Origin: Kiloniellales bacterium
GTDB taxonomy: Bacteria > Pseudomonadota > Alphaproteobacteria > Kiloniellales > JAKSBE01
Length of the DNA stretch: 57,808 nt
Assembly (NCBI GenBank): GCA_030066685.1
Contig: JASJBF010000037.1
Span: forward strand, 1-57,808
Direction: 5' to 3'
The notes beneath the pieces were generated by a model. It saw only the letters and a list, made by a program, of their open reading frames with translations, did not search any database and had not been told where the DNA came from. This document shows positions 1-57,808 of this stretch, in pieces; the stretch's first letter is position 1; every line of letters starts with the position of its first letter. Position numbers and translations under genes: made by a program.

Positions 1-168
1 GGTCCCGCGATCCGCCGCCAGCTCGGGGGCGTCCGGCAGCTTCGGGTCGCTCACCAGGCCCCAGGCGGCCAGGGCGAGGATCGCCGAGAGGCCGAGATAG
101 AGCCGGATCTGCGTTCCGCCCGGCGCGCGTCCGGCCGGCTGAAAGCTCTGCGGCTTGGCATAACTCAT
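1..168 (-). CDS. Partial gene: N-terminus of a small membrane-anchored protein
   Basis: The gene starts with ATG at 168 (minus strand) and is still open at the left edge, so only 56 codons are visible. A good ribosome-binding site (AGGAG) lies about 7 nt upstream of the start. The translation begins MSYAKPQSFQ, has a Gly/Pro-rich stretch, and then one hydrophobic segment at about residues 22-38, followed by SDPKLPDAPEL. This fits a single-pass membrane-anchored or exported protein. The family cannot be recognised from this fragment. Confidence 0.55.
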   Translation of the reverse strand, partial: MSYAKPQSFQPAGRAPGGTQIRLYLGLSAILALAAWGLVSDPKLPDAPELAADRGT

Positions 169-362
169 TTGAGATCTCCTCATCCGAAGCTTGGACCTGT
201 CCTTGGCTTGGCATTGCAGGCGAGTCGAGTCTTGGAAGAGAAATGCAACGTGCCGCCGCGCAGCGCAAACGACGAATCCCTATAGGTCAGGTCAGAAAAT
301 CTAATGCGACAACAGAGCAGGTCTTCAGCCTGCAGGGCCGAGCGTTCCGTCTCCGCCGGGTG

Positions 363-391
363 GGGGCCGCCGTCCGCTTGACGGCGGCCCC
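363..391 (-). terminator. GC-rich hairpin downstream of the AGCS symporter
   Basis: A perfect 12-bp stem (GGGGCCGCCGTC / GACGGCGGCCCC) with a 5-nt loop lies about 28 bp beyond the symporter stop codon on the minus strand. There is no T-tract, so it is a weak or Rho-assisted terminator, or an mRNA-stabilising 3' hairpin. Confidence 0.45.
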
Positions 392-419
392 TCGAAGGAC
401 GCGGGCTCGGCCCGGCGTC

Positions 420-1964
<1,545 letters not shown>

Positions 1965-2060
1965 GGGTGCCTCCCAGGGCCTTTTTCTTGGCGCGCCTGT
2001 CGCCGGAGTCTCCGGGGAAGGCCGCGCAATGAACCGTGAAGTCGGTGGTGGTGACTCCGG

Positions 2061-2495
2061 TCAGGGCACGACGGTGACCGGAACCGGCGAAATCTGAACC
2101 AGAGATCCGGCAACGCTGCCGAAGAGCATCGCCTTGATCTTGGACAGACCGCGCCTGCCGATGAATATCTGGCAGGCACCTTTCTCGCTGGCCAATGCGC
2201 TGAGCACCTCCGCAGCATGGCCGTGGCGGACCACGCCCTCGACCTCAAGCCCCTCGCCCTTGAGCGAGGCGACGAGGGGATCGAGAACCTGGCTCTGGGC
2301 CCGGGCGATCTCCTCCTCACGTCGCTTGTGGCGCTCTTCGTTTTCCTCTGGGGTGTTGAAGGTATAGGGCGACCACTCGATCACGTGGGCGACGATGAGG
2401 CGGGCCTTGCCCGCTTTGGCGCGCAGCTTCGCATAGTCGGCCGCGCGTCCGGCAGGCTCGCTGCCGTCCACGGCCAGAAGGAATGTGTCCGTCAT
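2061..2495 (-). CDS. Universal stress protein, UspA family
   Basis: The 144-aa protein is a single UspA domain. It has the N-terminal strand with an Asp (FLLAVDGSEPA) and a C-terminal G-x2-G-x9-G-(S/T)-like ATP-binding region (GRRGLSKIKAMLFGSVAGSL, about residues 115-134), ending in PVPVTVVP. Cytoplasmic stress proteins of this type bind ATP and help survival in starvation or oxidative stress. It lies upstream of the AGCS gene on the same strand with a gap of 96 bp, so the two may be co-transcribed. The 272 bp upstream to the next gene contain nothing I recognise. Confidence 0.88.
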   Translation of the reverse strand: MTDTFLLAVDGSEPAGRAADYAKLRAKAGKARLIVAHVIEWSPYTFNTPEENEERHKRREEEIARAQSQVLDPLVASLKGEGLEVEGVVRHGHAAEVLSALASEKGACQIFIGRRGLSKIKAMLFGSVAGSLVQISPVPVTVVP

Positions 2496-2767
2496 GCTTC
2501 CCCTCCCGAGCGTCGGGCGGCGATGCGACGAACCTCCACTGCGACTTGATCTCGAAACGACTACTGGGAGTCCGTCGTGACGCCCGTCCGCTCTCCTGTT
2601 CCACCCAAGACAATGCCGAGCCCGTCGATGTAACCGGGCGCGTCCGGGTTCGTTGCCCGGACCTGGACAGCGGTCCTCAATGGACCCCTTGAGCGCGATC
2701 AGTGTGGCCCTGGCTCAATCGCGGGTCCAGGATTTAGTTGGCGGCGGCAGAACCGCGAAATCAAACG

Positions 2768-5212
2768 CTACGCCCTCAGCGCCGCGTTCTCCGGGTCGTA
2801 GGGGCTTTCGGCGATGATGCGGGCGGGGCGGCGCTGGTCGAGGACGCGGACCTCGCAGGCGCGGCCGATCTCGGCGAAGTCGCTCTTCACGTAGCCCAGC
2901 ATCAGGGACTTGCCGACGTGGTGGCCGTAGCCGCCGGCGGTGCCGCGGCCGACCACCTCGCCGTCCATGAAGACCGGCTCGTTGCCGAAGGGATCGGCGT
3001 CGTCGGCGTCGATCTCGATCGTGCAGTAGGTGTTGGGCACGCCTTCCTCCTGCTGGCGGACCAGGGCGTCGCGGCCGGTGAAGTCGCCCTTGTTGAGCCG
3101 CACGAAGCGCTTGAGGCCGGCCTCCAGGGCCGAGTTCTCGGCGTTAAGGTCGGTGCCCCAGAGCCGGTAGGACTTCTCCAGGCGCAGGGAGTCCATGGCC
3201 CGCATGCCGGCCAGGCCGATGTCGAACTCGCGGCCGGCCTCCATGAGCGCGTCATAGAGGTGGTTCTGGTACTCGATCGGGTGGTGCAGTTCCCAGCCGA
3301 GCGAGCCGACGAAGTTGACCCGCAGCGCCCGGACCCCCGGCGCGAAGCCGACGGTCATCTCCTGCAGGGTGAGCCAGGGGAAGGCCTCGTTGGAGACGTC
3401 GGCGTCGGCCAGCTTCTCCAGCACCTTGCGCGCGTTGGGCCCGGCGAGGACGAAGACGCCGTACTGGGTCGTGGTGTCCTTGAGGATCACCGAGCCGTCA
3501 CGCGGCAGGTTCTTTTGCAGGAAATCCAGATCGTAGTCGTGGGCCGCGCCCGAGGAGATCAGGAAGAAGCGCTCGCCCCAGAGCCCGTCGGCCAGGCGGC
3601 TGATCGTGAACTCGGAGCGGATCGACCCCGAGGGGTTGAGGGCGTGGGCGAGGGTGATGCCGCCGAGCTTTTTCGGGATGACGTTGGCGACGAGGCGGTC
3701 CAGGAAGGCGCGGGCGCCGGGGCCCTCGACCTCGAACTTCGAGAAGGCCGAGAGTTCGATGACGCCCACGTTCTCGCGGACGGTGCGCACCTCGTTGCCG
3801 ACGTGCTCGAACCAGTTCGAGCGACGGAAGGAGTAGAGGTCCTTGCGCTCCGTGCCCGCGGGCGCGAACCAGTTGGGCCGCTCCCAGCCGAAGCGCTGGC
3901 CGAAGACCGCGCCGGCCGCATCCAGGCGGTCGTAGCAGGGCGGCGCCTTCGCAGGACGGCAGCCCGGGCGCTCCTCCATGGGATAGTGGATGATGAAGAC
4001 GTGCTCGTAGGCCTCCTCGTTCTTCAGCCTGGCGAAGTTCTTGGAGACCACGCCGAAGCGCCGCGGATCGACGCCGATCATGTCGACCGTGGGTTCGCCC
4101 TCGACCATCCACTCGGCGAGCTGCCAGCCGCCGCCGCCGGCCGCGGTGATGCCGAAGGAATGGCCCTCGGAAAGCCAGAAGTTGGGCAGGCCGAAGGCCG
4201 GGCCGACCATGGGATTGCCGTCCGGCGTGTAGGCGATGGGGCCGTTGACGATGTCCTTGATGCCGGCGTTCTCGAAGCTGGGCACCCGGGCCATGCAGGC
4301 CTCGACGTGGGGCATCAGGCGCTCCAGGTCGCCCGGGAAGAGGTCCTTCTCGAAGCTGGCCGGCACGCCGTCGGCGAAGCGAGCCGGGGCGCCCTTCTCG
4401 TAGGGGCCGAGGATCCAGCCCATGCGCTCCTCGCGGAAGTAGTACTGGGCGTCGGACTCGCGGAGGATCGGCAGCTCCGCGTTGCCGGCCTCGCGGTAGT
4501 CCTTCAGCACCGGGTCGACGTCGGTGACGATGTACTGGTGCTCGACCGGGATCGAAGGGATCTCCAGGCCGACCATCTTGGCGGTGGCGCGGGCGTAGTT
4601 GCCAGTCGCGCAGACCACGTGCTCGCAGGCGATCTCGCCCTTGGCGGTCTTGACGATCCACTCCAGGCTCTCGCTGCGCTCGATCCCCGTGACCTCGGTC
4701 TGCTGGTAGATCTCGGCGCCGTTTTGCCGGGCGCCCTTGGCCAGGGCCATGGTTACGTCGACCGGCGCGATGTGGCCGTCGGTCGGGTGCCAGAGCGCGC
4801 CGACCAGGCCGTCCATGGAGGCGAGCGGCCAGAGCTTCTTGATCTCTTCGACGCCGATCAGGTGGCATTCGACGCCGATGGTCTCGGCCGTGCACTGGTA
4901 GTTGCGGTACTCGTCCATGCGGTCGCGGTTGGTCGCCAGGCGCAGGTTGCCGGTGTTGTGGAAGCCCACGGCCTGGCCGGTCTCGGCCTCCAGCCTCTTG
5001 TAGAGCTCGACCGAGTACTGGTGCAGCTGGCCGACGCTGTAGCTCATGTTGAACAGCGGCAAGAGGCCGGCGGCGTGCCAGGTGGAGCCGGCGGTCAGCT
5101 CGGTCCGCTCGAGCAGGACCACGTCGTTCCAGCCCTTCTTGACCAGGTGATAGAGGACGCTGACGCCGTTGACGCCGCCGCCGATGACAACCACGCGGGC
5201 ATGGCTCTTCAT
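2768..5212 (-). CDS. Dimethylglycine dehydrogenase-type flavoprotein (FAD-DAO + GcvT domains)
   Basis: The 814-aa protein starts with a Rossmann GxGxxG-like motif (VVVIGGGVNGVSVLYHL) and a DAO-type FAD domain (to about residue 370). An FAO_M linker and a C-terminal aminomethyltransferase-like GcvT domain (about 430-800) follow, the layout of dimethylglycine and sarcosine dehydrogenases. The motif GSTWHAAG places His46 where mitochondrial DMGDH attaches FAD covalently. Family members oxidatively demethylate dimethylglycine or sarcosine and pass the C1 unit to tetrahydrofolate as methylene-THF. It is divergent from MttB-1, across 295 bp, which supports a role in betaine catabolism. The exact methylamine substrate is not fixed by sequence. 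Confidence 0.88.
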   Translation of the reverse strand: MKSHARVVVIGGGVNGVSVLYHLVKKGWNDVVLLERTELTAGSTWHAAGLLPLFNMSYSVGQLHQYSVELYKRLEAETGQAVGFHNTGNLRLATNRDRMDEYRNYQCTAETIGVECHLIGVEEIKKLWPLASMDGLVGALWHPTDGHIAPVDVTMALAKGARQNGAEIYQQTEVTGIERSESLEWIVKTAKGEIACEHVVCATGNYARATAKMVGLEIPSIPVEHQYIVTDVDPVLKDYREAGNAELPILRESDAQYYFREERMGWILGPYEKGAPARFADGVPASFEKDLFPGDLERLMPHVEACMARVPSFENAGIKDIVNGPIAYTPDGNPMVGPAFGLPNFWLSEGHSFGITAAGGGGWQLAEWMVEGEPTVDMIGVDPRRFGVVSKNFARLKNEEAYEHVFIIHYPMEERPGCRPAKAPPCYDRLDAAGAVFGQRFGWERPNWFAPAGTERKDLYSFRRSNWFEHVGNEVRTVRENVGVIELSAFSKFEVEGPGARAFLDRLVANVIPKKLGGITLAHALNPSGSIRSEFTISRLADGLWGERFFLISSGAAHDYDLDFLQKNLPRDGSVILKDTTTQYGVFVLAGPNARKVLEKLADADVSNEAFPWLTLQEMTVGFAPGVRALRVNFVGSLGWELHHPIEYQNHLYDALMEAGREFDIGLAGMRAMDSLRLEKSYRLWGTDLNAENSALEAGLKRFVRLNKGDFTGRDALVRQQEEGVPNTYCTIEIDADDADPFGNEPVFMDGEVVGRGTAGGYGHHVGKSLMLGYVKSDFAEIGRACEVRVLDQRRPARIIAESPYDPENAALRA

Positions 5213-5507
5213 GCCGAATCTCCTCGCTGCCGTCCCCCGCAGGCCGCCCGGCCGCCCTGGGCCGGTTTTCTGTCCTGATTACAGCCTCTTAGAGGGTATG
5301 TCTCAAGGAAACCATGGTCCCTCGGCGCGCCCCGGTCCCCCGAAGGTGCGACGCTGCCCGCCGAATTTCCGACATGCGGCACCCCCTGACGGGACCGATC
5401 CCGGCACCGCCGCCGCGATTGCGCGCAGGCCGGTCGCTGGGGCGACAGAGCGGCGGTGCTGCCTGGGCGGACTATCGCCGCAAGACAAGGCTTTGGGGAC
5501 AAGGGCC
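5213..5507. promoter_or_regulatory. Divergent intergenic region between the DMGDH and MttB-1 genes
   Basis: These 295 bp separate the starts of two divergent betaine-catabolism genes and must hold both promoters. A near-palindrome CCTCTTAGAGG lies around 5285-5295, close to the DMGDH start, and could be an operator. I see no clear riboswitch, although the region towards MttB-1 is very GC-rich. Confidence 0.35.
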
Positions 5508-7070
5508 ATGGCAAATCCGGCAGAGATCGCCAGGGCGCGTCGGCGCGGGCGCGAGAGCGGCGGCCGCGAGGCGCGGCGGGCGGCGCGCGGCGGCGGCAGG
5601 AGCGAGCAACTGCGCTTCATCCAGCGCAAGATCCCGGTCTACGAGATCCTGAGCGAGGAGGGTCTGGCGCTCTGTGAGCAGAACGCCGAGACCGTGCTGC
5701 AGGAGATCGGCATCGAATACCGCGACGACGAGGAAGCGCTGAAGATCTGGAAGGACGCCGGCGCCGACGTCGACGGCGTCCGGGTGCGCTGCCCCAGGGG
5801 CATGTGCCGGGAGATCATTCGGAAGTCCGCGCCGGCAAGCTTCACCCAGCACGCCCGCAACCCGGCGCGCAGCGTCGAGATCGGCGGCAACGCCACGGTC
5901 TTCGCGCCGGTCTACGGCCCGCCCTTCATCCGCAACCTGGACGAGGGCCGCCGCTACGCGACCATTGAGGACTTCCGCAACTTCGTGAAGCTGGCCTATG
6001 TGGCGCCGGCCATCCACCACTCCGGCGGCACGGTCTGCGAGCCGGTCGACGTGCCCGTCAACAAGCGCCACCTGGACATGGTCTACAGCCACATCCGCTA
6101 TTCCGATAAGCCCTTCATGGGCTCGGTGACCGCGCCGGAGCGGGCCGAGGACAGCGTGGCCATGGCCAAGCTGGTCTTCGGCGAGGCCTTCGTCGCCGAG
6201 AACACGGTGATGGTCAGCCTGATCAACGCCAACTCGCCCATGACCTTCGACGGCACCATGCTGGGCGCGCTCAAGGTCTACGCCCGGGCCAAGCAGGCGG
6301 CGATCGTCACGCCCTTCATCCTCTCCGGGGCCATGGCGCCGGTGACCCCGCTCGGGGTCATGACCCAGACCCTGGCCGAGGCCATGTCGGGCATCGCCTT
6401 CGCCCAGCTGGTGCGGCCCGGCGCACCTTGCATCCTGGGCAGCTTCGCCAGCTCGATGTCGATGCAGTCCGGGGCGCCGACCTTCGGCACGCCGGAGCCG
6501 GCGCTGGTGCTCTACGGCATGGCCCAGCTGGCCCGTCGCCTGGGGGTGCCCTTCCGCTCCGGCGGCTCGCTCTGCGGGTCCAAGGTGCCGGACGCCCAGG
6601 CCGCGCACGAGAGTAGCCAGACCCTGCTGCCGACGGTCCAGGCCGGGGTCAACTTCGTGCTGCACGCGGCCGGCTGGCTGGAAGGCGGCCTAGCCTCCTC
6701 CTACGAGAAGTTCGTCATCGACGCCGACCAACTCGCCATGATGCAGGTCCTGACCCAGGGCTACGATCTCTCGGAGAGCGGCCAGGCCATGGACGCCCTG
6801 CGCGAGGTCGGGCCGGGCCAGCACTTTCTCGGCTGCGCCCACACCCAGGCCAACTTCGAGACCGCCTTCTACCGCTCGCCGGTCGCCGACAACAACTCCT
6901 TCGAGCAGTGGGAGGCCGAAGGCGCCCTGGACACGGCCCAGCGCGCCAACACCCTGTGGAAGAAGTGGCTGCGGGATTACGAGGCGCCGGCCCTGGACCC
7001 CGGGATCGACGAGGCCCTGCAGGCCTACATGGCCCGGCGCAAGGACTCCGAGCCCGACGCCTTCGCGTGA
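5508..7070 (+). CDS. Trimethylamine methyltransferase (MttB) family protein, non-pyrrolysine, copy 1
   Basis: I chose ATG 5508, giving 520 aa. The open frame extends further upstream, but that part is low-complexity and the paralogue at 21550 has the same 520-aa length and an equally basic N-terminus. From RKIPVYEILSEEG onward it is a full MttB-superfamily TIM-barrel protein. The frame has no internal TAG, so it lacks pyrrolysine and belongs with MtgB-like members, which transfer a methyl group from glycine betaine or other quaternary amines to a cobalamin carrier protein. Conserved stretches shared with copy 2 include CEPVDVPVNKRHLDMVY and GAPTFGTPEPAL. It is divergent from DMGDH. Its corrinoid protein is not in the window; a RACo activator lies at 55.5 kb. 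The substrate is inferred. Confidence 0.88.
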   Translation: MANPAEIARARRRGRESGGREARRAARGGGRSEQLRFIQRKIPVYEILSEEGLALCEQNAETVLQEIGIEYRDDEEALKIWKDAGADVDGVRVRCPRGMCREIIRKSAPASFTQHARNPARSVEIGGNATVFAPVYGPPFIRNLDEGRRYATIEDFRNFVKLAYVAPAIHHSGGTVCEPVDVPVNKRHLDMVYSHIRYSDKPFMGSVTAPERAEDSVAMAKLVFGEAFVAENTVMVSLINANSPMTFDGTMLGALKVYARAKQAAIVTPFILSGAMAPVTPLGVMTQTLAEAMSGIAFAQLVRPGAPCILGSFASSMSMQSGAPTFGTPEPALVLYGMAQLARRLGVPFRSGGSLCGSKVPDAQAAHESSQTLLPTVQAGVNFVLHAAGWLEGGLASSYEKFVIDADQLAMMQVLTQGYDLSESGQAMDALREVGPGQHFLGCAHTQANFETAFYRSPVADNNSFEQWEAEGALDTAQRANTLWKKWLRDYEAPALDPGIDEALQAYMARRKDSEPDAFA

Positions 7071-7088
7071 GGCCGCCGGGCGCCGGCG

Positions 7089-7679
7089 CTACTCCGTCGA
7101 CCTTACGGGCTTGAAGAGCGAGAAGGCGCCGCGCAGATCGCCTTCCGCGAAGCCGACCGCCTGGTCTTCCGGATAGGCCTCGCGCAGGGCTTCGGCCACG
7201 CCCGGTGCCAGCTTGCTGCCGTGGCAGCCGAGGCAGGCCTTCTGGACCGGGATCGCCTTCATGAAATGAACGCCGCGCTCGCCCTTGTAGACGGCCGTCT
7301 GCACGGTCTCCATCTCGGGCAGGGGCTCGCCCCGGGCGGCGCGGGCGGCGTAGGCCTGCAGCACCAGCAGCTCCTGTGTCCGCGGCCGGTTCTCGGGGTT
7401 GCGGACCTTGAGGGCGGTGCGGCGGATGTCCCAGCCGGTCTCCTCCTTCAGATCGGCGGCGACCTGCGGCGCCAGGTGCTGACAGGCGGACACGGCGCCG
7501 CCGGGCCCGCGCTCGTCCTTGGCCACCTTCAGCTCCGCCTGCATCGCGGTGACCAAGCGCTTGATTACCGCCTTGGCCTCCTTGGCCCGGGCTTCCAAGG
7601 CTTGGGCGTCGGGCTCCTGCGCCGTCGCCGGTGCGGCCAGCATCGCGGCGATCAGGGCCAGCCGTAACACGTGCTTCAT
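7089..7679 (-). CDS. Exported c-type heme protein, DUF3365 (Tll0287-like)
   Basis: Start ATG 7679 is preferred over an in-frame ATG at 7724 because it has a GGGAGAG ribosome-binding site and begins a signal peptide (MKHVLRLALIAAMLAAPATAQ). The 196-aa product has one heme-binding CLGCH motif near residues 147-151 and the DUF3365 layout (a conserved NPENRP-type segment, then the C-terminal CxxCH). These proteins are periplasmic single-heme sensors or electron carriers. It is transcribed divergently from an ArsR-family regulator with a 143-bp shared upstream region containing an operator-like repeat, so it is likely under that regulator's control. Confidence 0.82.
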   Translation of the reverse strand: MKHVLRLALIAAMLAAPATAQEPDAQALEARAKEAKAVIKRLVTAMQAELKVAKDERGPGGAVSACQHLAPQVAADLKEETGWDIRRTALKVRNPENRPRTQELLVLQAYAARAARGEPLPEMETVQTAVYKGERGVHFMKAIPVQKACLGCHGSKLAPGVAEALREAYPEDQAVGFAEGDLRGAFSLFKPVRSTE

Positions 7680-7739
7680 CAAGTCTCTCCCTTCGTCCTC
7701 TTCCTTTCGCCGGCGCGCCGCCAACTTTGGATATCGTAA

Positions 7740-7755
7740 CTTCGAAGATTCGAAT
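7740..7755. promoter_or_regulatory. Candidate ArsR/SqrR-type operator between divergent genes
   Basis: TTCGAA occurs twice (7741-7746 and 7749-7754) separated by GA, making an imperfect dyad. Read as CTTC-N8-GAAT (7740-7755), it resembles the ATTC-N8-GAAT site I recall for the sulfide-responsive repressor SqrR. It directly precedes a good -35 box, so a bound repressor would block polymerase in the ArsR direction. Binding is an inference. Confidence 0.4.
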
Positions 7756-7758
7756 ATA

Positions 7759-7788
7759 TTGACACTGTAGCGAGCTTTGTTTGAGAAT
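7759..7788 (+). promoter_or_regulatory. Sigma-70-type promoter for the ArsR-family gene
   Basis: A perfect -35 hexamer TTGACA (7759-7764), an 18-bp spacer and a -10-like GAGAAT (7783-7788) lie about 35 bp upstream of the regulator's start. The local AT content is much higher than that of the surroundings. Confidence 0.5.
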
Positions 7789-7822
7789 CCAAGCCTGTTT
7801 CGAAGCGAGGAGAGGGCGCGGG

Positions 7823-8152
7823 ATGGATCCGAAGGAAATGCGGCGCACGGCGCCCGCGATCGCCGAGCTGATGAAGGTGCTGTCCAACGAGACCCGCCTG
7901 ATGATCCTCTGCCTGCTGGTCGAGGGCGAGCGCTCGGTCAATGACCTGGCCGAGACCCTGGGAGTCCGTGGGCCGACGATGTCCCAGCAGCTGGCGCTGC
8001 TGCGCAAGGACGGCCTGGTCAAGACCCGCCGCGAGGGCCAGACCATCCACTACAGCCTGGCCCGCGACGACATCCGGGCGCTGATGGGCTTCCTCCACGA
8101 CAGCTATTGCGGTGCCGCGGGCAGGCGCGGCCGCAAGTCCCGCGCGGCCTGA
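7823..8152 (+). CDS. ArsR-family transcriptional repressor, SqrR/BigR-like
   Basis: ATG 7823 follows a strong GAGGAGAGGG ribosome-binding site and gives 109 aa. The winged helix-turn-helix is clear: LMKVLSNETRLMILCLL, then recognition helix GPTMSQQLALL and wing TRREGQTIHYSL. There is no CxC metal site as in ArsR/SmtB alpha-3. Instead there are two cysteines, Cys30 in the LMILC helix and Cys96 near the C-terminus (SYC). This is the arrangement of SqrR/BigR proteins, which sense persulfides or oxidants by linking the two cysteines. It probably controls itself and the divergent heme protein. Metal sensing is less likely but not excluded. Confidence 0.83.
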   Translation: MDPKEMRRTAPAIAELMKVLSNETRLMILCLLVEGERSVNDLAETLGVRGPTMSQQLALLRKDGLVKTRREGQTIHYSLARDDIRALMGFLHDSYCGAAGRRGRKSRAA

Positions 8153-8163
8153 GGGCCGGCCCC

Positions 8164-8997
8164 GTGCCGAGGGTCGCGCTCTCGGTCGCGGCCTGCCTGA
8201 TTCTCGCCGCCTGCGAGAGCTTGCTCTTCTATCCGACGGCGGACCTGACCGGCGATCCAGGGCGCCTCGGGCTTTCCTATCAGGAGATGAACATCGAGAC
8301 CGCCGACGGGCTGGCGTTGGACGCCTGGTTCCTGCCCGCCGAGGCGGCGCGGGACACGGGCTGCACCTTGCTCTTCCTGCACGGCAACGCCGGCAACATC
8401 AGCACGCACCTTCCCATCGTCACCTGGCTCCCGGCGGCTGGCTACGGCGTGCTGCTCTTCGACTACCGCGGCTACGGCCGCTCGCCGGGCGAGCCCAGCC
8501 TTTCGGGACTGCGTCGCGATTTCGATGCGGCGCTCGACGCGCTGCTGGCGAAGGATGGCATGGCGCCGGGAGACGTGGTCGTCTTCGGCCAGAGCCTGGG
8601 CGGCGCGGTCGCGGTGACGGCGCTCGCCGCCTCGCCCCACCGCCATGAGGTCAAGGCCCTGGTCATCGAAGGCGCGCCTTCGAACTATCGCGAGATCACC
8701 CAGGAGAAGCTGGCCGCCTTCTGGCCGACCTGGCCGCTGCAATGGCCGCTGGCGCAGATCATGACCGACGACTTCCGCCCGGCGGAGGCCATCGCCGAGA
8801 TCAGCCCGACGCCGGTCCTGATCCTGCACGGGCAGGCGGACCGCGTCGTTCCGCCGCACCATGGCGAAGCCCTCTTCGCCGCCGCCGGCAAGCCCAAGAC
8901 CCTGTGGCGGCTCGAAGGCGGCCGGCATATCGCGGCGCTGAACGAAGAACGCCATCGCGAGGCCCTGGTCCGCTTTCTCGGGCGCTGCGACGCCTGA
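8164..8997 (+). CDS. Lipoprotein alpha/beta hydrolase (BEM46/ABHD13-like)
   Basis: GTG 8164 is preferred because it begins a lipoprotein signal peptide (VPRVALSVAACLILAAC, lipobox LAAC) only 11 bp after the ArsR stop. The 277-aa product contains LFLHGNAGN (oxyanion-hole region), the fold marker DYRGYGRSPG and the nucleophile elbow GQSLGG, with a C-terminal catalytic His in GGRHIAAL. This is the BEM46/ABHD13-type serine hydrolase pattern, and the protein is probably tethered in the cell envelope. The substrate is unknown. It is likely co-transcribed with the ArsR gene. Confidence 0.82.
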   Translation: MPRVALSVAACLILAACESLLFYPTADLTGDPGRLGLSYQEMNIETADGLALDAWFLPAEAARDTGCTLLFLHGNAGNISTHLPIVTWLPAAGYGVLLFDYRGYGRSPGEPSLSGLRRDFDAALDALLAKDGMAPGDVVVFGQSLGGAVAVTALAASPHRHEVKALVIEGAPSNYREITQEKLAAFWPTWPLQWPLAQIMTDDFRPAEAIAEISPTPVLILHGQADRVVPPHHGEALFAAAGKPKTLWRLEGGRHIAALNEERHREALVRFLGRCDA

Positions 8998-9046
8998 TCC
9001 AGGAGGTGACAGGACCGAGGCCTGCCGACCGAGCGGCCCGGACCGC

Positions 9047-9064
9047 GCCCCTTGGTATTACCCC
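9047..9064. repeat. 18-bp relic matching the end of the MITE-like element at 37952
   Basis: On the minus strand this reads GGGTAATACCAAGGGGCG, which is identical to the left end, including flank, of the inverted-repeat element near 37949-37966. It covers the multicopper oxidase stop codon. No second arm is visible here, so it is a remnant or a chance match. Coordinates may be off by a few bases. Confidence 0.4.
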
Positions 9065-10470
9065 AAGACCTCGATCCAGGTCGCCATGCCGGCGGCCTGG
9101 TGCTCCAGCATGTGACAGTGCAGCATCCACTTGCCGGGGTTGTCGGCGAGGAAGGCGATGCTGGCCTTCTCGTTACGTTGGAGGAGGACGGTGTCGCGCC
9201 AGGGCGTTTCGGTCTGGGCGCTGCCGTCGCGCTCGACCACCCGGACGTGATGGCCGTGCAGGTGCAGGGCGTGGGGCCAGGCGGTGTCGTTGATCATCTC
9301 GATCACCGCCGTGCGGCCCCGTTCGACGCGCAGCAGGGGCTCGTCCGTCATGCCGGCCGTGCCGTTGAAGGCCCAGGCCTTGCCCTGGTCGACCAGCTCG
9401 CGCAGGCCCATGCGCCGGCCCTTGAACCGGGCGCTGGCCATTCGACCCATGGCGCCGCCCTCCATCAGCAGCTCCCGGCGCAGGGCGCCACCGAGGTCCA
9501 GGGATCTTGGTAGCGGATTGTCGGGCAAGGCGGCGGGCGGCGGCAAAGGCCGGTCGCGCGTGGGTGCTTCGGGCCGGTAGGCGAGAAAGGCGGTCTCGAC
9601 CGCGTGGGCGCCGCCGACCTCGAGGATCGCGGTCCGGGCGCCGGGTCCCAGGACCGCGTCGACGACGAGGTCGGCCCGCTGGGCCGGCGCCAGGGTGACG
9701 ACGCCGTCGGCGGGCTGGTAGGGGGCGATGGGCTGGCCGTCGAGCGCGACCAGCCAGGCGGCGTGGCCGTCGAGCCTGAGCGACAGCACCCGGGCGTTGC
9801 AGCAGTTGGCGAGCCGCAGGCGCAGGCGCTCGCCCTTGCGCAGAGCGATTTCCGGCTGCGAGACGCCGTTGACGGTCAGCCAGTTGCCAAGCCGGCCGGC
9901 GTGCGCCCAGTCGCGCATGCGCCCCAGGCTGGCCTCGTCGATCTGACCGTCCCCGTCCAGGCGCCAGTCGTCGAAGGCCAGGGCCAGGTCCCGGTCGACC
10001 GCCGGCGCCTCGGCCTCCTCGACGATCAGCAGGCCGTAGAGCCCGCGGGCCATCTGCTCCCAGGTCCGGTTGTGGGGGTGGTACCAGAAGGTGCCCGCAT
10101 CCGGCGGGGTGAAGACGTAGTCGAAGCTCTCGCCCGGCCGCACCGCCGCCTGGGTCAGGCCGGCGACGCCGTCCATGGCGTTGTCGATGCGGATACCGTG
10201 CCAGTGGACGGTCGAGGGCTGGTCGAGGCCGTTCTCGAAGCGCAGGTGCAGCTTCTTGCCCTGCCGCGCCCGGATGACCGGGCCCGGCACCCGGCCGTTG
10301 TAGCCCCAGACCGCGGTCGGCGCCGCCGCGTCGCCCATCAGCGGCGCCCGCGCGAGGCGGGCCTCCAGGACCTTGACCGCGGCCGAGGCCTCCGCCGGAG
10401 AGAGCCGTGGGGCGAGGGTGGACAAGGCGAGGGCCGACCCCGCCGTGGAGAGAAAGCTGCGCCGATTCAT
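9058..10470 (-). CDS. Tat-exported multicopper oxidase
   Basis: Start ATG 10470 gives 470 aa with a twin-arginine signal (MNRRSFLSTAGSALALSTLA), as expected for cupredoxins folded with copper before export. The copper sites are complete: HWHG and YHPH in the N-terminal domain, HALHLHGHHVRV and HCHMLEHQAAGM at the C-terminus. The Met ending the last motif is the type 1 copper axial ligand. Such periplasmic enzymes oxidise Cu(I), Fe(II), Mn(II) or phenolics. A cytochrome c gene lies 71 bp upstream on the same strand, suggesting a joint redox role. The stop codon lies inside an 18-bp sequence that is repeated at 37949 (see findings). Confidence 0.9.
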   Translation of the reverse strand: MNRRSFLSTAGSALALSTLAPRLSPAEASAAVKVLEARLARAPLMGDAAAPTAVWGYNGRVPGPVIRARQGKKLHLRFENGLDQPSTVHWHGIRIDNAMDGVAGLTQAAVRPGESFDYVFTPPDAGTFWYHPHNRTWEQMARGLYGLLIVEEAEAPAVDRDLALAFDDWRLDGDGQIDEASLGRMRDWAHAGRLGNWLTVNGVSQPEIALRKGERLRLRLANCCNARVLSLRLDGHAAWLVALDGQPIAPYQPADGVVTLAPAQRADLVVDAVLGPGARTAILEVGGAHAVETAFLAYRPEAPTRDRPLPPPAALPDNPLPRSLDLGGALRRELLMEGGAMGRMASARFKGRRMGLRELVDQGKAWAFNGTAGMTDEPLLRVERGRTAVIEMINDTAWPHALHLHGHHVRVVERDGSAQTETPWRDTVLLQRNEKASIAFLADNPGKWMLHCHMLEHQAAGMATWIEVLG

Positions 10471-10541
10471 CGCCGTGGAGAACTCCTGTCCGGATCGGGA
10501 AGCTAGCAGCCTTAACGCAAGCGCGCCAGGGCGGGGGAGAC

Positions 10542-11024
10542 TCATTGGCTGGAAGCCCGGGCGTCGAGATCGTCGTGCCGTCGGCGGATCTCGGGCGGCC
10601 AGGTGCTCTTGATGTAGGACAGCACGGCGAGGATCTCGGTGTCGCTCAGGATCCCTTCGTAGGCCGGCATCTCGCTTTTGTAGCCGGGGCCGGCGAAGAC
10701 CTGCGGGCCGTACTTGGTGAACCGGATCAGGTGGCTGGCGGGGTGGTGCCAGGTGTGCCCGCTGGCGTCGTGGGGCGGGGCGGGCAGCAAGCCGTCGGGG
10801 CGCCGCGCCTGCCAGTTCGGCTGGCCTTCGAGATCGGCGCCGTGGCAGGAAGCGCAGTGCTCGGCGTAGACTTGGCGCCCGGCCTGCACGACGCTGCGGT
10901 CGTCGGGGCGCAGGACACCGCTCTCTCGCCGCTCGCTCGGAGACCACAGCAAGACTCCGGCCAGCGCTGCCAGTATCAGAAGCGCGAGGCCAATGCCGAG
11001 GCGGCGCAGGGGCGGCGCGGTCAT
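10542..11024 (-). CDS. Membrane-anchored or exported cytochrome c (single heme)
   Basis: The 160-aa product has one N-terminal hydrophobic helix (IGLALLILAALAGVLLW) and a CASCH heme c motif at about residue 58-62. A later Met in KSEMPAYEGILSDTEI supplies the usual axial ligand, and ILAVLSYIKSTWP is the closing helix of class I cytochromes c. It sits just upstream of the multicopper oxidase gene on the same strand, so it is a plausible electron partner or a companion in copper or metal oxidation. Confidence 0.85.
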   Translation of the reverse strand: MTAPPLRRLGIGLALLILAALAGVLLWSPSERRESGVLRPDDRSVVQAGRQVYAEHCASCHGADLEGQPNWQARRPDGLLPAPPHDASGHTWHHPASHLIRFTKYGPQVFAGPGYKSEMPAYEGILSDTEILAVLSYIKSTWPPEIRRRHDDLDARASSQ

Positions 11025-11164
11025 TCGGACTCCGGGTGTAAGTTGCAGGTCGTCGAGACCCTCGGAGGCTTGTCTTCGGGCCCCTTTTTACGGGTTCCGC
11101 CAGGCGGAAGGTCAAGGCAAGCTGTCGACTCTTCATAAGGAAAACGGCTCGACGGGGGACAGCG

Positions 11165-11569
11165 ATGCCGGTGATTTCCGTGACCTGGAGACGGATCAAG
11201 GGGACCGAGGCGGCCCTGGGCTGGGCGGGGCCGCGCAGCGTGGTCGCTGACCGGCCGGCGGGCAAGGCGGGCGGCCAGGGCCTCGGCTTCAACGGCGGCG
11301 AGCTCCTGGCCCTGGCGATCGGCGGCTGCTTCTGCAACGATTTGCAGTACGTGGCCCACGACCGCGGCGTCCGGCTGACCGAGGTCGAGGTCGAGGTCAC
11401 CTTGCAGCTCCAGGAGACGCCCCTGCTGGTCACCGGCGCCGCGATGACCGTGCGCGCCCAGGGCGAGGGTGACGTCGAGGCGGTGATCGCCCAGGCGCAG
11501 GCGCTCTCGACCGTCAGCAACTCCATCGCCCGGGGCTTCCCGGTGACGGTCAGCCTTGGGGCGTCGTAG
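11165..11569 (+). CDS. OsmC-family protein
   Basis: The 134-aa protein has the OsmC/Ohr alpha/beta layout: FNGGELLALAIGGCFCNDL (helix with Cys55 and Cys57) and a C-terminal half with the motif TVSNSIARGFPVTVSL. In peroxide-reducing Ohr/OsmC enzymes a second redox Cys sits in the C-terminal half. Here that position is TVSNS, with no Cys, so a classical two-cysteine peroxidase mechanism is not supported. It belongs to the broader YhfA/OsmC group, often of unknown role. The gene is transcribed away from the cytochrome c gene. Confidence 0.8.
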   Translation: MPVISVTWRRIKGTEAALGWAGPRSVVADRPAGKAGGQGLGFNGGELLALAIGGCFCNDLQYVAHDRGVRLTEVEVEVTLQLQETPLLVTGAAMTVRAQGEGDVEAVIAQAQALSTVSNSIARGFPVTVSLGAS

Positions 11570-11857
11570 GCGCTTTGCTGGTGGGCCATTCAACCTGGCT
11601 GTCATGCCCGGCCATGACAGGCTCAAGGAGGCACGAGCCGGAGCCAATCCTGCGGGCCGGGGTTCTCAGGAGAGCCGATGGACCTTGATTGCCTTCGAGG
11701 GCGACCGGTCGCTGCCGGAGGGCGCCTGCCTAATCCAAGACCGCCGTGGCTCCAACCGCATCGCGGTCACGAAGCCTTGATGTCGCGTTAAGCCGACGCC
11801 CATGGCTTCGGATGCATAAAGGACGCCCGACGCGAGCGACCCGGGCCGCCGACCGCC

Positions 11858-13066
11858 ATGGACCTTTACTTCCTCTACCTCGCCTTGCTGGGCCTCTGGC
11901 CGCCGCTGCTCTGGCCGGCGCTGCGCGCCAGGGGCTGGCTGCGGGTCTGGCTGCTGGTCACGAGCGCCCTCGGCGCCCTGGCGACCCTGCACGAAGCGCG
12001 GCTCTGGTTCGCTTCCGGCGAGCCGATCCGGGTCGACATCCTGGCCATCGCCCCGCTGCTCGGCGGCCTCTACGGCGGGGCCGCGGTCCTACTGTTCCGG
12101 GCCCGGTGGCGGCGCTTCGCGGCGGTCTACGGCGCGGCGCTGGTCCTGCTCTGGGCCGGCGCGGCGGTGCTCTGGCAGGCCGAGGAGCGGGAACAGGCGC
12201 GCTTCCTGGAGGGCCTGGTCCTGGTCGCAAAGGGCGGCTTCCGCAGCCCGCAGGTCTACGAAGACCACTACGGCCCCTTCGCGCCGGCGCCCGAGGGGCT
12301 GCCGGCCGGGCACTGGCTGTCCGACGGCGATCCCCTGGCGACCCGCCTGATCATCAATGCCGAGGGGCGGGTCTGGCTGTTTCGCCGGCTCCGCGACGCG
12401 GAGACCCTGGACTTCGTCTCGGCCACCGTCCTGCGCCGCGCCGAGGGCGGAGACGGCAGGACCTGGGCCGGCGCCTTGACCGAGGCCCGCCGGACGACCT
12501 CGCTTCCGCCCCGGCCGGTGACCGTGACGCGGCGGGGCGCGACCCAGCTGACGCTGACCTTCCGGGACCGACCCGTCGCCTTCGCCAAGGCCCCGCCGCC
12601 CATCGATCCAGCGCCTCGGGCGGAGAACCTGAGATATCTCGGATCCTTCGGTCACGTCGATTGCGGTCCGCGCCGGGTCGAGGTCGTCCAACTCTGGCTC
12701 TGGCGGGATCAAGACGGGCTCTACGCGGTCGGGGCGGCACGGCCCTTCGCCAGGGGGCAGCCCCTGCGCTCCGCCAGGCTAATGGTCCTGGGCGCCGGTG
12801 CGCCCGAGGGCGAGGCCTGGGTCTTCACCTGGGAGGGGGTCAGGGGCGCCTCCCGGGCGCGGCTCACGCTGGATGACGGGCGTCTGGACCTGGTGCTGAA
12901 GGAAGGCAGCCGGCCGGAGCGGCGCCTTCGTCTGCGGCGCAGCGACGGCCCGCTGGGCGGCGACATCATCGACCTGGCGCCGCGGCGCAACGCCGAGGCC
13001 TGGGCCCACTGGTTCGACCGCGTGCCGCGGGGCAACAGGCTCAGCGGGGAGCTGCCCGGCTGCTGA
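11858..13066 (+). CDS. Unrecognised membrane protein with C-terminal soluble domain
   Basis: I do not recognise this 402-aa protein. Four hydrophobic segments lie within the first 110 residues (LYFLYLALLGLWPPLLW; VWLLVTSALGALATL; ILAIAPLLGGLYGGAAVLLF; AALVLLWAGAAVLW). A long, Arg-rich, mostly beta-type soluble region of about 290 residues follows. Cysteines are almost absent. A YEDHYGPFAP segment follows the membrane part. The frame has strong GC3 bias typical of real genes here. It is flanked by OsmC and, convergently, the GMC oxidoreductase, and neither neighbour suggests a role. Confidence 0.6.
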   Translation: MDLYFLYLALLGLWPPLLWPALRARGWLRVWLLVTSALGALATLHEARLWFASGEPIRVDILAIAPLLGGLYGGAAVLLFRARWRRFAAVYGAALVLLWAGAAVLWQAEEREQARFLEGLVLVAKGGFRSPQVYEDHYGPFAPAPEGLPAGHWLSDGDPLATRLIINAEGRVWLFRRLRDAETLDFVSATVLRRAEGGDGRTWAGALTEARRTTSLPPRPVTVTRRGATQLTLTFRDRPVAFAKAPPPIDPAPRAENLRYLGSFGHVDCGPRRVEVVQLWLWRDQDGLYAVGAARPFARGQPLRSARLMVLGAGAPEGEAWVFTWEGVRGASRARLTLDDGRLDLVLKEGSRPERRLRLRRSDGPLGGDIIDLAPRRNAEAWAHWFDRVPRGNRLSGELPGC

Positions 13067-13077
13067 CGGGGCCGGCC

Positions 13078-14736
13078 TCAGGCCGCCCGGCTGGCGGCCG
13101 CCTTGCGGTCCTCGCGGATCATCTCCGCGCCCTTCTCAGCGATCATGATGGTCGGCGAGTTGGTGTTGCCCGAGGTGATGGTCGGCATGACCGAGGCGTC
13201 GACCACGCGCAGGCCTTCCAGGCCGTGGACCCGCAGCCGCGGATCGACCACGGCGCGGTCGTCCTGGCCCATCTTGCAGGTGCTGACCGGGTGGAAGATG
13301 GTGCTGGCGATGTCGCCGGCGGCCCGGGCCAGGTCCTCGTCGCTGTCGATTTCGGCGCCGGGCTTGTACTCCTCCGGCGCGAAGCGGGCCAGGGCCGGGG
13401 CGGCGCAGATCTTCCGGGTCAGCCGCACCGCGTCGGCGGCGACCTGGCGGTCGGCCGGGTGGGAGAGGTAGTTGGGCCGGATCGCCGGCGCCTCGCGGGG
13501 GTCGGCGCTCCTGATGTGGACCGAGCCGCGGCTCTCCGGGCGCAGGTTGCAGACCGAGGCGGTGAAGGCCGGGAAGGGGTGCAGCGGGTCGCCCAGGCGG
13601 TCGCAGGACAGCGGCTGGATGTGATACTCCAGGTTCGGCGTCGCCCGGCTGGGATCGCTCCTGGCGAAGCCGCCGAGCTGGCTGGGCGCCATGGTCAGCG
13701 GCCCGCGCCGGAACAGGAAATACTCCAGGCCCATGACCGCGCGGCCGAGCAGGCTGCCCGCGCGCTGGTTCAGGGTGACCGTGTGCTTGACCTTGAAGAC
13801 CATGCGGACCTGCAGGTGGTCCTGCAGGTTTTCGCCGACCCCGGGCAGCTCGTGCCGGAGCTCGATGCCCTGCTCGCGCAGCAGCGCGCCCTGTCCGATC
13901 CCCGAGACCTCGAGGAGCTGCGGCGAGCCGACGGCGCCGGCGGCCAGGATGACCTCGCCCCCGGCCTCGCGCCGGGCCTCGGCGCGGGCCGGCCGGCCGT
14001 CGTGCCAGAAGTCGAGGCCGGTCGCGCGCCGGCCGTCGAAGCGCAGGCGGGCCGCCTGGGCCCGGGTCAGGACGGTGAGGTTGGGCCGGTCCTGGACCGG
14101 CCGCAGGAAGGCCTTGGCGGTGTTCCAGCGCACGCCCTTCTTCTGGTTGACCTGGAAGTAGCCGACGCCCTCGTTGTCGCCGCGGTTGAAGTCCTCGACC
14201 GCCGGCAGGCCGACCTCGGCCGCGGCGTCGCGGAAGGCGTCCAGGATCTCCCAGGACAGGCGCGGCGTCTCGACCCGCCATTCGCCGCCGGCGCCGTGGA
14301 ACTCGCTCTCGCCGGCGTAGTGGTCCTCGGAGCGGCGGAAGTAGGGCAGGACCTCGTCCCAGCCCCAGCCCCGGTTGCCCATCTGGCGCCACTGGTCGTA
14401 GTCCTGGGCCTGGCCGCGCATGTAGATCATGCCGTTGATCGAGGAGCAGCCGCCCAGGACCTTGCCGCGCGGATAGTCGAGCGCGCGGCCGTTCAGCCCC
14501 GGCTCGGCCTCGGTCTTGAAGCACCAGTCGGTCCGGGGGTTGTTCATGGTGTAGAGGTAGCCGACCGGGATGTGGATCCAGATGTAGCTGTCCTTGCCGC
14601 CGGCCTCGAGCAGCAGGACCGAGACCTCCGGATCGGCGCTCAGGCGGTTGGCCAGGACGCAGCCGGCCGAGCCGGCGCCGACGATGATGTAGTCGAAGCT
14701 GCCGACGCTGGGCGCGCCCGCGAAGCCCTCCGGCAT
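13078..14736 (-). CDS. GMC-family oxidoreductase, choline dehydrogenase-like
   Basis: ATG 14736, with GGAGAG 7-8 nt upstream, gives 552 aa, the usual length of BetA. The N-terminal FAD motif is YIIVGAGSAGCVLANRLS, followed by the GMC signature YPRGKVLGGCSSINGMIYMRG. The C-terminal region has the catalytic-site segment FHPVSTCKMG and the closing GNTNSPTIMIAEKGAEMI. BetA oxidises choline to betaine aldehyde at the membrane. That fits the betaine genes nearby, but there is no betaine-aldehyde dehydrogenase or BetI beside it, so another primary alcohol is possible. Confidence 0.85.
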   Translation of the reverse strand: MPEGFAGAPSVGSFDYIIVGAGSAGCVLANRLSADPEVSVLLLEAGGKDSYIWIHIPVGYLYTMNNPRTDWCFKTEAEPGLNGRALDYPRGKVLGGCSSINGMIYMRGQAQDYDQWRQMGNRGWGWDEVLPYFRRSEDHYAGESEFHGAGGEWRVETPRLSWEILDAFRDAAAEVGLPAVEDFNRGDNEGVGYFQVNQKKGVRWNTAKAFLRPVQDRPNLTVLTRAQAARLRFDGRRATGLDFWHDGRPARAEARREAGGEVILAAGAVGSPQLLEVSGIGQGALLREQGIELRHELPGVGENLQDHLQVRMVFKVKHTVTLNQRAGSLLGRAVMGLEYFLFRRGPLTMAPSQLGGFARSDPSRATPNLEYHIQPLSCDRLGDPLHPFPAFTASVCNLRPESRGSVHIRSADPREAPAIRPNYLSHPADRQVAADAVRLTRKICAAPALARFAPEEYKPGAEIDSDEDLARAAGDIASTIFHPVSTCKMGQDDRAVVDPRLRVHGLEGLRVVDASVMPTITSGNTNSPTIMIAEKGAEMIREDRKAAASRAA

Positions 14737-14852
14737 GTCGCACTCTCCTCTCCCGCCCGGGTCCATCTCGCCGGGCGGAGGGAGGGCCGTCAAGGGGCAG
14801 GTGCCGGCGCTTGCCTGTTGACAGGGCGCGGCTTCTTGCGTCTTGTACAACC

Positions 14853-15236
14853 ATGGCGTTTGGTCTGCGGTCGAGAGGGTTCCGGCTCGGGGTCGTGGCG
14901 GTCGTCGCGGTGGCGATGTCGCTGCTCGGCCTCGCGCACGCCCTGCCGCGCGGGAACCCGGTCGATCTCGCGGACTACGCCCTGCCGGACGGCACGCTTC
15001 CGACGCTCTGCCTGGTTCAGGCGGAGCCTGCCTCCCAGCAGTCGGAGGCGGGTGTTGCGGTCTGCGACGCCTGCCTCATGGGAGCCGGCCTCCAGCTCCC
15101 GCTCGCCAAGGCCCCGCCGCTCGGCCGGGCTCACCAGGGCCTGCGTCTTCGCCAGGCCCAACCCGACCAGCCGCAGCGGGGCCTTTGCCGGTCCGGCCAA
15201 AAGCTGGCCCGGGCCCCGCCGTCCCTGATTTCGTGA
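14853..15236 (+). CDS. Small exported Cys-pair protein, DUF2946-like
   Basis: ATG 14853 gives 127 aa. The N-terminus is a signal peptide or anchor (LGVVAVVAVAMSLLGLAHALP). A central CLVQ...VCDACLMGAGLQLP segment resembles the conserved cysteine motif of DUF2946 proteins, which are commonly encoded next to PepSY or TonB-dependent transport genes and are suspected to bind copper or another metal. The tail is Gln/Arg-rich. The next gene is a PepSY-TM protein on the same strand 95 bp downstream, the expected context. The family assignment is tentative. Confidence 0.6.
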   Translation: MAFGLRSRGFRLGVVAVVAVAMSLLGLAHALPRGNPVDLADYALPDGTLPTLCLVQAEPASQQSEAGVAVCDACLMGAGLQLPLAKAPPLGRAHQGLRLRQAQPDQPQRGLCRSGQKLARAPPSLIS

Positions 15237-15331
15237 TCTAGCAGGCCGTCTTCCCGCCGCCCGGACGCCCCTTCGGACGTGCCGTGGCGCGTGGAGATGC
15301 CTGAGAAATCAACGATATTCAGGGAGGCATC

Positions 15332-16720
15332 ATGTCGACGCAGGACCTCGAACTGGCCGCGGGCGCCGCGGCGGACACGGCGAGCGACGGCTCGCTCTAC
15401 CGCGCCATCTGGCGCTGGCACTTCTACGCGGGGCTCCTGGTCCTGCCCTTCATGGTCTGGCTCGCGCTGACCGGCGGGGTCTACCTCTTCAAGGACGAGA
15501 TCAACGGCCTGCTCTATGCCGACTACCGGACGGTCGCGCCCTCGGACCGGGCGGCCCTGCCGCCCTCGGAGATCGTCGCCCGGGCGAGCGCCGCACTCGG
15601 CGCGCCGGCGATCGGCTACGTCCCGCCCGCGGCCGCCGACCGCTCGGCCCAGGTCCGGGTCAAGACGGCGGAGGGCGAAAAGCGCATCGTCTTCGTCGAC
15701 CCCGCCAGCGGCGAGGTCCTCGGCGACCAGGCCGACGGCAAGTTCGCCGGCTCGCCGCTGATGCTGCTGATCCGCAAGCTGCACAGCCTCAACTACTTCG
15801 GCGAGTATCCGAGCCGGATCATCGAGGCGGTCGGCGGCTTCGCCCTGGTCCTGGTGGTCACCGGCCTCTACCTCTGGTGGCCGCGCGGGCGCGCGGGCGG
15901 GGTGGTCTCGCTGCGCGGCGCGCCGGGCCGCCGCGTCTTCTGGCGCGACCTGCACGCCGTCACCGGCGCCTTCGCCGGGCTGCTGATCTTCTTCCTCGCG
16001 CTCTCCGGGCTGCCCTGGTCGGGCTTCTGGGGCAGCAACCTGAACCACTACGCCAACCAGGCGGGCCTGGCCTATCCGCCGGGCTACTGGGACGACATCC
16101 CGGTCTCGAGCGTGCCGATGAAAGAGGCCATGACCGAGACCTCCTGGTCCCTGGAGAACGCGCCCATGCCGGTCTCGACGCCCAACGGCGCGCAGCCGAT
16201 CGGCCTCGACCGGGTGGTGGCGACCGCGACCGAACGGGGCATCGCGCCGGGCTATGCGATCGACTTCCCGGGCGACGAGACCGGGGTCTTCACCGCCTCG
16301 GTCTACCCGGACCAGATCGCCGGCGAGCGGATCCTCCACATCGACCAGTACTCGGGCGAGGTGCTCTTCGACGCCGGCTTCGCCGAGCTGGGCCCGGTCG
16401 GCAAGGCCATCGAGTGGGGCGTCAGCGTCCACATGGGCCAGGAGTTCGGCCTGGTCAACCAGCTGGTCATGCTGGCGACCTGCCTGGCCGTCATCGTCAT
16501 GTCGGTCGCGGCCGCGGTCATGTGGTGGAAGCGCCGGCCCCAGGGCCGCCTCGGCGTGCCGCCCTATCCGGAGAACAAGCGGGTCTATCTTGCGCTCTGG
16601 GGCATCGCCGTGGCCGTCGGCCTGCTCTTCCCGATCACCGGCCTGGCGATCGCGGCCATGATCGCCCTCGACCTGCTGCTGATCCGCTGGGTGCCGCCCT
16701 TGCGGCGGGCCTTTGCGTAG
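15332..16720 (+). CDS. PepSY-associated TM protein (PepSY-TM family)
   Basis: The 462-aa protein has the PepSY-TM layout. The first helix follows the motif IWRWHFYAGLLVLPFMVWLALTGGVYLF, a periplasmic PepSY region follows, and there are three further helices (GGFALVLVVTGLYLWW; LLIFFLALSGLPWSGFWG; LVMLATCLAVIVMSVAAAVMWW) with a final C-terminal hydrophobic pair. Conserved WRWHFYAG and WW motifs mark the family. Such proteins are inner-membrane partners in siderophore-iron reduction or metal uptake. With the upstream DUF2946-like gene it probably forms a metal-handling operon. The precise metal is unknown. Confidence 0.88.
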   Translation: MSTQDLELAAGAAADTASDGSLYRAIWRWHFYAGLLVLPFMVWLALTGGVYLFKDEINGLLYADYRTVAPSDRAALPPSEIVARASAALGAPAIGYVPPAAADRSAQVRVKTAEGEKRIVFVDPASGEVLGDQADGKFAGSPLMLLIRKLHSLNYFGEYPSRIIEAVGGFALVLVVTGLYLWWPRGRAGGVVSLRGAPGRRVFWRDLHAVTGAFAGLLIFFLALSGLPWSGFWGSNLNHYANQAGLAYPPGYWDDIPVSSVPMKEAMTETSWSLENAPMPVSTPNGAQPIGLDRVVATATERGIAPGYAIDFPGDETGVFTASVYPDQIAGERILHIDQYSGEVLFDAGFAELGPVGKAIEWGVSVHMGQEFGLVNQLVMLATCLAVIVMSVAAAVMWWKRRPQGRLGVPPYPENKRVYLALWGIAVAVGLLFPITGLAIAAMIALDLLLIRWVPPLRRAFA

Positions 16721-17005
16721 CGCTGGCCTGCGCCGTTTGGTGAATCATTCCCCTCCCAACCCGCGTGGCGTCGCACGGTGGACGGAAGAAAGGGGGACCG
16801 CAATCGACGAAATCGGTTCCAAAGTCGTGCACTTACAAGGGCACCGCGGCTCTTCTCGGCCTCCCCCAATAACCGCTTTCTCCGGCAAAGCCGCCCGCTG
16901 CTGGCGCCGCGGCGAAAGGCGCACGGTCGCCACATCAAGGCATCGATCGGGCCTGCCTGGCCATTTGCCGAACCGCTCAACTGCCTTTCACTGAGTTGCG
17001 TCAGT

Positions 17006-17057
17006 TAGCGCACTTCCCGATCAGACGCGTTCGCGTCTGGCCGGGAGTAGTGCGCTA
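17006..17057. repeat. Palindrome A (left pair flanking katG)
   Basis: A 52-bp palindrome with termini TAGCGCAC / GTGCGCTA and inner arms around a TTCG loop (ACGCG-TTCG-CGTCT region). It has a near-identical inverted counterpart (A') at 20194-20245. A 13-bp spacer separates it from palindrome B. Confidence 0.9.
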
Positions 17058-17070
17058 ATGCCTTGAAGTC

Positions 17071-17130
17071 AGGGCATTACATCCGGCCAGATGGATCGCG
17101 AAGCGATTCCATCTGATCGGATAATGCCCT
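17071..17130. repeat. Palindrome B (left pair flanking katG)
   Basis: A 60-bp palindrome with outer arms AGGGCATTA / TAATGCCCT and inner arms ATGGATCGC / GCGATTCCAT around a GAA loop. Its counterpart B' is at 20122-20180. It lies 100 bp beyond the katG stop codon. Confidence 0.9.
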
Positions 17131-17229
17131 AGTGTCGCAGAGCCTGCATGAGTGCAACTTATCCGACAGGCACGCATCGGATTGAAGGCACCCACCCAGG
17201 ACCAGACGTTCGAACACCTTTCCGCGGGC

Positions 17230-19503
<2,274 letters not shown>

Positions 19504-19648
19504 TCAGTTTGAAGCAAACACGCACGCCTTCATCCCTACTGAGCCCCGGGCCAACTTCCGTTGAACACCGTGACGGGAGCGTGACCTGAGGCGCAGAACC
19601 AGCGGCAATTTTCGCAACCTCTGAGGCGTGCCTCATCGTCGCAATACC

Positions 19649-19664
19649 TTAGAATGATTCTTAA
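19649..19664. promoter_or_regulatory. Irr/Fur-type iron box candidate upstream of katG
   Basis: The sequence TTAGAA-TGA-TTCTTAA is a near-perfect dyad resembling the alphaproteobacterial iron control element recognised by Irr (TTTAGAA-N3-TTCTAAA as I recall it). It lies 185 bp upstream of the katG start in an unusually AT-rich patch. KatG needs heme, so iron-responsive control is plausible, but this is unproven. Confidence 0.35.
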
Positions 19665-19681
19665 AAAAAGACAAGAAAAAC

Positions 19682-20121
19682 TCGGGGATACTGCAACCTA
19701 AAATATGCCAGAGCGCCTTTCTTGGGCTCACCTGGGAGCGACGCTCAGATGTGGTGTCGGAACCCAGTCGCAAGACGCCGGCAACGCTCGCTGGCCTTGG
19801 AGATGAGTGTCGTCAATGACTTGGAGAGGCGTCACCCGGGGTCGCGAAAGGATCGTCCTTCTTCCGATCCGGCCCGTCACGGCAAGCTTACAGATCCGCC
19901 GCGCGATGCTGCCCGGCGCATGTTGCAAATGGCGACGAACGCCAAAGTTGAGATTGAAACGCCAATCCTCTGCAGGCCCGTCCGAATGTCTGGGTCGGGT
20001 CTCAGCTTGCCCTTCGCCGACGGCGCCAACCACGCCCGGATGCGTATAGACAGGGACATCCTCTATGTCCGAACGACGTGTTCAGCCGAATGTTGGTTTT
20101 GCCCGGGTTTTGTGGACACCT
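19682..20121. other. About 440 bp between katG promoter region and the right palindromes; no gene recognised
   Basis: Several short frames cross this stretch on both strands, but none has a ribosome-binding site, a recognisable motif or consistent codon bias. It may be passenger DNA of the katG cassette or decayed sequence. Confidence 0.5.
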
Positions 20122-20180
20122 AGGGCATTACATCCGGCCAGATGGATCGCTTCGCGATCCATCTGGCCGGATAATGCCCT
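20122..20180. repeat. Palindrome B' (right pair flanking katG)
   Basis: A 59-bp palindrome with the same outer arms (AGGGCATTA / TAATGCCCT) as palindrome B and inner arms ATGGATCGC / GCGATCCAT. Its position next to A' is the mirror image of the left pair. Confidence 0.9.
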
Positions 20181-20193
20181 AACTTCAGAGCGA

Positions 20194-20245
20194 TAGCGCA
20201 TTACTCCCGGCCAGACGCGAGCGCGTCTGATCGGGATGTGCGCTA
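20194..20245. repeat. Palindrome A' (right pair flanking katG)
   Basis: A 52-bp palindrome with termini TAGCGCA.. / ..TGCGCTA. Its reverse complement matches palindrome A at nearly every position, including the asymmetric GATC/GGCC arm difference, so the pair is inverted relative to the left copy. The 13-bp spacer to B' matches the left spacer at about 8 of 13 positions after inversion. Confidence 0.9.
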
Positions 20246-20278
20246 GAACGAGGCGCCTTGAGCGCCGGGAGGTGTCAG

Positions 20279-20485
20279 ATGACGAAGCCGAAGCGATACA
20301 AACGCTACAGCGCAGAGTTCAAACGGTAAGCCCTTCTCCGGGCGAGCGAAGAAGGCATAACAGACAAAGCGGTCTGCGATGAGCGGGGGATGATCAGCAT
20401 ACGGCAGTTTCGCCGCTGTCGAGGGGAGCTGGAGCTCTTGGGTAAAGAAGCATTTCCTGACAAGGGCCGAAGCCGCGATCGAGCG
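20279..20485 (+). pseudogene. IS3-family transposase OrfA remnant
   Basis: From ATG 20279 the frame reads MTKPKRYKRYSAEFKR, a stop (TAA at codon 17), then ALLRASEEGITDKAVCDERG, then an Arg-rich RQFRRCRGELELLG and a KEAFPDKGRSRD-like end. This is the N-terminal helix-turn-helix of an IS3-type OrfA. The in-frame stop and the lack of OrfB show it is dead. It starts 33 bp from the right katG-flanking palindrome. Confidence 0.7.
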
Positions 20486-20543
20486 CGCCACATCCGGCGA
20501 TCGTCAAGCGTTCAAGAGTCCGAAGCCCGGGTAAGCGCTTGTC

Positions 20544-21440
20544 TCACGCCGCCAGGATCCAGTCGCGGACCGTCGTGGCCTGAGGGGAGAGGGTCTGGTC
20601 CTTGGGCCAGACGACGTAGAAGCCGGCGCCGGTGGCCTGGCTCTGGGGCAGGGGGCGGAGGAGGAGGCCGCGCTCGACCAGGGGGGCGGTCAGGTGCTGC
20701 CAGCCCAGGGCCACGCCCTGACCCTCCAGGGCGGCCTGCAGGACCAGGGCGTAGTCGTTGAGCCGCAGGCCCTCGCCGCGGTCGTCGTGGTCAAAGCCGG
20801 CGGCGGCGAACCAGTCGCGCCAGCTCGGGCTCGGCCGGAAGGGCTCGTCCAGGTGGATCAGCTTGTGGCGCGCCATCTCGGCGAGGTCGCGCGGCGCGCC
20901 GACGGCCTGAAGATAGGCCGGGCTGCAGACCGGGAAGATCTCCTCCGGCGCGACCAGGGCCGAGTCGTAGGACGGCCAGGCGCCGTCGCCCAGGCGGACG
21001 CCGAGGGAGATGCCCTCGGCGCGCAGGTCGACGTCCTTGTCCGAGGTCTGCAGGCGCAAGTCGATCTCGGGATGGGCCTCGCGCAGTTGAGCCAGGCGCG
21101 GCACCATCCAGTAGCCGGCGAAGGCGGTCGAGGCGGAGAGCGTGACGTGGCGGTCGCCGCGCTGGCGCTTCAGGGTCTCGGCCGAGCGGCGGATGTGGGC
21201 AAGGCCGATGGCCAAGTCGTGGAAAAAGCGCTCGCCGTTCTCGGTCAGGGCGATGCCGCGGTGGCGGCGGTGGAACAGGGTCACGCCGAGGGCGGTCTCG
21301 AGCTGCCGGATCGAATAGCTGATCGCGGCCTGGGTCACGCCCAGCTCCTCGGCGGCGCGGGTGAAGCTGCCGTGGCGGGCGGCCGCCTCGAAGGCGAAGA
21401 GGCCGCTGGGCGAGGGGATCAGGCGGCGTAGGCTATCCAT
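20544..21440 (-). CDS. LysR-family regulator (GcvA-like), divergent from the MttB-2 operon
   Basis: The 298-aa protein has an N-terminal winged helix (FEAAARHGSFTRAAEELGVTQAAISYSIRQLE) and a LysR substrate-binding domain. The sequence type (SPSGLFAFEAAARHGSF, LLRPLP) is that of the GcvA subgroup, which often responds to glycine or related amino compounds. It is transcribed divergently from the mttB-2/OYE operon with 109 bp between the starts, so it is probably its regulator. The ligand is unknown. Confidence 0.87.
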   Translation of the reverse strand: MDSLRRLIPSPSGLFAFEAAARHGSFTRAAEELGVTQAAISYSIRQLETALGVTLFHRRHRGIALTENGERFFHDLAIGLAHIRRSAETLKRQRGDRHVTLSASTAFAGYWMVPRLAQLREAHPEIDLRLQTSDKDVDLRAEGISLGVRLGDGAWPSYDSALVAPEEIFPVCSPAYLQAVGAPRDLAEMARHKLIHLDEPFRPSPSWRDWFAAAGFDHDDRGEGLRLNDYALVLQAALEGQGVALGWQHLTAPLVERGLLLRPLPQSQATGAGFYVVWPKDQTLSPQATTVRDWILAA

Positions 21441-21549
21441 AAGCTGAGCTTATTCAAAGGCTCAGGATTTTCCAAGTTCACCCGCCTTCGGCCCTGAGCT
21501 AGCCTGATGAAAAGGACCGCTTTGGCAACCTCTGCCGGAGGGAGGCAGC

Positions 21550-23112
21550 ATGGCCGCATCAGCCGCCCGACGCCGTCGCGAGGTGACGGAGAACCCATCC
21601 CCGGCGCGGCGCGCGGGCCGACGTGCCCGGCGCGAGCGCGCCCCGGTCACCGGGCCGGCCTACATCACCCGGCGGATCCCGACCTACGAGCTGGTGAGCG
21701 AGGAGGGCCTGGCCCTGATCGAGGCGCAGGCCGAGCGCATCCTGAAGGAGATCGGCATCGAGTTCCGCGGCGACGAAGAGGCGCTGCGGTTGTTCAAGGC
21801 GGCCGGCGCCGAGGTCTCCGGCCCGCGAGTCCGCTTCGAGCCCGGCCAGGTCCGGGCGCTCTGCAGCACGGCGCCGCGCCAGTTCACCCAGGTGGCGCGC
21901 AACCCGGCGCGCTCTGTCGTGATCGGCGGCGACCACACGGTCTTCTCGCCGGCCTACGGCGCGCCCTTCGTGCGCGACCTGGAGGGCGGGCGCCGCTACG
22001 GCGCGATCCAGGACTTCGCCAACTTCGTCAAGCTCGCCTACCTCTCGCCCTGGCTGCACCATTCCGGCGGCACCATCTGCGAGCCGGTCGACATCCCGGT
22101 GAACAAGCGCCATCTCGACATGGTCTACGCGCACCTGCGCTGGTCGGACAAAGCTTTCATGGGCTCGGTCACGGCGCCCGAGCGGGCCGCGGACTCGATC
22201 GAGATGTGCCGGATCCTCTTCGGCGCCGATGTCGTCGACGAGACCTGCGTCATCCTCGGCAACATCAACGTCAACTCGCCCTTGGTCTACGACGACGTGA
22301 TGTCGGGGGTGCTGCGGACCTATGCCGCGGCCAACCAGGCCACCATCGTGGTGCCCTTCATCCTGGGCGGCGCCATGGGGCCGGTGACCCCGGCGGGGAC
22401 CATCGCCCAGGCCCATGCCGAGGCCCTGGTCGGGGTCGCCCTGACCCAGCTGGTGCGGCCCGGGGCGCCGGCGATCTACGGCAACTTCCTCTCCTCCATG
22501 TCGCTGCGCAGCGGCGCGCCGACCTTCGGGACGCCGGAGCCGGCGCTGGCCTACATCGCGGTCGGCCAGCTCGCCCGCCGGGCCGGCCTGCCGGTCCGGG
22601 TCGGCGGGGCGCTGACGGCTTCCAAGGTGGCGGACGGGCAGGCCCTGCAGGAGAGCGCGGATTCCATGATGCCGGCGATCCTGGCCGGCGCGAACTTCAT
22701 CCTGCACTCGGCCGGCTGGCTCGAAGGCGGCCTCTCGATGGGCTACGAGAAGTTCGTGCTGGACTGCGACCGCTTGGGGATGCTGCACGTCTTCATGAAG
22801 GGCCTGGCTCTGGACGAGAACGCCTTCGCCATGGCGGCCTTCCACGAGACCGGGCCCGGCGCGCACTTCCTCGGCACGGCGCACACCATGGCCAACTACG
22901 AGACCGCCTACTACGAGCCGCCGCTCGCCGACTGCAAGTCCTTCGAGCAGTGGCGCGACGAGGGCGAGAAGGACTCTCTGCAGCGGGCCAGCGAACGCTG
23001 GCGCGAGCTTCTGGCCGGCTATGAGGCGCCGGCCCTCGATCCCGGCATCGACGAGGCGCTCAAGGCCTTCATCGCCCGGCGCAAGGGCAGCCTGCCCGAC
23101 ATGTGGCACTGA
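21550..23112 (+). CDS. Trimethylamine methyltransferase (MttB) family protein, non-pyrrolysine, copy 2
   Basis: The 520-aa product starts at ATG 21550 behind a GGAGGGAGG ribosome-binding site. It aligns end to end with copy 1 at 5508 (shared EEGLAL, EIGIE, VNKRHLDMVY, GAPTFGTPEPAL, YEKFV, FEQW and ALDPGIDEAL), so they are paralogues. There is no in-frame TAG and hence no pyrrolysine. Expected role: methyl transfer from glycine betaine, proline betaine, carnitine or a similar quaternary amine to a corrinoid protein. It leads an operon with an ornithine-cyclodeaminase homologue and two flavin demethylases, which suggests that this copy acts on a substrate later processed by them, such as a proline-type betaine (inference). 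Confidence 0.88.
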   Translation: MAASAARRRREVTENPSPARRAGRRARRERAPVTGPAYITRRIPTYELVSEEGLALIEAQAERILKEIGIEFRGDEEALRLFKAAGAEVSGPRVRFEPGQVRALCSTAPRQFTQVARNPARSVVIGGDHTVFSPAYGAPFVRDLEGGRRYGAIQDFANFVKLAYLSPWLHHSGGTICEPVDIPVNKRHLDMVYAHLRWSDKAFMGSVTAPERAADSIEMCRILFGADVVDETCVILGNINVNSPLVYDDVMSGVLRTYAAANQATIVVPFILGGAMGPVTPAGTIAQAHAEALVGVALTQLVRPGAPAIYGNFLSSMSLRSGAPTFGTPEPALAYIAVGQLARRAGLPVRVGGALTASKVADGQALQESADSMMPAILAGANFILHSAGWLEGGLSMGYEKFVLDCDRLGMLHVFMKGLALDENAFAMAAFHETGPGAHFLGTAHTMANYETAYYEPPLADCKSFEQWRDEGEKDSLQRASERWRELLAGYEAPALDPGIDEALKAFIARRKGSLPDMWH

Positions 23113-23122
23113 CGGCCAAACC

Positions 23123-24070
23123 ATGCGGATCCTCGACGCCGACGCGGTCCTCGCGCTCTCGCCCTTCGGCCCGCTGATCGAGGCCCTGGCCGAGGCGCAC
23201 CGCCAGGCCCTGCCCGAGATCGGCCGGGTCTTGTTGAGCCCGCCGGCCGAGAGCGGCCACGGCGAAGAGGGGTTCCTGGTGCTGCCGGCCTGGGCGCCGG
23301 GGCGGGCCCTGGGCGTCAAGATGGCCAGCATCTTTCCGCAGAACGTCGAGGCGAGCGAAGGCCTGCCGACGGTGCAGGCGGCCTATCAGCTCTTCGACGG
23401 GGGCAACGGCAGTCCCCTGGCGGCGATCGACGGCACGATGCTGACCCTGCGCAAGACCGCGGCCGACTCCGGCCTGGGCGCCAAGCTCCTGGCGCGCGCG
23501 GACGCGGAGGTGCTGCTGATGGTCGGCGCCGGGGCCCTGGCGCCGCATCTCATCGCCGCCCACCGCACGGCGCGGCCCTCGATCCGCCGGGTGCTGCTGT
23601 GGAACCGCAGCGCGCCGCGGCGCGACCTTCTGCTGCGGGAGCTGGAGGCCGAGGGCGTTCCGGTGGAGGTGGCGGAGGATCTGGATACGGCGGTGCCGCA
23701 GGCCGACGTGATCTGCGCCGCGACCATGGCGACGGCGCCCCTGGTCCAAGGCGCCTGGTTGAAGCCCGGCGCGCACCTCGACCTGGTCGGCGGCTTCACG
23801 CCGGCGATGCGGGAAGCCGACGACGAGGCCGTGCGCCGGAGCCGGGTCTTCGTCGACTACCGCGGCTCCACCGTAGGCGAGGCCGGGGACCTGACCCAGC
23901 CAATCGCCGCCGGGGTCATCACCGAGGACGACGTCCTGGGCGATCTCTTCGACCTCTGCTCTGGGCGGCAGTCGGGCCGGGAAAGCGAGGCGGAGATCAC
24001 CTTCTACAAGAACGGCGGCGGCGGGCACCTCGACCTCTTCACCGCCGAGTTCATCTTCCGGCAGGCCTGA
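23123..24070 (+). CDS. Ornithine cyclodeaminase / mu-crystallin family protein
   Basis: ATG 23123 lies 10 bp after the MttB-2 stop, giving 315 aa. The protein is colinear with the family: LGVKMASIFPQN, the TMLTLRKTAADSGLGAKLL segment, a Rossmann motif VLLMVGAGALAPHLI, and VDYRGSTVGEAGDL near the end. Members include ornithine cyclodeaminase, ketimine reductases and pyrroline-2-carboxylate reductases. A proline-forming or imine-reducing activity would fit an operon that demethylates proline betaine or other N-methyl amino acids. The specific reaction is inferred. Confidence 0.85.
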   Translation: MRILDADAVLALSPFGPLIEALAEAHRQALPEIGRVLLSPPAESGHGEEGFLVLPAWAPGRALGVKMASIFPQNVEASEGLPTVQAAYQLFDGGNGSPLAAIDGTMLTLRKTAADSGLGAKLLARADAEVLLMVGAGALAPHLIAAHRTARPSIRRVLLWNRSAPRRDLLLRELEAEGVPVEVAEDLDTAVPQADVICAATMATAPLVQGAWLKPGAHLDLVGGFTPAMREADDEAVRRSRVFVDYRGSTVGEAGDLTQPIAAGVITEDDVLGDLFDLCSGRQSGRESEAEITFYKNGGGGHLDLFTAEFIFRQA

Positions 24071-24081
24071 GGGGGAGGGCG

Positions 24082-26070
24082 ATGCCGCAGCCGGACTTCC
24101 CGCACCTCTTCTCGCCGCTCCCCCTGCGCCACAAGACCCTGAAGAACCGCCTGGTCTTCGGCGCCCACACGGCCAACATGTCGGCCGAGGGCCTGCCGGG
24201 CGAGCGGCACCGCGGCTACTACGAGGAGCGGGCCCGCGGCGGCGCGGCCATGATCGTGGTCGAGCCCATGCCGGTCCATCCGACCGCCGTGCTGACCCGC
24301 GGCAACTTCCGCCATTCCGACGATGCCGTCATCCCGGCCTTCCGGCGCATCACCGAGGCCTGCAAGGCCCACGACGCGGTGATGCTGCAGCAGCTCTACC
24401 ACGTCGGCCAGCACGGCGACTTCGACAACTCCTTCCGGCCCAACTGGTCGCCTTCGGGCCAGCCCTCCTACCACGACTCCGACGGCAGCCACGCCATGAC
24501 CGAGGCCGAGATCGAGGAGGTTCTCGAGGCCTTCGTCCGGGCGGCCTGGCGCTGCAAGGAAGCCGGTTTCGACGGGATCGAGCTCTTCGCCGCCTACCAC
24601 GCCCTGATCGACCAGTTCTGGACGCCCTGGTCGAACCGGCGCGAGGATCGCTGGGGCGGGTCCTTCGAGAACCGCATGCGCTTCTCGACCGAGCTGACCA
24701 CGCGGATCCGCAAGGTCGCCGGCGAGGACTTCGTCATCGGCATGGCCGTCTCCCTGCATCCCGTCGTGGAGGTCTCGCTCTCGGTCGAGGCCATGCAGGA
24801 GATCGCGGCCTATCACGACCGGCGCGGCCTGATCGACTACATCACCTGCGGCACGGGCAGCTACTTCGACTTCTATCCTTTGATGCCGACGGCGATCTAT
24901 CCGGACAAGTTGGGCGCGCCCTACGCCGAGGCCCTGAAGCAGGCGGTGACGCATGCACGCGTGCAATGCGAGAGCCACATCCGCACCCCTGAGGCCGCCA
25001 ACACCGTGATCGGCGCCGGCCAGGCCGACATGGTCAGCATCGTGCGCGGCCAGATCGCCGACCCGCAACTGGGTGTAAAGGCCTTGGAGGGCCGGGCCGA
25101 GGACATCCGGCCCTGCCTGTCCTGCAACCAGATGTGCTGGGGCCGGCGCCACCGGGACTACTGGATCTCCTGCCTGGTCAATCCCTCGGCGGGGCGGGAG
25201 TTCGAATGGCAGGGCGACCGCTTCACGCCGGCCGAGAGGCCGCGGCGGATCCTGGTGGTCGGCGGCGGCCCGGCGGGCCTCGAGGCGGCGCGGGTCGCCG
25301 CCTCCCGTGGCCACCGGGTGACCCTGGCCGAGGCGGCGCCGCAGCTCGGCGGCCGCTTCCGCCTGGCCGGGGAGCAGCCGCGGCGGGCGCAGATCCTCGA
25401 TCTGATCCATTGGTACGAGACCCAGCTCGCCAAGCTGCAGGTCGAGGTCCGGCTCAACACCCCGGTCGAGCCCGAGGAAGTGGAGGCGGCCGAGGCCGAG
25501 GCCGTGGTCTTGGCGACCGGCTCCCTGCCGGCGGAGACCGGATTCCAGCGCGGCCTGCCGCAGCTCGAGACCCTGCCCGGGATCGAGAGGGGCGGGGTCT
25601 ATTCGGTCGAGGACGTCATGGGACTGGCGGCGCGGCCTGGCAAGCGGGTCGTCGTCCTCGACGACATCGGCCATTGGCACGGCGCCGGCACGGCCTGGCA
25701 GCTGGCCGAGCAGGGCCACGCGGTCACCATCGTCACCCGCTTCCCCATGGTCGCCTGGGAGCTGATCCGCACGGCCACCGACTGGCCGCTGCGCAAGAGG
25801 CTCAAGGAGCTTGGGGTCGAGAGCGTGACCGACGCCGGCATCACCGCCTGGCACGGCGACGCCGCCGAGGTGCTCGACCTGCGCGACGGCACGACCCGGC
25901 GGATCGCGGCCGAGACCCTGGTGCTGGCCACCACCAACGTCTCCCAGACCTGGCTGGCCGAGGCCCTGGCCGGGAGCGGCAAGGAGATCCACTCGATCGG
26001 CGATTGCGTGGCGCCCCGCCTCGCGGTCATGGCAATCTACGAAGGCCGCGAGCTGGGGATGCGGCTTTAG
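24082..26070 (+). CDS. NADH:flavin oxidoreductase of the TMA dehydrogenase/DgcA type, with intact 4Fe-4S site
   Basis: The 662-aa protein has an OYE-type FMN TIM barrel (residues 1-335), a 4Fe-4S motif Cys345-x2-Cys348-x3-Cys352-x11-Cys364, and a C-terminal FAD/NAD-binding half starting RRILVVGGGPAGLEAARVA. This is the architecture of trimethylamine and dimethylamine dehydrogenases and of betaine-pathway demethylases. It begins 11 bp after the cyclodeaminase stop behind a GGGGGAGGG ribosome-binding site, so it is co-transcribed. It probably oxidatively N-demethylates a tertiary amine, releasing formaldehyde and feeding electrons to ETF or a ferredoxin. Confidence 0.88.
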   Translation: MPQPDFPHLFSPLPLRHKTLKNRLVFGAHTANMSAEGLPGERHRGYYEERARGGAAMIVVEPMPVHPTAVLTRGNFRHSDDAVIPAFRRITEACKAHDAVMLQQLYHVGQHGDFDNSFRPNWSPSGQPSYHDSDGSHAMTEAEIEEVLEAFVRAAWRCKEAGFDGIELFAAYHALIDQFWTPWSNRREDRWGGSFENRMRFSTELTTRIRKVAGEDFVIGMAVSLHPVVEVSLSVEAMQEIAAYHDRRGLIDYITCGTGSYFDFYPLMPTAIYPDKLGAPYAEALKQAVTHARVQCESHIRTPEAANTVIGAGQADMVSIVRGQIADPQLGVKALEGRAEDIRPCLSCNQMCWGRRHRDYWISCLVNPSAGREFEWQGDRFTPAERPRRILVVGGGPAGLEAARVAASRGHRVTLAEAAPQLGGRFRLAGEQPRRAQILDLIHWYETQLAKLQVEVRLNTPVEPEEVEAAEAEAVVLATGSLPAETGFQRGLPQLETLPGIERGGVYSVEDVMGLAARPGKRVVVLDDIGHWHGAGTAWQLAEQGHAVTIVTRFPMVAWELIRTATDWPLRKRLKELGVESVTDAGITAWHGDAAEVLDLRDGTTRRIAAETLVLATTNVSQTWLAEALAGSGKEIHSIGDCVAPRLAVMAIYEGRELGMRL

Positions 26071-26115
26071 GTTAGGTATTGGCTCATGACGTTTGGCGCG
26101 CTTGTCGAGTCGTTA

Positions 26116-26215
26116 CCCCCCACCCTAACCCTCCCCCACAAGGGGGGAGGGCACGATGAGCTGCGCCAAGGAGTTTCTCCCTCCCCCTTGATGGGGGAGG
26201 GATGGGGTGGGGGTG
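26116..26215. repeat. Paired GC hairpin repeat, locus 1
   Basis: Two hairpins (26129-26151, CCCTCCCCC-ACAA-GGGGGGAGGG; 26179-26201, CCCTCCCCC-TTGAT-GGGGGAGGG) face each other. Each carries an outward C-rich or G-rich tail (CCCCCCACCC / GGGTGGGGG). The same repeat occurs at 53880-54005. It lies between two co-directional operon genes and could act as an mRNA-stability element. Confidence 0.85.
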
Positions 26216-26278
26216 ATATCTTTAGGCTGACAAGGTGGGCTTGGTGCCGTGCAAAGGCCATTCAAGCAGGAGGCCGGC

Positions 26279-28321
26279 ATGACCTCTAAGGACCCGCTCC
26301 TGCAGCCCTATCAGCTGAAGCACCTGACCCTGCGCAACCGGATCATGTCGACGGCGCACGAGCCGGCCTATTCCGAGGACGGTCTGCCCAAGGACCGCTA
26401 CCGGCTCTATCACCTGGAGAAGGCCAAGGGCGGCATCGCCCTGACCATGACCGCGGGCTCGGCCCTGGTCGCCGAGGACTCGCCGGCCGCCTTCGGCAAC
26501 CTGCACGGCTACAGGGACGAGATCGTGCCCTGGCTGAAGCGCCTGGCCGACGACTGCCACGAGGAAGGGGCTGCGGTGATGATCCAGATCACCCACCTGG
26601 GCCGGCGCACCAGCTGGAACCATTCCGACTGGCTGCCGGTGCTGGCGCCCTCCTCGGTGCGCGAGCCGGCCCACCGGGCCTTCCCCAAGGAGGCCGAGGA
26701 CTGGGACCTGGAGCGCATCATCGCGGCCTACGGCGCGACGGCCCAGCGCATGCAGGCCGCGGGCCTGGATGGCATCGAGCTGGAGGCCTACGGCCACTTC
26801 ATGGACGGCTTCTGGTCGCCGGCCACCAACAAGCGGACGGACGAGTGGGGCGGCAGCCTGGACAACCGCCTGCGCTTTACCTTCAGGGTGCTGGAGGAGA
26901 TCCGCAGGCAGGTCGGGCCGGAGTTCATCGTCGGCATCCGCATGGTCGCCGACGAGGACTGGGAGAAGGGCCTGAGCCGCGAGGAGGGCGTCGAGATCGC
27001 CCGGCGCCTGGTGGCCGGGGGGCAGGTCGACTTCCTCAACATCATCCGCGGCCACATCGAGTCCGACGCGGCGCTGTCCAAGGTCATCCCGGTCCAGGGC
27101 ATGGCCTCGGCGCCGCACCTGGACTTCGCCGGCGAGGTCCGGGCCGAGACCAGGTTCCCGGTCTTTCACGCCGCGCGCATCAACGACGTCGCCACCGCCC
27201 GCCACGCCGTGGCCGAGGGCAAGCTCGACATGGTCGGCATGACCCGCGCCCACATCGCCGAGCCGCACATCGCGCTCAAGGTCATGGAGGGGCGCGAGGC
27301 GGAGATCCGGCCCTGCGTCGGCGCGACCTACTGCCTGGACCGGATCTACGAGGGCCACGAGGCGCTCTGCATCCACAACCCGGCGACCGGGCGCGAGGCG
27401 ACCATGCCCCACGTCATCGCGCGCGGCGAAGGCCCGGCCCGGCGCGTGGTGGTGGTCGGCGCCGGCCCGGCCGGCCTGGAGGCGGCGCGGGTCTCGGCGG
27501 AGCGCGGCCACGAGGTGATGCTCTTCGAGGCGGCAGGCGATCCCGGCGGACAGGTCCGCCTGGCGGCCCAGCACCGGCGCCGGCGCGAGCTGATCGGCAT
27601 CGCCGACTGGCGGGCCGAGCGCTGCGCGGCGGCGGGGGCCGAGCTGCGCTTCAACGTCTACGCCGAGGCCGAGGACGTCCTGGCCGAAGAGCCGGACGTG
27701 GTGGTCGTCGCCACCGGCGGGCTGCCCAACGCCGAAGTCCTCGATGAGGGCAACGCGCTCGCGGTCACGACCTGGGACATCCTGTCGGGCGACGTCAAGC
27801 CGGCGGAGGAGGTGCTGCTCTTCGACGACAACGGCGGCCATCCCGGCCTGCAGGCGGCCGAGCGCATTGCCGAGAGCGGCGCCCGCCTGGAGATCGTCAC
27901 GCCCGAGCGCTTCTTCGCGCCCGAGGTCGGCGGCCTCAACCACGTCGCCTACGCCCAGTGCTTCCAGAAGCACGGCGTGGCCATCACCATCAACCGCCGC
28001 CTCCTGGGCCTGCGCCGCGAGGGCAACAAGCTGGCCGCGCGGATCGGCAGCGACTACGGCGACTGGGCCGAGGAGCGCCTGGTCGACCAGGTGGTGTTGG
28101 AGCACGGCACCCTGCCGCTCGACGAGCTCTACTTCGCCCTCAAGGAGCTCTCCTCCAACCGCGGCGAGGTCGACTACCGGGCCCTGATCGCCGGCCGTCC
28201 GCAGGAGATCGCGACCAATCCCGAGGGCCGCTTCCAGCTCTTCCGCATCGGCGACGCCGTCTCCAGCCGCAACATCCACGCCGCCATCTACGACGCGCTC
28301 AGGTTGTGCAAGGATTTGTGA
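26279..28321 (+). CDS. DgcA-like NADH:flavin oxidoreductase (N-methyl amine demethylase)
   Basis: ATG 26279 with AGGAGG upstream gives 680 aa, near the length of Pseudomonas DgcA, required for dimethylglycine catabolism. The OYE-type barrel includes NRIMSTAHEPAYSEDGLP and HGHF-like catalytic residues (EAYGHFMDGFWSP). The C-terminal half carries RRVVVVGAGPAGLEAARVS. The iron-sulfur region differs from that of the paralogue upstream: Cys346-x5-Cys352-x11-Cys364, with Ala349 where the second Cys would be. It lies 208 bp downstream of its paralogue with a hairpin repeat between them. Proposed role: demethylation of dimethylglycine or a related amine. The electron acceptor is unknown. Confidence 0.86.
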   Translation: MTSKDPLLQPYQLKHLTLRNRIMSTAHEPAYSEDGLPKDRYRLYHLEKAKGGIALTMTAGSALVAEDSPAAFGNLHGYRDEIVPWLKRLADDCHEEGAAVMIQITHLGRRTSWNHSDWLPVLAPSSVREPAHRAFPKEAEDWDLERIIAAYGATAQRMQAAGLDGIELEAYGHFMDGFWSPATNKRTDEWGGSLDNRLRFTFRVLEEIRRQVGPEFIVGIRMVADEDWEKGLSREEGVEIARRLVAGGQVDFLNIIRGHIESDAALSKVIPVQGMASAPHLDFAGEVRAETRFPVFHAARINDVATARHAVAEGKLDMVGMTRAHIAEPHIALKVMEGREAEIRPCVGATYCLDRIYEGHEALCIHNPATGREATMPHVIARGEGPARRVVVVGAGPAGLEAARVSAERGHEVMLFEAAGDPGGQVRLAAQHRRRRELIGIADWRAERCAAAGAELRFNVYAEAEDVLAEEPDVVVVATGGLPNAEVLDEGNALAVTTWDILSGDVKPAEEVLLFDDNGGHPGLQAAERIAESGARLEIVTPERFFAPEVGGLNHVAYAQCFQKHGVAITINRRLLGLRREGNKLAARIGSDYGDWAEERLVDQVVLEHGTLPLDELYFALKELSSNRGEVDYRALIAGRPQEIATNPEGRFQLFRIGDAVSSRNIHAAIYDALRLCKDL

Positions 28322-28388
28322 TTTCTCAAACTGCGGCTTGAAGTCGCGCGCGAAGCGGTCGATCCTCAAGCCCTGGGGATGGGGCCCT

Positions 28389-28721
28389 GTGCGATGGAGG
28401 ACCCGGACGTTGCGGCGGCTTTTTGTATTCGGGGCGGTGCTGGCCGTCTGCGTCCTCTATGGCGAGACGGTCCTTTCGCAGCAGCTCCTCAGCGTGTCGT
28501 TCAAGAACGTGAGCTACAACTCGGTTCATCTGACCATCAACGACGACGTGTGCAAGCGCTTGGTCTTCCAGCGCCGCCTCGCCAACGCGGCCACGACGCG
28601 CTTGCGGTTCTGCGCCGACCGTCGCGGCAGGGCACAGGTCTCGGTCTACGACTATCGCGGCCGCCGCTACACCTTCAGTAACGTGATCGACGGCCGGACG
28701 ATCTCGCTTCCGGTGCGCTGA
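28389..28721 (+). CDS. Small hypothetical exported protein
   Basis: GTG 28389 (alternative TTG 28338 in the same frame) gives 110 aa. It starts with basic residues and one hydrophobic segment (LFVFGAVLAVCVLYGETVL), probably a signal peptide or anchor. About 75 residues follow, with two cysteines (DDVCKRLV, RFCADRRG) and an Arg/Tyr-rich end (YDYRGRRYTF). I do not recognise the family. Its 3' end overlaps the convergent LysR gene by 47 bp. Another frame across this stretch is longer in places but lacks any plausible protein features. Confidence 0.45.
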   Translation: MRWRTRTLRRLFVFGAVLAVCVLYGETVLSQQLLSVSFKNVSYNSVHLTINDDVCKRLVFQRRLANAATTRLRFCADRRGRAQVSVYDYRGRRYTFSNVIDGRTISLPVR

Positions 28722-29622
28722 GGCCGCCCGGCCGCAGCCGGACCTTCAGGAAATCGACGAAGGCGCGGACCTTGAGCGGCAGGTAGGCGCGGCTGGGATA
28801 GAGTAGCCAGGCGGCGGTATCGAAATCGGTGGCGGTGACGCGGTGCCCCGGGAAGAGGTCGACCAGCCGGCCGGCGGCGATGTCGGCGCCGATCAGCCAG
28901 TCCGCGAGCAGCGCAGGGCCGAGGCCGTTGAGGGCGCAGTCGCGCTGGGCCAGGGCCGAGGAGATCACGAAGCGGCCCTCGATCGGCACCTCGGTCCGGC
29001 GCCCGGCAGGGTCCAGAAAGATCCAGCGCGAGCGGAAGCCGGGCAGGGCGAAGGTCAGGCAGGGCCGGCCGCGCAGCATCTCGGGGGTCGCGATCCCGCC
29101 ATTACGGGCCAAATAGTCAGGGCTGACGCAGACCCGGTAGCGGGTGTCGAAGAGGCGCAGGCCGATCAGGCCGCTGTCCCGCCTGGGCCCAAGGCGCAGG
29201 GCGACGTCGATGCGCTCCGCCACCAGGTCCAGGTTGCTGTCGGTCAGCAGCAGCTCCAGGGCAAGCTGCGGGTAGCGGCGCTGCAGCTCGGGCAGCAGGG
29301 GCACCAGGCAGGTCTGGCCGAAGGCGACGGAGGCGGTCACCCGCAGGGTCCCGCTCGGCGCCTCCTGGAGGTCCGTCGCCGCCTGCCGCGCCTGCTCCAG
29401 CTCGCCGAGCAGGGGCTCGACCCGCGCGAAGTAGAGGGCCCCGGCCTCGGTCGGGGCCAGGCGCCGGGTCGTCCTCTGAAACAGCCGGAGCCCGAGCTCG
29501 GCCTCCAGCGCGGCGACGCTGCGCGAGATCGCCGAGGGCGAGACGTCGCGGTCCCGCGCCACCGCCGCGAAGCTGCCGCGGCGCATCACCTCGGCAAAGA
29601 CCTGTAGAGCGGAGATTTCCAT
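28675..29622 (-). CDS. LysR-family transcriptional regulator
   Basis: The 315-aa protein has a helix-turn-helix (FAEVMRRGSFAAVARDRDVSPSAISRSVAALE) followed by the inducer-binding domain with typical FQRTTRRLAPTEAG and LRVTASVAFGQ segments. It belongs to the large group close to DsdC/PA2447-type regulators with unknown ligands. It is divergent from the dehydrogenase gene at 29729 with 106 bp between starts and likely controls it. The C-terminal tail (PEARSSGRRSRY) extends beyond the usual end and overlaps the convergent small gene. Confidence 0.87.
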   Translation of the reverse strand: MEISALQVFAEVMRRGSFAAVARDRDVSPSAISRSVAALEAELGLRLFQRTTRRLAPTEAGALYFARVEPLLGELEQARQAATDLQEAPSGTLRVTASVAFGQTCLVPLLPELQRRYPQLALELLLTDSNLDLVAERIDVALRLGPRRDSGLIGLRLFDTRYRVCVSPDYLARNGGIATPEMLRGRPCLTFALPGFRSRWIFLDPAGRRTEVPIEGRFVISSALAQRDCALNGLGPALLADWLIGADIAAGRLVDLFPGHRVTATDFDTAAWLLYPSRAYLPLKVRAFVDFLKVRLRPGGLSAPEARSSGRRSRY

Positions 29623-29728
29623 TCGTGCAGTTTACGCACGAATATTGTGCTTGGCATCCTGTTTATGCGATTTCAGCACCGATATAGCCTGCCGGCTCCG
29701 GAACTCGAAAACCAGGAGGAGACCCCCG

Positions 29729-30592
29729 ATGACCCGGATCGCCGTGCTGGGCCTTGGCGCCATGGGATCGCGGATGGCCGCCCGGCTGCTGGCCGCCGGC
29801 CACGAGGTGAGCGTCTACAACCGCAGCCCCGAACGCGGCGCCCCGCTGGAAGCCCGGGGCGCGCGCCGCGCCGCCACGCCCCGCGAGGCGGCGTCGGGAG
29901 CGGCGGTGGTGATCGCCATGCTCCGCGACGACGCGGCCTCGCGGACGGTCTGGCTGGACCCTGAGACGGGCGCGCTCGGCGGCTTGGGCGCGGGCGCCCT
30001 CGCCATCGAGTCGAGCACCCTGACGCCCGGCTGGGTGCGCGACCTGGCCCCGGCGGTCGCCGGCACCGGCGCCCGCTTCCTCGAGGCGCCGGTGGCCGGA
30101 TCGCGGCCCCAGGCCGAGGCCGGGCAGCTGATCTATTTCCTCGGCGGCGAGGCCGAGGCCGTGGCGGCGGCCCGGCCGGTGCTCGAGGCCCTGGGCGGGG
30201 CCCAGCACCACGTCGGCCCGGCCGGGGCGGCCGCGGTGGTCAAGCTGGCGGTCAACGCCTTGTTCGGGATCCAGGTCGCCGCCGTGGCGGAGATCCTCGG
30301 ACTCTTCAGAAAGGCCGGCCTCGATGCGGCGGCCGCGGCGGCGGTCCTGGGCGAGACCCCGGTCCTGAGCCCGGCGGCCAAGGGCGCGGCGGGCCTGATG
30401 CTGGCCGGCAACTTCGCGCCGCAGTTCCCGATCGACCTGGTCGCGAAGGACTTCGGCTACGTCGCCGCGGCCGCCGCCGACGCCGGTGCCGAAATGCCGA
30501 TCGCGGCGGCCGTGCGCCAGGTCTACGTCCGGGCGGCGGAGGCGGGCCTCGGCGGCGACAACATCGCCGGCGTGGCGCAGCTCTTCGGCTAA
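29729..30592 (+). CDS. NAD(P)-dependent beta-hydroxyacid dehydrogenase (3-hydroxyisobutyrate dehydrogenase family)
   Basis: ATG 29729 with AGGAGGAGA upstream gives 287 aa. The N-terminal Rossmann motif is IAVLGLGAMGSRMAARLL, the substrate-binding motif is EAPVAGSRPQAEAGQL, and the catalytic Lys lies in VVKLAVNALFG. These enzymes oxidise or reduce small hydroxyacids or semialdehydes such as tartronate semialdehyde, 3-hydroxyisobutyrate or succinic semialdehyde. The motif does not show which. Regulation by the divergent LysR gene is likely. Confidence 0.87.
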   Translation: MTRIAVLGLGAMGSRMAARLLAAGHEVSVYNRSPERGAPLEARGARRAATPREAASGAAVVIAMLRDDAASRTVWLDPETGALGGLGAGALAIESSTLTPGWVRDLAPAVAGTGARFLEAPVAGSRPQAEAGQLIYFLGGEAEAVAAARPVLEALGGAQHHVGPAGAAAVVKLAVNALFGIQVAAVAEILGLFRKAGLDAAAAAAVLGETPVLSPAAKGAAGLMLAGNFAPQFPIDLVAKDFGYVAAAAADAGAEMPIAAAVRQVYVRAAEAGLGGDNIAGVAQLFG

Positions 30593-30703
30593 GGGCAAGG
30601 TACGCCGGCTCGGCCTGGCGATTATCCAAGCGGTCGGGCGTGGACTAGGTGTTTGGTCCCGGCATAAGACCGACCCGGTCCATCGAATGCCGGGACTTAA
30701 CAC

Positions 30704-31549
30704 TCATTTGGACATCTTGATCATCACTGTCCCGATCAACGTAACGCCTGTGGATGCCAGGCGCGCCAGGTCGAGGCGCTCCTTGAGGAAGAAGACGCCA
30801 ACGAGCACAGCGAAGATCATGCTGGTTTCCCGGACAGCGGATACCAGCGCCATAGGCGCCTGCGTCATTGCCCAAATGACAATCCAGTACGCCAAGAGCG
30901 ATATGATGCCCGCGAGCACTCCAAGCTTCCAGGATTTCCGCAGCGATACAAAAAACCGACCCCTTCGCAGATAGAGCGCCAACAAGGTTATTGGAATTCC
31001 GTTCAAGAGGTGGACCCAGAAAGTGTAGCTATGGGCACTGTCGGCAAGACGGGCGCCTAAACCGTCTGCGACTGTGTATCCGGCTATAACGACGCCCGTG
31101 CTCACGGCATACAGCATTGCCTTGGGTTCCCTGAGGCCGCCCGCGCCACGCGTGAGGGTCAGGCTCATGATCCCCAGCGCGATAAGAACAACCGACAGAG
31201 CAGCCTGGCGGTTCAGTGATTCGCCCACAATTGCAACGGATATGACCGCAACGATCAGCGGCGCGGAACCCCGGGCAATGGGATAGACGTGACTCAGATC
31301 ACCATAGCGATATGCATTGATCAGAAACACGAAGTAGGCCGTGTTCAGGGCGGTTGAAGCCCAAATATACGGCCAGCTTGCCGGCGTTGGAAACGCCACA
31401 AACGGGACAACCAGCATGGCAACGGCAATCTGGCTCATCTGCATGATTGCTATCATGACAAGCCGATCGCCATTCACCTTGACCAGCGCATTCCACGCCG
31501 CATGAAACAGGGCTGCGCCAAGCACCATCGCAAACACTCCGGTCGTCAT
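30704..31549 (-). CDS. EamA-family (DMT superfamily) transporter
   Basis: The 281-aa protein has about ten hydrophobic helices in two homologous halves, the EamA/DMT fold (AWNALVKVNGDRL at the first loop; ASTALNTAYFVFLINAYRYGD; second half ending AVRETSMIFAVLVGVFFLKER). The ARETS-type segment before helix 9 is a family hallmark. Drug/metabolite transporters export or import small metabolites. The substrate is unknown. Its codon use is less GC-rich than that of the betaine operons. Confidence 0.85.
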   Translation of the reverse strand: MTTGVFAMVLGAALFHAAWNALVKVNGDRLVMIAIMQMSQIAVAMLVVPFVAFPTPASWPYIWASTALNTAYFVFLINAYRYGDLSHVYPIARGSAPLIVAVISVAIVGESLNRQAALSVVLIALGIMSLTLTRGAGGLREPKAMLYAVSTGVVIAGYTVADGLGARLADSAHSYTFWVHLLNGIPITLLALYLRRGRFFVSLRKSWKLGVLAGIISLLAYWIVIWAMTQAPMALVSAVRETSMIFAVLVGVFFLKERLDLARLASTGVTLIGTVMIKMSK

Positions 31550-31994
31550 ATCAATCTCCGTGTCCGATAGTGTTCATCCCTGGTGTCGATTTCGGCTCGT
31601 TTGCCCGACCCGACCCGTGAATTGCGCCATGATCAGCGGAAAATGCGCAGGAGCCGGCGCATCTCCGGACATTCGCGCGCCCAGGTCTGAAGTTGGGGTC
31701 ATAGCAGTCGTGCTGCGGACGTGCCCAGAAGGTCGTGGTGTTGCCAGAACCAGACAATCTCTCAGACCACAACGATGCCCGATTCTTAAGGCGCCGGAAT
31801 CGGTATACCCATTCGATCTGAGCAAGAGAAAAGCCGAAGAATTTGGGTTGCCGAATGGTTGCTTAGGAAACGGAGCCTCCTTGGCCGTCGAATCGAAGTG
31901 CAAATCCTGCGCATTTAGCTTTCAATTGAGAGAAGCGGTTCAGGGTTGAGCCCAAGCGAACTCGATCGGGTTGCTGCGGGGTCGGAGAGGCAGG
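31550..31994. other. 445-bp divergent intergenic region; no gene recognised
   Basis: This region lies between the divergent EamA transporter and Pit transporter genes. The short frames have no family motifs or plausible ribosome-binding sites. It should contain the promoters of both genes, but no strong hexamer pair stands out. Confidence 0.5.
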
Positions 31995-33029
31995 ATGGAC
32001 ATCGTCACCGCTCTGGCGATCGCAACGATCGCGATCGTTCTGGTATTTGACTACACCAACGGCTTTCACGATGCCTCGAACATAGTCGCCACGGTCATCG
32101 CGTCGCGCGCCATGACGCCGATCCAAGCGGTCATCTTGATCGCTATCTTTGAGTTTCTCGGCCCACTCCTCGGCGGCACCGCCGTGGCCAACACCATCGG
32201 CAAGTTCATCGACGTGAGCGCGCTGGCCGGGATCACCTCGCTCGGCATTATCTTGGCCGGCGTGATCGGTGCCATCGTCTGGAACCTAGGGACCTGGTGG
32301 TTCGGCATTCCCTCTAGCTCATCCCATGCCCTCGTTGGCGGTCTGGTCGGCCCGGTCGTGGTCTCGGCCGGTTTCGACTACGTGGTCTGGGGCTTCAGGG
32401 AACTGTTTTTGCACGGCCATGTGACCGGTGTGACCAAGGTGTTGCTCGCGTTGATCCTCTCCCCGATTATCGGCTTCTGGGTCGGCTTCGTCCTACAGCG
32501 CTTCACCGGCCTGCTGCTGCGCGGTGCCCGACCATCTCTCAATCGCTACCTGCGCCGATCCCAGATCGCGACCTCCGCCTGGCTGGCCTTCTCACATGGC
32601 ACCAACGACGCCCAGAAAAGCATGGGCATCATCACCCTGGTGCTGGTGACCGGCGGCCTGATCACCAGCTTTGAGGTGCCGTTCTGGGCGATCCTGGCCT
32701 GCGCTGCCGCGATTACTTTGGGCATATTGTCAGGGGGCTGGCGTATCGTGCGCACAGTCGGCTTCGGGATCTACAAGGTTCGGCCGCTGCACGCGCTGAA
32801 CGCTCAGGTGACCGCAGCGGGCGTGATCTTCGGAGCGGCTTTGGTCGGCGGGCCGGTGTCGACCACCCACGTAGTGAGCTCGTCGATAATGGGGATCGGT
32901 GCATCGGAACGCCCGAAGTCCGTGCGCTGGGCGAAGGCCAAGGAGATTGTCTCGACCTGGTTGATCACGATTCCGGGTGCGGCCACGATCGGAATCCTCG
33001 CCTGGTTCGTGGTGCAGGTACTCCTATAA
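31995..33029 (+). CDS. pit: Low-affinity inorganic phosphate transporter (Pit family)
   Basis: The 344-aa protein is polytopic with the two diagnostic repeats of the PiT family: DYTNGFHDASNIVATVIASRA near the N-terminus and FSHGTNDAQKSMGIITL in the second half. These proteins import phosphate as a metal-phosphate complex using the proton gradient. ATG 31995 is preferred because it starts directly before the first helix (MDIVTALAIATIAIVLVFDY). The next gene, 63 bp downstream, encodes a DUF47 accessory protein, the typical Pit partner, so the pair forms an operon. Confidence 0.93.
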   Translation: MDIVTALAIATIAIVLVFDYTNGFHDASNIVATVIASRAMTPIQAVILIAIFEFLGPLLGGTAVANTIGKFIDVSALAGITSLGIILAGVIGAIVWNLGTWWFGIPSSSSHALVGGLVGPVVVSAGFDYVVWGFRELFLHGHVTGVTKVLLALILSPIIGFWVGFVLQRFTGLLLRGARPSLNRYLRRSQIATSAWLAFSHGTNDAQKSMGIITLVLVTGGLITSFEVPFWAILACAAAITLGILSGGWRIVRTVGFGIYKVRPLHALNAQVTAAGVIFGAALVGGPVSTTHVVSSSIMGIGASERPKSVRWAKAKEIVSTWLITIPGAATIGILAWFVVQVLL

Positions 33030-33092
33030 TGCCACGATAGCCAGCCGCATCGGACCGCCGACGGTCACGCCGTGCCGCTTGGAGGAATTGCA

Positions 33093-33794
33093 ATGAGTGG
33101 AGGTTCGGGCAACGTCGTCACGAAACTGGTCGATCGCGTGTTCCCACGCATGCCGGACTTCTACGGCCTGATGAACGACCAGTGCGATCTCCTCGTGACC
33201 GCAATGGAGGAGTTCGTCGAATACATGCGCACTGGCGACCCTAACACCGGCAAGCAGATCGCGAGTGTTCTGGAGAAGCAAGGCGACGAGCTGAAAAGGC
33301 GCAATTTGCGGGTCCTCAACAAGGCCTTCGCCACGCCGATGGACCGCGAGGAAATCTATCGTGCGATCGAAGGCATCGACCACGTCCTAAACTACGCCAA
33401 GACCACGGTGCGCGAGATGGAGGCATTCGACGTCGAACCGGACGGCCACACCCTCGAGATGGCCATCCATCTGAAGGATGGATCCCAAGCGTTGCAAGCG
33501 GGCTTCCGCAAGATCGCCACCGCGCCAGCGCAGGCCGAGTCAGATGCCCAAGCCGCACGCAAGGCTGAGCGTCAGATCGAGAAGTGCTACCGCCGAGCGC
33601 TGGCCGAGCTTCTCAAGGCCGAGGCCTACCACGCTGAGCTACAGGAGAAGAGCGGTGGCACCGGCACGGATGCGCTGCGCTGCATGACCGAGATCCTGAA
33701 GCGGCGCGAGATCTACCGCCACCTGTCGAACGGCGGCGACCGCTTGGCGCACACGGGACAGACCCTGCACGACATCATAGTCAAGATCGCCTGA
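33093..33794 (+). CDS. DUF47-family PhoU-like Pit accessory protein
   Basis: ATG 33093 follows a TTGGAGGA ribosome-binding site and gives 233 aa. The all-alpha protein matches DUF47: KLVDRVFPRMPDFYGLMNDQC at the start, acidic motifs (KQGDELKRRN; REEIYRAIEGIDHVLNYAKTT) that bind metal in PhoU-like folds, and ILKRREIYRHLSNGGDRLAHTG at the end. It is thought to regulate the neighbouring Pit transporter. The gene is directly downstream of pit. Confidence 0.9.
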   Translation: MSGGSGNVVTKLVDRVFPRMPDFYGLMNDQCDLLVTAMEEFVEYMRTGDPNTGKQIASVLEKQGDELKRRNLRVLNKAFATPMDREEIYRAIEGIDHVLNYAKTTVREMEAFDVEPDGHTLEMAIHLKDGSQALQAGFRKIATAPAQAESDAQAARKAERQIEKCYRRALAELLKAEAYHAELQEKSGGTGTDALRCMTEILKRREIYRHLSNGGDRLAHTGQTLHDIIVKIA

Positions 33795-34224
33795 GGCTCG
33801 GCTTCTGATTGGATGGCCTGATGGCGCGTGCCATCGGCATCGCTCCCTGGCGGCGCAAGCCAAATGCGACGCCAAGTGGGATCATCGAGACGCGGGCGGA
33901 AGTTGCCAAAGCACTTGAGGCCGACATCGTGACCCGAAACGGTCCGTTGGGTGGATCGGGTAAATGACTGCTTCGTGGTGATCTGGTTTACCGCTGAATG
34001 CTTTGAGGGGAGAACCTCAGCTTGGGAAGATGTTGATGTACTTCGTCCACCGAATAGCCAGCTCAGATTTCGAGCTCATCGTGTGTCTGAGGTTGCCACT
34101 GCACCCGTAGGCCACCCTCGATCCCGACAACTACGGGTCAAAACCACAAACCGCCACCTACCCGACAATAAACCGTTTGCCAATAGCCAGGCTCAACGCC
34201 CATTCGCCAGTTTGCTTTTCTTAT
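33795..34224. other. 430 bp after DUF47 gene; no convincing gene
   Basis: A 48-codon frame (33821-33967, starting MARAIGIAPWRRKPNATP) is the best candidate, but it lacks a ribosome-binding site or a family match. The remainder has mixed codon bias and leads into an IS3 relic, so it probably contains decayed mobile DNA. Confidence 0.45.
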
Positions 34225-34440
34225 GCTCCTCGAGTTCATTCAACCCGGTAAGCTCGCATAAGACGTCTTCATCGAGCGATTCAACGGCAGCTACCGTGAC
34301 GGCGTTGTCTATATCTGGGCCTTAATTGTCCTCGACCAAGTCTGAGAAGAGACTGAGCAATGGCTGGGAGAGTGCGATACGGTGCGCCCGTACGAATCAC
34401 TCGGGGACATCTCTTTCAATTGCCGTGGACTTGGAGAATC
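34225..34440 (+). pseudogene. IS3-family transposase (OrfB) C-terminal remnant
   Basis: One frame reads LEFIQPGKLA, a stop, DVFIERFNGSYRDGV...LIVLDQV, a stop, EETEQWLGECDTVRPYESLGD. This is the C-terminal part of the IS3 integrase core, including the conserved final E in ERFNG and the RPYESLG end. Two in-frame stops and the absence of the rest of the gene show that it is a fossil. Confidence 0.75.
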
Positions 34441-34458
34441 TCTACCTATGCCGAGACC

Positions 34459-34500
34459 TAGAGCAGCCTGCGTTCATTCGAACGCAGATGAGCTGCTCTA
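34459..34500. repeat. Palindrome next to IS3 relic (short member of a pair)
   Basis: A 42-bp palindrome: TAGAGCAG / CTGCTCTA ends and CTGCGTTC-ATTC-GAACGCAG core. The TAG...CTA ends and its pairing with a longer hairpin 11 bp away match the design of the palindromes around katG. Confidence 0.85.
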
Positions 34501-34511
34501 TCTGGATGAAA

Positions 34512-34567
34512 TAGATCAAGTTATCTGCGCTCAATTGATTCCGATTGAGCGCAGATAACTTGATCTA
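34512..34567. repeat. Perfect 24-bp inverted repeat next to IS3 relic (long member of a pair)
   Basis: Two 24-bp arms (34512-34535 and 34544-34567) are perfectly complementary around the 8-nt loop TGATTCCG. They begin TAGATCAAG and end CTTGATCTA. Such a perfect long cruciform is rare by chance and indicates a recent or selected element. Confidence 0.9.
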
Positions 34568-34668
34568 GTATGGGGCAGTGAACACAACGACTTTGCTATA
34601 ATCGACACGGTTCAGATCGGGCCCGGCGTGTGTCGTATTGCTTTCTGTGGTGAGCCATCGGACGGCAT

Positions 34669-35979
34669 TCAGGGCCGTGATGGATTTGGCAGCCGCTCAT
34701 CTCGTTTAGTGCGGCCTGGTAACTCTGGCTCGGGATCCTCGGTGGCGGCGGGTCGCACGCGCCTAATCGTCACCCGGTCTATCCGCCGCGGCGATGCCTC
34801 GGAAATCTTCACCTCCAGGCCATCAATAGTAAAGACGGCGTCTTTCTCGGGAATCGAGTCGGTGCGGGTCAGGATCCAGAGACTCACCGTATCGGTGGGC
34901 TTACCCGGGAGGTCGAGGTCGAAGTAATCCTCAACGACGCGTAGCTCTGTAGATCCATCGACGGCTAGCTCGTGCTCGGAAACCCTGGTCGCCATGGTCT
35001 GTGCAATGTCACTTTCGTCGTAGATCTCACCCACCAGCTCTTCGAGGAGGTCTTCGAGGGTCACGATGCCCCTGATCACGCCATGTTCATCCACGACGAT
35101 GGCAAGGTGGCGCCTGTTTCGCAGCAGTTTCGAGAACAACTCGTCAATGCCCTGGAATTGGGAGACAAACAAGGGGTCGTGGGCGATCTCGTCGAGCCGT
35201 GCACTGACCCGGCCGTCGGCCACCGCGGTGAGCAGATCGCGCAGATAGAGTACCTTGTAGAGGTTGTCTCGATTTTCATCGTGAAGTGGAATGCGTGTGT
35301 AGGAGCCTTCTGCCACGAGAGGCAACGCTTTGGTGACCGTCTTGCTTCCGTCGAGCGAGAAAACGTCGCCATGGGGCGTCATTACGTCCCGGACCTTGAG
35401 GTCATGAAACTCGAACACGCGCTCGATGATTTCGCGCTCGCCCTGGTCTATCGTGCCCTCCCGCTCCCCGTGCCCCAGCATGCTGATCAGCTCTGACTCG
35501 GTAATCGTAGGGTCGCTCTTTGCGCCGGTTCGCTCGTGTACCCAAGTGGTGAACCTGCCGAACAGCCAGACGAGCGGATAAATCAAGCGCATGAAGGCGA
35601 GCATTGGTGGCGCGATGGTGAGCGAAATCCGCTCCGAGTACCGAGTCGCGAGACTCTTCGGCGTTATTTCGCCGAAGACCAAAATCATAATGGTCAAAAC
35701 GCCGACCGCGACGCCAGGGCCCGCGTTGCCGAACCATCTCGATGCAAGAACCGTCGCCATGACCGATGCAGCGATGTTCACGACGTTGTTTCCGATCAAT
35801 ATCGTCGTCAGCATCCGAGAGGGGTCTCGCTTCAGCTGATGCAGGGCGCGCGCGCCCCGCCGGCGCTCCTTGACGAGACCCTCGACCCGACCGATCGACA
35901 GGTCCACCAAGGCCGTCTCCGAGCCGGAGAACACGCCGGAGAGGATCAACAGCACCAGCAATACGAAGAGCTCTGTCAT
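34669..35979 (-). CDS. CNNM/HlyC-CorC family protein (DUF21 + CBS pair + CorC_HlyC)
   Basis: The 436-aa protein has a DUF21/CNNM membrane domain (residues 1-170, LILSGVFSGSETALVDLS start and NVVNIAASVMATVLA), two CBS domains (about 190-315, with VRDVMTPHGDVFSL and IVVDEHGVIRGIVTLEDLLEELVGEI) and a C-terminal CorC_HlyC domain. Family members export or regulate Mg2+/Co2+, sensing nucleotides through the CBS pair. It stands alone, with 380 bp of non-coding sequence upstream. The codon bias is weaker than that of the betaine genes. Confidence 0.92.
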   Translation of the reverse strand: MTELFVLLVLLILSGVFSGSETALVDLSIGRVEGLVKERRRGARALHQLKRDPSRMLTTILIGNNVVNIAASVMATVLASRWFGNAGPGVAVGVLTIMILVFGEITPKSLATRYSERISLTIAPPMLAFMRLIYPLVWLFGRFTTWVHERTGAKSDPTITESELISMLGHGEREGTIDQGEREIIERVFEFHDLKVRDVMTPHGDVFSLDGSKTVTKALPLVAEGSYTRIPLHDENRDNLYKVLYLRDLLTAVADGRVSARLDEIAHDPLFVSQFQGIDELFSKLLRNRRHLAIVVDEHGVIRGIVTLEDLLEELVGEIYDESDIAQTMATRVSEHELAVDGSTELRVVEDYFDLDLPGKPTDTVSLWILTRTDSIPEKDAVFTIDGLEVKISEASPRRIDRVTIRRVRPAATEDPEPELPGRTKRDERLPNPSRP

Positions 35980-36359
35980 GGATTCAGCCGACCGCTCTCT
36001 CGATCACGGGCCAGCCGTCTGACCCGCCCCCACGGAATGGTTCCACGCGCTAGTTTAGACCTTCGGCAGCGTGGCGGAAGCGTCGATCGGTCTGGAGCCC
36101 GTCCGGAGCGCGAGACAGATCGACGCGGTGGTGCTTGATGGTCTCCGGCGCTGAGGGCAGACAGTCCGAAAGGGTCAGACTCGGACCTCGTCGGATTCGG
36201 CAGTTAAAGTCTGCTTCTGGGCCGTCATCGGACGGCTCTCGGGCATTGTCCTTTTGTGAGTCCATGACCTAGTCTGGCCGGCGAGCCATCGGGGGCTTGG
36301 GCGGCCTGCCTGTCCGGGGACCCGCCGATGGGATCCGCCGCAGCGAGACTTCCGCAGGC
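35980..36359. other. 380-bp divergent intergenic region; nothing recognised
   Basis: This region lies between the divergent CNNM/CorC gene and the unrecognised 261-aa gene. A 71-codon minus-strand frame exists, but it shows no motifs or ribosome-binding site and I do not call it. Confidence 0.45.
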
Positions 36360-37145
36360 ATGAAGATCTTCCACCGTATCGGGATCAATCCGGACGAGGT
36401 TCAGCGCCGGGCGTTTCAGGCCGCGGGCGTGGAGCTGGAAACGGGCTTCGGCGTCTTCAGGATCGCCGAGGCGGATCCGCGCTGGCCCCAGGTCGAGGCC
36501 CTGGTCGAGCGATACAGCCTGCCGGACTTCGCGGAGACCAGGTTCACCGAGGCCGAGAAGCGCCGGGCGGACTACCTCAGCATGGGGCCGACTTGGCACC
36601 ACGGCTATCCGGAGCCGTCGGAGGACTTCGGCTATCTGAGCCGGACCTATGACCTGTTGGACTATTGCGCCGGCTGCGGGATCGGCAAGCGCCAGGCCGC
36701 GCCCTTCCGCTTCAAGACGGCGCCCAAGTGGGGACGCCAGGTGATCCTGCAGCTGAACTGGATCTTCGACGAGTACTTCGTGGAGCCGAGTTTCTGGCGC
36801 CGGGTGCTGGAGCCGCTCGGCATCGGGGTCCGCCCGGTGGTCCTGGATCGGAGCGGAGAGGCGCTGGACTCCGTGCTGCAGCTGGTTATTCCCGCCGGCC
36901 CCGGGCTTGACCTGGACGGCAGGCCGGTCGAGACCTGTCCGCTCTGCCGGCGCGAGAAGTACCTGCCGATCACCCGGGGGTTCTTTCCCGCGCCCGAGGA
37001 CACGGACGCGCTCCTCTTCAAGTCGGCGCAGCTCTTCGGCAGCGGGGCGAGCGCGGAGCACGGCGTCCTGGTCTCGAACGCGCTCTACCGGGCCTTCGCG
37101 GCGGAGAAGGCGAAGGGCGTAGCCTTCGCGCCCTGCGAGGCGTGA
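36360..37145 (+). CDS. Unrecognised 261-aa protein with two Cys-x2-Cys pairs
   Basis: ATG 36360 gives 261 aa with strong GC3 coding bias. I do not recognise the family. Visible features are CAGC in LDYCAGCGIGKRQAAPF, and CPLC in VETCPLCRREKYLP, which together could bind one Zn. There is also a WHHGYPEPSEDF stretch and an aromatic ILQLNWIFDEYFVEP segment. There is no signal peptide or membrane segment, so it is probably cytosolic. It has no close co-directional partner. The layout resembles immunity-like or structural hypothetical proteins, but that is not evidence of function. Confidence 0.65.
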   Translation: MKIFHRIGINPDEVQRRAFQAAGVELETGFGVFRIAEADPRWPQVEALVERYSLPDFAETRFTEAEKRRADYLSMGPTWHHGYPEPSEDFGYLSRTYDLLDYCAGCGIGKRQAAPFRFKTAPKWGRQVILQLNWIFDEYFVEPSFWRRVLEPLGIGVRPVVLDRSGEALDSVLQLVIPAGPGLDLDGRPVETCPLCRREKYLPITRGFFPAPEDTDALLFKSAQLFGSGASAEHGVLVSNALYRAFAAEKAKGVAFAPCEA

Positions 37146-37185
37146 CGGTCCGAGCCCGAAGCCGCCGGCGCGCGGGACCGGGCGG

Positions 37186-37695
37186 TCAGGGCAGCCCGAG
37201 CTCCAGGTAGCGCACCGACTTGCCGCGGTCGGCGAGCGCGGCCCGGCCGACCTCGCGGAAGCCGAGCGCGGCGTGGAAGGCGTCCGAGCCCGGGTTGGGC
37301 GGGTCGGCGTTGACCTCGCAGACGATGCGGTCGTGACCCCGGGCCAAGGCCTGGCGGAAGAGGTCGTCGTAGAGCGCCCGGGCATGGCCCCGGCCACGCT
37401 GCGCCGGCGCGACCGTGATCCGGTCGACGTAGACGAAGCGCGCGATCCGGTCCCGGAACCAGAGGAAGTTCGGGCTGTCGTAGGCGGCGTCCTGGTCGAA
37501 GGCGAGCAGGAAAGCCGCCTGCGGGTCCAGCGCCTTGGCGTAGAAGGCCGCGGCGACCAGTTCCTCAAGCCGGGGCGGGGTGAGCGGCGAGAGCTCGATT
37601 TCCTGCGCCCGGTTCAGGGCCAGCACCCAGTCGAGGTCCCGGTTTCGGATCTGTCTCGGGGCTGGGGTCGTGCCGCGGCCGGGTTCTGGCTTCAT
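37186..37695 (-). CDS. GNAT-family N-acetyltransferase
   Basis: The 169-aa protein has the GNAT acetyl-CoA-binding motif in VAPAQRGRGHARALYDDLFRQA and the closing NPGSDAFHAALGFREVG motif. It probably acetylates a small molecule or protein, with substrate unknown. The start MKPEPGRGTTPAPRQIR is reasonable, although an internal start cannot be excluded. It is convergent with the unrecognised gene at 36360. Confidence 0.82.
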   Translation of the reverse strand: MKPEPGRGTTPAPRQIRNRDLDWVLALNRAQEIELSPLTPPRLEELVAAAFYAKALDPQAAFLLAFDQDAAYDSPNFLWFRDRIARFVYVDRITVAPAQRGRGHARALYDDLFRQALARGHDRIVCEVNADPPNPGSDAFHAALGFREVGRAALADRGKSVRYLELGLP

Positions 37696-37951
37696 GGTAT
37701 GGGCGTCCGCTCGGTCAGGCCGTCTGCCATAGCAGAGCTTCTGGTGGGCTGGGAAGGAATTTGCGCCTCACCGGCCCATGCCGCCTCGGCGCCCGAGCGT
37801 GGCAAAGGTGCATTCGATCAATGAACCTGCGGCCGAGACTTCTTGGAGTAGATTTCGGTTGGGCGGGACCCCGGGGCCCGAGCCCGATCCGCTCCGACCC
37901 GACGGATCATCGCCCGACCAAGGAGCGATCCCGTTCGGGCGTCTCGGGTAA

Positions 37952-38121
37952 TACCAAGGGGCGTTGACAATGATCCATTTGATGGCGCGCGGCGGCCCGC
38001 CGGGCAGGCGCGGCCCGCGGCGCGATGCCGGCGCATCGGGCCCAGGTTCGTTCGGGGCGCGCAACGCACCCGGCGGGCAAGCAAACCCGGTCAAATGAGT
38101 CAGTATGAACGCCCCTTGGTA
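37952..38121. mobile_element. MITE-like element with 31-bp terminal inverted repeats
   Basis: The left arm (37952-37982) and right arm (38091-38121) are inverted copies matching at about 25 of 31 positions. Both have TACCAAGGGGCGTT at the outer end and ATTTGA at the inner end. The 108-bp interior is very GC-rich with no ORF. The right arm ends 4 bp before the ribosome-binding site of the downstream amidotransferase gene, so the element may supply or alter its promoter. An 18-bp match to the left end lies at 9047. Confidence 0.75.
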
Positions 38122-38138
38122 CAGGAGGAGGAGCGAAG

Positions 38139-38963
38139 ATGTGCCGTTGGTTGGGTTACGCGGGTGCGCCCGTCTATCTGGAAGAGCTGATCTCGAAGCC
38201 GGAGCATTCTCTCATCGACCAAAGCCTCGAGGCGCGTGCCGGGGCGACGACCACAAACGGTGACGGCTTCGGGATCGGCTGGTACAGCGGCCGGGAGACC
38301 CCCGGCATCTACAAGGACACTCAGCCCGCCTGGAACGACAGCAACCTTCTGGACCTGACGGCGCACATCGAATCCCCGCTGTTCCTCGCCCATGTCCGCG
38401 CGACAACGGGCTCCGCGATCCAGCGGACCAACTGCCATCCCTTTCGCCACGAGAAGTGGCTCTTCGTCCACAACGGCCTGATCCGCGACTTCGACAGGGT
38501 CCGGCGGGACCTGGCGCTGGCGGTCGCGGCGCCGCTGTACCCGAAGATACTGGGCACCACCGATTCGGAGCTCCTGTTCTATCTCGCCCTGACCTTCGGC
38601 TTGGAGACCGACCCTCTGACCGGACTCGCCCGGATGGCGGGTCTTGTCGAGAGGGTCTGCGCAGAGCACGGAATCGAGCATGCCATCCAGCTCAGCGTCG
38701 GGCTGTGCGACGGCGAGCGCTTGCTGGCGGTCCGCTATTCGACGGAGCGGCGGTCGCGCACTCTGTTCCACAGCAAGAGCATGCGGGCGCTGCAGGAGAT
38801 CCAGCCGGACCTGAAGCGGTTCCCGCCCGACGCCCGCGTCGTCGTCTCCGAGCCGCTCTCGGACCTGACGGACGAATGGGAGGAGATTCCGGAGTCGACG
38901 GCGATCCTCGTTCAGCGGGACGAGGTCGAAAGGCAGGCCTTCGAGCCGCAGCCGCCCGATTGA
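38139..38963 (+). CDS. Class II glutamine amidotransferase (YafJ/EgtC-like)
   Basis: The 274-aa protein begins MCRWLGYAG, placing the catalytic Cys at residue 2, exposed after Met removal. Other glutaminase-site motifs are all present: FLAHVRATTGSA, NCHPFRHEKWLFVHNG and GTTDSELLFYL. Family members release ammonia from glutamine, or act as gamma-glutamyl hydrolases as EgtC does in ergothioneine synthesis. There is no Egt cluster here, so the substrate is unknown. The ribosome-binding site (AGGAGGAGGAG) lies directly next to a MITE-like repeat. Confidence 0.88.
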   Translation: MCRWLGYAGAPVYLEELISKPEHSLIDQSLEARAGATTTNGDGFGIGWYSGRETPGIYKDTQPAWNDSNLLDLTAHIESPLFLAHVRATTGSAIQRTNCHPFRHEKWLFVHNGLIRDFDRVRRDLALAVAAPLYPKILGTTDSELLFYLALTFGLETDPLTGLARMAGLVERVCAEHGIEHAIQLSVGLCDGERLLAVRYSTERRSRTLFHSKSMRALQEIQPDLKRFPPDARVVVSEPLSDLTDEWEEIPESTAILVQRDEVERQAFEPQPPD

Positions 38964-39026
38964 TGGCAGGCTCGCGCGCGGGCGGTCCAGGTCGCCGCCT
39001 CGGGGCCCTCGGCGAGCCGTTGATGG

Positions 39027-39104
39027 TGGCGGCGGGTGAGGGAGTCGAACCCCCCGGCCTCCTGAGTCAGAGTCAGGCGCTCTGGCCAACTGAGCTACCC
39101 CGCC
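39027..39104 (-). tRNA. tRNA-Gln(CTG), unit 21 (last) of the tRNA array
   Basis: The cloverleaf reads from GGCGGGGTAGCTCAG to an encoded CCA. The anticodon loop CTCTGAC (anticodon CTG) sits on stem CCTGA/TCAGG, with a T-loop TTCGACT. One acceptor pair (7-66) is mismatched. Confidence 0.85.
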
Positions 39105-39105
39105 T

Positions 39106-39181
39106 TGGTGTGTCCCCGAGGACTCGAACCTCGTTCTTCCGGGCTTCGGCCGGACGTGAGCACCCGCTTCACCAGAGACAC
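39106..39181 (-). tRNA. tRNA-Phe(GAA)-like gene with C33, unit 20 of the array
   Basis: Acceptor GTGTCTC/GGGACAC, D-stem GTGA/TCAC, anticodon stem TCCGG/CCGGA and T-stem CGAGG/CCTCG all pair, and CCA is encoded. The anticodon loop is CCGAAGC, so position 33 is C rather than the near-universal U and position 37 is G. The sequence is unlike ordinary bacterial tRNA-Phe. Isotype from anticodon only. Confidence 0.7.
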
Positions 39182-39188
39182 CCTGGCT

Positions 39189-39279
39189 TGGTGGAAGGGG
39201 GGAGGAGTCGAACCCCCAAGGCCGTCTAAGGCTCGCCGGTTTTCAAGACCGGTGCAGTCGCCAATCTGCTTGCCCTTCC
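39189..39279 (-). tRNA. tRNA-Ser(TGA), unit 19 of the array
   Basis: The 91-nt class II tRNA has acceptor GGAAGGG/CCCTTCC, loop CTTGAAA (anticodon TGA), a long variable arm (GAGCCTTAGACGGCCTT region), T-loop TTCGACT and encoded CCA. Confidence 0.9.
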
Positions 39280-39300
39280 CCAGTACCCCCATCAAGGGTC

Positions 39301-39377
39301 TGGTGCCAGCGGTAGGAGTCGAACCCACAACCCCCCGAGTCTGAGTCGGGTGCGTCTACCAATTGCGCCACGCTGGC
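39301..39377 (-). tRNA. tRNA-Leu(CAG) lacking the long variable arm, unit 18 of the array
   Basis: Acceptor GCCAGCG/CGCTGGC, a Leu-type D-arm (GCGCAATTGGTAGACGC), loop CTCAGAC (anticodon CAG) and encoded CCA. Only about five nucleotides (GGGTT) separate the anticodon stem from the T-stem, so it is a class I shape. Normal tRNA-Leu is class II. Confidence 0.8.
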
Positions 39378-39391
39378 CCGTCCCGCGTTCT

Positions 39392-39466
39392 TGGAGGACC
39401 CGGCAGGATTCGAACCTGCATGCTGCGGATTAAAAGTCCGCCGTCTCCCCATCGAACCACGGGTCC
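39392..39466 (-). tRNA. tRNA-Lys(TTT), unit 17 of the array
   Basis: Loop CTTTTAA (anticodon TTT) on stem GCGGA/TCCGC, acceptor GGACCCG/CGGGTCC, T-loop TTCGAAT, encoded CCA. It is closely similar to the Lys(CTT) unit at 39551, suggesting local duplication. Confidence 0.85.
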
Positions 39467-39473
39467 GTATGTC

Positions 39474-39549
39474 TGGTCGCGGTGGAGGGACTCGAACCCC
39501 CGACTCCATCCCTTATGAGGGGACGGCTCTGCCGCTGAGCTACACCGCT
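39474..39549 (-). tRNA. tRNA-Met(CAT) type, unit 16 of the array
   Basis: Loop CTCATAA (anticodon CAT) on stem GTCCC/GGGAT, with a standard D-arm (TAGCTCAGCGGCAGAGC) and encoded CCA. It lacks the three G-C pairs of the initiator anticodon stem (GGG/CCC). It could be an elongator Met or a lysidine-modified Ile(CAT) tRNA. Pair 1-72 appears mismatched. Confidence 0.8.
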
Positions 39550-39550
39550 C

Positions 39551-39625
39551 TGGAGGACCCGGTGGGATTCGAACCCACATGTCGCGGATTAAGAATCCGC
39601 CGCTTCCCTGTCAGGCCACGGGTCC
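39551..39625 (-). tRNA. tRNA-Lys(CTT), unit 15 of the array
   Basis: Loop TTCTTAA (anticodon CTT) on stem GCGGA/TCCGC, acceptor GGACCCG/CGGGTCC, T-loop TTCGAAT, encoded CCA. One base separates it from the Met unit. Confidence 0.85.
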
Positions 39626-39644
39626 TCAATATCTCAACTCCCTT

Positions 39645-39721
39645 TGGAGCCCCGGGCCGGCCACGATCCGGCACCACCGGGATACAAAGCCGGCGTTCTG
39701 CCCGCTTAAACTACCGAGGCT
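39645..39721 (-). tRNA. tRNA-Thr(TGT)-like, degenerate, unit 14 of the array
   Basis: Loop TTTGTAT implies anticodon TGT on a stem with one mismatch (CCGGC/CCCGG). The T-stem GCCGG/CCGGC is intact, but its loop is ATCGTGG instead of TTCRANY. The 3' end and discriminator are ambiguous. It is possibly a decaying or highly diverged tRNA. Confidence 0.5.
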
Positions 39722-39728
39722 CGATCAC

Positions 39729-39803
39729 TGGCGCCCTAGCGGGGAGTCGAACCCCGATCTCCGAATCGACAGTCCGGTATCCTGGCCGTTGAACGACTAG
39801 GGC
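39729..39803 (-). tRNA. tRNA-Asp(GTC), unit 13 of the array
   Basis: Acceptor GCCCTAG/CTAGGGC, loop CTGTCGA (anticodon GTC), T-loop TTCGACT, discriminator G and encoded CCA. The D-arm (TCGTTCAACGGCCAGGA) resembles that of the Glu units of the array. Confidence 0.85.
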
Positions 39804-39824
39804 GCGCCACAGGGGCCTTCGTCT

Positions 39825-39911
39825 TGGCGGATGGGGGAGGGATCGAACCTCCGTCACCTTACGGTGGCCACGGGTTAGCAACCCGGCGCATTACCGCTCT
39901 GCCACCCATCC
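39825..39911 (-). tRNA. tRNA-Ser(GCT), unit 12 of the array
   Basis: Acceptor GGATGGG/CCCATCC, loop TTGCTAA (anticodon GCT), long variable arm CACC-GTAA-GGTG, T-loop TTCGATC and encoded CCA. It is a typical class II tRNA-Ser. Confidence 0.9.
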
Positions 39912-39918
39912 GGTATTT

Positions 39919-39993
39919 TGGGCGACCGGGTGGGACTCGAACCCACAACCTCCCGGTTCGAAGCCGGGGACTGTGCCGCTTCAGCTTCCGGTC
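39919..39993 (-). tRNA. tRNA-Arg(TCG), unit 11 of the array
   Basis: Loop CTTCGAA (anticodon TCG) on stem CCCGG/CCGGG, T-loop TTCGAGT. The 3' end reads GCCCA rather than a clean N-CCA, so the exact ends could shift by one base. It is similar to the following Arg(GCG) unit. Confidence 0.8.
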
Positions 39994-40001
39994 GTCGCAT
40001 C

Positions 40002-40076
40002 TGGCTGACCCGGCAGGACTCGAACCTGCAGCCGCCGGCTTCGCAGGCCGGTGCTGATCCCTTCAGCTTCGGGTCA
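40002..40076 (-). tRNA. tRNA-Arg(GCG), unit 10 of the array
   Basis: Loop CTGCGAA (anticodon GCG) on stem CCGGC/GCCGG, acceptor TGACCCG/CGGGTCA, T-loop TTCGAGT, encoded CCA. Bacteria normally read CGC with the inosine-containing Arg(ACG) tRNA, so a GCG anticodon is unusual. Confidence 0.82.
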
Positions 40077-40077
40077 C

Positions 40078-40151
40078 TGGTACTCGGCGGGAGATTCGAA
40101 CTCCCATGTCGGGCCGTGTAAGGACCTTGCTTCCCCGTCAGCCAGCCGAGC
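40078..40151 (-). tRNA. tRNA-Val(TAC), unit 9 of the array
   Basis: Loop CTTACAC (anticodon TAC) on a stem with one mismatch (AGGTC/GGCCC), acceptor GCTCGGC/GCCGAGT, T-loop TTCGAAT, encoded CCA. One base separates it from the Arg(GCG) unit. Confidence 0.8.
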
Positions 40152-40180
40152 GCTCTTCCATGTTCTCCTTCTCATTCAAA

Positions 40181-40219
40181 CCATCGAAACTGGCCATCGA
40201 AACTGGCCATCGAAACTGG
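40181..40219. repeat. Three perfect 13-bp tandem repeats beside tRNA-Glu(TTC)
   Basis: The unit CCATCGAAACTGG is repeated three times without change, and the last TGG is the CCA end of the Glu(TTC) tRNA. On the tRNA strand each unit therefore starts with CCA. It probably arose by slippage and affects only the trailer. Confidence 0.9.
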
Positions 40220-40293
40220 CGCGACGGGTGGGATTCGAACCCACGTCCTCCGGATTGAAAATCCGGGGTCCTAGGCCGCTAGACGACCGTCGC
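40217..40293 (-). tRNA. tRNA-Glu(TTC), unit 8 of the array
   Basis: Acceptor GCGACGG/CCGTCGC, loop TTTTCAA (anticodon TTC) on stem CCGGA/TCCGG, T-loop TTCGAAT, discriminator G and encoded CCA. It is nearly identical in its arms to Glu(CTC) at 40488. Confidence 0.9.
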
Positions 40294-40294
40294 C

Positions 40295-40380
40295 TGGTGG
40301 ACCATCAGAGAATCGAACTCTGCCGACAGCGATCTTGCAAAGATCGCCCGCGGACCCAGCGCATCGCCCAAGTTAAGTCC
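40295..40380 (-). tRNA. tRNA-Ala(TGC)-like with abnormal 5' half, unit 7 of the array
   Basis: The anticodon arm (CGATC-TTTGCAA-GATCG, anticodon TGC), the T-arm (TTCGATT loop) and the 3' acceptor with encoded CCA are good. The 5' half does not form a normal D-arm and the 5' acceptor pairs only over the first five positions. The unit is about 10 nt too long. It is probably a pseudo-tRNA or a rearranged gene, and the 5' end is uncertain. Confidence 0.5.
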
Positions 40381-40487
40381 TCACATAATCCGTCGATAAC
40401 CCATGTCTTTAGCCGACAGTTCGGCCATATTCCGTCAAAGTTTACCCCTCGGCGGCTCGAACATATCGCCCGCGGTTTCTTACGTTG

Positions 40488-40564
40488 TGGAGCGACGGAT
40501 GGGATTCGAACCCACGTTCTCCTGCCTGAGAAGCAGGGCTCCTAGGCCGCTAGAGGACCGTCGC
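40488..40564 (-). tRNA. tRNA-Glu(CTC), unit 6 of the array
   Basis: Acceptor GCGACGG/CCGTCGC, loop TTCTCAG (anticodon CTC) on stem CCTGC/GCAGG, T-loop TTCGAAT, encoded CCA. It is a duplicate of the Glu(TTC) unit with a different anticodon stem-loop. Confidence 0.9.
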
Positions 40565-40566
40565 AT

Positions 40567-40642
40567 TGGAGCGGTGCATCGGAGTCGAACCGATACCCTC
40601 TGGGTGGAAGTCAGAGATGCTGCCATTGAACACCAGCACCGC
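40567..40642 (-). tRNA. tRNA-Gly(TCC), unit 5 of the array
   Basis: Acceptor GCGGTGC/GCACCGC, D-arm GTGTTCAATGGCAGCA, loop CTTCCAC (anticodon TCC) on a stem with one A-C mismatch, T-stem ATCGG/CCGAT, encoded CCA. Confidence 0.85.
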
Positions 40643-40648
40643 TTCGTT

Positions 40649-40723
40649 TGGGGTGGCGCGGGGAATCGAACCCTCGCTTTGACGTCCACAAGGTCACGTG
40701 CTGCCACTGACACTAGCGCCACC
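40649..40723 (-). tRNA. tRNA-His(GTG), unit 4 of the array
   Basis: The extra 5' G (G-1) opposite discriminator C73, the identity mark of tRNA-His, is present: GGTGGCGC / GCGCCACC followed by CCA. The loop is TTGTGGA (anticodon GTG) on a stem with one C-C mismatch. The T-stem is partly unpaired. Confidence 0.8.
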
Positions 40724-40730
40724 GTCGTGT

Positions 40731-40808
40731 TGGTCTGGGCACTTGGATTTGAACCAAGGACTTCCTCCGTCCGAGGGAGGTGCTCTGGCCAGGCTGAGCT
40801 ACACCCAG
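40731..40808 (-). tRNA. tRNA-Pro(CGG), unit 3 of the array
   Basis: Loop CTCGGAC (anticodon CGG) on stem CCTCC/GGAGG, D-arm TAGCTCAGCCTGGCCAGAGC, T-loop TTCAAAT, encoded CCA. The acceptor is CTGGGTG/TGCCCAG. Confidence 0.88.
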
Positions 40809-40809
40809 T

Positions 40810-40884
40810 TGGTCGTCGGTCCCGGACTCGAACCGGGATCATTCGCTGATCGGGCGAAGGTCCTACCGCTTGGACGAACCGACA
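40810..40884 (-). tRNA. tRNA-Ile(GAT)-like gene with C33, unit 2 of the array
   Basis: Acceptor TGTCGGT/ACCGACG, D-stem GTCC/GGAC, anticodon stem TTCGC/GCGAA and T-stem CCCGG/CCGGG all pair, with encoded CCA. The loop is CCGATCA: anticodon GAT with C at 33 and C at 37, both unusual. The D-arm resembles the Glu units, suggesting anticodon change after duplication. Confidence 0.7.
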
Positions 40885-41012
40885 GTGCCTTTGTATCTCC
40901 TTTCCGCCTCTCGGCTTTCGTCGTCTTCTCCCCGCCGGACGGGCGAGGCCGGGACCAGGCCTCTTTAAGCTCCCTCCCGGGAGCACCCCGGATCTCTTTG
41001 GCACGCCTGTCT

Positions 41013-41089
41013 TGGCTCCCCGGCCAGGCTTCGAACCTGGAACGGCCGGATTAACAGTCCGGCTCCCGTACCCACCGGGACCCCGGGGA
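41013..41089 (-). tRNA. tRNA-Asn(GTT), unit 1 (first) of the array
   Basis: Acceptor TCCCCGG/CCGGGGA, loop CTGTTAA (anticodon GTT) on stem CCGGA/TCCGG, T-loop TTCGAAG, discriminator G and encoded CCA. Its 5' end lies 3 nt after a terminator-like hairpin. Confidence 0.88.
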
Positions 41090-41092
41090 ACG

Positions 41093-41120
41093 AAAAAGCC
41101 CCGCTCTTTCGGGCGGGGCT
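41093..41120 (-). terminator. Intrinsic terminator hairpin directly upstream of the tRNA array
   Basis: On the minus strand an 8-bp stem AGCCCCGC/GCGGGGCT with an 8-nt loop is followed by TTTTT. The T-tract ends 3 nt before the 5' end of tRNA-Asn, leaving no room for a separate array promoter, so any array transcript from upstream must read through this hairpin. Confidence 0.75.
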
Positions 41121-41147
41121 CCAAGAAGACAGCTGTGGTGTTCGCTG

Positions 41148-41285
41148 TTATCCGATGGAGTCCCCCCGCGCGGCGTTTTCGACGCCGGACAGGACGCGCA
41201 GCCGCGAGTCATGGCGCGCGTCGGCGGCCGGGAAGCGGCTTCCCGCCGGGCGCGGCGTCACGAGATATGTCGCGGTCTGTTTCAT
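41148..41285 (-). CDS. 45-aa ORF in the leader of the tRNA array
   Basis: ATG 41285 is preceded by GAGGA at good spacing, and the frame runs 45 codons to TAA at 41148. The peptide starts MKQTATYLVTPRPAGSRF, is basic, rich in Arg and Ala, and has no membrane segment. It lies between a promoter-like site and the terminator hairpin that precedes the tRNA array. It could be a real small protein, a leader peptide, or a fortuitous frame. No family is recognised. Confidence 0.4.
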   Translation of the reverse strand: MKQTATYLVTPRPAGSRFPAADARHDSRLRVLSGVENAARGDSIG

Positions 41286-41312
41286 CACTGGTCCTCGAAA
41301 ATTCGGATCGTT

Positions 41313-41341
41313 GATTTAGGCTTTTTCGATTCGATAGTCAA
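41313..41341 (-). promoter_or_regulatory. Promoter candidate for the leader ORF and tRNA array
   Basis: On the minus strand TTGACT (41341-41336) is followed by a 17-bp AT-rich spacer and TAAATC (41318-41313) as a weak -10. This is the best promoter-like site upstream of the 45-codon ORF and the array. Confidence 0.4.
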
Positions 41342-41567
41342 GGCCTAAGTCGATTTGCTGCGGGAATTTGTCCGGCCAGCCGGACCCAAAGGTCTCGGCG
41401 ATATGAATTCTTTGCCAGCCAAGTCTTTGATTGCCGCGCCGAAGCTCGTGGGCGGGCGCCCGGAGCCCGGGTCTCCCCTCTTCCGGGTCTCGACACCCGA
41501 GCCGTTGCAATTTCAGCTCAGGTTACCAGCTCTACAGCCGGGCCAAGATTCACGGAGGAAGCGCACC

Positions 41568-41732
41568 ATGGCGCTTGCGGAAACCGCTCTCGGACGACGG
41601 CGCCTTCGGCTCGTCGTGCTGGCCGCTGCCGTCGCGGCCTTTGTCGCCGGCTGCTCCAACGATCCCGAACGCAAGAGTAACCTGAGCCCCTACAACACCA
41701 CCTTCGGCCGCGGTCCCAACAGCTGGCGGTAG
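41568..41732 (+). CDS. Small lipoprotein (54 aa)
   Basis: ATG 41568 follows the ribosome-binding site GGAGGA. The 54-aa product has a basic N-terminus, a hydrophobic stretch (LRLVVLAAAVAAFVAGC) with lipobox VAGC, and a short tail SNDPERKSNLSPYNTTF. It is a typical tiny outer- or inner-membrane lipoprotein of unknown role. It is transcribed away from the tRNA array leader. Confidence 0.6.
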   Translation: MALAETALGRRRLRLVVLAAAVAAFVAGCSNDPERKSNLSPYNTTFGRGPNSWR

Positions 41733-41858
41733 CCGGAGCCGGACGGCATCGGCCGCGTGGTGCGGTCTCATCGGCCCTCACGGCCCCCGGGGGGGCACAA
41801 TTCTAGCGGCAGCTGACCCCTTTCGAAGATCCTGGGGACATCGCCGTGTCGTGCGGAG

Positions 41859-42797
41859 TCACCCGCGCCCAAAGGCCGCGCTGGTGACCTCTGCGGTCCG
41901 CTTCCGGTAGGCCTGCATCGCGGCTCTGGCGAGAAGCTCCCGCGCCCAGCGGTGCGAGCGCCCGGTCTGCTTTCTCGGATGCCAGATCAGCGACATGGAG
42001 ATCGCTTCGAGCGGAATGGGCAGTTCGTGAACCGAAAACTCCTCGCCAAGGCGAGAGGCCATCCCTCTCGGGAAGAGCGAGACCAGGTCCGTTACGGCGA
42101 CGACGGCGGGCACGGCGTTGTAGCTGGTGACCGTCAGGCGAATGTCGCGGATTTGATCCTGCGCCTCGAACGCCCGGTCGACGCGGCTCCTGCCTTCTGT
42201 CCCGGTCGGCGTAACCCGCAAATGCGCGCAGGCCGATAGAGCTTCCTTGGTGAAGGGCTCCCTATCCATGGGATGGCCCCGTCGCATGACGCAGACGAAG
42301 TCCTCCTCGAACAGCTTTCGCATGCGCAGGGCTGGCGGGGCCAGAAACGCCGGCAGTATGGCGAAGTCCAGGCTCCCTTCATCGAGTGAATGCGCCAGCC
42401 GGTCGAGGGCGAGCGGTTGCATGAACAGCCGCGTCCGTGGGGCTTCCTCCGCCAAGATGCGCATGACGCTCGGCAAGAGGACCGAGTGGGTGAAATCGGA
42501 GGCCTCGATCCGCAGCTCCAGCTCGTCGGTGGCGGGATCGAAGGCTGCGGTCTCGCGCTCGAGCGCCTCCACCGTGGCAATGATCTTCCTGGCCTCGACG
42601 AGGACCTCCTCGGCCCGTTCGGTGGTCGCCAGGCCGCCGCCGGAGCGAACGAAGAGGGGATCGTCGAAGGCCTCTCGGATCTTGCGCAGCGTCGCGCTCA
42701 TCGCCGGCTGCGTGATATGCAGGCGCCGCGCCGCGCGCGTGACGCTGCGCTCCTCCGCGATAGTCACCAGGGCCTTGAGCAGCCGGAGTTCAAGCAT
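41859..42797 (-). CDS. LysR-family regulator (NodD/LeuO-like group)
   Basis: The 312-aa protein has an N-terminal helix-turn-helix (LVTIAEERSVTRAARRLHITQPAMSATLRKIRE) and a substrate-binding domain with the FDPATDELELRIEASDFTHS start seen in LysR proteins of the NodD/LeuO/PnbR type. It is divergent from the small secreted-protein gene at 42927 and may control it. An AT-rich stretch (ATTTATGCTATGTATTAAGAC) just upstream of its start suggests a promoter/operator. Confidence 0.87.
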   Translation of the reverse strand: MLELRLLKALVTIAEERSVTRAARRLHITQPAMSATLRKIREAFDDPLFVRSGGGLATTERAEEVLVEARKIIATVEALERETAAFDPATDELELRIEASDFTHSVLLPSVMRILAEEAPRTRLFMQPLALDRLAHSLDEGSLDFAILPAFLAPPALRMRKLFEEDFVCVMRRGHPMDREPFTKEALSACAHLRVTPTGTEGRSRVDRAFEAQDQIRDIRLTVTSYNAVPAVVAVTDLVSLFPRGMASRLGEEFSVHELPIPLEAISMSLIWHPRKQTGRSHRWARELLARAAMQAYRKRTAEVTSAAFGRG

Positions 42798-42926
42798 ACA
42801 AGATCATTTATGCTATGTATTAAGACTATGGATTTTGTTTATATACCGATCCGTGTGACCTTCAACCCGCACCGGGAGCAACTCGACCGGTGGCGCTAGG
42901 ATCAACACGGAGCGAGAGGTCTTCTC

Positions 42927-43346
42927 ATGCCCTACCCGAAACCGACGCTGATCGCACTGATCGGGGCAACGATGCTGTTCAACGGCCCGCCGGCCTCCGC
43001 GGAGACTGCGGAAAAGCTGACCGGACAGCAGGTCGAGGGCTATCTCAAGGGCAACACCGTCTATGTCGACATCGTGCCGGACGGGCCCTTCGGCAAAGGC
43101 GGACTGTCACCTTTCTACTACGGACACGACGGGCGCTTCGCGGCCCGCATGCCGAACGGCCGGATCTCCGGCAGCTGGAAGCTGTCGGACACCGCCAGCT
43201 ACTGCATCGACATCGTCGAGCACGGCAAGACCTATTGCACGGACGTCTTCAAGACCCCGACGGCGATCGAGCACCACAGCGTCGGGCTGAAGACCCTGAT
43301 GGGGCCGGTCAGACGGATCGTGCCCGGAAACGACGCCGATCTTTAG
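42927..43346 (+). CDS. Small secreted protein, possibly DUF995-like
   Basis: The 139-aa protein has a signal peptide (MPYPKPTLIALIGATMLFNGPPASA). A compact domain follows: QQVEGYLKGNTVYVDIVP, then FYYGHDGRFAARMPNGRISGSWKLSDTASYCIDI and GKTYCTDVF. The conserved glycine-rich gate, G-x-W centre and two cysteines resemble the DUF995-type secreted beta-barrel proteins found in Alphaproteobacteria. The function is unknown and the family call is tentative. It is divergent from a LysR regulator. Confidence 0.6.
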   Translation: MPYPKPTLIALIGATMLFNGPPASAETAEKLTGQQVEGYLKGNTVYVDIVPDGPFGKGGLSPFYYGHDGRFAARMPNGRISGSWKLSDTASYCIDIVEHGKTYCTDVFKTPTAIEHHSVGLKTLMGPVRRIVPGNDADL

Positions 43347-43905
43347 GGCGTTCGGGGGCAGTTTGCTTGTCTGCGGCCCAGCGTCGGCCGGCGAGGGCCT
43401 GCGGTCTTCGAGTTCCGTGGAGGCAGGGCAGTGGGCGAGAGCCTGGGCCGCGATCGTATCGGAGTCCGGAAAAGCTACTCTGTTCCCGCATTTCCAAACG
43501 GCTAGGTTTCTGGACTGCACGCCGTGACTCAGCCACGGGGTGCAGCCCAAACCCTGACCCCGTCGCCCGTTGCACCCACTGCCATCCAGGCGCCTATCTT
43601 GCCACGCTTGGCATGACCCGTGTTGCTTCAGACCTCGGTGCTCATGCCGAGGTTCGGCCGAGCCTCGCTGACACCCTCGCACCCAATCGACGGGCTCATT
43701 GGACCTCATTCCAGGAATTGAAACGCCCTGTCCCGTCTTCCGATGTTTGCCTTTTTTTGGGTTGTTTGCTCCTTGGCGTGTGAGAACCTGATTTCTGCCT
43801 GACGACTTTGGGGGTATATCCGGAGTACGTTGGACAAGGTGCCCTGGCCCAACTGGCGGCGGGTGGCCGGTCCGTCGAGAGGGTGGAGCTTGGAGAGGAC
43901 CAAAG
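43347..43905. other. 559-bp region without a convincing gene
   Basis: Frames on both strands here are short, with no ribosome-binding sites, signal peptides or known motifs. A T-rich patch (CCTTTTTTTGGG, about 43751-43762) stands out from the GC-rich background. The region may carry the promoter of the downstream lipoprotein and decayed sequence. Confidence 0.45.
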
Positions 43906-45729
43906 ATGGCGAAAGAAGCAGCACGCATCCTGCTGCGGGCGAAGGCCGATGCGGCCCCGCGAAGTCGTACCGGCATTGCCAGGAGCCAAGCGACCGGAAA
44001 AATCTGGCTGGGCCGACTTGTCGGAGCGGTGGCATTGTCGCTCGTGGCGACCTCCTGCACCGCCCCGGGTTCCGATGAGTTTGCGCCGGTATACCTCGAG
44101 GGCGCAGACGGCGGGTTGCAGGCGCAGATCATCGGGCGTCGTGACGGTGGCTTCTTCGGCGAAAGCGCCGCCAGCACGCCGCCCGCCTACCACGCGGAGC
44201 GCCGATGGCTCTATGTCATCGCCTTGCCGCGCCTGTCCATCGAAGTGCTCGATATCAGCGATCCGACCCGCCCCCGGCTGGTCAATCGGATTGGCTATCT
44301 CCGGTTCGTGCAAGCCTTGCTCTTCGATCCCTCTCGCCGCGCCGAAGCCGAGCGCGTGCAGCGCCTCGACGAGCCGACGCGCAACATAGAGCTACCGCGG
44401 CTTATCGGAGAGATTAAGGGCGTTGCCTTCGCCGACGGCGTCCTCGCGGTGGCGTTCAAGGCCCTGCAGGAAAACGAACGCGGGCGCGTGCTGTTCCTCG
44501 ACGAGTTCGGCGCCCCCATCGCCGACCCGGTGTCGGTCGGCATCGATCCGGATGCGATCGCCTTCTCGCCGGACGGGCGGAAACTCGTGGTCGCCAACAC
44601 CGCTACCGGCGAGGAAGGCGACGACCCCAAGGGCAGCATCAGCATCGTCACCGTGGATCGCGACGCGGGCGGTCAGGTGACGACGGATGTTCGCCAGATC
44701 GGTTTCGAGCGGTTCGACGGCCAGGCGGCTCAACTGCGCAGCGAGGGGGTCCGCATCTACACGCCCGGATCCACCGTCGCACAAGACCTCGAGCCGGAGT
44801 CGGTGGCGATCTCGCCCGACGGTTCGACGGCCTATATCGGTTTCGTTCGCAACAATGCCTTCGCGACCGTCGATCTGACCCTCGAAACGGTGGTCGACAT
44901 TCACGGCTTGGGCACGCGCGACTTCAACGTCGCGGGGCAAGGGATCGATGCCAGCGACCAGGATGGCGAGATCGCCATCCGGCCCTGGCCGGTGTCGGGC
45001 TATTTCTCGCCCGATGGTATCGGCGTCCTGCCGACCGGCGGTGCGCTCCATGTGGTGACCGCGAACGAGGGCGACCCCCGCGACTTCGAGGATGCCCGGG
45101 TTGCGGGCTTGACGCTCGATCCCACCGCCTTCCCGGATGCCGCCGACCTGCAGCGACCGGAGAACCTGGGCCGGCTGCGGATCACCCGCGTCGAGGGCGA
45201 TCCGGACGGCGACGGCGACTACGACCGGCTTTTCACCCTGGGCACCCGTTCCTTCGCCATCTGGAGCCGCGACGGCCGGCTTGTCTTCGACAGCGGTGAC
45301 GACTTCGAGCAAAGGACCGCCGAGGCCGTTCCGGCCTTCTTCAACACGCCCGACGACGTCAACCGCTTTGACGGGCGCAGCCCTGATCGCGGGCCGGAGC
45401 CGGAGCCCCTTGCGGTCGGTAAAGTCGGCGATCGCTGGTACGCCTTCGTCGGCTTCGAGCGGATCGGCGGGATCATCGCCTACGATGTCACCGAGCCCAC
45501 GGCGCCACGCTTCGCCTTCTACCTCAACAACCGCGACTTCACCGTCGATCCGGCCGCCGTCTGCCAGCGCGACACCGTGAAGACGCCGGAATGCGCCGCG
45601 GTCGGCGATCTCGAGCCCGAGGCCTTGGGTTTCATTCCGGCCGAGCAGAGCCCGAACGGGGCCGCCTTGCTGGTCGCAACCCACGAGCAGACGGACAGCG
45701 TCCTCCTGCTCCAACTCGACCCCAAGTGA
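43906..45729 (+). CDS. Choice-of-anchor I-type beta-propeller lipoprotein (607 aa)
   Basis: ATG 43906 follows GAGAGGA. The N-terminus is long and basic and then has a hydrophobic segment ending LVATSC, a probable lipobox. The body has repeated WD/YVTN-like beta-propeller blades: LYVIALPRLSIEVLDISDP, GIDPDAIAFSPDGRKLVVAN, LEPESVAISPDGSTAYIGF, and VVTANEGDPRDFEDARV. The last motif is characteristic of the choice-of-anchor I / alkaline-phosphatase-like propeller family. It is probably a cell-surface or periplasmic protein. An enzymatic role is not established. It lies alone between long non-coding stretches. Confidence 0.75.
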   Translation: MAKEAARILLRAKADAAPRSRTGIARSQATGKIWLGRLVGAVALSLVATSCTAPGSDEFAPVYLEGADGGLQAQIIGRRDGGFFGESAASTPPAYHAERRWLYVIALPRLSIEVLDISDPTRPRLVNRIGYLRFVQALLFDPSRRAEAERVQRLDEPTRNIELPRLIGEIKGVAFADGVLAVAFKALQENERGRVLFLDEFGAPIADPVSVGIDPDAIAFSPDGRKLVVANTATGEEGDDPKGSISIVTVDRDAGGQVTTDVRQIGFERFDGQAAQLRSEGVRIYTPGSTVAQDLEPESVAISPDGSTAYIGFVRNNAFATVDLTLETVVDIHGLGTRDFNVAGQGIDASDQDGEIAIRPWPVSGYFSPDGIGVLPTGGALHVVTANEGDPRDFEDARVAGLTLDPTAFPDAADLQRPENLGRLRITRVEGDPDGDGDYDRLFTLGTRSFAIWSRDGRLVFDSGDDFEQRTAEAVPAFFNTPDDVNRFDGRSPDRGPEPEPLAVGKVGDRWYAFVGFERIGGIIAYDVTEPTAPRFAFYLNNRDFTVDPAAVCQRDTVKTPECAAVGDLEPEALGFIPAEQSPNGAALLVATHEQTDSVLLLQLDPK

Positions 45730-46135
45730 GGAACCTGACGGCGAGCCTCAACCCCTGTCCGGTGCTCCCGCCAGACCTCGGCCGAGAGCATCCCCGGTCA
45801 GATCCCTCGCCATCGAGCTCGACGATGCCTTCGCCATTGCCGAGGCAATCGACGTCTGAACCCTGGGACGGAGCGGATACGCTCCGCTCATCCCGCTACC
45901 GCGACGGTGCAGCCAAGAGCCGTCACTCAACACGGACCTGCTCAAGCAACAATGGATGACCGCCTGGCCAAAGAGGCCACCAGCTCCAAACACAAAGTGC
46001 GAAATACTCTAGACGCTACCTACTGGCCTCGAGATTCGTCTGCGAGACTGCATATTCTGTCCCCTAAATTCTGAGAATGCATGTACTATCCCTGAAATTC
46101 CTTGCTAGCCTGAGCCGTGATTTGTGGAGCATCTG
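45730..46135. other. 406-bp region upstream of the AlbA_2 gene; nothing recognised
   Basis: The sequence shifts here from GC-rich to AT-rich, with the AT content rising after about 46000, which may mark an insertion border. No repeat flanking the following gene was found by eye. Confidence 0.45.
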
Positions 46136-47146
46136 ATGCAGCTATGGGAAGACCTTAAGGAACGCAGGGGCCAGGCGATTGCCGAGATTTGTTCCCTGCA
46201 GCAAGCCGAATCCCAGGATTTAGAGTTCAAGCAAAAGAGTGATGTAAGTAATCCAATATTGAATAAGGACGACAAAAGAAATCTTGGGAGGTCTTTGTCT
46301 GGCTTTAGCAACGCAACTGGTGGAGTCTTAATCTGGGGTGTCGAAACCGGAAAGAGTTCGGATGACGAATCGCTTGCAAAAAGCCCCAAACCAATTTTCA
46401 GCTATGATAGATTCGCGAGGAATCTTAGTGCGCTGATTCCGGAGTACCTATCGCCGCCAAACCTGTCAATTGAAATTCTGCCAATCGAGTCCGCCGCTAA
46501 TGATGGGTCAGGATTTGTCGCAATCCGAGTCGAAGCGTCGGATAAACGCCCTCATATGAGCCTAGCACCGGGACACAATACCTACTTCTTGCGTGTTGGC
46601 GATGTGACGCATCCGATGGTCGATTTCCAAGTTCGAGATATGTTGCGAATTCAGACGGCGCCGGTTCTCAAAATGGGATACCTTTTTGAGAAGACGAGCA
46701 TTTCTGGAGCTGTTCATGGGGCCGAGCTTATTTTGACAGTTGCGAACGAAAGCGACATTTCGGCAAATCATCCTTACCTTCTAGTTCTAGAACGTGGTGG
46801 AGCAGTAGGATCCTCCAAGGCCAAGCTGAATTTTGAGCGAATTGAACCTGCGGACCGATCGACTTTGTGCTACCATGCTATTAATCAGTGTATCTTGCAT
46901 CCAGGAATTGAATTAAGAGCTGTGGCCTTCTTGGGGATTCGGTTTCAGAAATCGAATTCCGGCGTTTATTTCCGATCAGACAAAGAAGGTAATGCGGTGA
47001 AATCAGAGATTTATATCAAGGCCGCTGTAGGCTGTGAGCACACTAGAGCGAGAGAGGTTGAGCTGCGCATTGACAGTAAAGAAATGGAGTTGATCGCCAT
47101 GAGAACAGTTGAGGATTGGGGATATCTTGGGAAAAAGAGGTTCTAG
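46136..47146 (+). CDS. AlbA_2 (Schlafen-like) domain protein, probably acquired
   Basis: ATG 46136, with TGGAG 5-9 nt upstream, is preferred over an in-frame GTG at 46124, giving 336 aa. The N-terminal AlbA_2/Schlafen AAA-like domain is clear: QQAESQDLEFKQKSD, then LSGFSNATGGVLIWGVE and later NTYFLRVGDVTHPM. This domain occurs in putative DNA-binding regulators and in phage-defence proteins. The C-terminal half is beta-rich and not recognised. The gene is markedly more AT-rich than everything around it, with codons such as AAA, GAT and ATT common, so horizontal transfer is likely. Confidence 0.75.
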   Translation: MQLWEDLKERRGQAIAEICSLQQAESQDLEFKQKSDVSNPILNKDDKRNLGRSLSGFSNATGGVLIWGVETGKSSDDESLAKSPKPIFSYDRFARNLSALIPEYLSPPNLSIEILPIESAANDGSGFVAIRVEASDKRPHMSLAPGHNTYFLRVGDVTHPMVDFQVRDMLRIQTAPVLKMGYLFEKTSISGAVHGAELILTVANESDISANHPYLLVLERGGAVGSSKAKLNFERIEPADRSTLCYHAINQCILHPGIELRAVAFLGIRFQKSNSGVYFRSDKEGNAVKSEIYIKAAVGCEHTRAREVELRIDSKEMELIAMRTVEDWGYLGKKRF

Positions 47147-47326
47147 AATTCCCGACAGAAAGAGAAACGTCATAATCCAAGGGTTCGCCACTTAGAAGCG
47201 CTGGACGAGACAACGCGTCTCCAATGATCTAAGTTCGTTTAACTATCACGCTGGCGAACCGGCCCGCAGATCGAGTGCCAAGCATGCGGCGGCGTTCTCT
47301 CCTAATAGCTCGCTGGTGTTATCAAT

Positions 47327-47938
47327 TCAACCCCGCCTCACCACCGCCACCCCGTACTCCTGCCCCGCGTCTTCCAGCCAGTGCCAGAGGTATTCGGCGA
47401 AGGAGCGGAGGACGTAGAGGTCGTAGGCGGGTTCCTCGGAGGTCTGGTGGAGCAGGCCGCTGGTCTTGGCGAGCTGGCTCTGGGCGCAGGCGCCGGGCGC
47501 GAAGACGCGGGGGTGGAGGTCGAGGGGGCAGGCCTTGGCGAGGAGGTCGCGGGCCCGGGGGCCGGAGACCTCGATGCAGCTCCGGCTCTCGCCGACCTCG
47601 GTGACCGCGGCGTGGAGGCCGGCCAGGGTGGTGCGCAGGCGGGCGGCGTGATCGGCCGCGGGCTCGGCGGTGACGATCCACCATTCGTCGGGGCCGAGCC
47701 AGAAGGCGGTGGTCTTGCCCTGGGTCGCCGTGGTGTTGGGGGCGAGCGGCAGCGCGAGGCCGAGGGCGCCCTCGACGGCGGCCAGGACGGCGGCGTCCTC
47801 GGGGTTGCCGCGCAGGTTGACGATGGCGCGGAACGGCTTCTCGGCCAGGGCGACGCCGGCCTCGCCGCGCTCGGGACGGGCGCGGCCGTCGAGGCCGAGC
47901 TGCGCCAGGGCGCTCTGGCGGATCATCAGGTCAGCCAC
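47327..47938 (-). CDS. soxG: Sarcosine oxidase gamma subunit
   Basis: The 203-aa product is the last gene of the soxBDAG operon and starts 8 bp inside the end of soxA, suggesting translational coupling. It matches SoxG: KPFRAIVNLRGNPEDAAVLAAV, WLGPDEWWIV and RVFAPGACAQSQLAKTSGLLHQ. The subunit is structural and helps hold folate and the FMN/FAD assembly in heterotetrameric sarcosine oxidase, which converts sarcosine to glycine and methylene-THF with production of H2O2. The start could be a few codons later. Confidence 0.88.
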   Translation of the reverse strand: MADLMIRQSALAQLGLDGRARPERGEAGVALAEKPFRAIVNLRGNPEDAAVLAAVEGALGLALPLAPNTTATQGKTTAFWLGPDEWWIVTAEPAADHAARLRTTLAGLHAAVTEVGESRSCIEVSGPRARDLLAKACPLDLHPRVFAPGACAQSQLAKTSGLLHQTSEEPAYDLYVLRSFAEYLWHWLEDAGQEYGVAVVRRG

Positions 47939-50900
47939 GGAGCCGCTCCCCGGTCGGATCGAAGAAGACCGGCTCGGTCACCTTGCAGGCCAGGGTCTTG
48001 CCCTCCAGCGGGGCGTGGACCGTATGGCCGATCCGGGCCCGGCCGCCTTTCACCAGGGCCAGCGCGATGGAGCGGCCGATGTTGGGGCTGTGATAGCTGG
48101 AGGAGACGTGGCCGATCATGGCCATGGGCGGCTGCGCCTGCGGGTGCTCGACCAGCTGCGCGCCTTCGGGCAGGACCTCGTCGATGTCCTCGGTCAGGAG
48201 GCCGACCAGCTGCTTGCGGTCGGGCTTGTCCATGTCGGCGCGGGTCAGCGAGCGCTTGCCGATGAAGTCCTTCTTCTTGGAGACGATCCAGTCCATGCCC
48301 AGGTCGTGCGGGTTGATCGAGCCGTCGGTCTCCTGGCCGACGATGATGTAGCCCTTCTCGGCGCGCAGCACGTGCATGGCCTCGGTGCCGAAGGGGGTGA
48401 TGTCGTAGGTCGCGCCGGCGGTCATGATCGCCTGCCAGAGGGCGAGGCCGCGGCTCGCCGGGACGTTGATCTCGTAGCCGGCCTCGCCGGTGAAGGAGAC
48501 CCGGAAGATCCGCGCCGGGATGCCGCCGACCTCGGTCTCGGCCAGGCTCATGTGGGGCAGGGCGTTGGGCGAGAGGTCGAGGTCGGTGAAGCCTGAGAGC
48601 AGGCGCTGGGCGTTAGGGCCGGAGAGCGAGAGGGTGGCGAACTGCTCGGTGACGCTGGTCAGGTAGACCTCGAGCTCCGGCCACTCGGTCTGCAGCCACT
48701 CCTCGAGGTGGGCCAGGACCGGGGCGGCGTTGCCGGTGGTCGTGGTCATCAGGAAGTGGTGCTCGCCCAGGCGCGCGGTGACGCCGTCGTCCATCACCAT
48801 GCCGTCCTCGCCCAGCATCAGGCCGTAGCGGCAGCGGCCGACCTCCAGCTTGCTCCAGGCGTTGGTGTAGACCCGGTTCAGGAACTCGGCGGCGTCGGGG
48901 CCCTGGATGTCGATCTTGCCCAGGGTCGAGGCGTCGAGGATGCCGATCGAGCGGCGGCAGGCCAGGACCTCGCGCTCGACCGCGGCGTGGAGGTCCTCGC
49001 CGTCGCGCGGGTAGTACCAGGGCCGTTTCCACTGGCCGACGTCCTCGAAGACCGCGCCGGCCTGCTCGTGCCAGGGATGGATCGGAGTCTTGCGGACCGG
49101 GTCGAGCAGGTCGTCGAGGTCGCGCCCAGCGTAGGCGCCGAAGCTGACCGGGGTGTAGGGCGGCCGGAAGGTGGTGACCCCGACCGAGGGGACGGGCACG
49201 CCGAAGTGCTCGGCGACGATGCCGATGGCGTTGACGTTGCCGGTCTTGCCCTGGTCGGTGCCCATGCCGGTGGTGGTGTAGCGCTTGACGTGCTCGATCG
49301 AGCGGTAGCCCTCGCGCAGGGCCAGCTTGAGGTCGGCGGCGGTGACGTCGTTCTGCAGGTCGACGAAGGCCTTGCCGCCCTGGCCCGGGGGCTTGTCGGC
49401 CAGGGCCTTGTCGGGGGGCAGGCGCCAGATCCAGCGGCCGAGCAGGGGCCCCTGTTCGCCCGCCTTGGGCTGCTTGCGCCGGCCGCCCTTGGCCTTGAAG
49501 CCGGCCGCAGCGGCGGCCTTTGTTCCCGCCTCGGCGCCCTGCTTCAGGCAGGACTGCAGGCCGAAGGCGCCGTTGCAGGCGCCGGCGCAGAGCACCGCCT
49601 GGCGGGCCTCGTCGGGGACGAAGCAGGCCAGGTCCGGGTCCCACGTCAGGCTGCCCTTGGCCTGGGAGAAGAGATTGACCGTCGGGTTCCAGCCGCCGGC
49701 GACGGCCAGCAGGTCGCAGTCCAGCCGCTCGGCCTCGCCGAGCACGGCGTCGCCGGACTCGTTCAGGGTGGCGATCTTGACCGCGCTGACGCGGTTGCGG
49801 CCCTCGGTGCCGACGATGGTCTGGCCGGCCAGGACCGGCAGGCGCGCGGCCTCGGCCGCCTCGCTCAGCGGGCCCTCGGGCTCCGCCCGAAGGTCGACGA
49901 TGCCGGCGATCTCGACCCCGGCCGCTCGCAGGTCGAGGGCGGCGCCGTAGCCGGAGTCGTTGTTGGCGAAGACCACGGCGCGCGTGCCCGGGCGGACGCC
50001 GTAGCGCCGGACGTAGGTCCGGCAGGCGCCGGCCAGCAGGATGCCCGGGCGGTCGTTGTCGGCGAAGACCAGGGGCCGCTCGATGGCGCCGGTCGCCAGC
50101 ACCACCTGCTTGGCGCGCAGCTTCCACAGGCGGTGGCGCGGCAGCTCCTCCGGCGGATCGCCAAGGTGGTCGGTGACCCGCTCGAAGAGCGCCAGGTAGC
50201 CGTGGTCGTAGAAGGAGCTGACCGTGGTCCGGGTCAGGATCCGCACCTCGTCGTTCTGCTCCAGCTCGGCCAGGGCGGCGGCGACCCAGTCCAGGGCCGG
50301 CTTGCCGTCGATCTCCTCGGCGAGGCCGAGCAGGGCGCCGCCGGGCTCGGGCTGCTCGTCGGCCAGGACCACCCGGGCCCCGGCGCGGGCGGCGGCCAGG
50401 GCCGCGGCCAGGCCGGCCGGGCCGGCGCCGACCACCAGGACGTCGCAGTGGGCGTGGGTCTTGTCGTAGCGGTCCGGGTCGCGGCCCTCGGGCGCCTTGC
50501 CCAGGCCGGCGGCCCGGCGGATGACGTACTCGTAGCGCTCCCAGAGGCCGGCCGGCCACATGAAGGTCTTGTAGTAGAAGCCGGCCGGGATCAGCCGCGA
50601 AGCCAGGTTGTTGACCACCCCGACGTCGAACTCCAGGTTCGGCCAGCGGTTCTGGGAGCGGGCCTCCAGGCCCTCCAAGATCTCGGCCTGGGTGGCGCGG
50701 ATGTTAGGCTCGCTGCGCGCGCCGCGGCCGAGCTGGACCAGGGCGTTGGGCTCCTCGACCCCGGCGGAGAAGATGCCGCGCGGCCGGTGGTACTTGAAGC
50801 TGCGGCCGACCAGGTGGACGCCGTTGGCGAGCAGCGCCGAGGCCAGGGTGTCGCCGCGATAGCCCTGGTAGCTCCTGCCGTCGAAGCGGAAGCTGACCGG

Positions 50901-50951
50901 CTTCGCGCGGTCGATGCGGCCCCCCTCGGGCAGGCGGAAGTCCTGTGCCAT
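47931..50951 (-). CDS. soxA: Sarcosine oxidase alpha subunit
   Basis: The 1006-aa protein has the full SoxA layout: an N-terminal ferredoxin-like plug domain (residues about 1-110, with SFKYHRPRGIFSAGVEEPNA), an NAD/FAD Rossmann region beginning VLVVGAGPAGLAAALAAARAG (about 171-190), a second nucleotide motif, and a C-terminal GcvT-like tetrahydrofolate-binding domain from about residue 600 (LDASTLGKIDIQGPDAAEFLN). The alpha subunit binds NAD+ and THF and channels the C1 unit. It overlaps soxG by 8 bp and lies 10 bp after soxD. Confidence 0.93.
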   Translation of the reverse strand: MAQDFRLPEGGRIDRAKPVSFRFDGRSYQGYRGDTLASALLANGVHLVGRSFKYHRPRGIFSAGVEEPNALVQLGRGARSEPNIRATQAEILEGLEARSQNRWPNLEFDVGVVNNLASRLIPAGFYYKTFMWPAGLWERYEYVIRRAAGLGKAPEGRDPDRYDKTHAHCDVLVVGAGPAGLAAALAAARAGARVVLADEQPEPGGALLGLAEEIDGKPALDWVAAALAELEQNDEVRILTRTTVSSFYDHGYLALFERVTDHLGDPPEELPRHRLWKLRAKQVVLATGAIERPLVFADNDRPGILLAGACRTYVRRYGVRPGTRAVVFANNDSGYGAALDLRAAGVEIAGIVDLRAEPEGPLSEAAEAARLPVLAGQTIVGTEGRNRVSAVKIATLNESGDAVLGEAERLDCDLLAVAGGWNPTVNLFSQAKGSLTWDPDLACFVPDEARQAVLCAGACNGAFGLQSCLKQGAEAGTKAAAAAGFKAKGGRRKQPKAGEQGPLLGRWIWRLPPDKALADKPPGQGGKAFVDLQNDVTAADLKLALREGYRSIEHVKRYTTTGMGTDQGKTGNVNAIGIVAEHFGVPVPSVGVTTFRPPYTPVSFGAYAGRDLDDLLDPVRKTPIHPWHEQAGAVFEDVGQWKRPWYYPRDGEDLHAAVEREVLACRRSIGILDASTLGKIDIQGPDAAEFLNRVYTNAWSKLEVGRCRYGLMLGEDGMVMDDGVTARLGEHHFLMTTTTGNAAPVLAHLEEWLQTEWPELEVYLTSVTEQFATLSLSGPNAQRLLSGFTDLDLSPNALPHMSLAETEVGGIPARIFRVSFTGEAGYEINVPASRGLALWQAIMTAGATYDITPFGTEAMHVLRAEKGYIIVGQETDGSINPHDLGMDWIVSKKKDFIGKRSLTRADMDKPDRKQLVGLLTEDIDEVLPEGAQLVEHPQAQPPMAMIGHVSSSYHSPNIGRSIALALVKGGRARIGHTVHAPLEGKTLACKVTEPVFFDPTGERLRG

Positions 50952-50961
50952 CCGGGGCGCC

Positions 50962-51255
50962 TCAGATGTATTTCGTGTTGTCGAGCTTGGGCGGCTTCTC
51001 GCCCATGCGGTAGACCGCCAGGATCCGGTAGGTGACCGTGTCGCGGGCGAGGTTGAACCAGCGCCGGCAGCCCTGGCTGTGGCACCAGCGCTCGAGCAGC
51101 ACGCCCTTGACGTTGGACCTCATGAAGACGTAGTCGCCCCAGTCCTCGTCGGAGAGCTTCTCCGGCTTCTTGGGCCGGGCGATGTGCGCCTCGCCGCCGT
51201 AACCGAACTCGGTCTCGTCGCGCGGGCCGCACCAGGGGCAGTCGATCAGGAGCAT
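50962..51255 (-). CDS. soxD: Sarcosine oxidase delta subunit
   Basis: The 97-aa protein matches SoxD: it begins MLLIDCPWCGPRDETEFGYGGEAHIARP, with CPWC, and has RWCHSQGCRRWFNLARDT near the middle, giving the zinc-binding Cys/His set of the delta subunit. It is located between soxB and soxA, 13 bp after soxB, in the standard BDAG order. Confidence 0.92.
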   Translation of the reverse strand: MLLIDCPWCGPRDETEFGYGGEAHIARPKKPEKLSDEDWGDYVFMRSNVKGVLLERWCHSQGCRRWFNLARDTVTYRILAVYRMGEKPPKLDNTKYI

Positions 51256-51268
51256 GCCGTCGTCTCTC

Positions 51269-52522
51269 TCAGTGCGCCACGGCGGCGGCGCCGTGCTCGT
51301 CGATCAGGAAGCCGCTGTGGAAGCGGTCCAGCGCGAAGGGCGCGTTGAGCGCGTGGGGCTCGTCGCGGGCGATGGTGTGGGCGAAGACGTGGCCGGAGCC
51401 GGGGGTCGCCTTGAAGCCGCCGGTGCCCCAGCCGCAGTTGATGTAGAGACCCTCGACCGGAGTCTTGGAGAGGATCGGGCTGGCGTCGGGGCAGACGTCG
51501 ACGATGCCGCCCCAGTTGCGCAGCATGCGCATCCGCCGGAACATGGGGAAGAGCTCGCAGATCGCCGCCAGGGTCTCTTCGGTCACCGCGATGCCGCCGC
51601 GCTGACCGTAGCCGACGTAGTGGTCGACGCCGGCGCCGATCACCAGTTCGCCCTTGTCGGACTGGGAGATGTAGGCGTGCACGGCGTTGGACATGACCAC
51701 GGTGTCGAGCACCGGCTTGACCGGCTCGGAGACCAGGGCCTGGAGCGGCAGGCTCTGCACCGGCAGGCGGAAGCCGGCCTGCTCGGCCAGCACGCTGGAA
51801 TGGCCGGCGACCACAAGGCCGACCTTTGCGGCCTCGATCCGGCCCTTGCCGGTGCGCAGCGCCTGGATCTTGCCGTTGGAGATGTCGAAGCCCTCGACCG
51901 GGCACTCCTGGATGATGTCGATTCCGCGGGCGTCGGCGGCCCGGGCATAGCCCCAGGCGACCGCGTCGTGGCGGGCGGTGCCGCCGCGGCGCTGCAGCGA
52001 GGCGCCCAGGACCGGGTAGCGGCCGTCGCTGCGCAGGTCGATGATCGGGCAGAAGGCCTTGATCTGGGCCGGGCTCAGGAACTCGGAGTCGATGCCGTTC
52101 AAGCGGTTGGCGCTGACCCGGCGGTTCAGCTCGCGCAGGTCGTGCTGGTTGTGGGCCAGGTTCATCACCCCGCGCTGGCTGAACATGACGTTGTAGTTCA
52201 GGTCCTGGGACAGGCCCTCCCAGAGCTTGAGCGCGTGCTCGTAGAGCCGGGCGCTCTCGTCCCAGAGGTAGTTGGAGCGCACGATGGTGGTGTTGCGGCC
52301 GGTGTTGCCGCCGCCCAGCCAGCCGCGCTCGATCACCGCGACGTCGGTGATGCCGTGCTCCTTGGCCAGGTAGTAGGCGGTCGCCAGGCCGTGGCCGCCG
52401 CCGCCGACGATGACCACCTCGTAGGACGGCTTGGGCTCCGGGCTGCGCCAGGCCTCCGGCCAGTCCTCGTGGTAGCTGGCCGCGTTGCGCAGCAGGCTGA
52501 AGATCGAATAGCGCGGCGTCAT
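51269..52522 (-). CDS. soxB: Sarcosine oxidase beta subunit
   Basis: The 417-aa catalytic subunit starts [14 protein letters not shown] and contains the FAD Rossmann motif [22 protein letters not shown], followed by the DAO-type domain. The [23 protein letters not shown] segment and the C-terminal [23 protein letters not shown] are typical of SoxB. Substrate oxidation to glycine takes place on its FAD, and a covalently bound FMN relays electrons. It is first in the sox operon, and a GbdR-like regulator lies divergently upstream (234 bp). Confidence 0.93.
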
Positions 52523-52756
52523 GGATCTCCCCGGCAGTGCGCTGCGGCGCCTATCCTGGCACAGGGCGCCGCGTTTTCAATAGTTTCCAAGGAGCCGGGA
52601 CGACCTGTGAAGGCTTGGGGATGAGCCTTTTGCCGGCCGGCGGCTAGCGGGGCAACGCCCACAATTTTTCATTTCGCGACACCGGGCGATTTATGCCAGA
52701 GTGGCCGCAAAAGGCGAAGAAAAGACGCCGGGTTTCGGCGCGGGGAATGGGAAAGC

Positions 52757-53767
52757 ATGCTGGCCGCACCACCGCGAGAGCTGCCACACCGGATCGGCTT
52801 CCTGCTGATTCCGCAGTTCTCGATGATCTCCTTTTCGACGGCGGTGGAGCCGCTGCGCTTGGCCAACCGGCAATCGGGCAGGGACCTCTACGCCTGGGAG
52901 CTCTTCTCCCCGGACGGTCAGCCGGTGACCGCCTCCAACGGGATCGAGATCCGGGTCCGGGGCGGGCTGGAGGCGGCCAGCGCCCTGCCGGTGATCGTGG
53001 TCTGCGCCGGGATCGATGTCCACCGCTTCGACAACAAGGCGGTCCTGTCCTGGCTGCGCCGGATGGACCGCAAGGGCAGCGACATCGGCGCCGTCTGCAC
53101 GGCCAGCCACATCCTGGCCCGGGCCGGCCTGCTCGACGGCTTCCGCTGCACCATCCACTGGGAGAACCTGGCGAGCTTCGCCGAGGACTTTCCCAACATC
53201 GAGGTCAGCTCCGAGATCTTCGAGATCGACCGCAACCGCTTCACCTGCGCCGGCGGCACGGCGCCGCTGGACTTGATGCTGAACATGATCTCGCTGCAGC
53301 ACGGCCACGAGCTGGCGGCCAGCGTCGCCGACCAGTTCATGCACGAGCGGATCCGCGACCAGCACGACCACCAGCGGATCTCGCTGCCGGCGCGCCTGGG
53401 CGTGCGCCATCCCAAGCTGCTGACCGTGATCGAGATGATGGAGCAGAACCTGGAGGAGCCCCTGTCCCGCGGCGAGTTGGCGCGGGCGGCCCGGCTCTCG
53501 ACCCGGCAGCTCGAGCGGCTGTTCCGCAAGTACCTGAGCCGCTCGCCGGCCCGCTACTATCTCGAGCTGAGGCTGAACCGGGCCCGCCTGCTGCTGCTGC
53601 AGACCAACATGTCGGTGATCGACGTGGCGCTGGCCTGCGGCTTCGTATCAGCCTCCCACTTCTCCAAGTGCTACCGCGACTTCTTCGGCCACACGCCGCG
53701 CAAGGAGCGCGGCCTGCCGCTCGCCGGCAGCGGCGCCGGCAACAACCGGGTCGTGGCTGCGATTTAG
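52757..53767 (+). CDS. GbdR-like AraC-family regulator (GATase1-like + HTH)
   Basis: The 336-aa protein has an N-terminal DJ-1/PfpI-like (class I glutamine amidotransferase-like) domain (IGFLLIPQFSMISFSTAVEPLRLANR, CTASHILARAGLLDG) and a C-terminal double AraC helix-turn-helix (LSRGELARAARLSTRQLERLFRKY; VIDVALACGFVSASHFSKCYRDFFG). This is the architecture of GbdR, the glycine-betaine and dimethylglycine-responsive activator of Pseudomonas. It is divergent from soxB, so it likely activates the sox operon and perhaps other betaine genes of the window. Confidence 0.88.
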   Translation: MLAAPPRELPHRIGFLLIPQFSMISFSTAVEPLRLANRQSGRDLYAWELFSPDGQPVTASNGIEIRVRGGLEAASALPVIVVCAGIDVHRFDNKAVLSWLRRMDRKGSDIGAVCTASHILARAGLLDGFRCTIHWENLASFAEDFPNIEVSSEIFEIDRNRFTCAGGTAPLDLMLNMISLQHGHELAASVADQFMHERIRDQHDHQRISLPARLGVRHPKLLTVIEMMEQNLEEPLSRGELARAARLSTRQLERLFRKYLSRSPARYYLELRLNRARLLLLQTNMSVIDVALACGFVSASHFSKCYRDFFGHTPRKERGLPLAGSGAGNNRVVAAI

Positions 53768-53879
53768 TCGACCGGCGCGCGGTCCGAGGCCGCCAGTCTG
53801 TGATCCATTCTCCAGCTGTCCGGGACGGGCTGGGCTCGTTGCTGTGCGATTGAGGCTCGGAGGGCCGCTCCAAACGCCT

Positions 53880-54005
53880 CCTCCCCCTTGATGGGGGAGG
53901 ATCAAGGAGGGGGTGGCGGCCGGTAGGCCGCAAGGATCCCGCCCAATCATATATATGGAGCCGACTTCACCCCCCACCCCGACCCTCCCCCACAAGGGGG
54001 GAGGG
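53880..54005. repeat. Paired GC hairpin repeat, locus 2
   Basis: Hairpins at 53880-53900 (CCTCCCCC-TTGAT-GGGGGAGG) and 53983-54005 (CCCTCCCCC-ACAA-GGGGGGAGGG) are the same units as at 26116-26215, but with their C-rich tails facing inward instead of outward. They lie between the convergent GbdR-like and HD-domain genes, where they could serve as bidirectional transcription or stability signals. Confidence 0.85.
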
Positions 54006-54050
54006 AGCTTCATGTCAGGTCTTGGGATTGGTGGTACCCATCGGCGTCGG

Positions 54051-54611
54051 TCAGTAGTTCATCTTCGGTTCGCGGGCGAAGAGGCGGCGGACCATGGGCT
54101 CGAAGGCCGCCAGGGGCAGGGTGTCGTAGTCCGGGTCGAAGGAGGTCTGGTCCCAGCGCTCGCAGAAGGCGGCGGTGATCTCGAAGCAGGGATGGCCGCG
54201 GAAGCTCTCGCGGGCGTCCCGGTCCAGGCCGAAGTGGTGGAAGTAGTAGTAGCCCTGGAAGATGCCGTGGTGGAGGACCAGCCAGTGGTTCGCCTCGCCG
54301 ACGTAGGGCCGCAGGACGGCGGCGGCGAGCTGGCTGTGATTCTCCGGCGCCAGGACGTCGCCGATGTCGTGGAGCAGGGCGACCACCACGGTCTCCTCGT
54401 CGGCCCCGTCTCGCAGGGCGCGGGTCGCGGTCTGCAGCGAATGCTGGTAGCGGTCGATGCGGTAGCCGAACTTCGGCCCCGCCATCGCCTTGAGCATGCC
54501 GAGCACGCTGTCGGCGAGGGTTGCCCGCGTGTGGGCGCGGAGCAGGCCGTCGACCAGGGCATAGTCCTCGGCCGTGCCCTGGTCCATGCGGGTGAAGCTG
54601 ACGCTGTCCAT
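54051..54611 (-). CDS. HD-domain protein, PhnZ/TmpB-like diiron oxygenase candidate
   Basis: ATG 54611 gives 186 aa; the open frame extends upstream into the next gene, but MDSVSFTRMDQGTAEDYALV is the plausible start. The HD motif is intact (His57, LLHDIGD with His81-Asp82), with further His at 92, 109, 114, 115 and 125/126 and ERWD (Asp154). This is richer in His than a plain HD phosphohydrolase and follows the PhnZ/myo-inositol-oxygenase type H...HD...H...H...D diiron layout, including an RWD motif. TmpB of that family yields glycine betaine from a hydroxylated trimethylamino-phosphonate, so the betaine context is suggestive. The TmpA partner is not in the window. Confidence 0.65.
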   Translation of the reverse strand: MDSVSFTRMDQGTAEDYALVDGLLRAHTRATLADSVLGMLKAMAGPKFGYRIDRYQHSLQTATRALRDGADEETVVVALLHDIGDVLAPENHSQLAAAVLRPYVGEANHWLVLHHGIFQGYYYFHHFGLDRDARESFRGHPCFEITAAFCERWDQTSFDPDYDTLPLAAFEPMVRRLFAREPKMNY

Positions 54612-54655
54612 GGCTGCCCTCCTGAAGGACCCCCGGCCCCGGTCGCGGTCCGGGC

Positions 54656-55189
54656 TTATTCGTTCCGTTCGGCCCTGCCTGCGGCCCAGTCCCCGGCGGC
54701 CAGGGCGTAGACGAAGATCCGGCCCTTGGCGGCGACCCGATCGTGGTCGAGCCGAAAGCCGAGTGCCCTCATGATCCGGTGTGAGGCCGCGTTGCGCTCC
54801 TCCACCACCGACATCACCGCTCCGAGAGCGAAGCGGTCGAAGCCCTGGTCGAGGACCGCCGCGATCGCCTCGCGCGCCAGGCCTCGGCCCCAGTAGCGGC
54901 GCAGCAGGGCGTAGCGCAGGAAGGGCTCGGGCCGCTCCGACATCGAAAAGAAGCCGCATTCTCCGACGAAGTCGCCGGTCGACTTCAGGCTCAGCGCGTA
55001 GAGGCCGCGCCCCTCGCGCGCCCAGTTGGCCAGGTGGCCGGCGAAGACCTCCTTCGCCTGGACCCGGTCCAGGCACCCCAGCTTGGTGTGGCGGGTGACC
55101 TCCGGATCGCCGTAGAGCGTCACCGCCGCCTCCAGGTGCTCCGGGACGTAGGGGTCCAGCAACAGGCGCTCCGTCTCAATCCGAGTCAC
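54656..55189 (-). CDS. GNAT-family N-acetyltransferase (RimJ/RimL type)
   Basis: The 177-aa protein starts MTRIETERLLLDPYVPEHLEA, the RimJ/RimL-type opening, and contains RYWGRGLAREAIAAVLDQGF (acetyl-CoA loop) and VEERNAASHRIMRALGFR. It acetylates an unknown N-terminal or small-molecule amine. It is followed by the HD-domain gene on the same strand with a 44-bp gap, so the two may be co-transcribed. Confidence 0.85.
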   Translation of the reverse strand: MTRIETERLLLDPYVPEHLEAAVTLYGDPEVTRHTKLGCLDRVQAKEVFAGHLANWAREGRGLYALSLKSTGDFVGECGFFSMSERPEPFLRYALLRRYWGRGLAREAIAAVLDQGFDRFALGAVMSVVEERNAASHRIMRALGFRLDHDRVAAKGRIFVYALAAGDWAAGRAERNE

Positions 55190-55288
55190 GGCCTGCCCCT
55201 TGCTCGCAGGGGGACGAAGGGGAGGGCGGCTGCGTAACGCAAGTCATCACGTGCCGAAGTATGCAACAGGCCTCAGGGAGACGACAGG

Positions 55289-55480
55289 ATGACGAGTCGC
55301 AGCAAACGTGTGGTGACGATCTTCGGAGCCTTCGGCCTAGCCCTGGTGTTGTCGGGCTGTCACTACCATCACCTCCGTCACCACCGCCACCACCACGGCC
55401 ACGGTTTCGACCAGGGGCACCACGGTCACGGCGGCGCATACCACGGCCACTACAAGAAAATGCATCACGACGACGACTGA
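55289..55480 (+). CDS. His-rich small lipoprotein
   Basis: The 63-aa product has a signal peptide (VVTIFGAFGLALVLSGC, lipobox LSGC) and a tail in which more than a third of residues are His (HYHHLRHHRHHHGHGFDQGHHGHGG), ending KKMHHDDD. Such proteins bind Ni, Zn, Cu or Co in the envelope. It lies beside the RACo gene of the cobalamin-dependent system, so cobalt or nickel buffering is a possibility. Confidence 0.75.
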   Translation: MTSRSKRVVTIFGAFGLALVLSGCHYHHLRHHRHHHGHGFDQGHHGHGGAYHGHYKKMHHDDD

Positions 55481-55509
55481 GGATCCGGCGCGCAGTGCCC
55501 GGTCCCCCT

Positions 55510-57534
55510 TCAGGCCCCGTTGCGCCGACGGCGCCGGCGGCGGCCCTCGGCCGGTGCCGCCACCGCCTTGGCGGCGCGCGGTGCGGGCAGCTTCACCGCC
55601 TCGGCGAGCTTGGGGAAGGCCGCGGTGGAATGCGGAATGCCCATGGCCTCGACGAAGTGGGCCTGGAACTGCGGCTCGACCGCGGTCTCGACCTTCTCGA
55701 CCCCGCGCACGATGCGCTGGATCTCGTCGCGGGCGGTCTGGTTCAGGAGCGCGATCCGGGCCCCGGTGCCGGCGGCGTTGCCGGCCGCGTAGACGTGCGC
55801 AAGGTCGCAGTCCGGGATCAGGCCCAGGATCATGGCGTACTTGACGTCGATGTGGCTGCCGAAGGCGCCGGCCAGGACGATGCGGTCGACCCGGTCGATG
55901 CCCAGGCGGTCCATCAGCAGGCGCGCGCCGGCGTAGAGCGCCGCCTTGGCGAGCTGGATCGCGCGGACGTCGTTCTGGGTGATGCGGATCTCCGGCTCGC
56001 CGGCGTGCAGCAGGTAGGAGAAGGTCCGTCCGTCGGCCTCGACCCGGCTGCTGCGCGCCCGGGCGGCGCCGTCGATGGTGCCGTCGCCGGTCAGGATCCC
56101 GGCCAGGTACATCTCGGCCAGGACCTCGATGATGCCGGAGCCGCAGATGCCGGTGACCCCGGTCGCCGCCGTCTCCGCCTCGAAGCCGTCCTCGTCTGAC
56201 CAGAGCTCGCTGCCGATGATTCGGAAGCGCGGCTCCAGGGTTTCGGGGTCGATGCGGACCCGCTCGATGGCCCCCGGCGCGGCGCGCTGCCCGCCGGAGA
56301 TCTGGGCGCCCTCGAAGGCCGGGCCGGTCGGCGAGGAGGCGGCCAGCAGGCGCTCCTTGTTGCCGAGGACGATCTCGGCGTTGGTGCCGACGTCGACGAT
56401 CAGGCTGATCTCATCGCGCTGCTGGGGACTCTCGGAAAGGATCACCCCGGCGGTGTCGGCGCCGACGTGCCCGGCGATGCAGGGCAGGATGTAGACCCGC
56501 GCGTCCTCGTTCATGACCAGGCCGAGCTCGCTGGCCCAGAGGGTCATGCCGCTGTTTGTCGCGAGCGCGAAGGGCGCGCCGCCGAGCTCGGTCGGATCGA
56601 TGCCGAGCAGCAGGTGGTGCATGATCGGGTTGCCGACGAAGGTCGCGTTGAGGATCTCCTCGACCGCGATCCCGGCCTCCGCGGCGACCTCGGCGATCAG
56701 CCGCTTGATGCCCGTGCGGACCGCGGCGGTCAGCTCGGCGTCGCCGCCCGGGTGCATCATGACGTAGGAGACCCGGCTCATCAGGTCCTCGCCAAAACGG
56801 ATCTGCGGGTTCATCACCCCGCCCGAGGCGACGACCTCGCCGGTCGAGAGGTTGCAGAGGTGGGCGGCGATGGTGGTCGAGCCGACGTCGACCGCCAGGC
56901 CGTAGGCGCGGTCGTGGAAGCCCGGCCAGATCGCGGTGATGCGCTGGCCGCGGTGGACCGCGACGGTGACCTTCCAGTGCCCCTCGCGCAATGCCTTTTG
57001 AAGCCGCTGGAGGGTGTGCAGGTCGCACTCCTCCAGGCCGGTCAGGCCCCACTGCTCGGCCAGGGCCTTGAGCAGACGCTCCAGGTCGCCGGTCGGCTGG
57101 TGCATGTCGGGCTCTTCGACCTCGACGTAGTGGAGGCGCATCGCCGGGTCGAGCTGGATGTCGCGGACCTCGGCGCGCTTACGCACGACCTGCTTGTGGA
57201 CCTGGCTTTCCGGCGGCACGTCCACGACCGCGTCGCCGGCCAGGCAGGCCTGGCAGGACAGGCGGCGCCCCGGCTGCAGGCCGCGCTTCCCGGCGTAGCG
57301 CGCCTCGACCTCGTTGAAGGCGGTCAGGTGCCCGGCCTTGCTGACAAGGCCGTGCTTGGCGAAGTCGCCCTCCGCGACCTCAATCTGGCAGCGGCCGCAG
57401 AGGCCGCGGCCGCCGCAGACGGAATCGATGTCGACGCCGAGCGCGCGGGCCGCCTTGAGCAGGGGGGTCCCGGCCGGGAAGCGGCCGCGGCGGCCGGACG
57501 GCGTAAAGACGACGCGGCTGTCCGCCTCGCTCAT
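55510..57534 (-). CDS. RACo-type corrinoid activation protein (2Fe-2S + ASKHA, DUF4445)
   Basis: ATG 57534 gives 674 aa. The N-terminal 2Fe-2S ferredoxin domain has Cys40-x5-Cys46-x2-Cys49 and Cys94 (plus Cys97). A long linker leads to the ASKHA-type ATP-binding domain with YGLAVDVGSTTIAAHLC, and later LIVDVGTNAEIVLGN and GICGSGIIEVLAEMYLAG. Such proteins use ATP and ferredoxin-type electrons to return cob(II)alamin in a corrinoid methyltransferase system to the active cob(I) state. That matches the two MttB-family proteins of this window. The C-terminus is an unusual run of Arg residues. Confidence 0.9.
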   Translation of the reverse strand: MSEADSRVVFTPSGRRGRFPAGTPLLKAARALGVDIDSVCGGRGLCGRCQIEVAEGDFAKHGLVSKAGHLTAFNEVEARYAGKRGLQPGRRLSCQACLAGDAVVDVPPESQVHKQVVRKRAEVRDIQLDPAMRLHYVEVEEPDMHQPTGDLERLLKALAEQWGLTGLEECDLHTLQRLQKALREGHWKVTVAVHRGQRITAIWPGFHDRAYGLAVDVGSTTIAAHLCNLSTGEVVASGGVMNPQIRFGEDLMSRVSYVMMHPGGDAELTAAVRTGIKRLIAEVAAEAGIAVEEILNATFVGNPIMHHLLLGIDPTELGGAPFALATNSGMTLWASELGLVMNEDARVYILPCIAGHVGADTAGVILSESPQQRDEISLIVDVGTNAEIVLGNKERLLAASSPTGPAFEGAQISGGQRAAPGAIERVRIDPETLEPRFRIIGSELWSDEDGFEAETAATGVTGICGSGIIEVLAEMYLAGILTGDGTIDGAARARSSRVEADGRTFSYLLHAGEPEIRITQNDVRAIQLAKAALYAGARLLMDRLGIDRVDRIVLAGAFGSHIDVKYAMILGLIPDCDLAHVYAAGNAAGTGARIALLNQTARDEIQRIVRGVEKVETAVEPQFQAHFVEAMGIPHSTAAFPKLAEAVKLPAPRAAKAVAAPAEGRRRRRRRNGA

Positions 57535-57565
57535 GCCTGCCTGCCTGGCCGGTCGCGGGTTGAAA

Positions 57566-57808
57566 TCATGAGTCCGGCCAGAGGCCGTGGTTGCCGTCTT
57601 GGCGCTGCGGCAGGCCGTCGGCGATCTCGTAGTAGTCGCCCTTGTCGCCAACGAAGATGTGGGCTGCGGTCTCCAGCCCGTTTCCGTCGTCGAGCGTGCC
57701 GGCCATGATCGAGACATGGGCCGCGCCGTCGCGCTGCCAGAAGAGGTTGGCGCCGCAGCTGCGGCAGAAGCCGCGCCGCGCCGTCTCCGAGGAGCGGTAC
57801 CAGCTCAG
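57566..57808 (-). CDS. GFA-family protein, C-terminal part (cut by the window edge)
   Basis: An 81-codon frame ends at a stop (57566-57568) and is open at the right edge, with no start in the window. It contains RRGFCRSCGANLFWQRDG, the zinc-binding FCxxCGxxL motif of glutathione-dependent formaldehyde-activating (GFA) proteins, and then the typical SIMAGTLDD and HIFVGDKGDYYEIADGLP. GFA-type proteins bind glutathione and formaldehyde. Formaldehyde is a by-product of the N-demethylases in this window. It ends 31 bp before the RACo start on the same strand. Confidence 0.82.
   Translation of the reverse strand: MSWYRSSETARRGFCRSCGANLFWQRDGAAHVSIMAGTLDDGNGLETAAHIFVGDKGDYYEIADGLPQRQDGNHGLWPDS

Follow-up and report, generated by a model that had tools for sequence, protein, structure and literature searches.

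A redundant and divergent array of 21 tRNA genes in the genome of a Kiloniellales bacterium

Do large bacterial tRNA arrays serve the cell, or are they leftovers? The question is raised here by a locus of approximately 2 kb on contig JASJBF010000037.1 of a Kiloniellales bacterium (Alphaproteobacteria), which was analysed over 57,808 bases (the window). A sequence-only reading had described 21 tRNA units on the minus strand at 39027-41089, and ARAGORN returned the same 21 genes, with the order and anticodons claimed (Table 1), at a density of 10.2 tRNA genes per kb; it called no tRNA gene in the window outside the array. The tight spacing of 1-8 bp described for many neighbours was also observed, with 13 of the 20 gaps at 8 bp or less (ascending from 39105: 1, 7, 21, 14, 7, 1, 19, 8, 21, 7, 7, 1, 65, 1, 118, 2, 7, 7, 1 and 128 bp, the last being the largest in the array). 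The CCA end reported for nearly all units was present in 20 of 21 as called, and the His unit gains one with a 1-base extension to 40649 (by eye). The amino acids covered were the same 17, without Trp, Tyr and Cys.

The earlier reading had allowed that tRNA prediction programs might see only a few units, which was not the case: ARAGORN called 21, and the stricter Rfam gathering threshold was reached by 15 of 21 units in a scan of the window (among them Ser(UGA), which was named tRNA-Sec) and by 17 of 21 in a search of the genome. The Ala, Gly, Ile and Asn units were below this threshold in both scans and were called by ARAGORN alone. Folding of six array units taken singly gave z values of -0.48 to -1.65. 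A sigma-70-like promoter was searched for in 38600-41900 and none was found. Firmicutes-type tRNA operons lie behind an rRNA operon, attached to the rRNA genes; no rRNA match was found in the window (Rfam), so the present array is not attached to rRNA genes.

Table 1. Units of the array, ascending by window position, and the variable interval in which they lie
Feature	Position	Strand	Remarks
tRNA-Gln(CUG)-like	39027-39104	-	nearest host tRNA is Asp (81%); G1:C72; Asp-like body
tRNA-Phe(GAA)	39106-39181	-	ARAGORN; anticodon loop CCGAAGC, C33
tRNA-Ser(UGA)	39189-39279	-	87% to phage-contig copy vs 76% to host gene; Rfam: both tRNA-Sec
tRNA-Leu(CAG)	39301-39377	-	77 nt; variable loop short; A37
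tRNA-Lys(UUU)	39392-39466	-	ARAGORN; U73
tRNA-Met(CAU)	39474-39549	-	ARAGORN; A1.G72 mismatch
tRNA-Lys(CUU)	39551-39625	-	ARAGORN; U73
tRNA-Thr(UGU)	39645-39720	-	ARAGORN; T-loop atypical
tRNA-Asp(GUC)	39729-39803	-	ARAGORN
tRNA-Ser(GCU)	39825-39911	-	82% to giant Brevundimonas phage tRNA vs 74% to host gene
tRNA-Arg(UCG)	39919-39994	-	anticodon absent elsewhere in genome, among matches listed
tRNA-Arg(GCG)	40002-40076	-	anticodon absent elsewhere in genome, among matches listed
tRNA-Val(UAC)	40078-40151	-	ARAGORN
tRNA-Glu(UUC)	40217-40293	-	ARAGORN
tRNA-Ala(UGC)	40295-40369	-	D-arm reduced; G3:U70 kept; one acceptor-stem G.G mismatch (by eye); below Rfam gathering
tRNA-Glu(CUC)	40488-40564	-	ARAGORN
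tRNA-Gly(UCC)	40567-40642	-	ARAGORN; below Rfam gathering
tRNA-His(GUG)	40650-40723	-	CCA ending at 40649 and G-1:C73 (by eye)
tRNA-Pro(CGG)	40731-40808	-	ARAGORN; A37
tRNA-Ile(GAU)	40810-40884	-	ARAGORN; C33; below Rfam gathering
tRNA-Asn(GUU)	41013-41089	-	first unit transcribed; below Rfam gathering
Variable interval holding the array	30593-47328		comparison with same-genus genomes

The genome search identified at least 44 further tRNA genes, dispersed elsewhere in the genome, which rules out that the array is the genome's only copy of these tRNAs, an outcome the sequence-only reading had left open. At least 18 of the 21 array anticodons were also present among these genes, the exceptions being Arg(UCG), Arg(GCG) and Ala(UGC), none of which was found outside the array among the matches listed; one exact sequence pattern for a host Ala(UGC) gave 0 matches. 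Among the matches listed there was also no host Trp tRNA, and one CAU tRNA outside the array. We infer that the missing host Trp, Ala(UGC) and further CAU tRNAs reflect gaps in the draft, or are missing only among the matches listed.

Median identity between array units and host isoacceptors was 69% (n=18), compared to 92% (n=27) in a control between the host and a genome from another family of the order (G005; control tRNAs were the best 30 of 49 matches), and recent duplication of host tRNAs is thereby ruled out. The anticodon loop was altered in 13 of 18 array-host comparisons and in 3 of 27 host-G005 comparisons; for the 13 isoacceptors common to all sets, the corresponding numbers were 10 and 2. 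The array is a redundant, divergent second tRNA set. It is also a tRNA array unit by the published definition, which asks for 20 or more tRNA genes in a region at no fewer than 2 tRNA genes per kb (PMC5966550), the count of 21 depending on the program (only 17 by Rfam), and it shows the redundancy with a dispersed set that is usual in such units and not required of them.

Several units depart from the host pattern. Position 37 is A in the array Leu and Pro tRNAs vs G in those of the host, and five of the eight four-codon boxes have a lone U34 tRNA. Judging from sequence, charging or use looks difficult for some units, namely both Lys units (U73), the Asp-bodied Gln and the Ile and Phe units (C33). 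In assays of charging and of cleavage by tRNA-cutting enzymes, the odd units (the short-arm Leu, those with C33 loops and the GCG Arg) could serve as substrates.

Comparison with two genomes of the same genus (G001 and G002) placed the array inside a variable interval, to the left of which about 27289-30590 is common with G002 and to the right of which the DNA from about 47329 is common with both; within the interval, 30703-31660 is common with G001. The array neighbours on both sides were metabolic and regulatory genes rather than phage genes. Pfam was searched with 30 of the 45 candidate ORFs, among them each of the 12 that lie in the interval outside the array (part of the scan only to E 1e-8), and no integrase, phage-structural or conjugation family was matched. 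PHROGs searches of 8 ORFs likewise gave no integrase, phage or conjugation genes, the matches being to acetyltransferase, glutamine amidotransferase, helicase and unknown-function families, and no defence family was matched among 7 nearby proteins. A LysR gene (41859-42797), taken as an ordinary regulator, matches phrog_3736, of unknown function. Approximately 5 kb from the array lies an SLFN_AlbA_2 gene (46124-47146) whose third codon positions are poor in GC and which weakly matches a phage helicase family but no defence family; given this and its distance, a link to the array was considered and set aside. Of the proposed "mobile or accessory translation module", the accessory part stands, the set being extra and divergent, while mobility was not supported, given the absence of mobility families from the ORFs scanned and the left-hand genes common to two species. 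Within the 57.8 kb contig, no ORF that was scanned places the array on a mobile element.

G002 carries a partial array, consisting of a cut Met unit followed by Lys, Leu and Ser, and its array contig also aligns to the left-hand DNA described above, so the same genes stand beside the array in both species. Among 57 other relatives an array piece was found in G002 only among the matches listed, the remaining matches being tRNA-sized, and a loose Ser pattern run across genome contigs matched a single record, with the same sequence as the G002 contig (C406). No array was found in G001, which is 99% complete, and the array is therefore dispensable. Between-species comparison covered four of the 21 units, one of them partial: tRNA bodies had 17 differences in 304 sites, as against 15 in 30 for the spacers (P 1e-9) and 66 in 305 for third codon positions close by (Fisher P 6e-9). 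The Leu unit, which in G002 has two altered T-loop bases, showed two compensatory double changes that keep the pair. Bodies that change far more slowly than spacers and third codon positions, together with the paired Leu changes, indicate that the four compared units are held by selection as tRNAs, and at least part of the array appears to have been maintained in functional form. G002 also contains a fused Val/Arg/Lys tRNA vestige (34 bits by Rfam, no ARAGORN call), which is a sign of decay.

Relatives of the array were sought by DNA similarity, which would miss arrays of unrelated sequence. At E<=1e-12, with two candidates scored per genome, matches were obtained in 3 of 384 other genomes sampled from the class and in 1 of 397 from the phylum, each to one tRNA. 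Each match in 18 plasmid records covered 5% of the array or less; across 371 phage records, coverage was at most 6% in the 20 matches listed and none reached 80%, and two part-array phage searches gave tRNA-sized matches. Exact patterns in viral contigs gave 0 matches for Lys, for strict Ser and, in both searches, for short-arm Leu, and 3 for loose Ser. The phage contig that holds the 87% copy of Ser(UGA) also carries terminase genes. When 45 phage tRNAs, drawn from four loci, were included in the comparison, 15 of the 21 units were closer to the host, 5 to phage and 1 was tied; where host and phage sets shared the anticodon (15 units), 11 were closer to the host and 4 to phage. Apart from the two Ser genes and a handful of weak cases, these comparisons do not support a clear phage origin, the case for which is weak overall.

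The reading that we favour, tentatively and at slightly less than an even chance, is that of a chromosomal tRNA array unit, a divergent spare set probably derived from a mobile element or phage, and kept in at least two species against translation damage. Transcription of the array would yield a single long precursor or a few of them, which the usual tRNA-processing enzymes would cut; the resulting tRNAs, mostly with non-host anticodon loops, would sustain decoding after cleavage of host tRNAs or under inhibition of translation. A stronger version, which we regard as doubtful, sees a domesticated shadow set, the 21 tRNAs with their non-host anticodon loops, short-variable-loop Leu and lone-U34 boxes forming a nuclease-proof reserve translation system in an alphaproteobacterial chromosome. 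Somewhat unlikely, and the more serious rival, is a decaying remnant, brought by a phage or conjugative element that it once served and now eroding with no use to the host. The odd units (including the reduced-arm Ala), the G002 vestige, the variable surroundings and the genome of G001 are all consistent with erosion; however, the compared units are far better conserved than spacers and third codon positions and include the two compensatory pairs, and all 21 units keep a cloverleaf (ARAGORN) and CCA.

That the array adds tRNAs for much-used codons and so speeds growth is improbable. Measured on 20 window genes, standard wobble would let it read 34 of 61 codons, which make up 62% of codon uses, and the most-used codon for 13 of the 20 amino acids (44 codons, 87% and 17 of 20 if U34 reads whole boxes), but most of its anticodons are already present elsewhere in the genome, the top Ala, Gly, Thr and Val codons are unread by standard wobble, and G001 does without it. 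Least probable, and very unlikely, is a still-mobile prophage, ICE or plasmid whose remaining genes lie beyond the contig. The known occurrence of arrays on ICEs, plasmids and phages, variation of the 30.6-47.3 kb interval within the genus and the composition and helicase-family match of the SLFN_AlbA_2 gene would suit it, whereas same-genus DNA flanks the array on both sides within the contig, the left flank is the same in two species and the ORFs scanned hold no mobility family. The locus adds an alphaproteobacterial chromosome, with ordinary genes around the array, to the settings of tRNA array units. Some of its units could be followed in the same position in two species, and the way in which they have changed indicates that these are retained as tRNAs, which bears on whether such arrays are used by the cell or left over.

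Published accounts describe array units in mycobacteria, Acidithiobacillus, a cyanobacterial plasmid and phages, with ICEs, plasmids and phages among the carriers, and we do not claim that alphaproteobacterial arrays were previously unreported. The array units of Mycobacterium chromosomes, phages and plasmids are described as having at least 20 clustered tRNAs, redundant anticodons and sequences unlike the chromosomal genes (PMC5966550; PMC12803027), as here, but often contain coding genes such as an HNH endonuclease, whereas the gaps of the present array do not exceed 128 bp and its neighbours are metabolic and regulatory genes. The Acidithiobacillus array (26 tRNAs in A. ferrivorans CF27; ICEAfe1 in A. 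ferrooxidans) is likewise a second proteobacterial set, thought to be horizontally acquired (PMC5468388); it is likened here by description rather than sequence, and is reported within islands of approximately 300-325 kb or an ICE, none of which was seen in this contig. Clusters in giant alphaproteobacterial phages (Brevundimonas phage Kabachok; Caulobacter phages) share several isotypes, a similar Ser(GCU) and a reduced-D-arm Ala, but that of Kabachok has another order and is broken by phage genes, none of which was seen here. Anticodon-loop changes in phage tRNAs are predicted to evade nucleases (PMC10264068). The trn operon of Anabaena (26 tRNAs) is described as silent, inducible by translation inhibitors and helpful to survival; although it lies on the delta plasmid and has a known repressor and a tested function, whereas the present array is known from sequence alone, both are big extra arrays alongside dispersed housekeeping tRNAs (PMC10272220).

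Twenty-one tRNA genes were called by ARAGORN as one minus-strand array, with none in the rest of the 57,808-base window, which comprises contig C37 of the genome in full. The transcription order is Asn, Ile, Pro, His, Gly, Glu, Ala, Glu, Val, Arg, Arg, Ser, Asp, Thr, Lys, Met, Lys, Leu, Ser, Phe, Gln, and the calls reproduced the number, order and identities of the units reported in the sequence-only reading. Spacing is tight: 13 of 20 neighbouring pairs stand no more than 8 bp apart, and the widest gaps measure 65, 118 and 128 bp. Rfam placed 15 of the 21 units above gathering in the window scan, one of them as tRNA-Sec, and 17 in the genome search; the Ala, Gly, Ile and Asn units were below it in both. 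No consensus promoter was found within 38600-41900, an absence which carries little weight in this group.

Coordinates of the array, of comparable segments and of other features observed
Sequence	Position	Strand	Feature
Window	39027-41089	-	tRNA array
Window	40152-40216		Val-Glu gap; 13-bp unit (ccagtttcgatgg) three times in tandem (by eye)
Window	27289-28321		aligns to G002 contig C406 (92%)
Window	28743-30590		aligns to G002 contig C406 (86%)
Window	30703-31660		match in G001
Window	37200-37324		weak match in G002
Window	about 34451-34570		dispersed repeat family, many copies in G001 and in G002
Window	about 37949-38121		second such family, many copies in G001 and in G002
Window	46124-47146	+	SLFN_AlbA_2 domain protein, ~5 kb from array; weak hit to a PHROGs helicase family
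Window	~47,329		conservation resumes in G001 and G002
L021 (G002)	2748-2866		fused Val/Arg/Lys vestige; adjoins apparent short direct repeat of neighbouring gene's end (by eye)
L025 (G000 contig C2, about 256747-256893)	747-894		pair of odd, adjoining tRNA-like genes: four-base anticodon call (cgag) in one, Ile(GAU) without CCA in the other
L054 (G000 contig C65)	499-573		tRNA-like gene, four-base anticodon call (tgca), without CCA
L111 (phage contig)	4993-5516		compact six-tRNA block (two Arg, two Ser, Met, Thr) near terminase genes; one of the six detected by BLAST and Rfam, missed by ARAGORN

The array is an extra tRNA set, additional to that of the host. Among the matches listed, the genome search returned 62 tRNAs, of which 17 lie in the window. 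Of the other 45, one was partial and missed by ARAGORN, so that 44 dispersed host genes remain (anticodon ambiguous in two). Eighteen of the 21 array anticodons were found again among these 44 genes, and Arg(UCG), Arg(GCG) and Ala(UGC) were not, among the matches listed. Ala(UGC) genes usually lie in rRNA operons, and in G005, a genome from another family of the order, Ala(UGC) adjoins Ile(GAU); the host's own Ala(UGC) may be absent from the draft assembly or from the matches listed.

Identity between array and host over 18 shared isoacceptors had a median of 69% and a maximum of 76%, compared to a median of 92% and a minimum of 65% between host and G005 (27 isoacceptors). The seven-base anticodon loop was changed in 13/18 array-host pairs and 3/27 host-G005 pairs (10 and 2, respectively, over the 13 isoacceptors present in all three), where the G005 genes are the best 30 of 49 matches by score, with a bias towards canonical genes. 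The Gln(CUG) array loop equals that of G005 and differs from the host loop only. By these comparisons the array was evidently not copied from the host set.

Inspection of the units, partly by eye, identified further peculiarities. Bacterial Leu tRNAs usually have a long variable arm, which is missing from Leu(CAG), at 77 nt; U73 occurs in both Lys units and in Thr and Glu(CUC), C33 in Ile and Phe, and A37 in Leu and Pro, whose host counterparts have G37; the Ala unit has a reduced D-arm and the last, Gln-like unit is closest among host tRNAs to Asp (81%). Retained were G3:U70 in Ala, G-1:C73 in His, G73 in Asp and Asn, A73 with C1:G72 in Pro and U73 in Gly, which we take to be charging signals.

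Contig C406 of G002, a same-genus genome, carries a cut Met gene followed by Lys, Leu and Ser genes (89% identity to the array), with a Tyr gene next; it terminates within Met, and the array comparison with G002 covers Met (part), Lys, Leu and Ser. The left flank of the array (oxidoreductase, LysR and dehydrogenase genes) also aligns to this contig and keeps its orientation there, and to the right conservation resumes in G002 and in the same-genus genome G001, on other contigs. As genus-shared segments lie on both sides, the array sits in a variable interval of ~16.7 kb in the window. C406 is identical to JANQGU010000032.1 from a Kiloniellales MAG (isolate PL23b_bin.6), and the genus therefore belongs to Kiloniellales, the order as in that record. 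The SLFN_AlbA_2 gene is probably foreign, given its low third-position GC (0.49 within a GC-rich contig).

Between window and G002, 17/304 sites differed in tRNA bodies (2 gap columns), compared to 15/30 in spacers (12 gap columns; Fisher P 1e-9) and 66/305 third codon positions of the neighbouring dehydrogenase (P 6e-9). Four of the seven Leu differences form two pair-keeping double changes (C:G to U:A; acceptor and anticodon stems), and two others alter the T-loop. Acceptor, anticodon and T-stem pairs were all intact in both genomes for Lys and Leu, the units covered by this test. These patterns argue that part of the array is resident in the genus and constrained. Loss and recombination continue too, since G001 has no tRNA cluster among its 34 tRNA matches and G002 has a fused array-tRNA vestige near its LysR gene (Rfam, 34 bits). 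We conclude that this is a genuine tRNA array unit and that at least part of it has been kept.

The divergence of the array from host tRNAs makes a foreign source likely. Array-like DNA (E<=1e-12) was found in 3/384 other genomes of the class sample and 1/397 of the phylum sample, each matching one tRNA. For Ser(UGA), the contig IMGVR_UViG_3300034088_000014, which has terminase genes, holds a copy with 87% identity over 91 nt, preceded there by Arg(UCG) and Ser(GCU); the host gene reaches 76%. For Ser(GCU), a gene from Kabachok, a giant phage of Brevundimonas, gives 82%, compared to 74% for the host. Both Ser genes thus lean to the phage side. In a comparison with 45 phage tRNAs, drawn from four loci, the host was closer for 15 of the 21 units and phage for five, with one tie (11 and four for units with the same anticodon in both), so the units besides the Ser genes do not support this lean; at such low identities closeness to either may be background.

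As to function, the array could add tRNAs for host codon use: under standard wobble, 62% of the codon uses counted in 20 window genes would be within its reach, and 87% were U34 to read whole boxes. We consider such codon supply unlikely. The data fit best a putative reserve set, spare divergent tRNAs kept for decoding when host tRNAs are damaged or translation is inhibited, preferred because the array is redundant, loop-altered and conserved where comparable. Loop changes in phage tRNAs are proposed as escape from anticodon nucleases (PMC10264068), mycobacterial arrays are redundant, diverge from the chromosomal genes and are suspected of a counter-defence role (PMC12803027), and a 26-gene Anabaena operon is silent until translation inhibition, then aids survival (PMC10272220). 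No description of a tRNA array unit in this lineage was found in the literature searched, the main survey not being covered. As defined in PMC5966550, such units hold at least 20 tRNAs at no fewer than 2 per kb, and the window array has 21 at 10.2 per kb; tRNA array units are an already known kind, to which the present array adds one more case.
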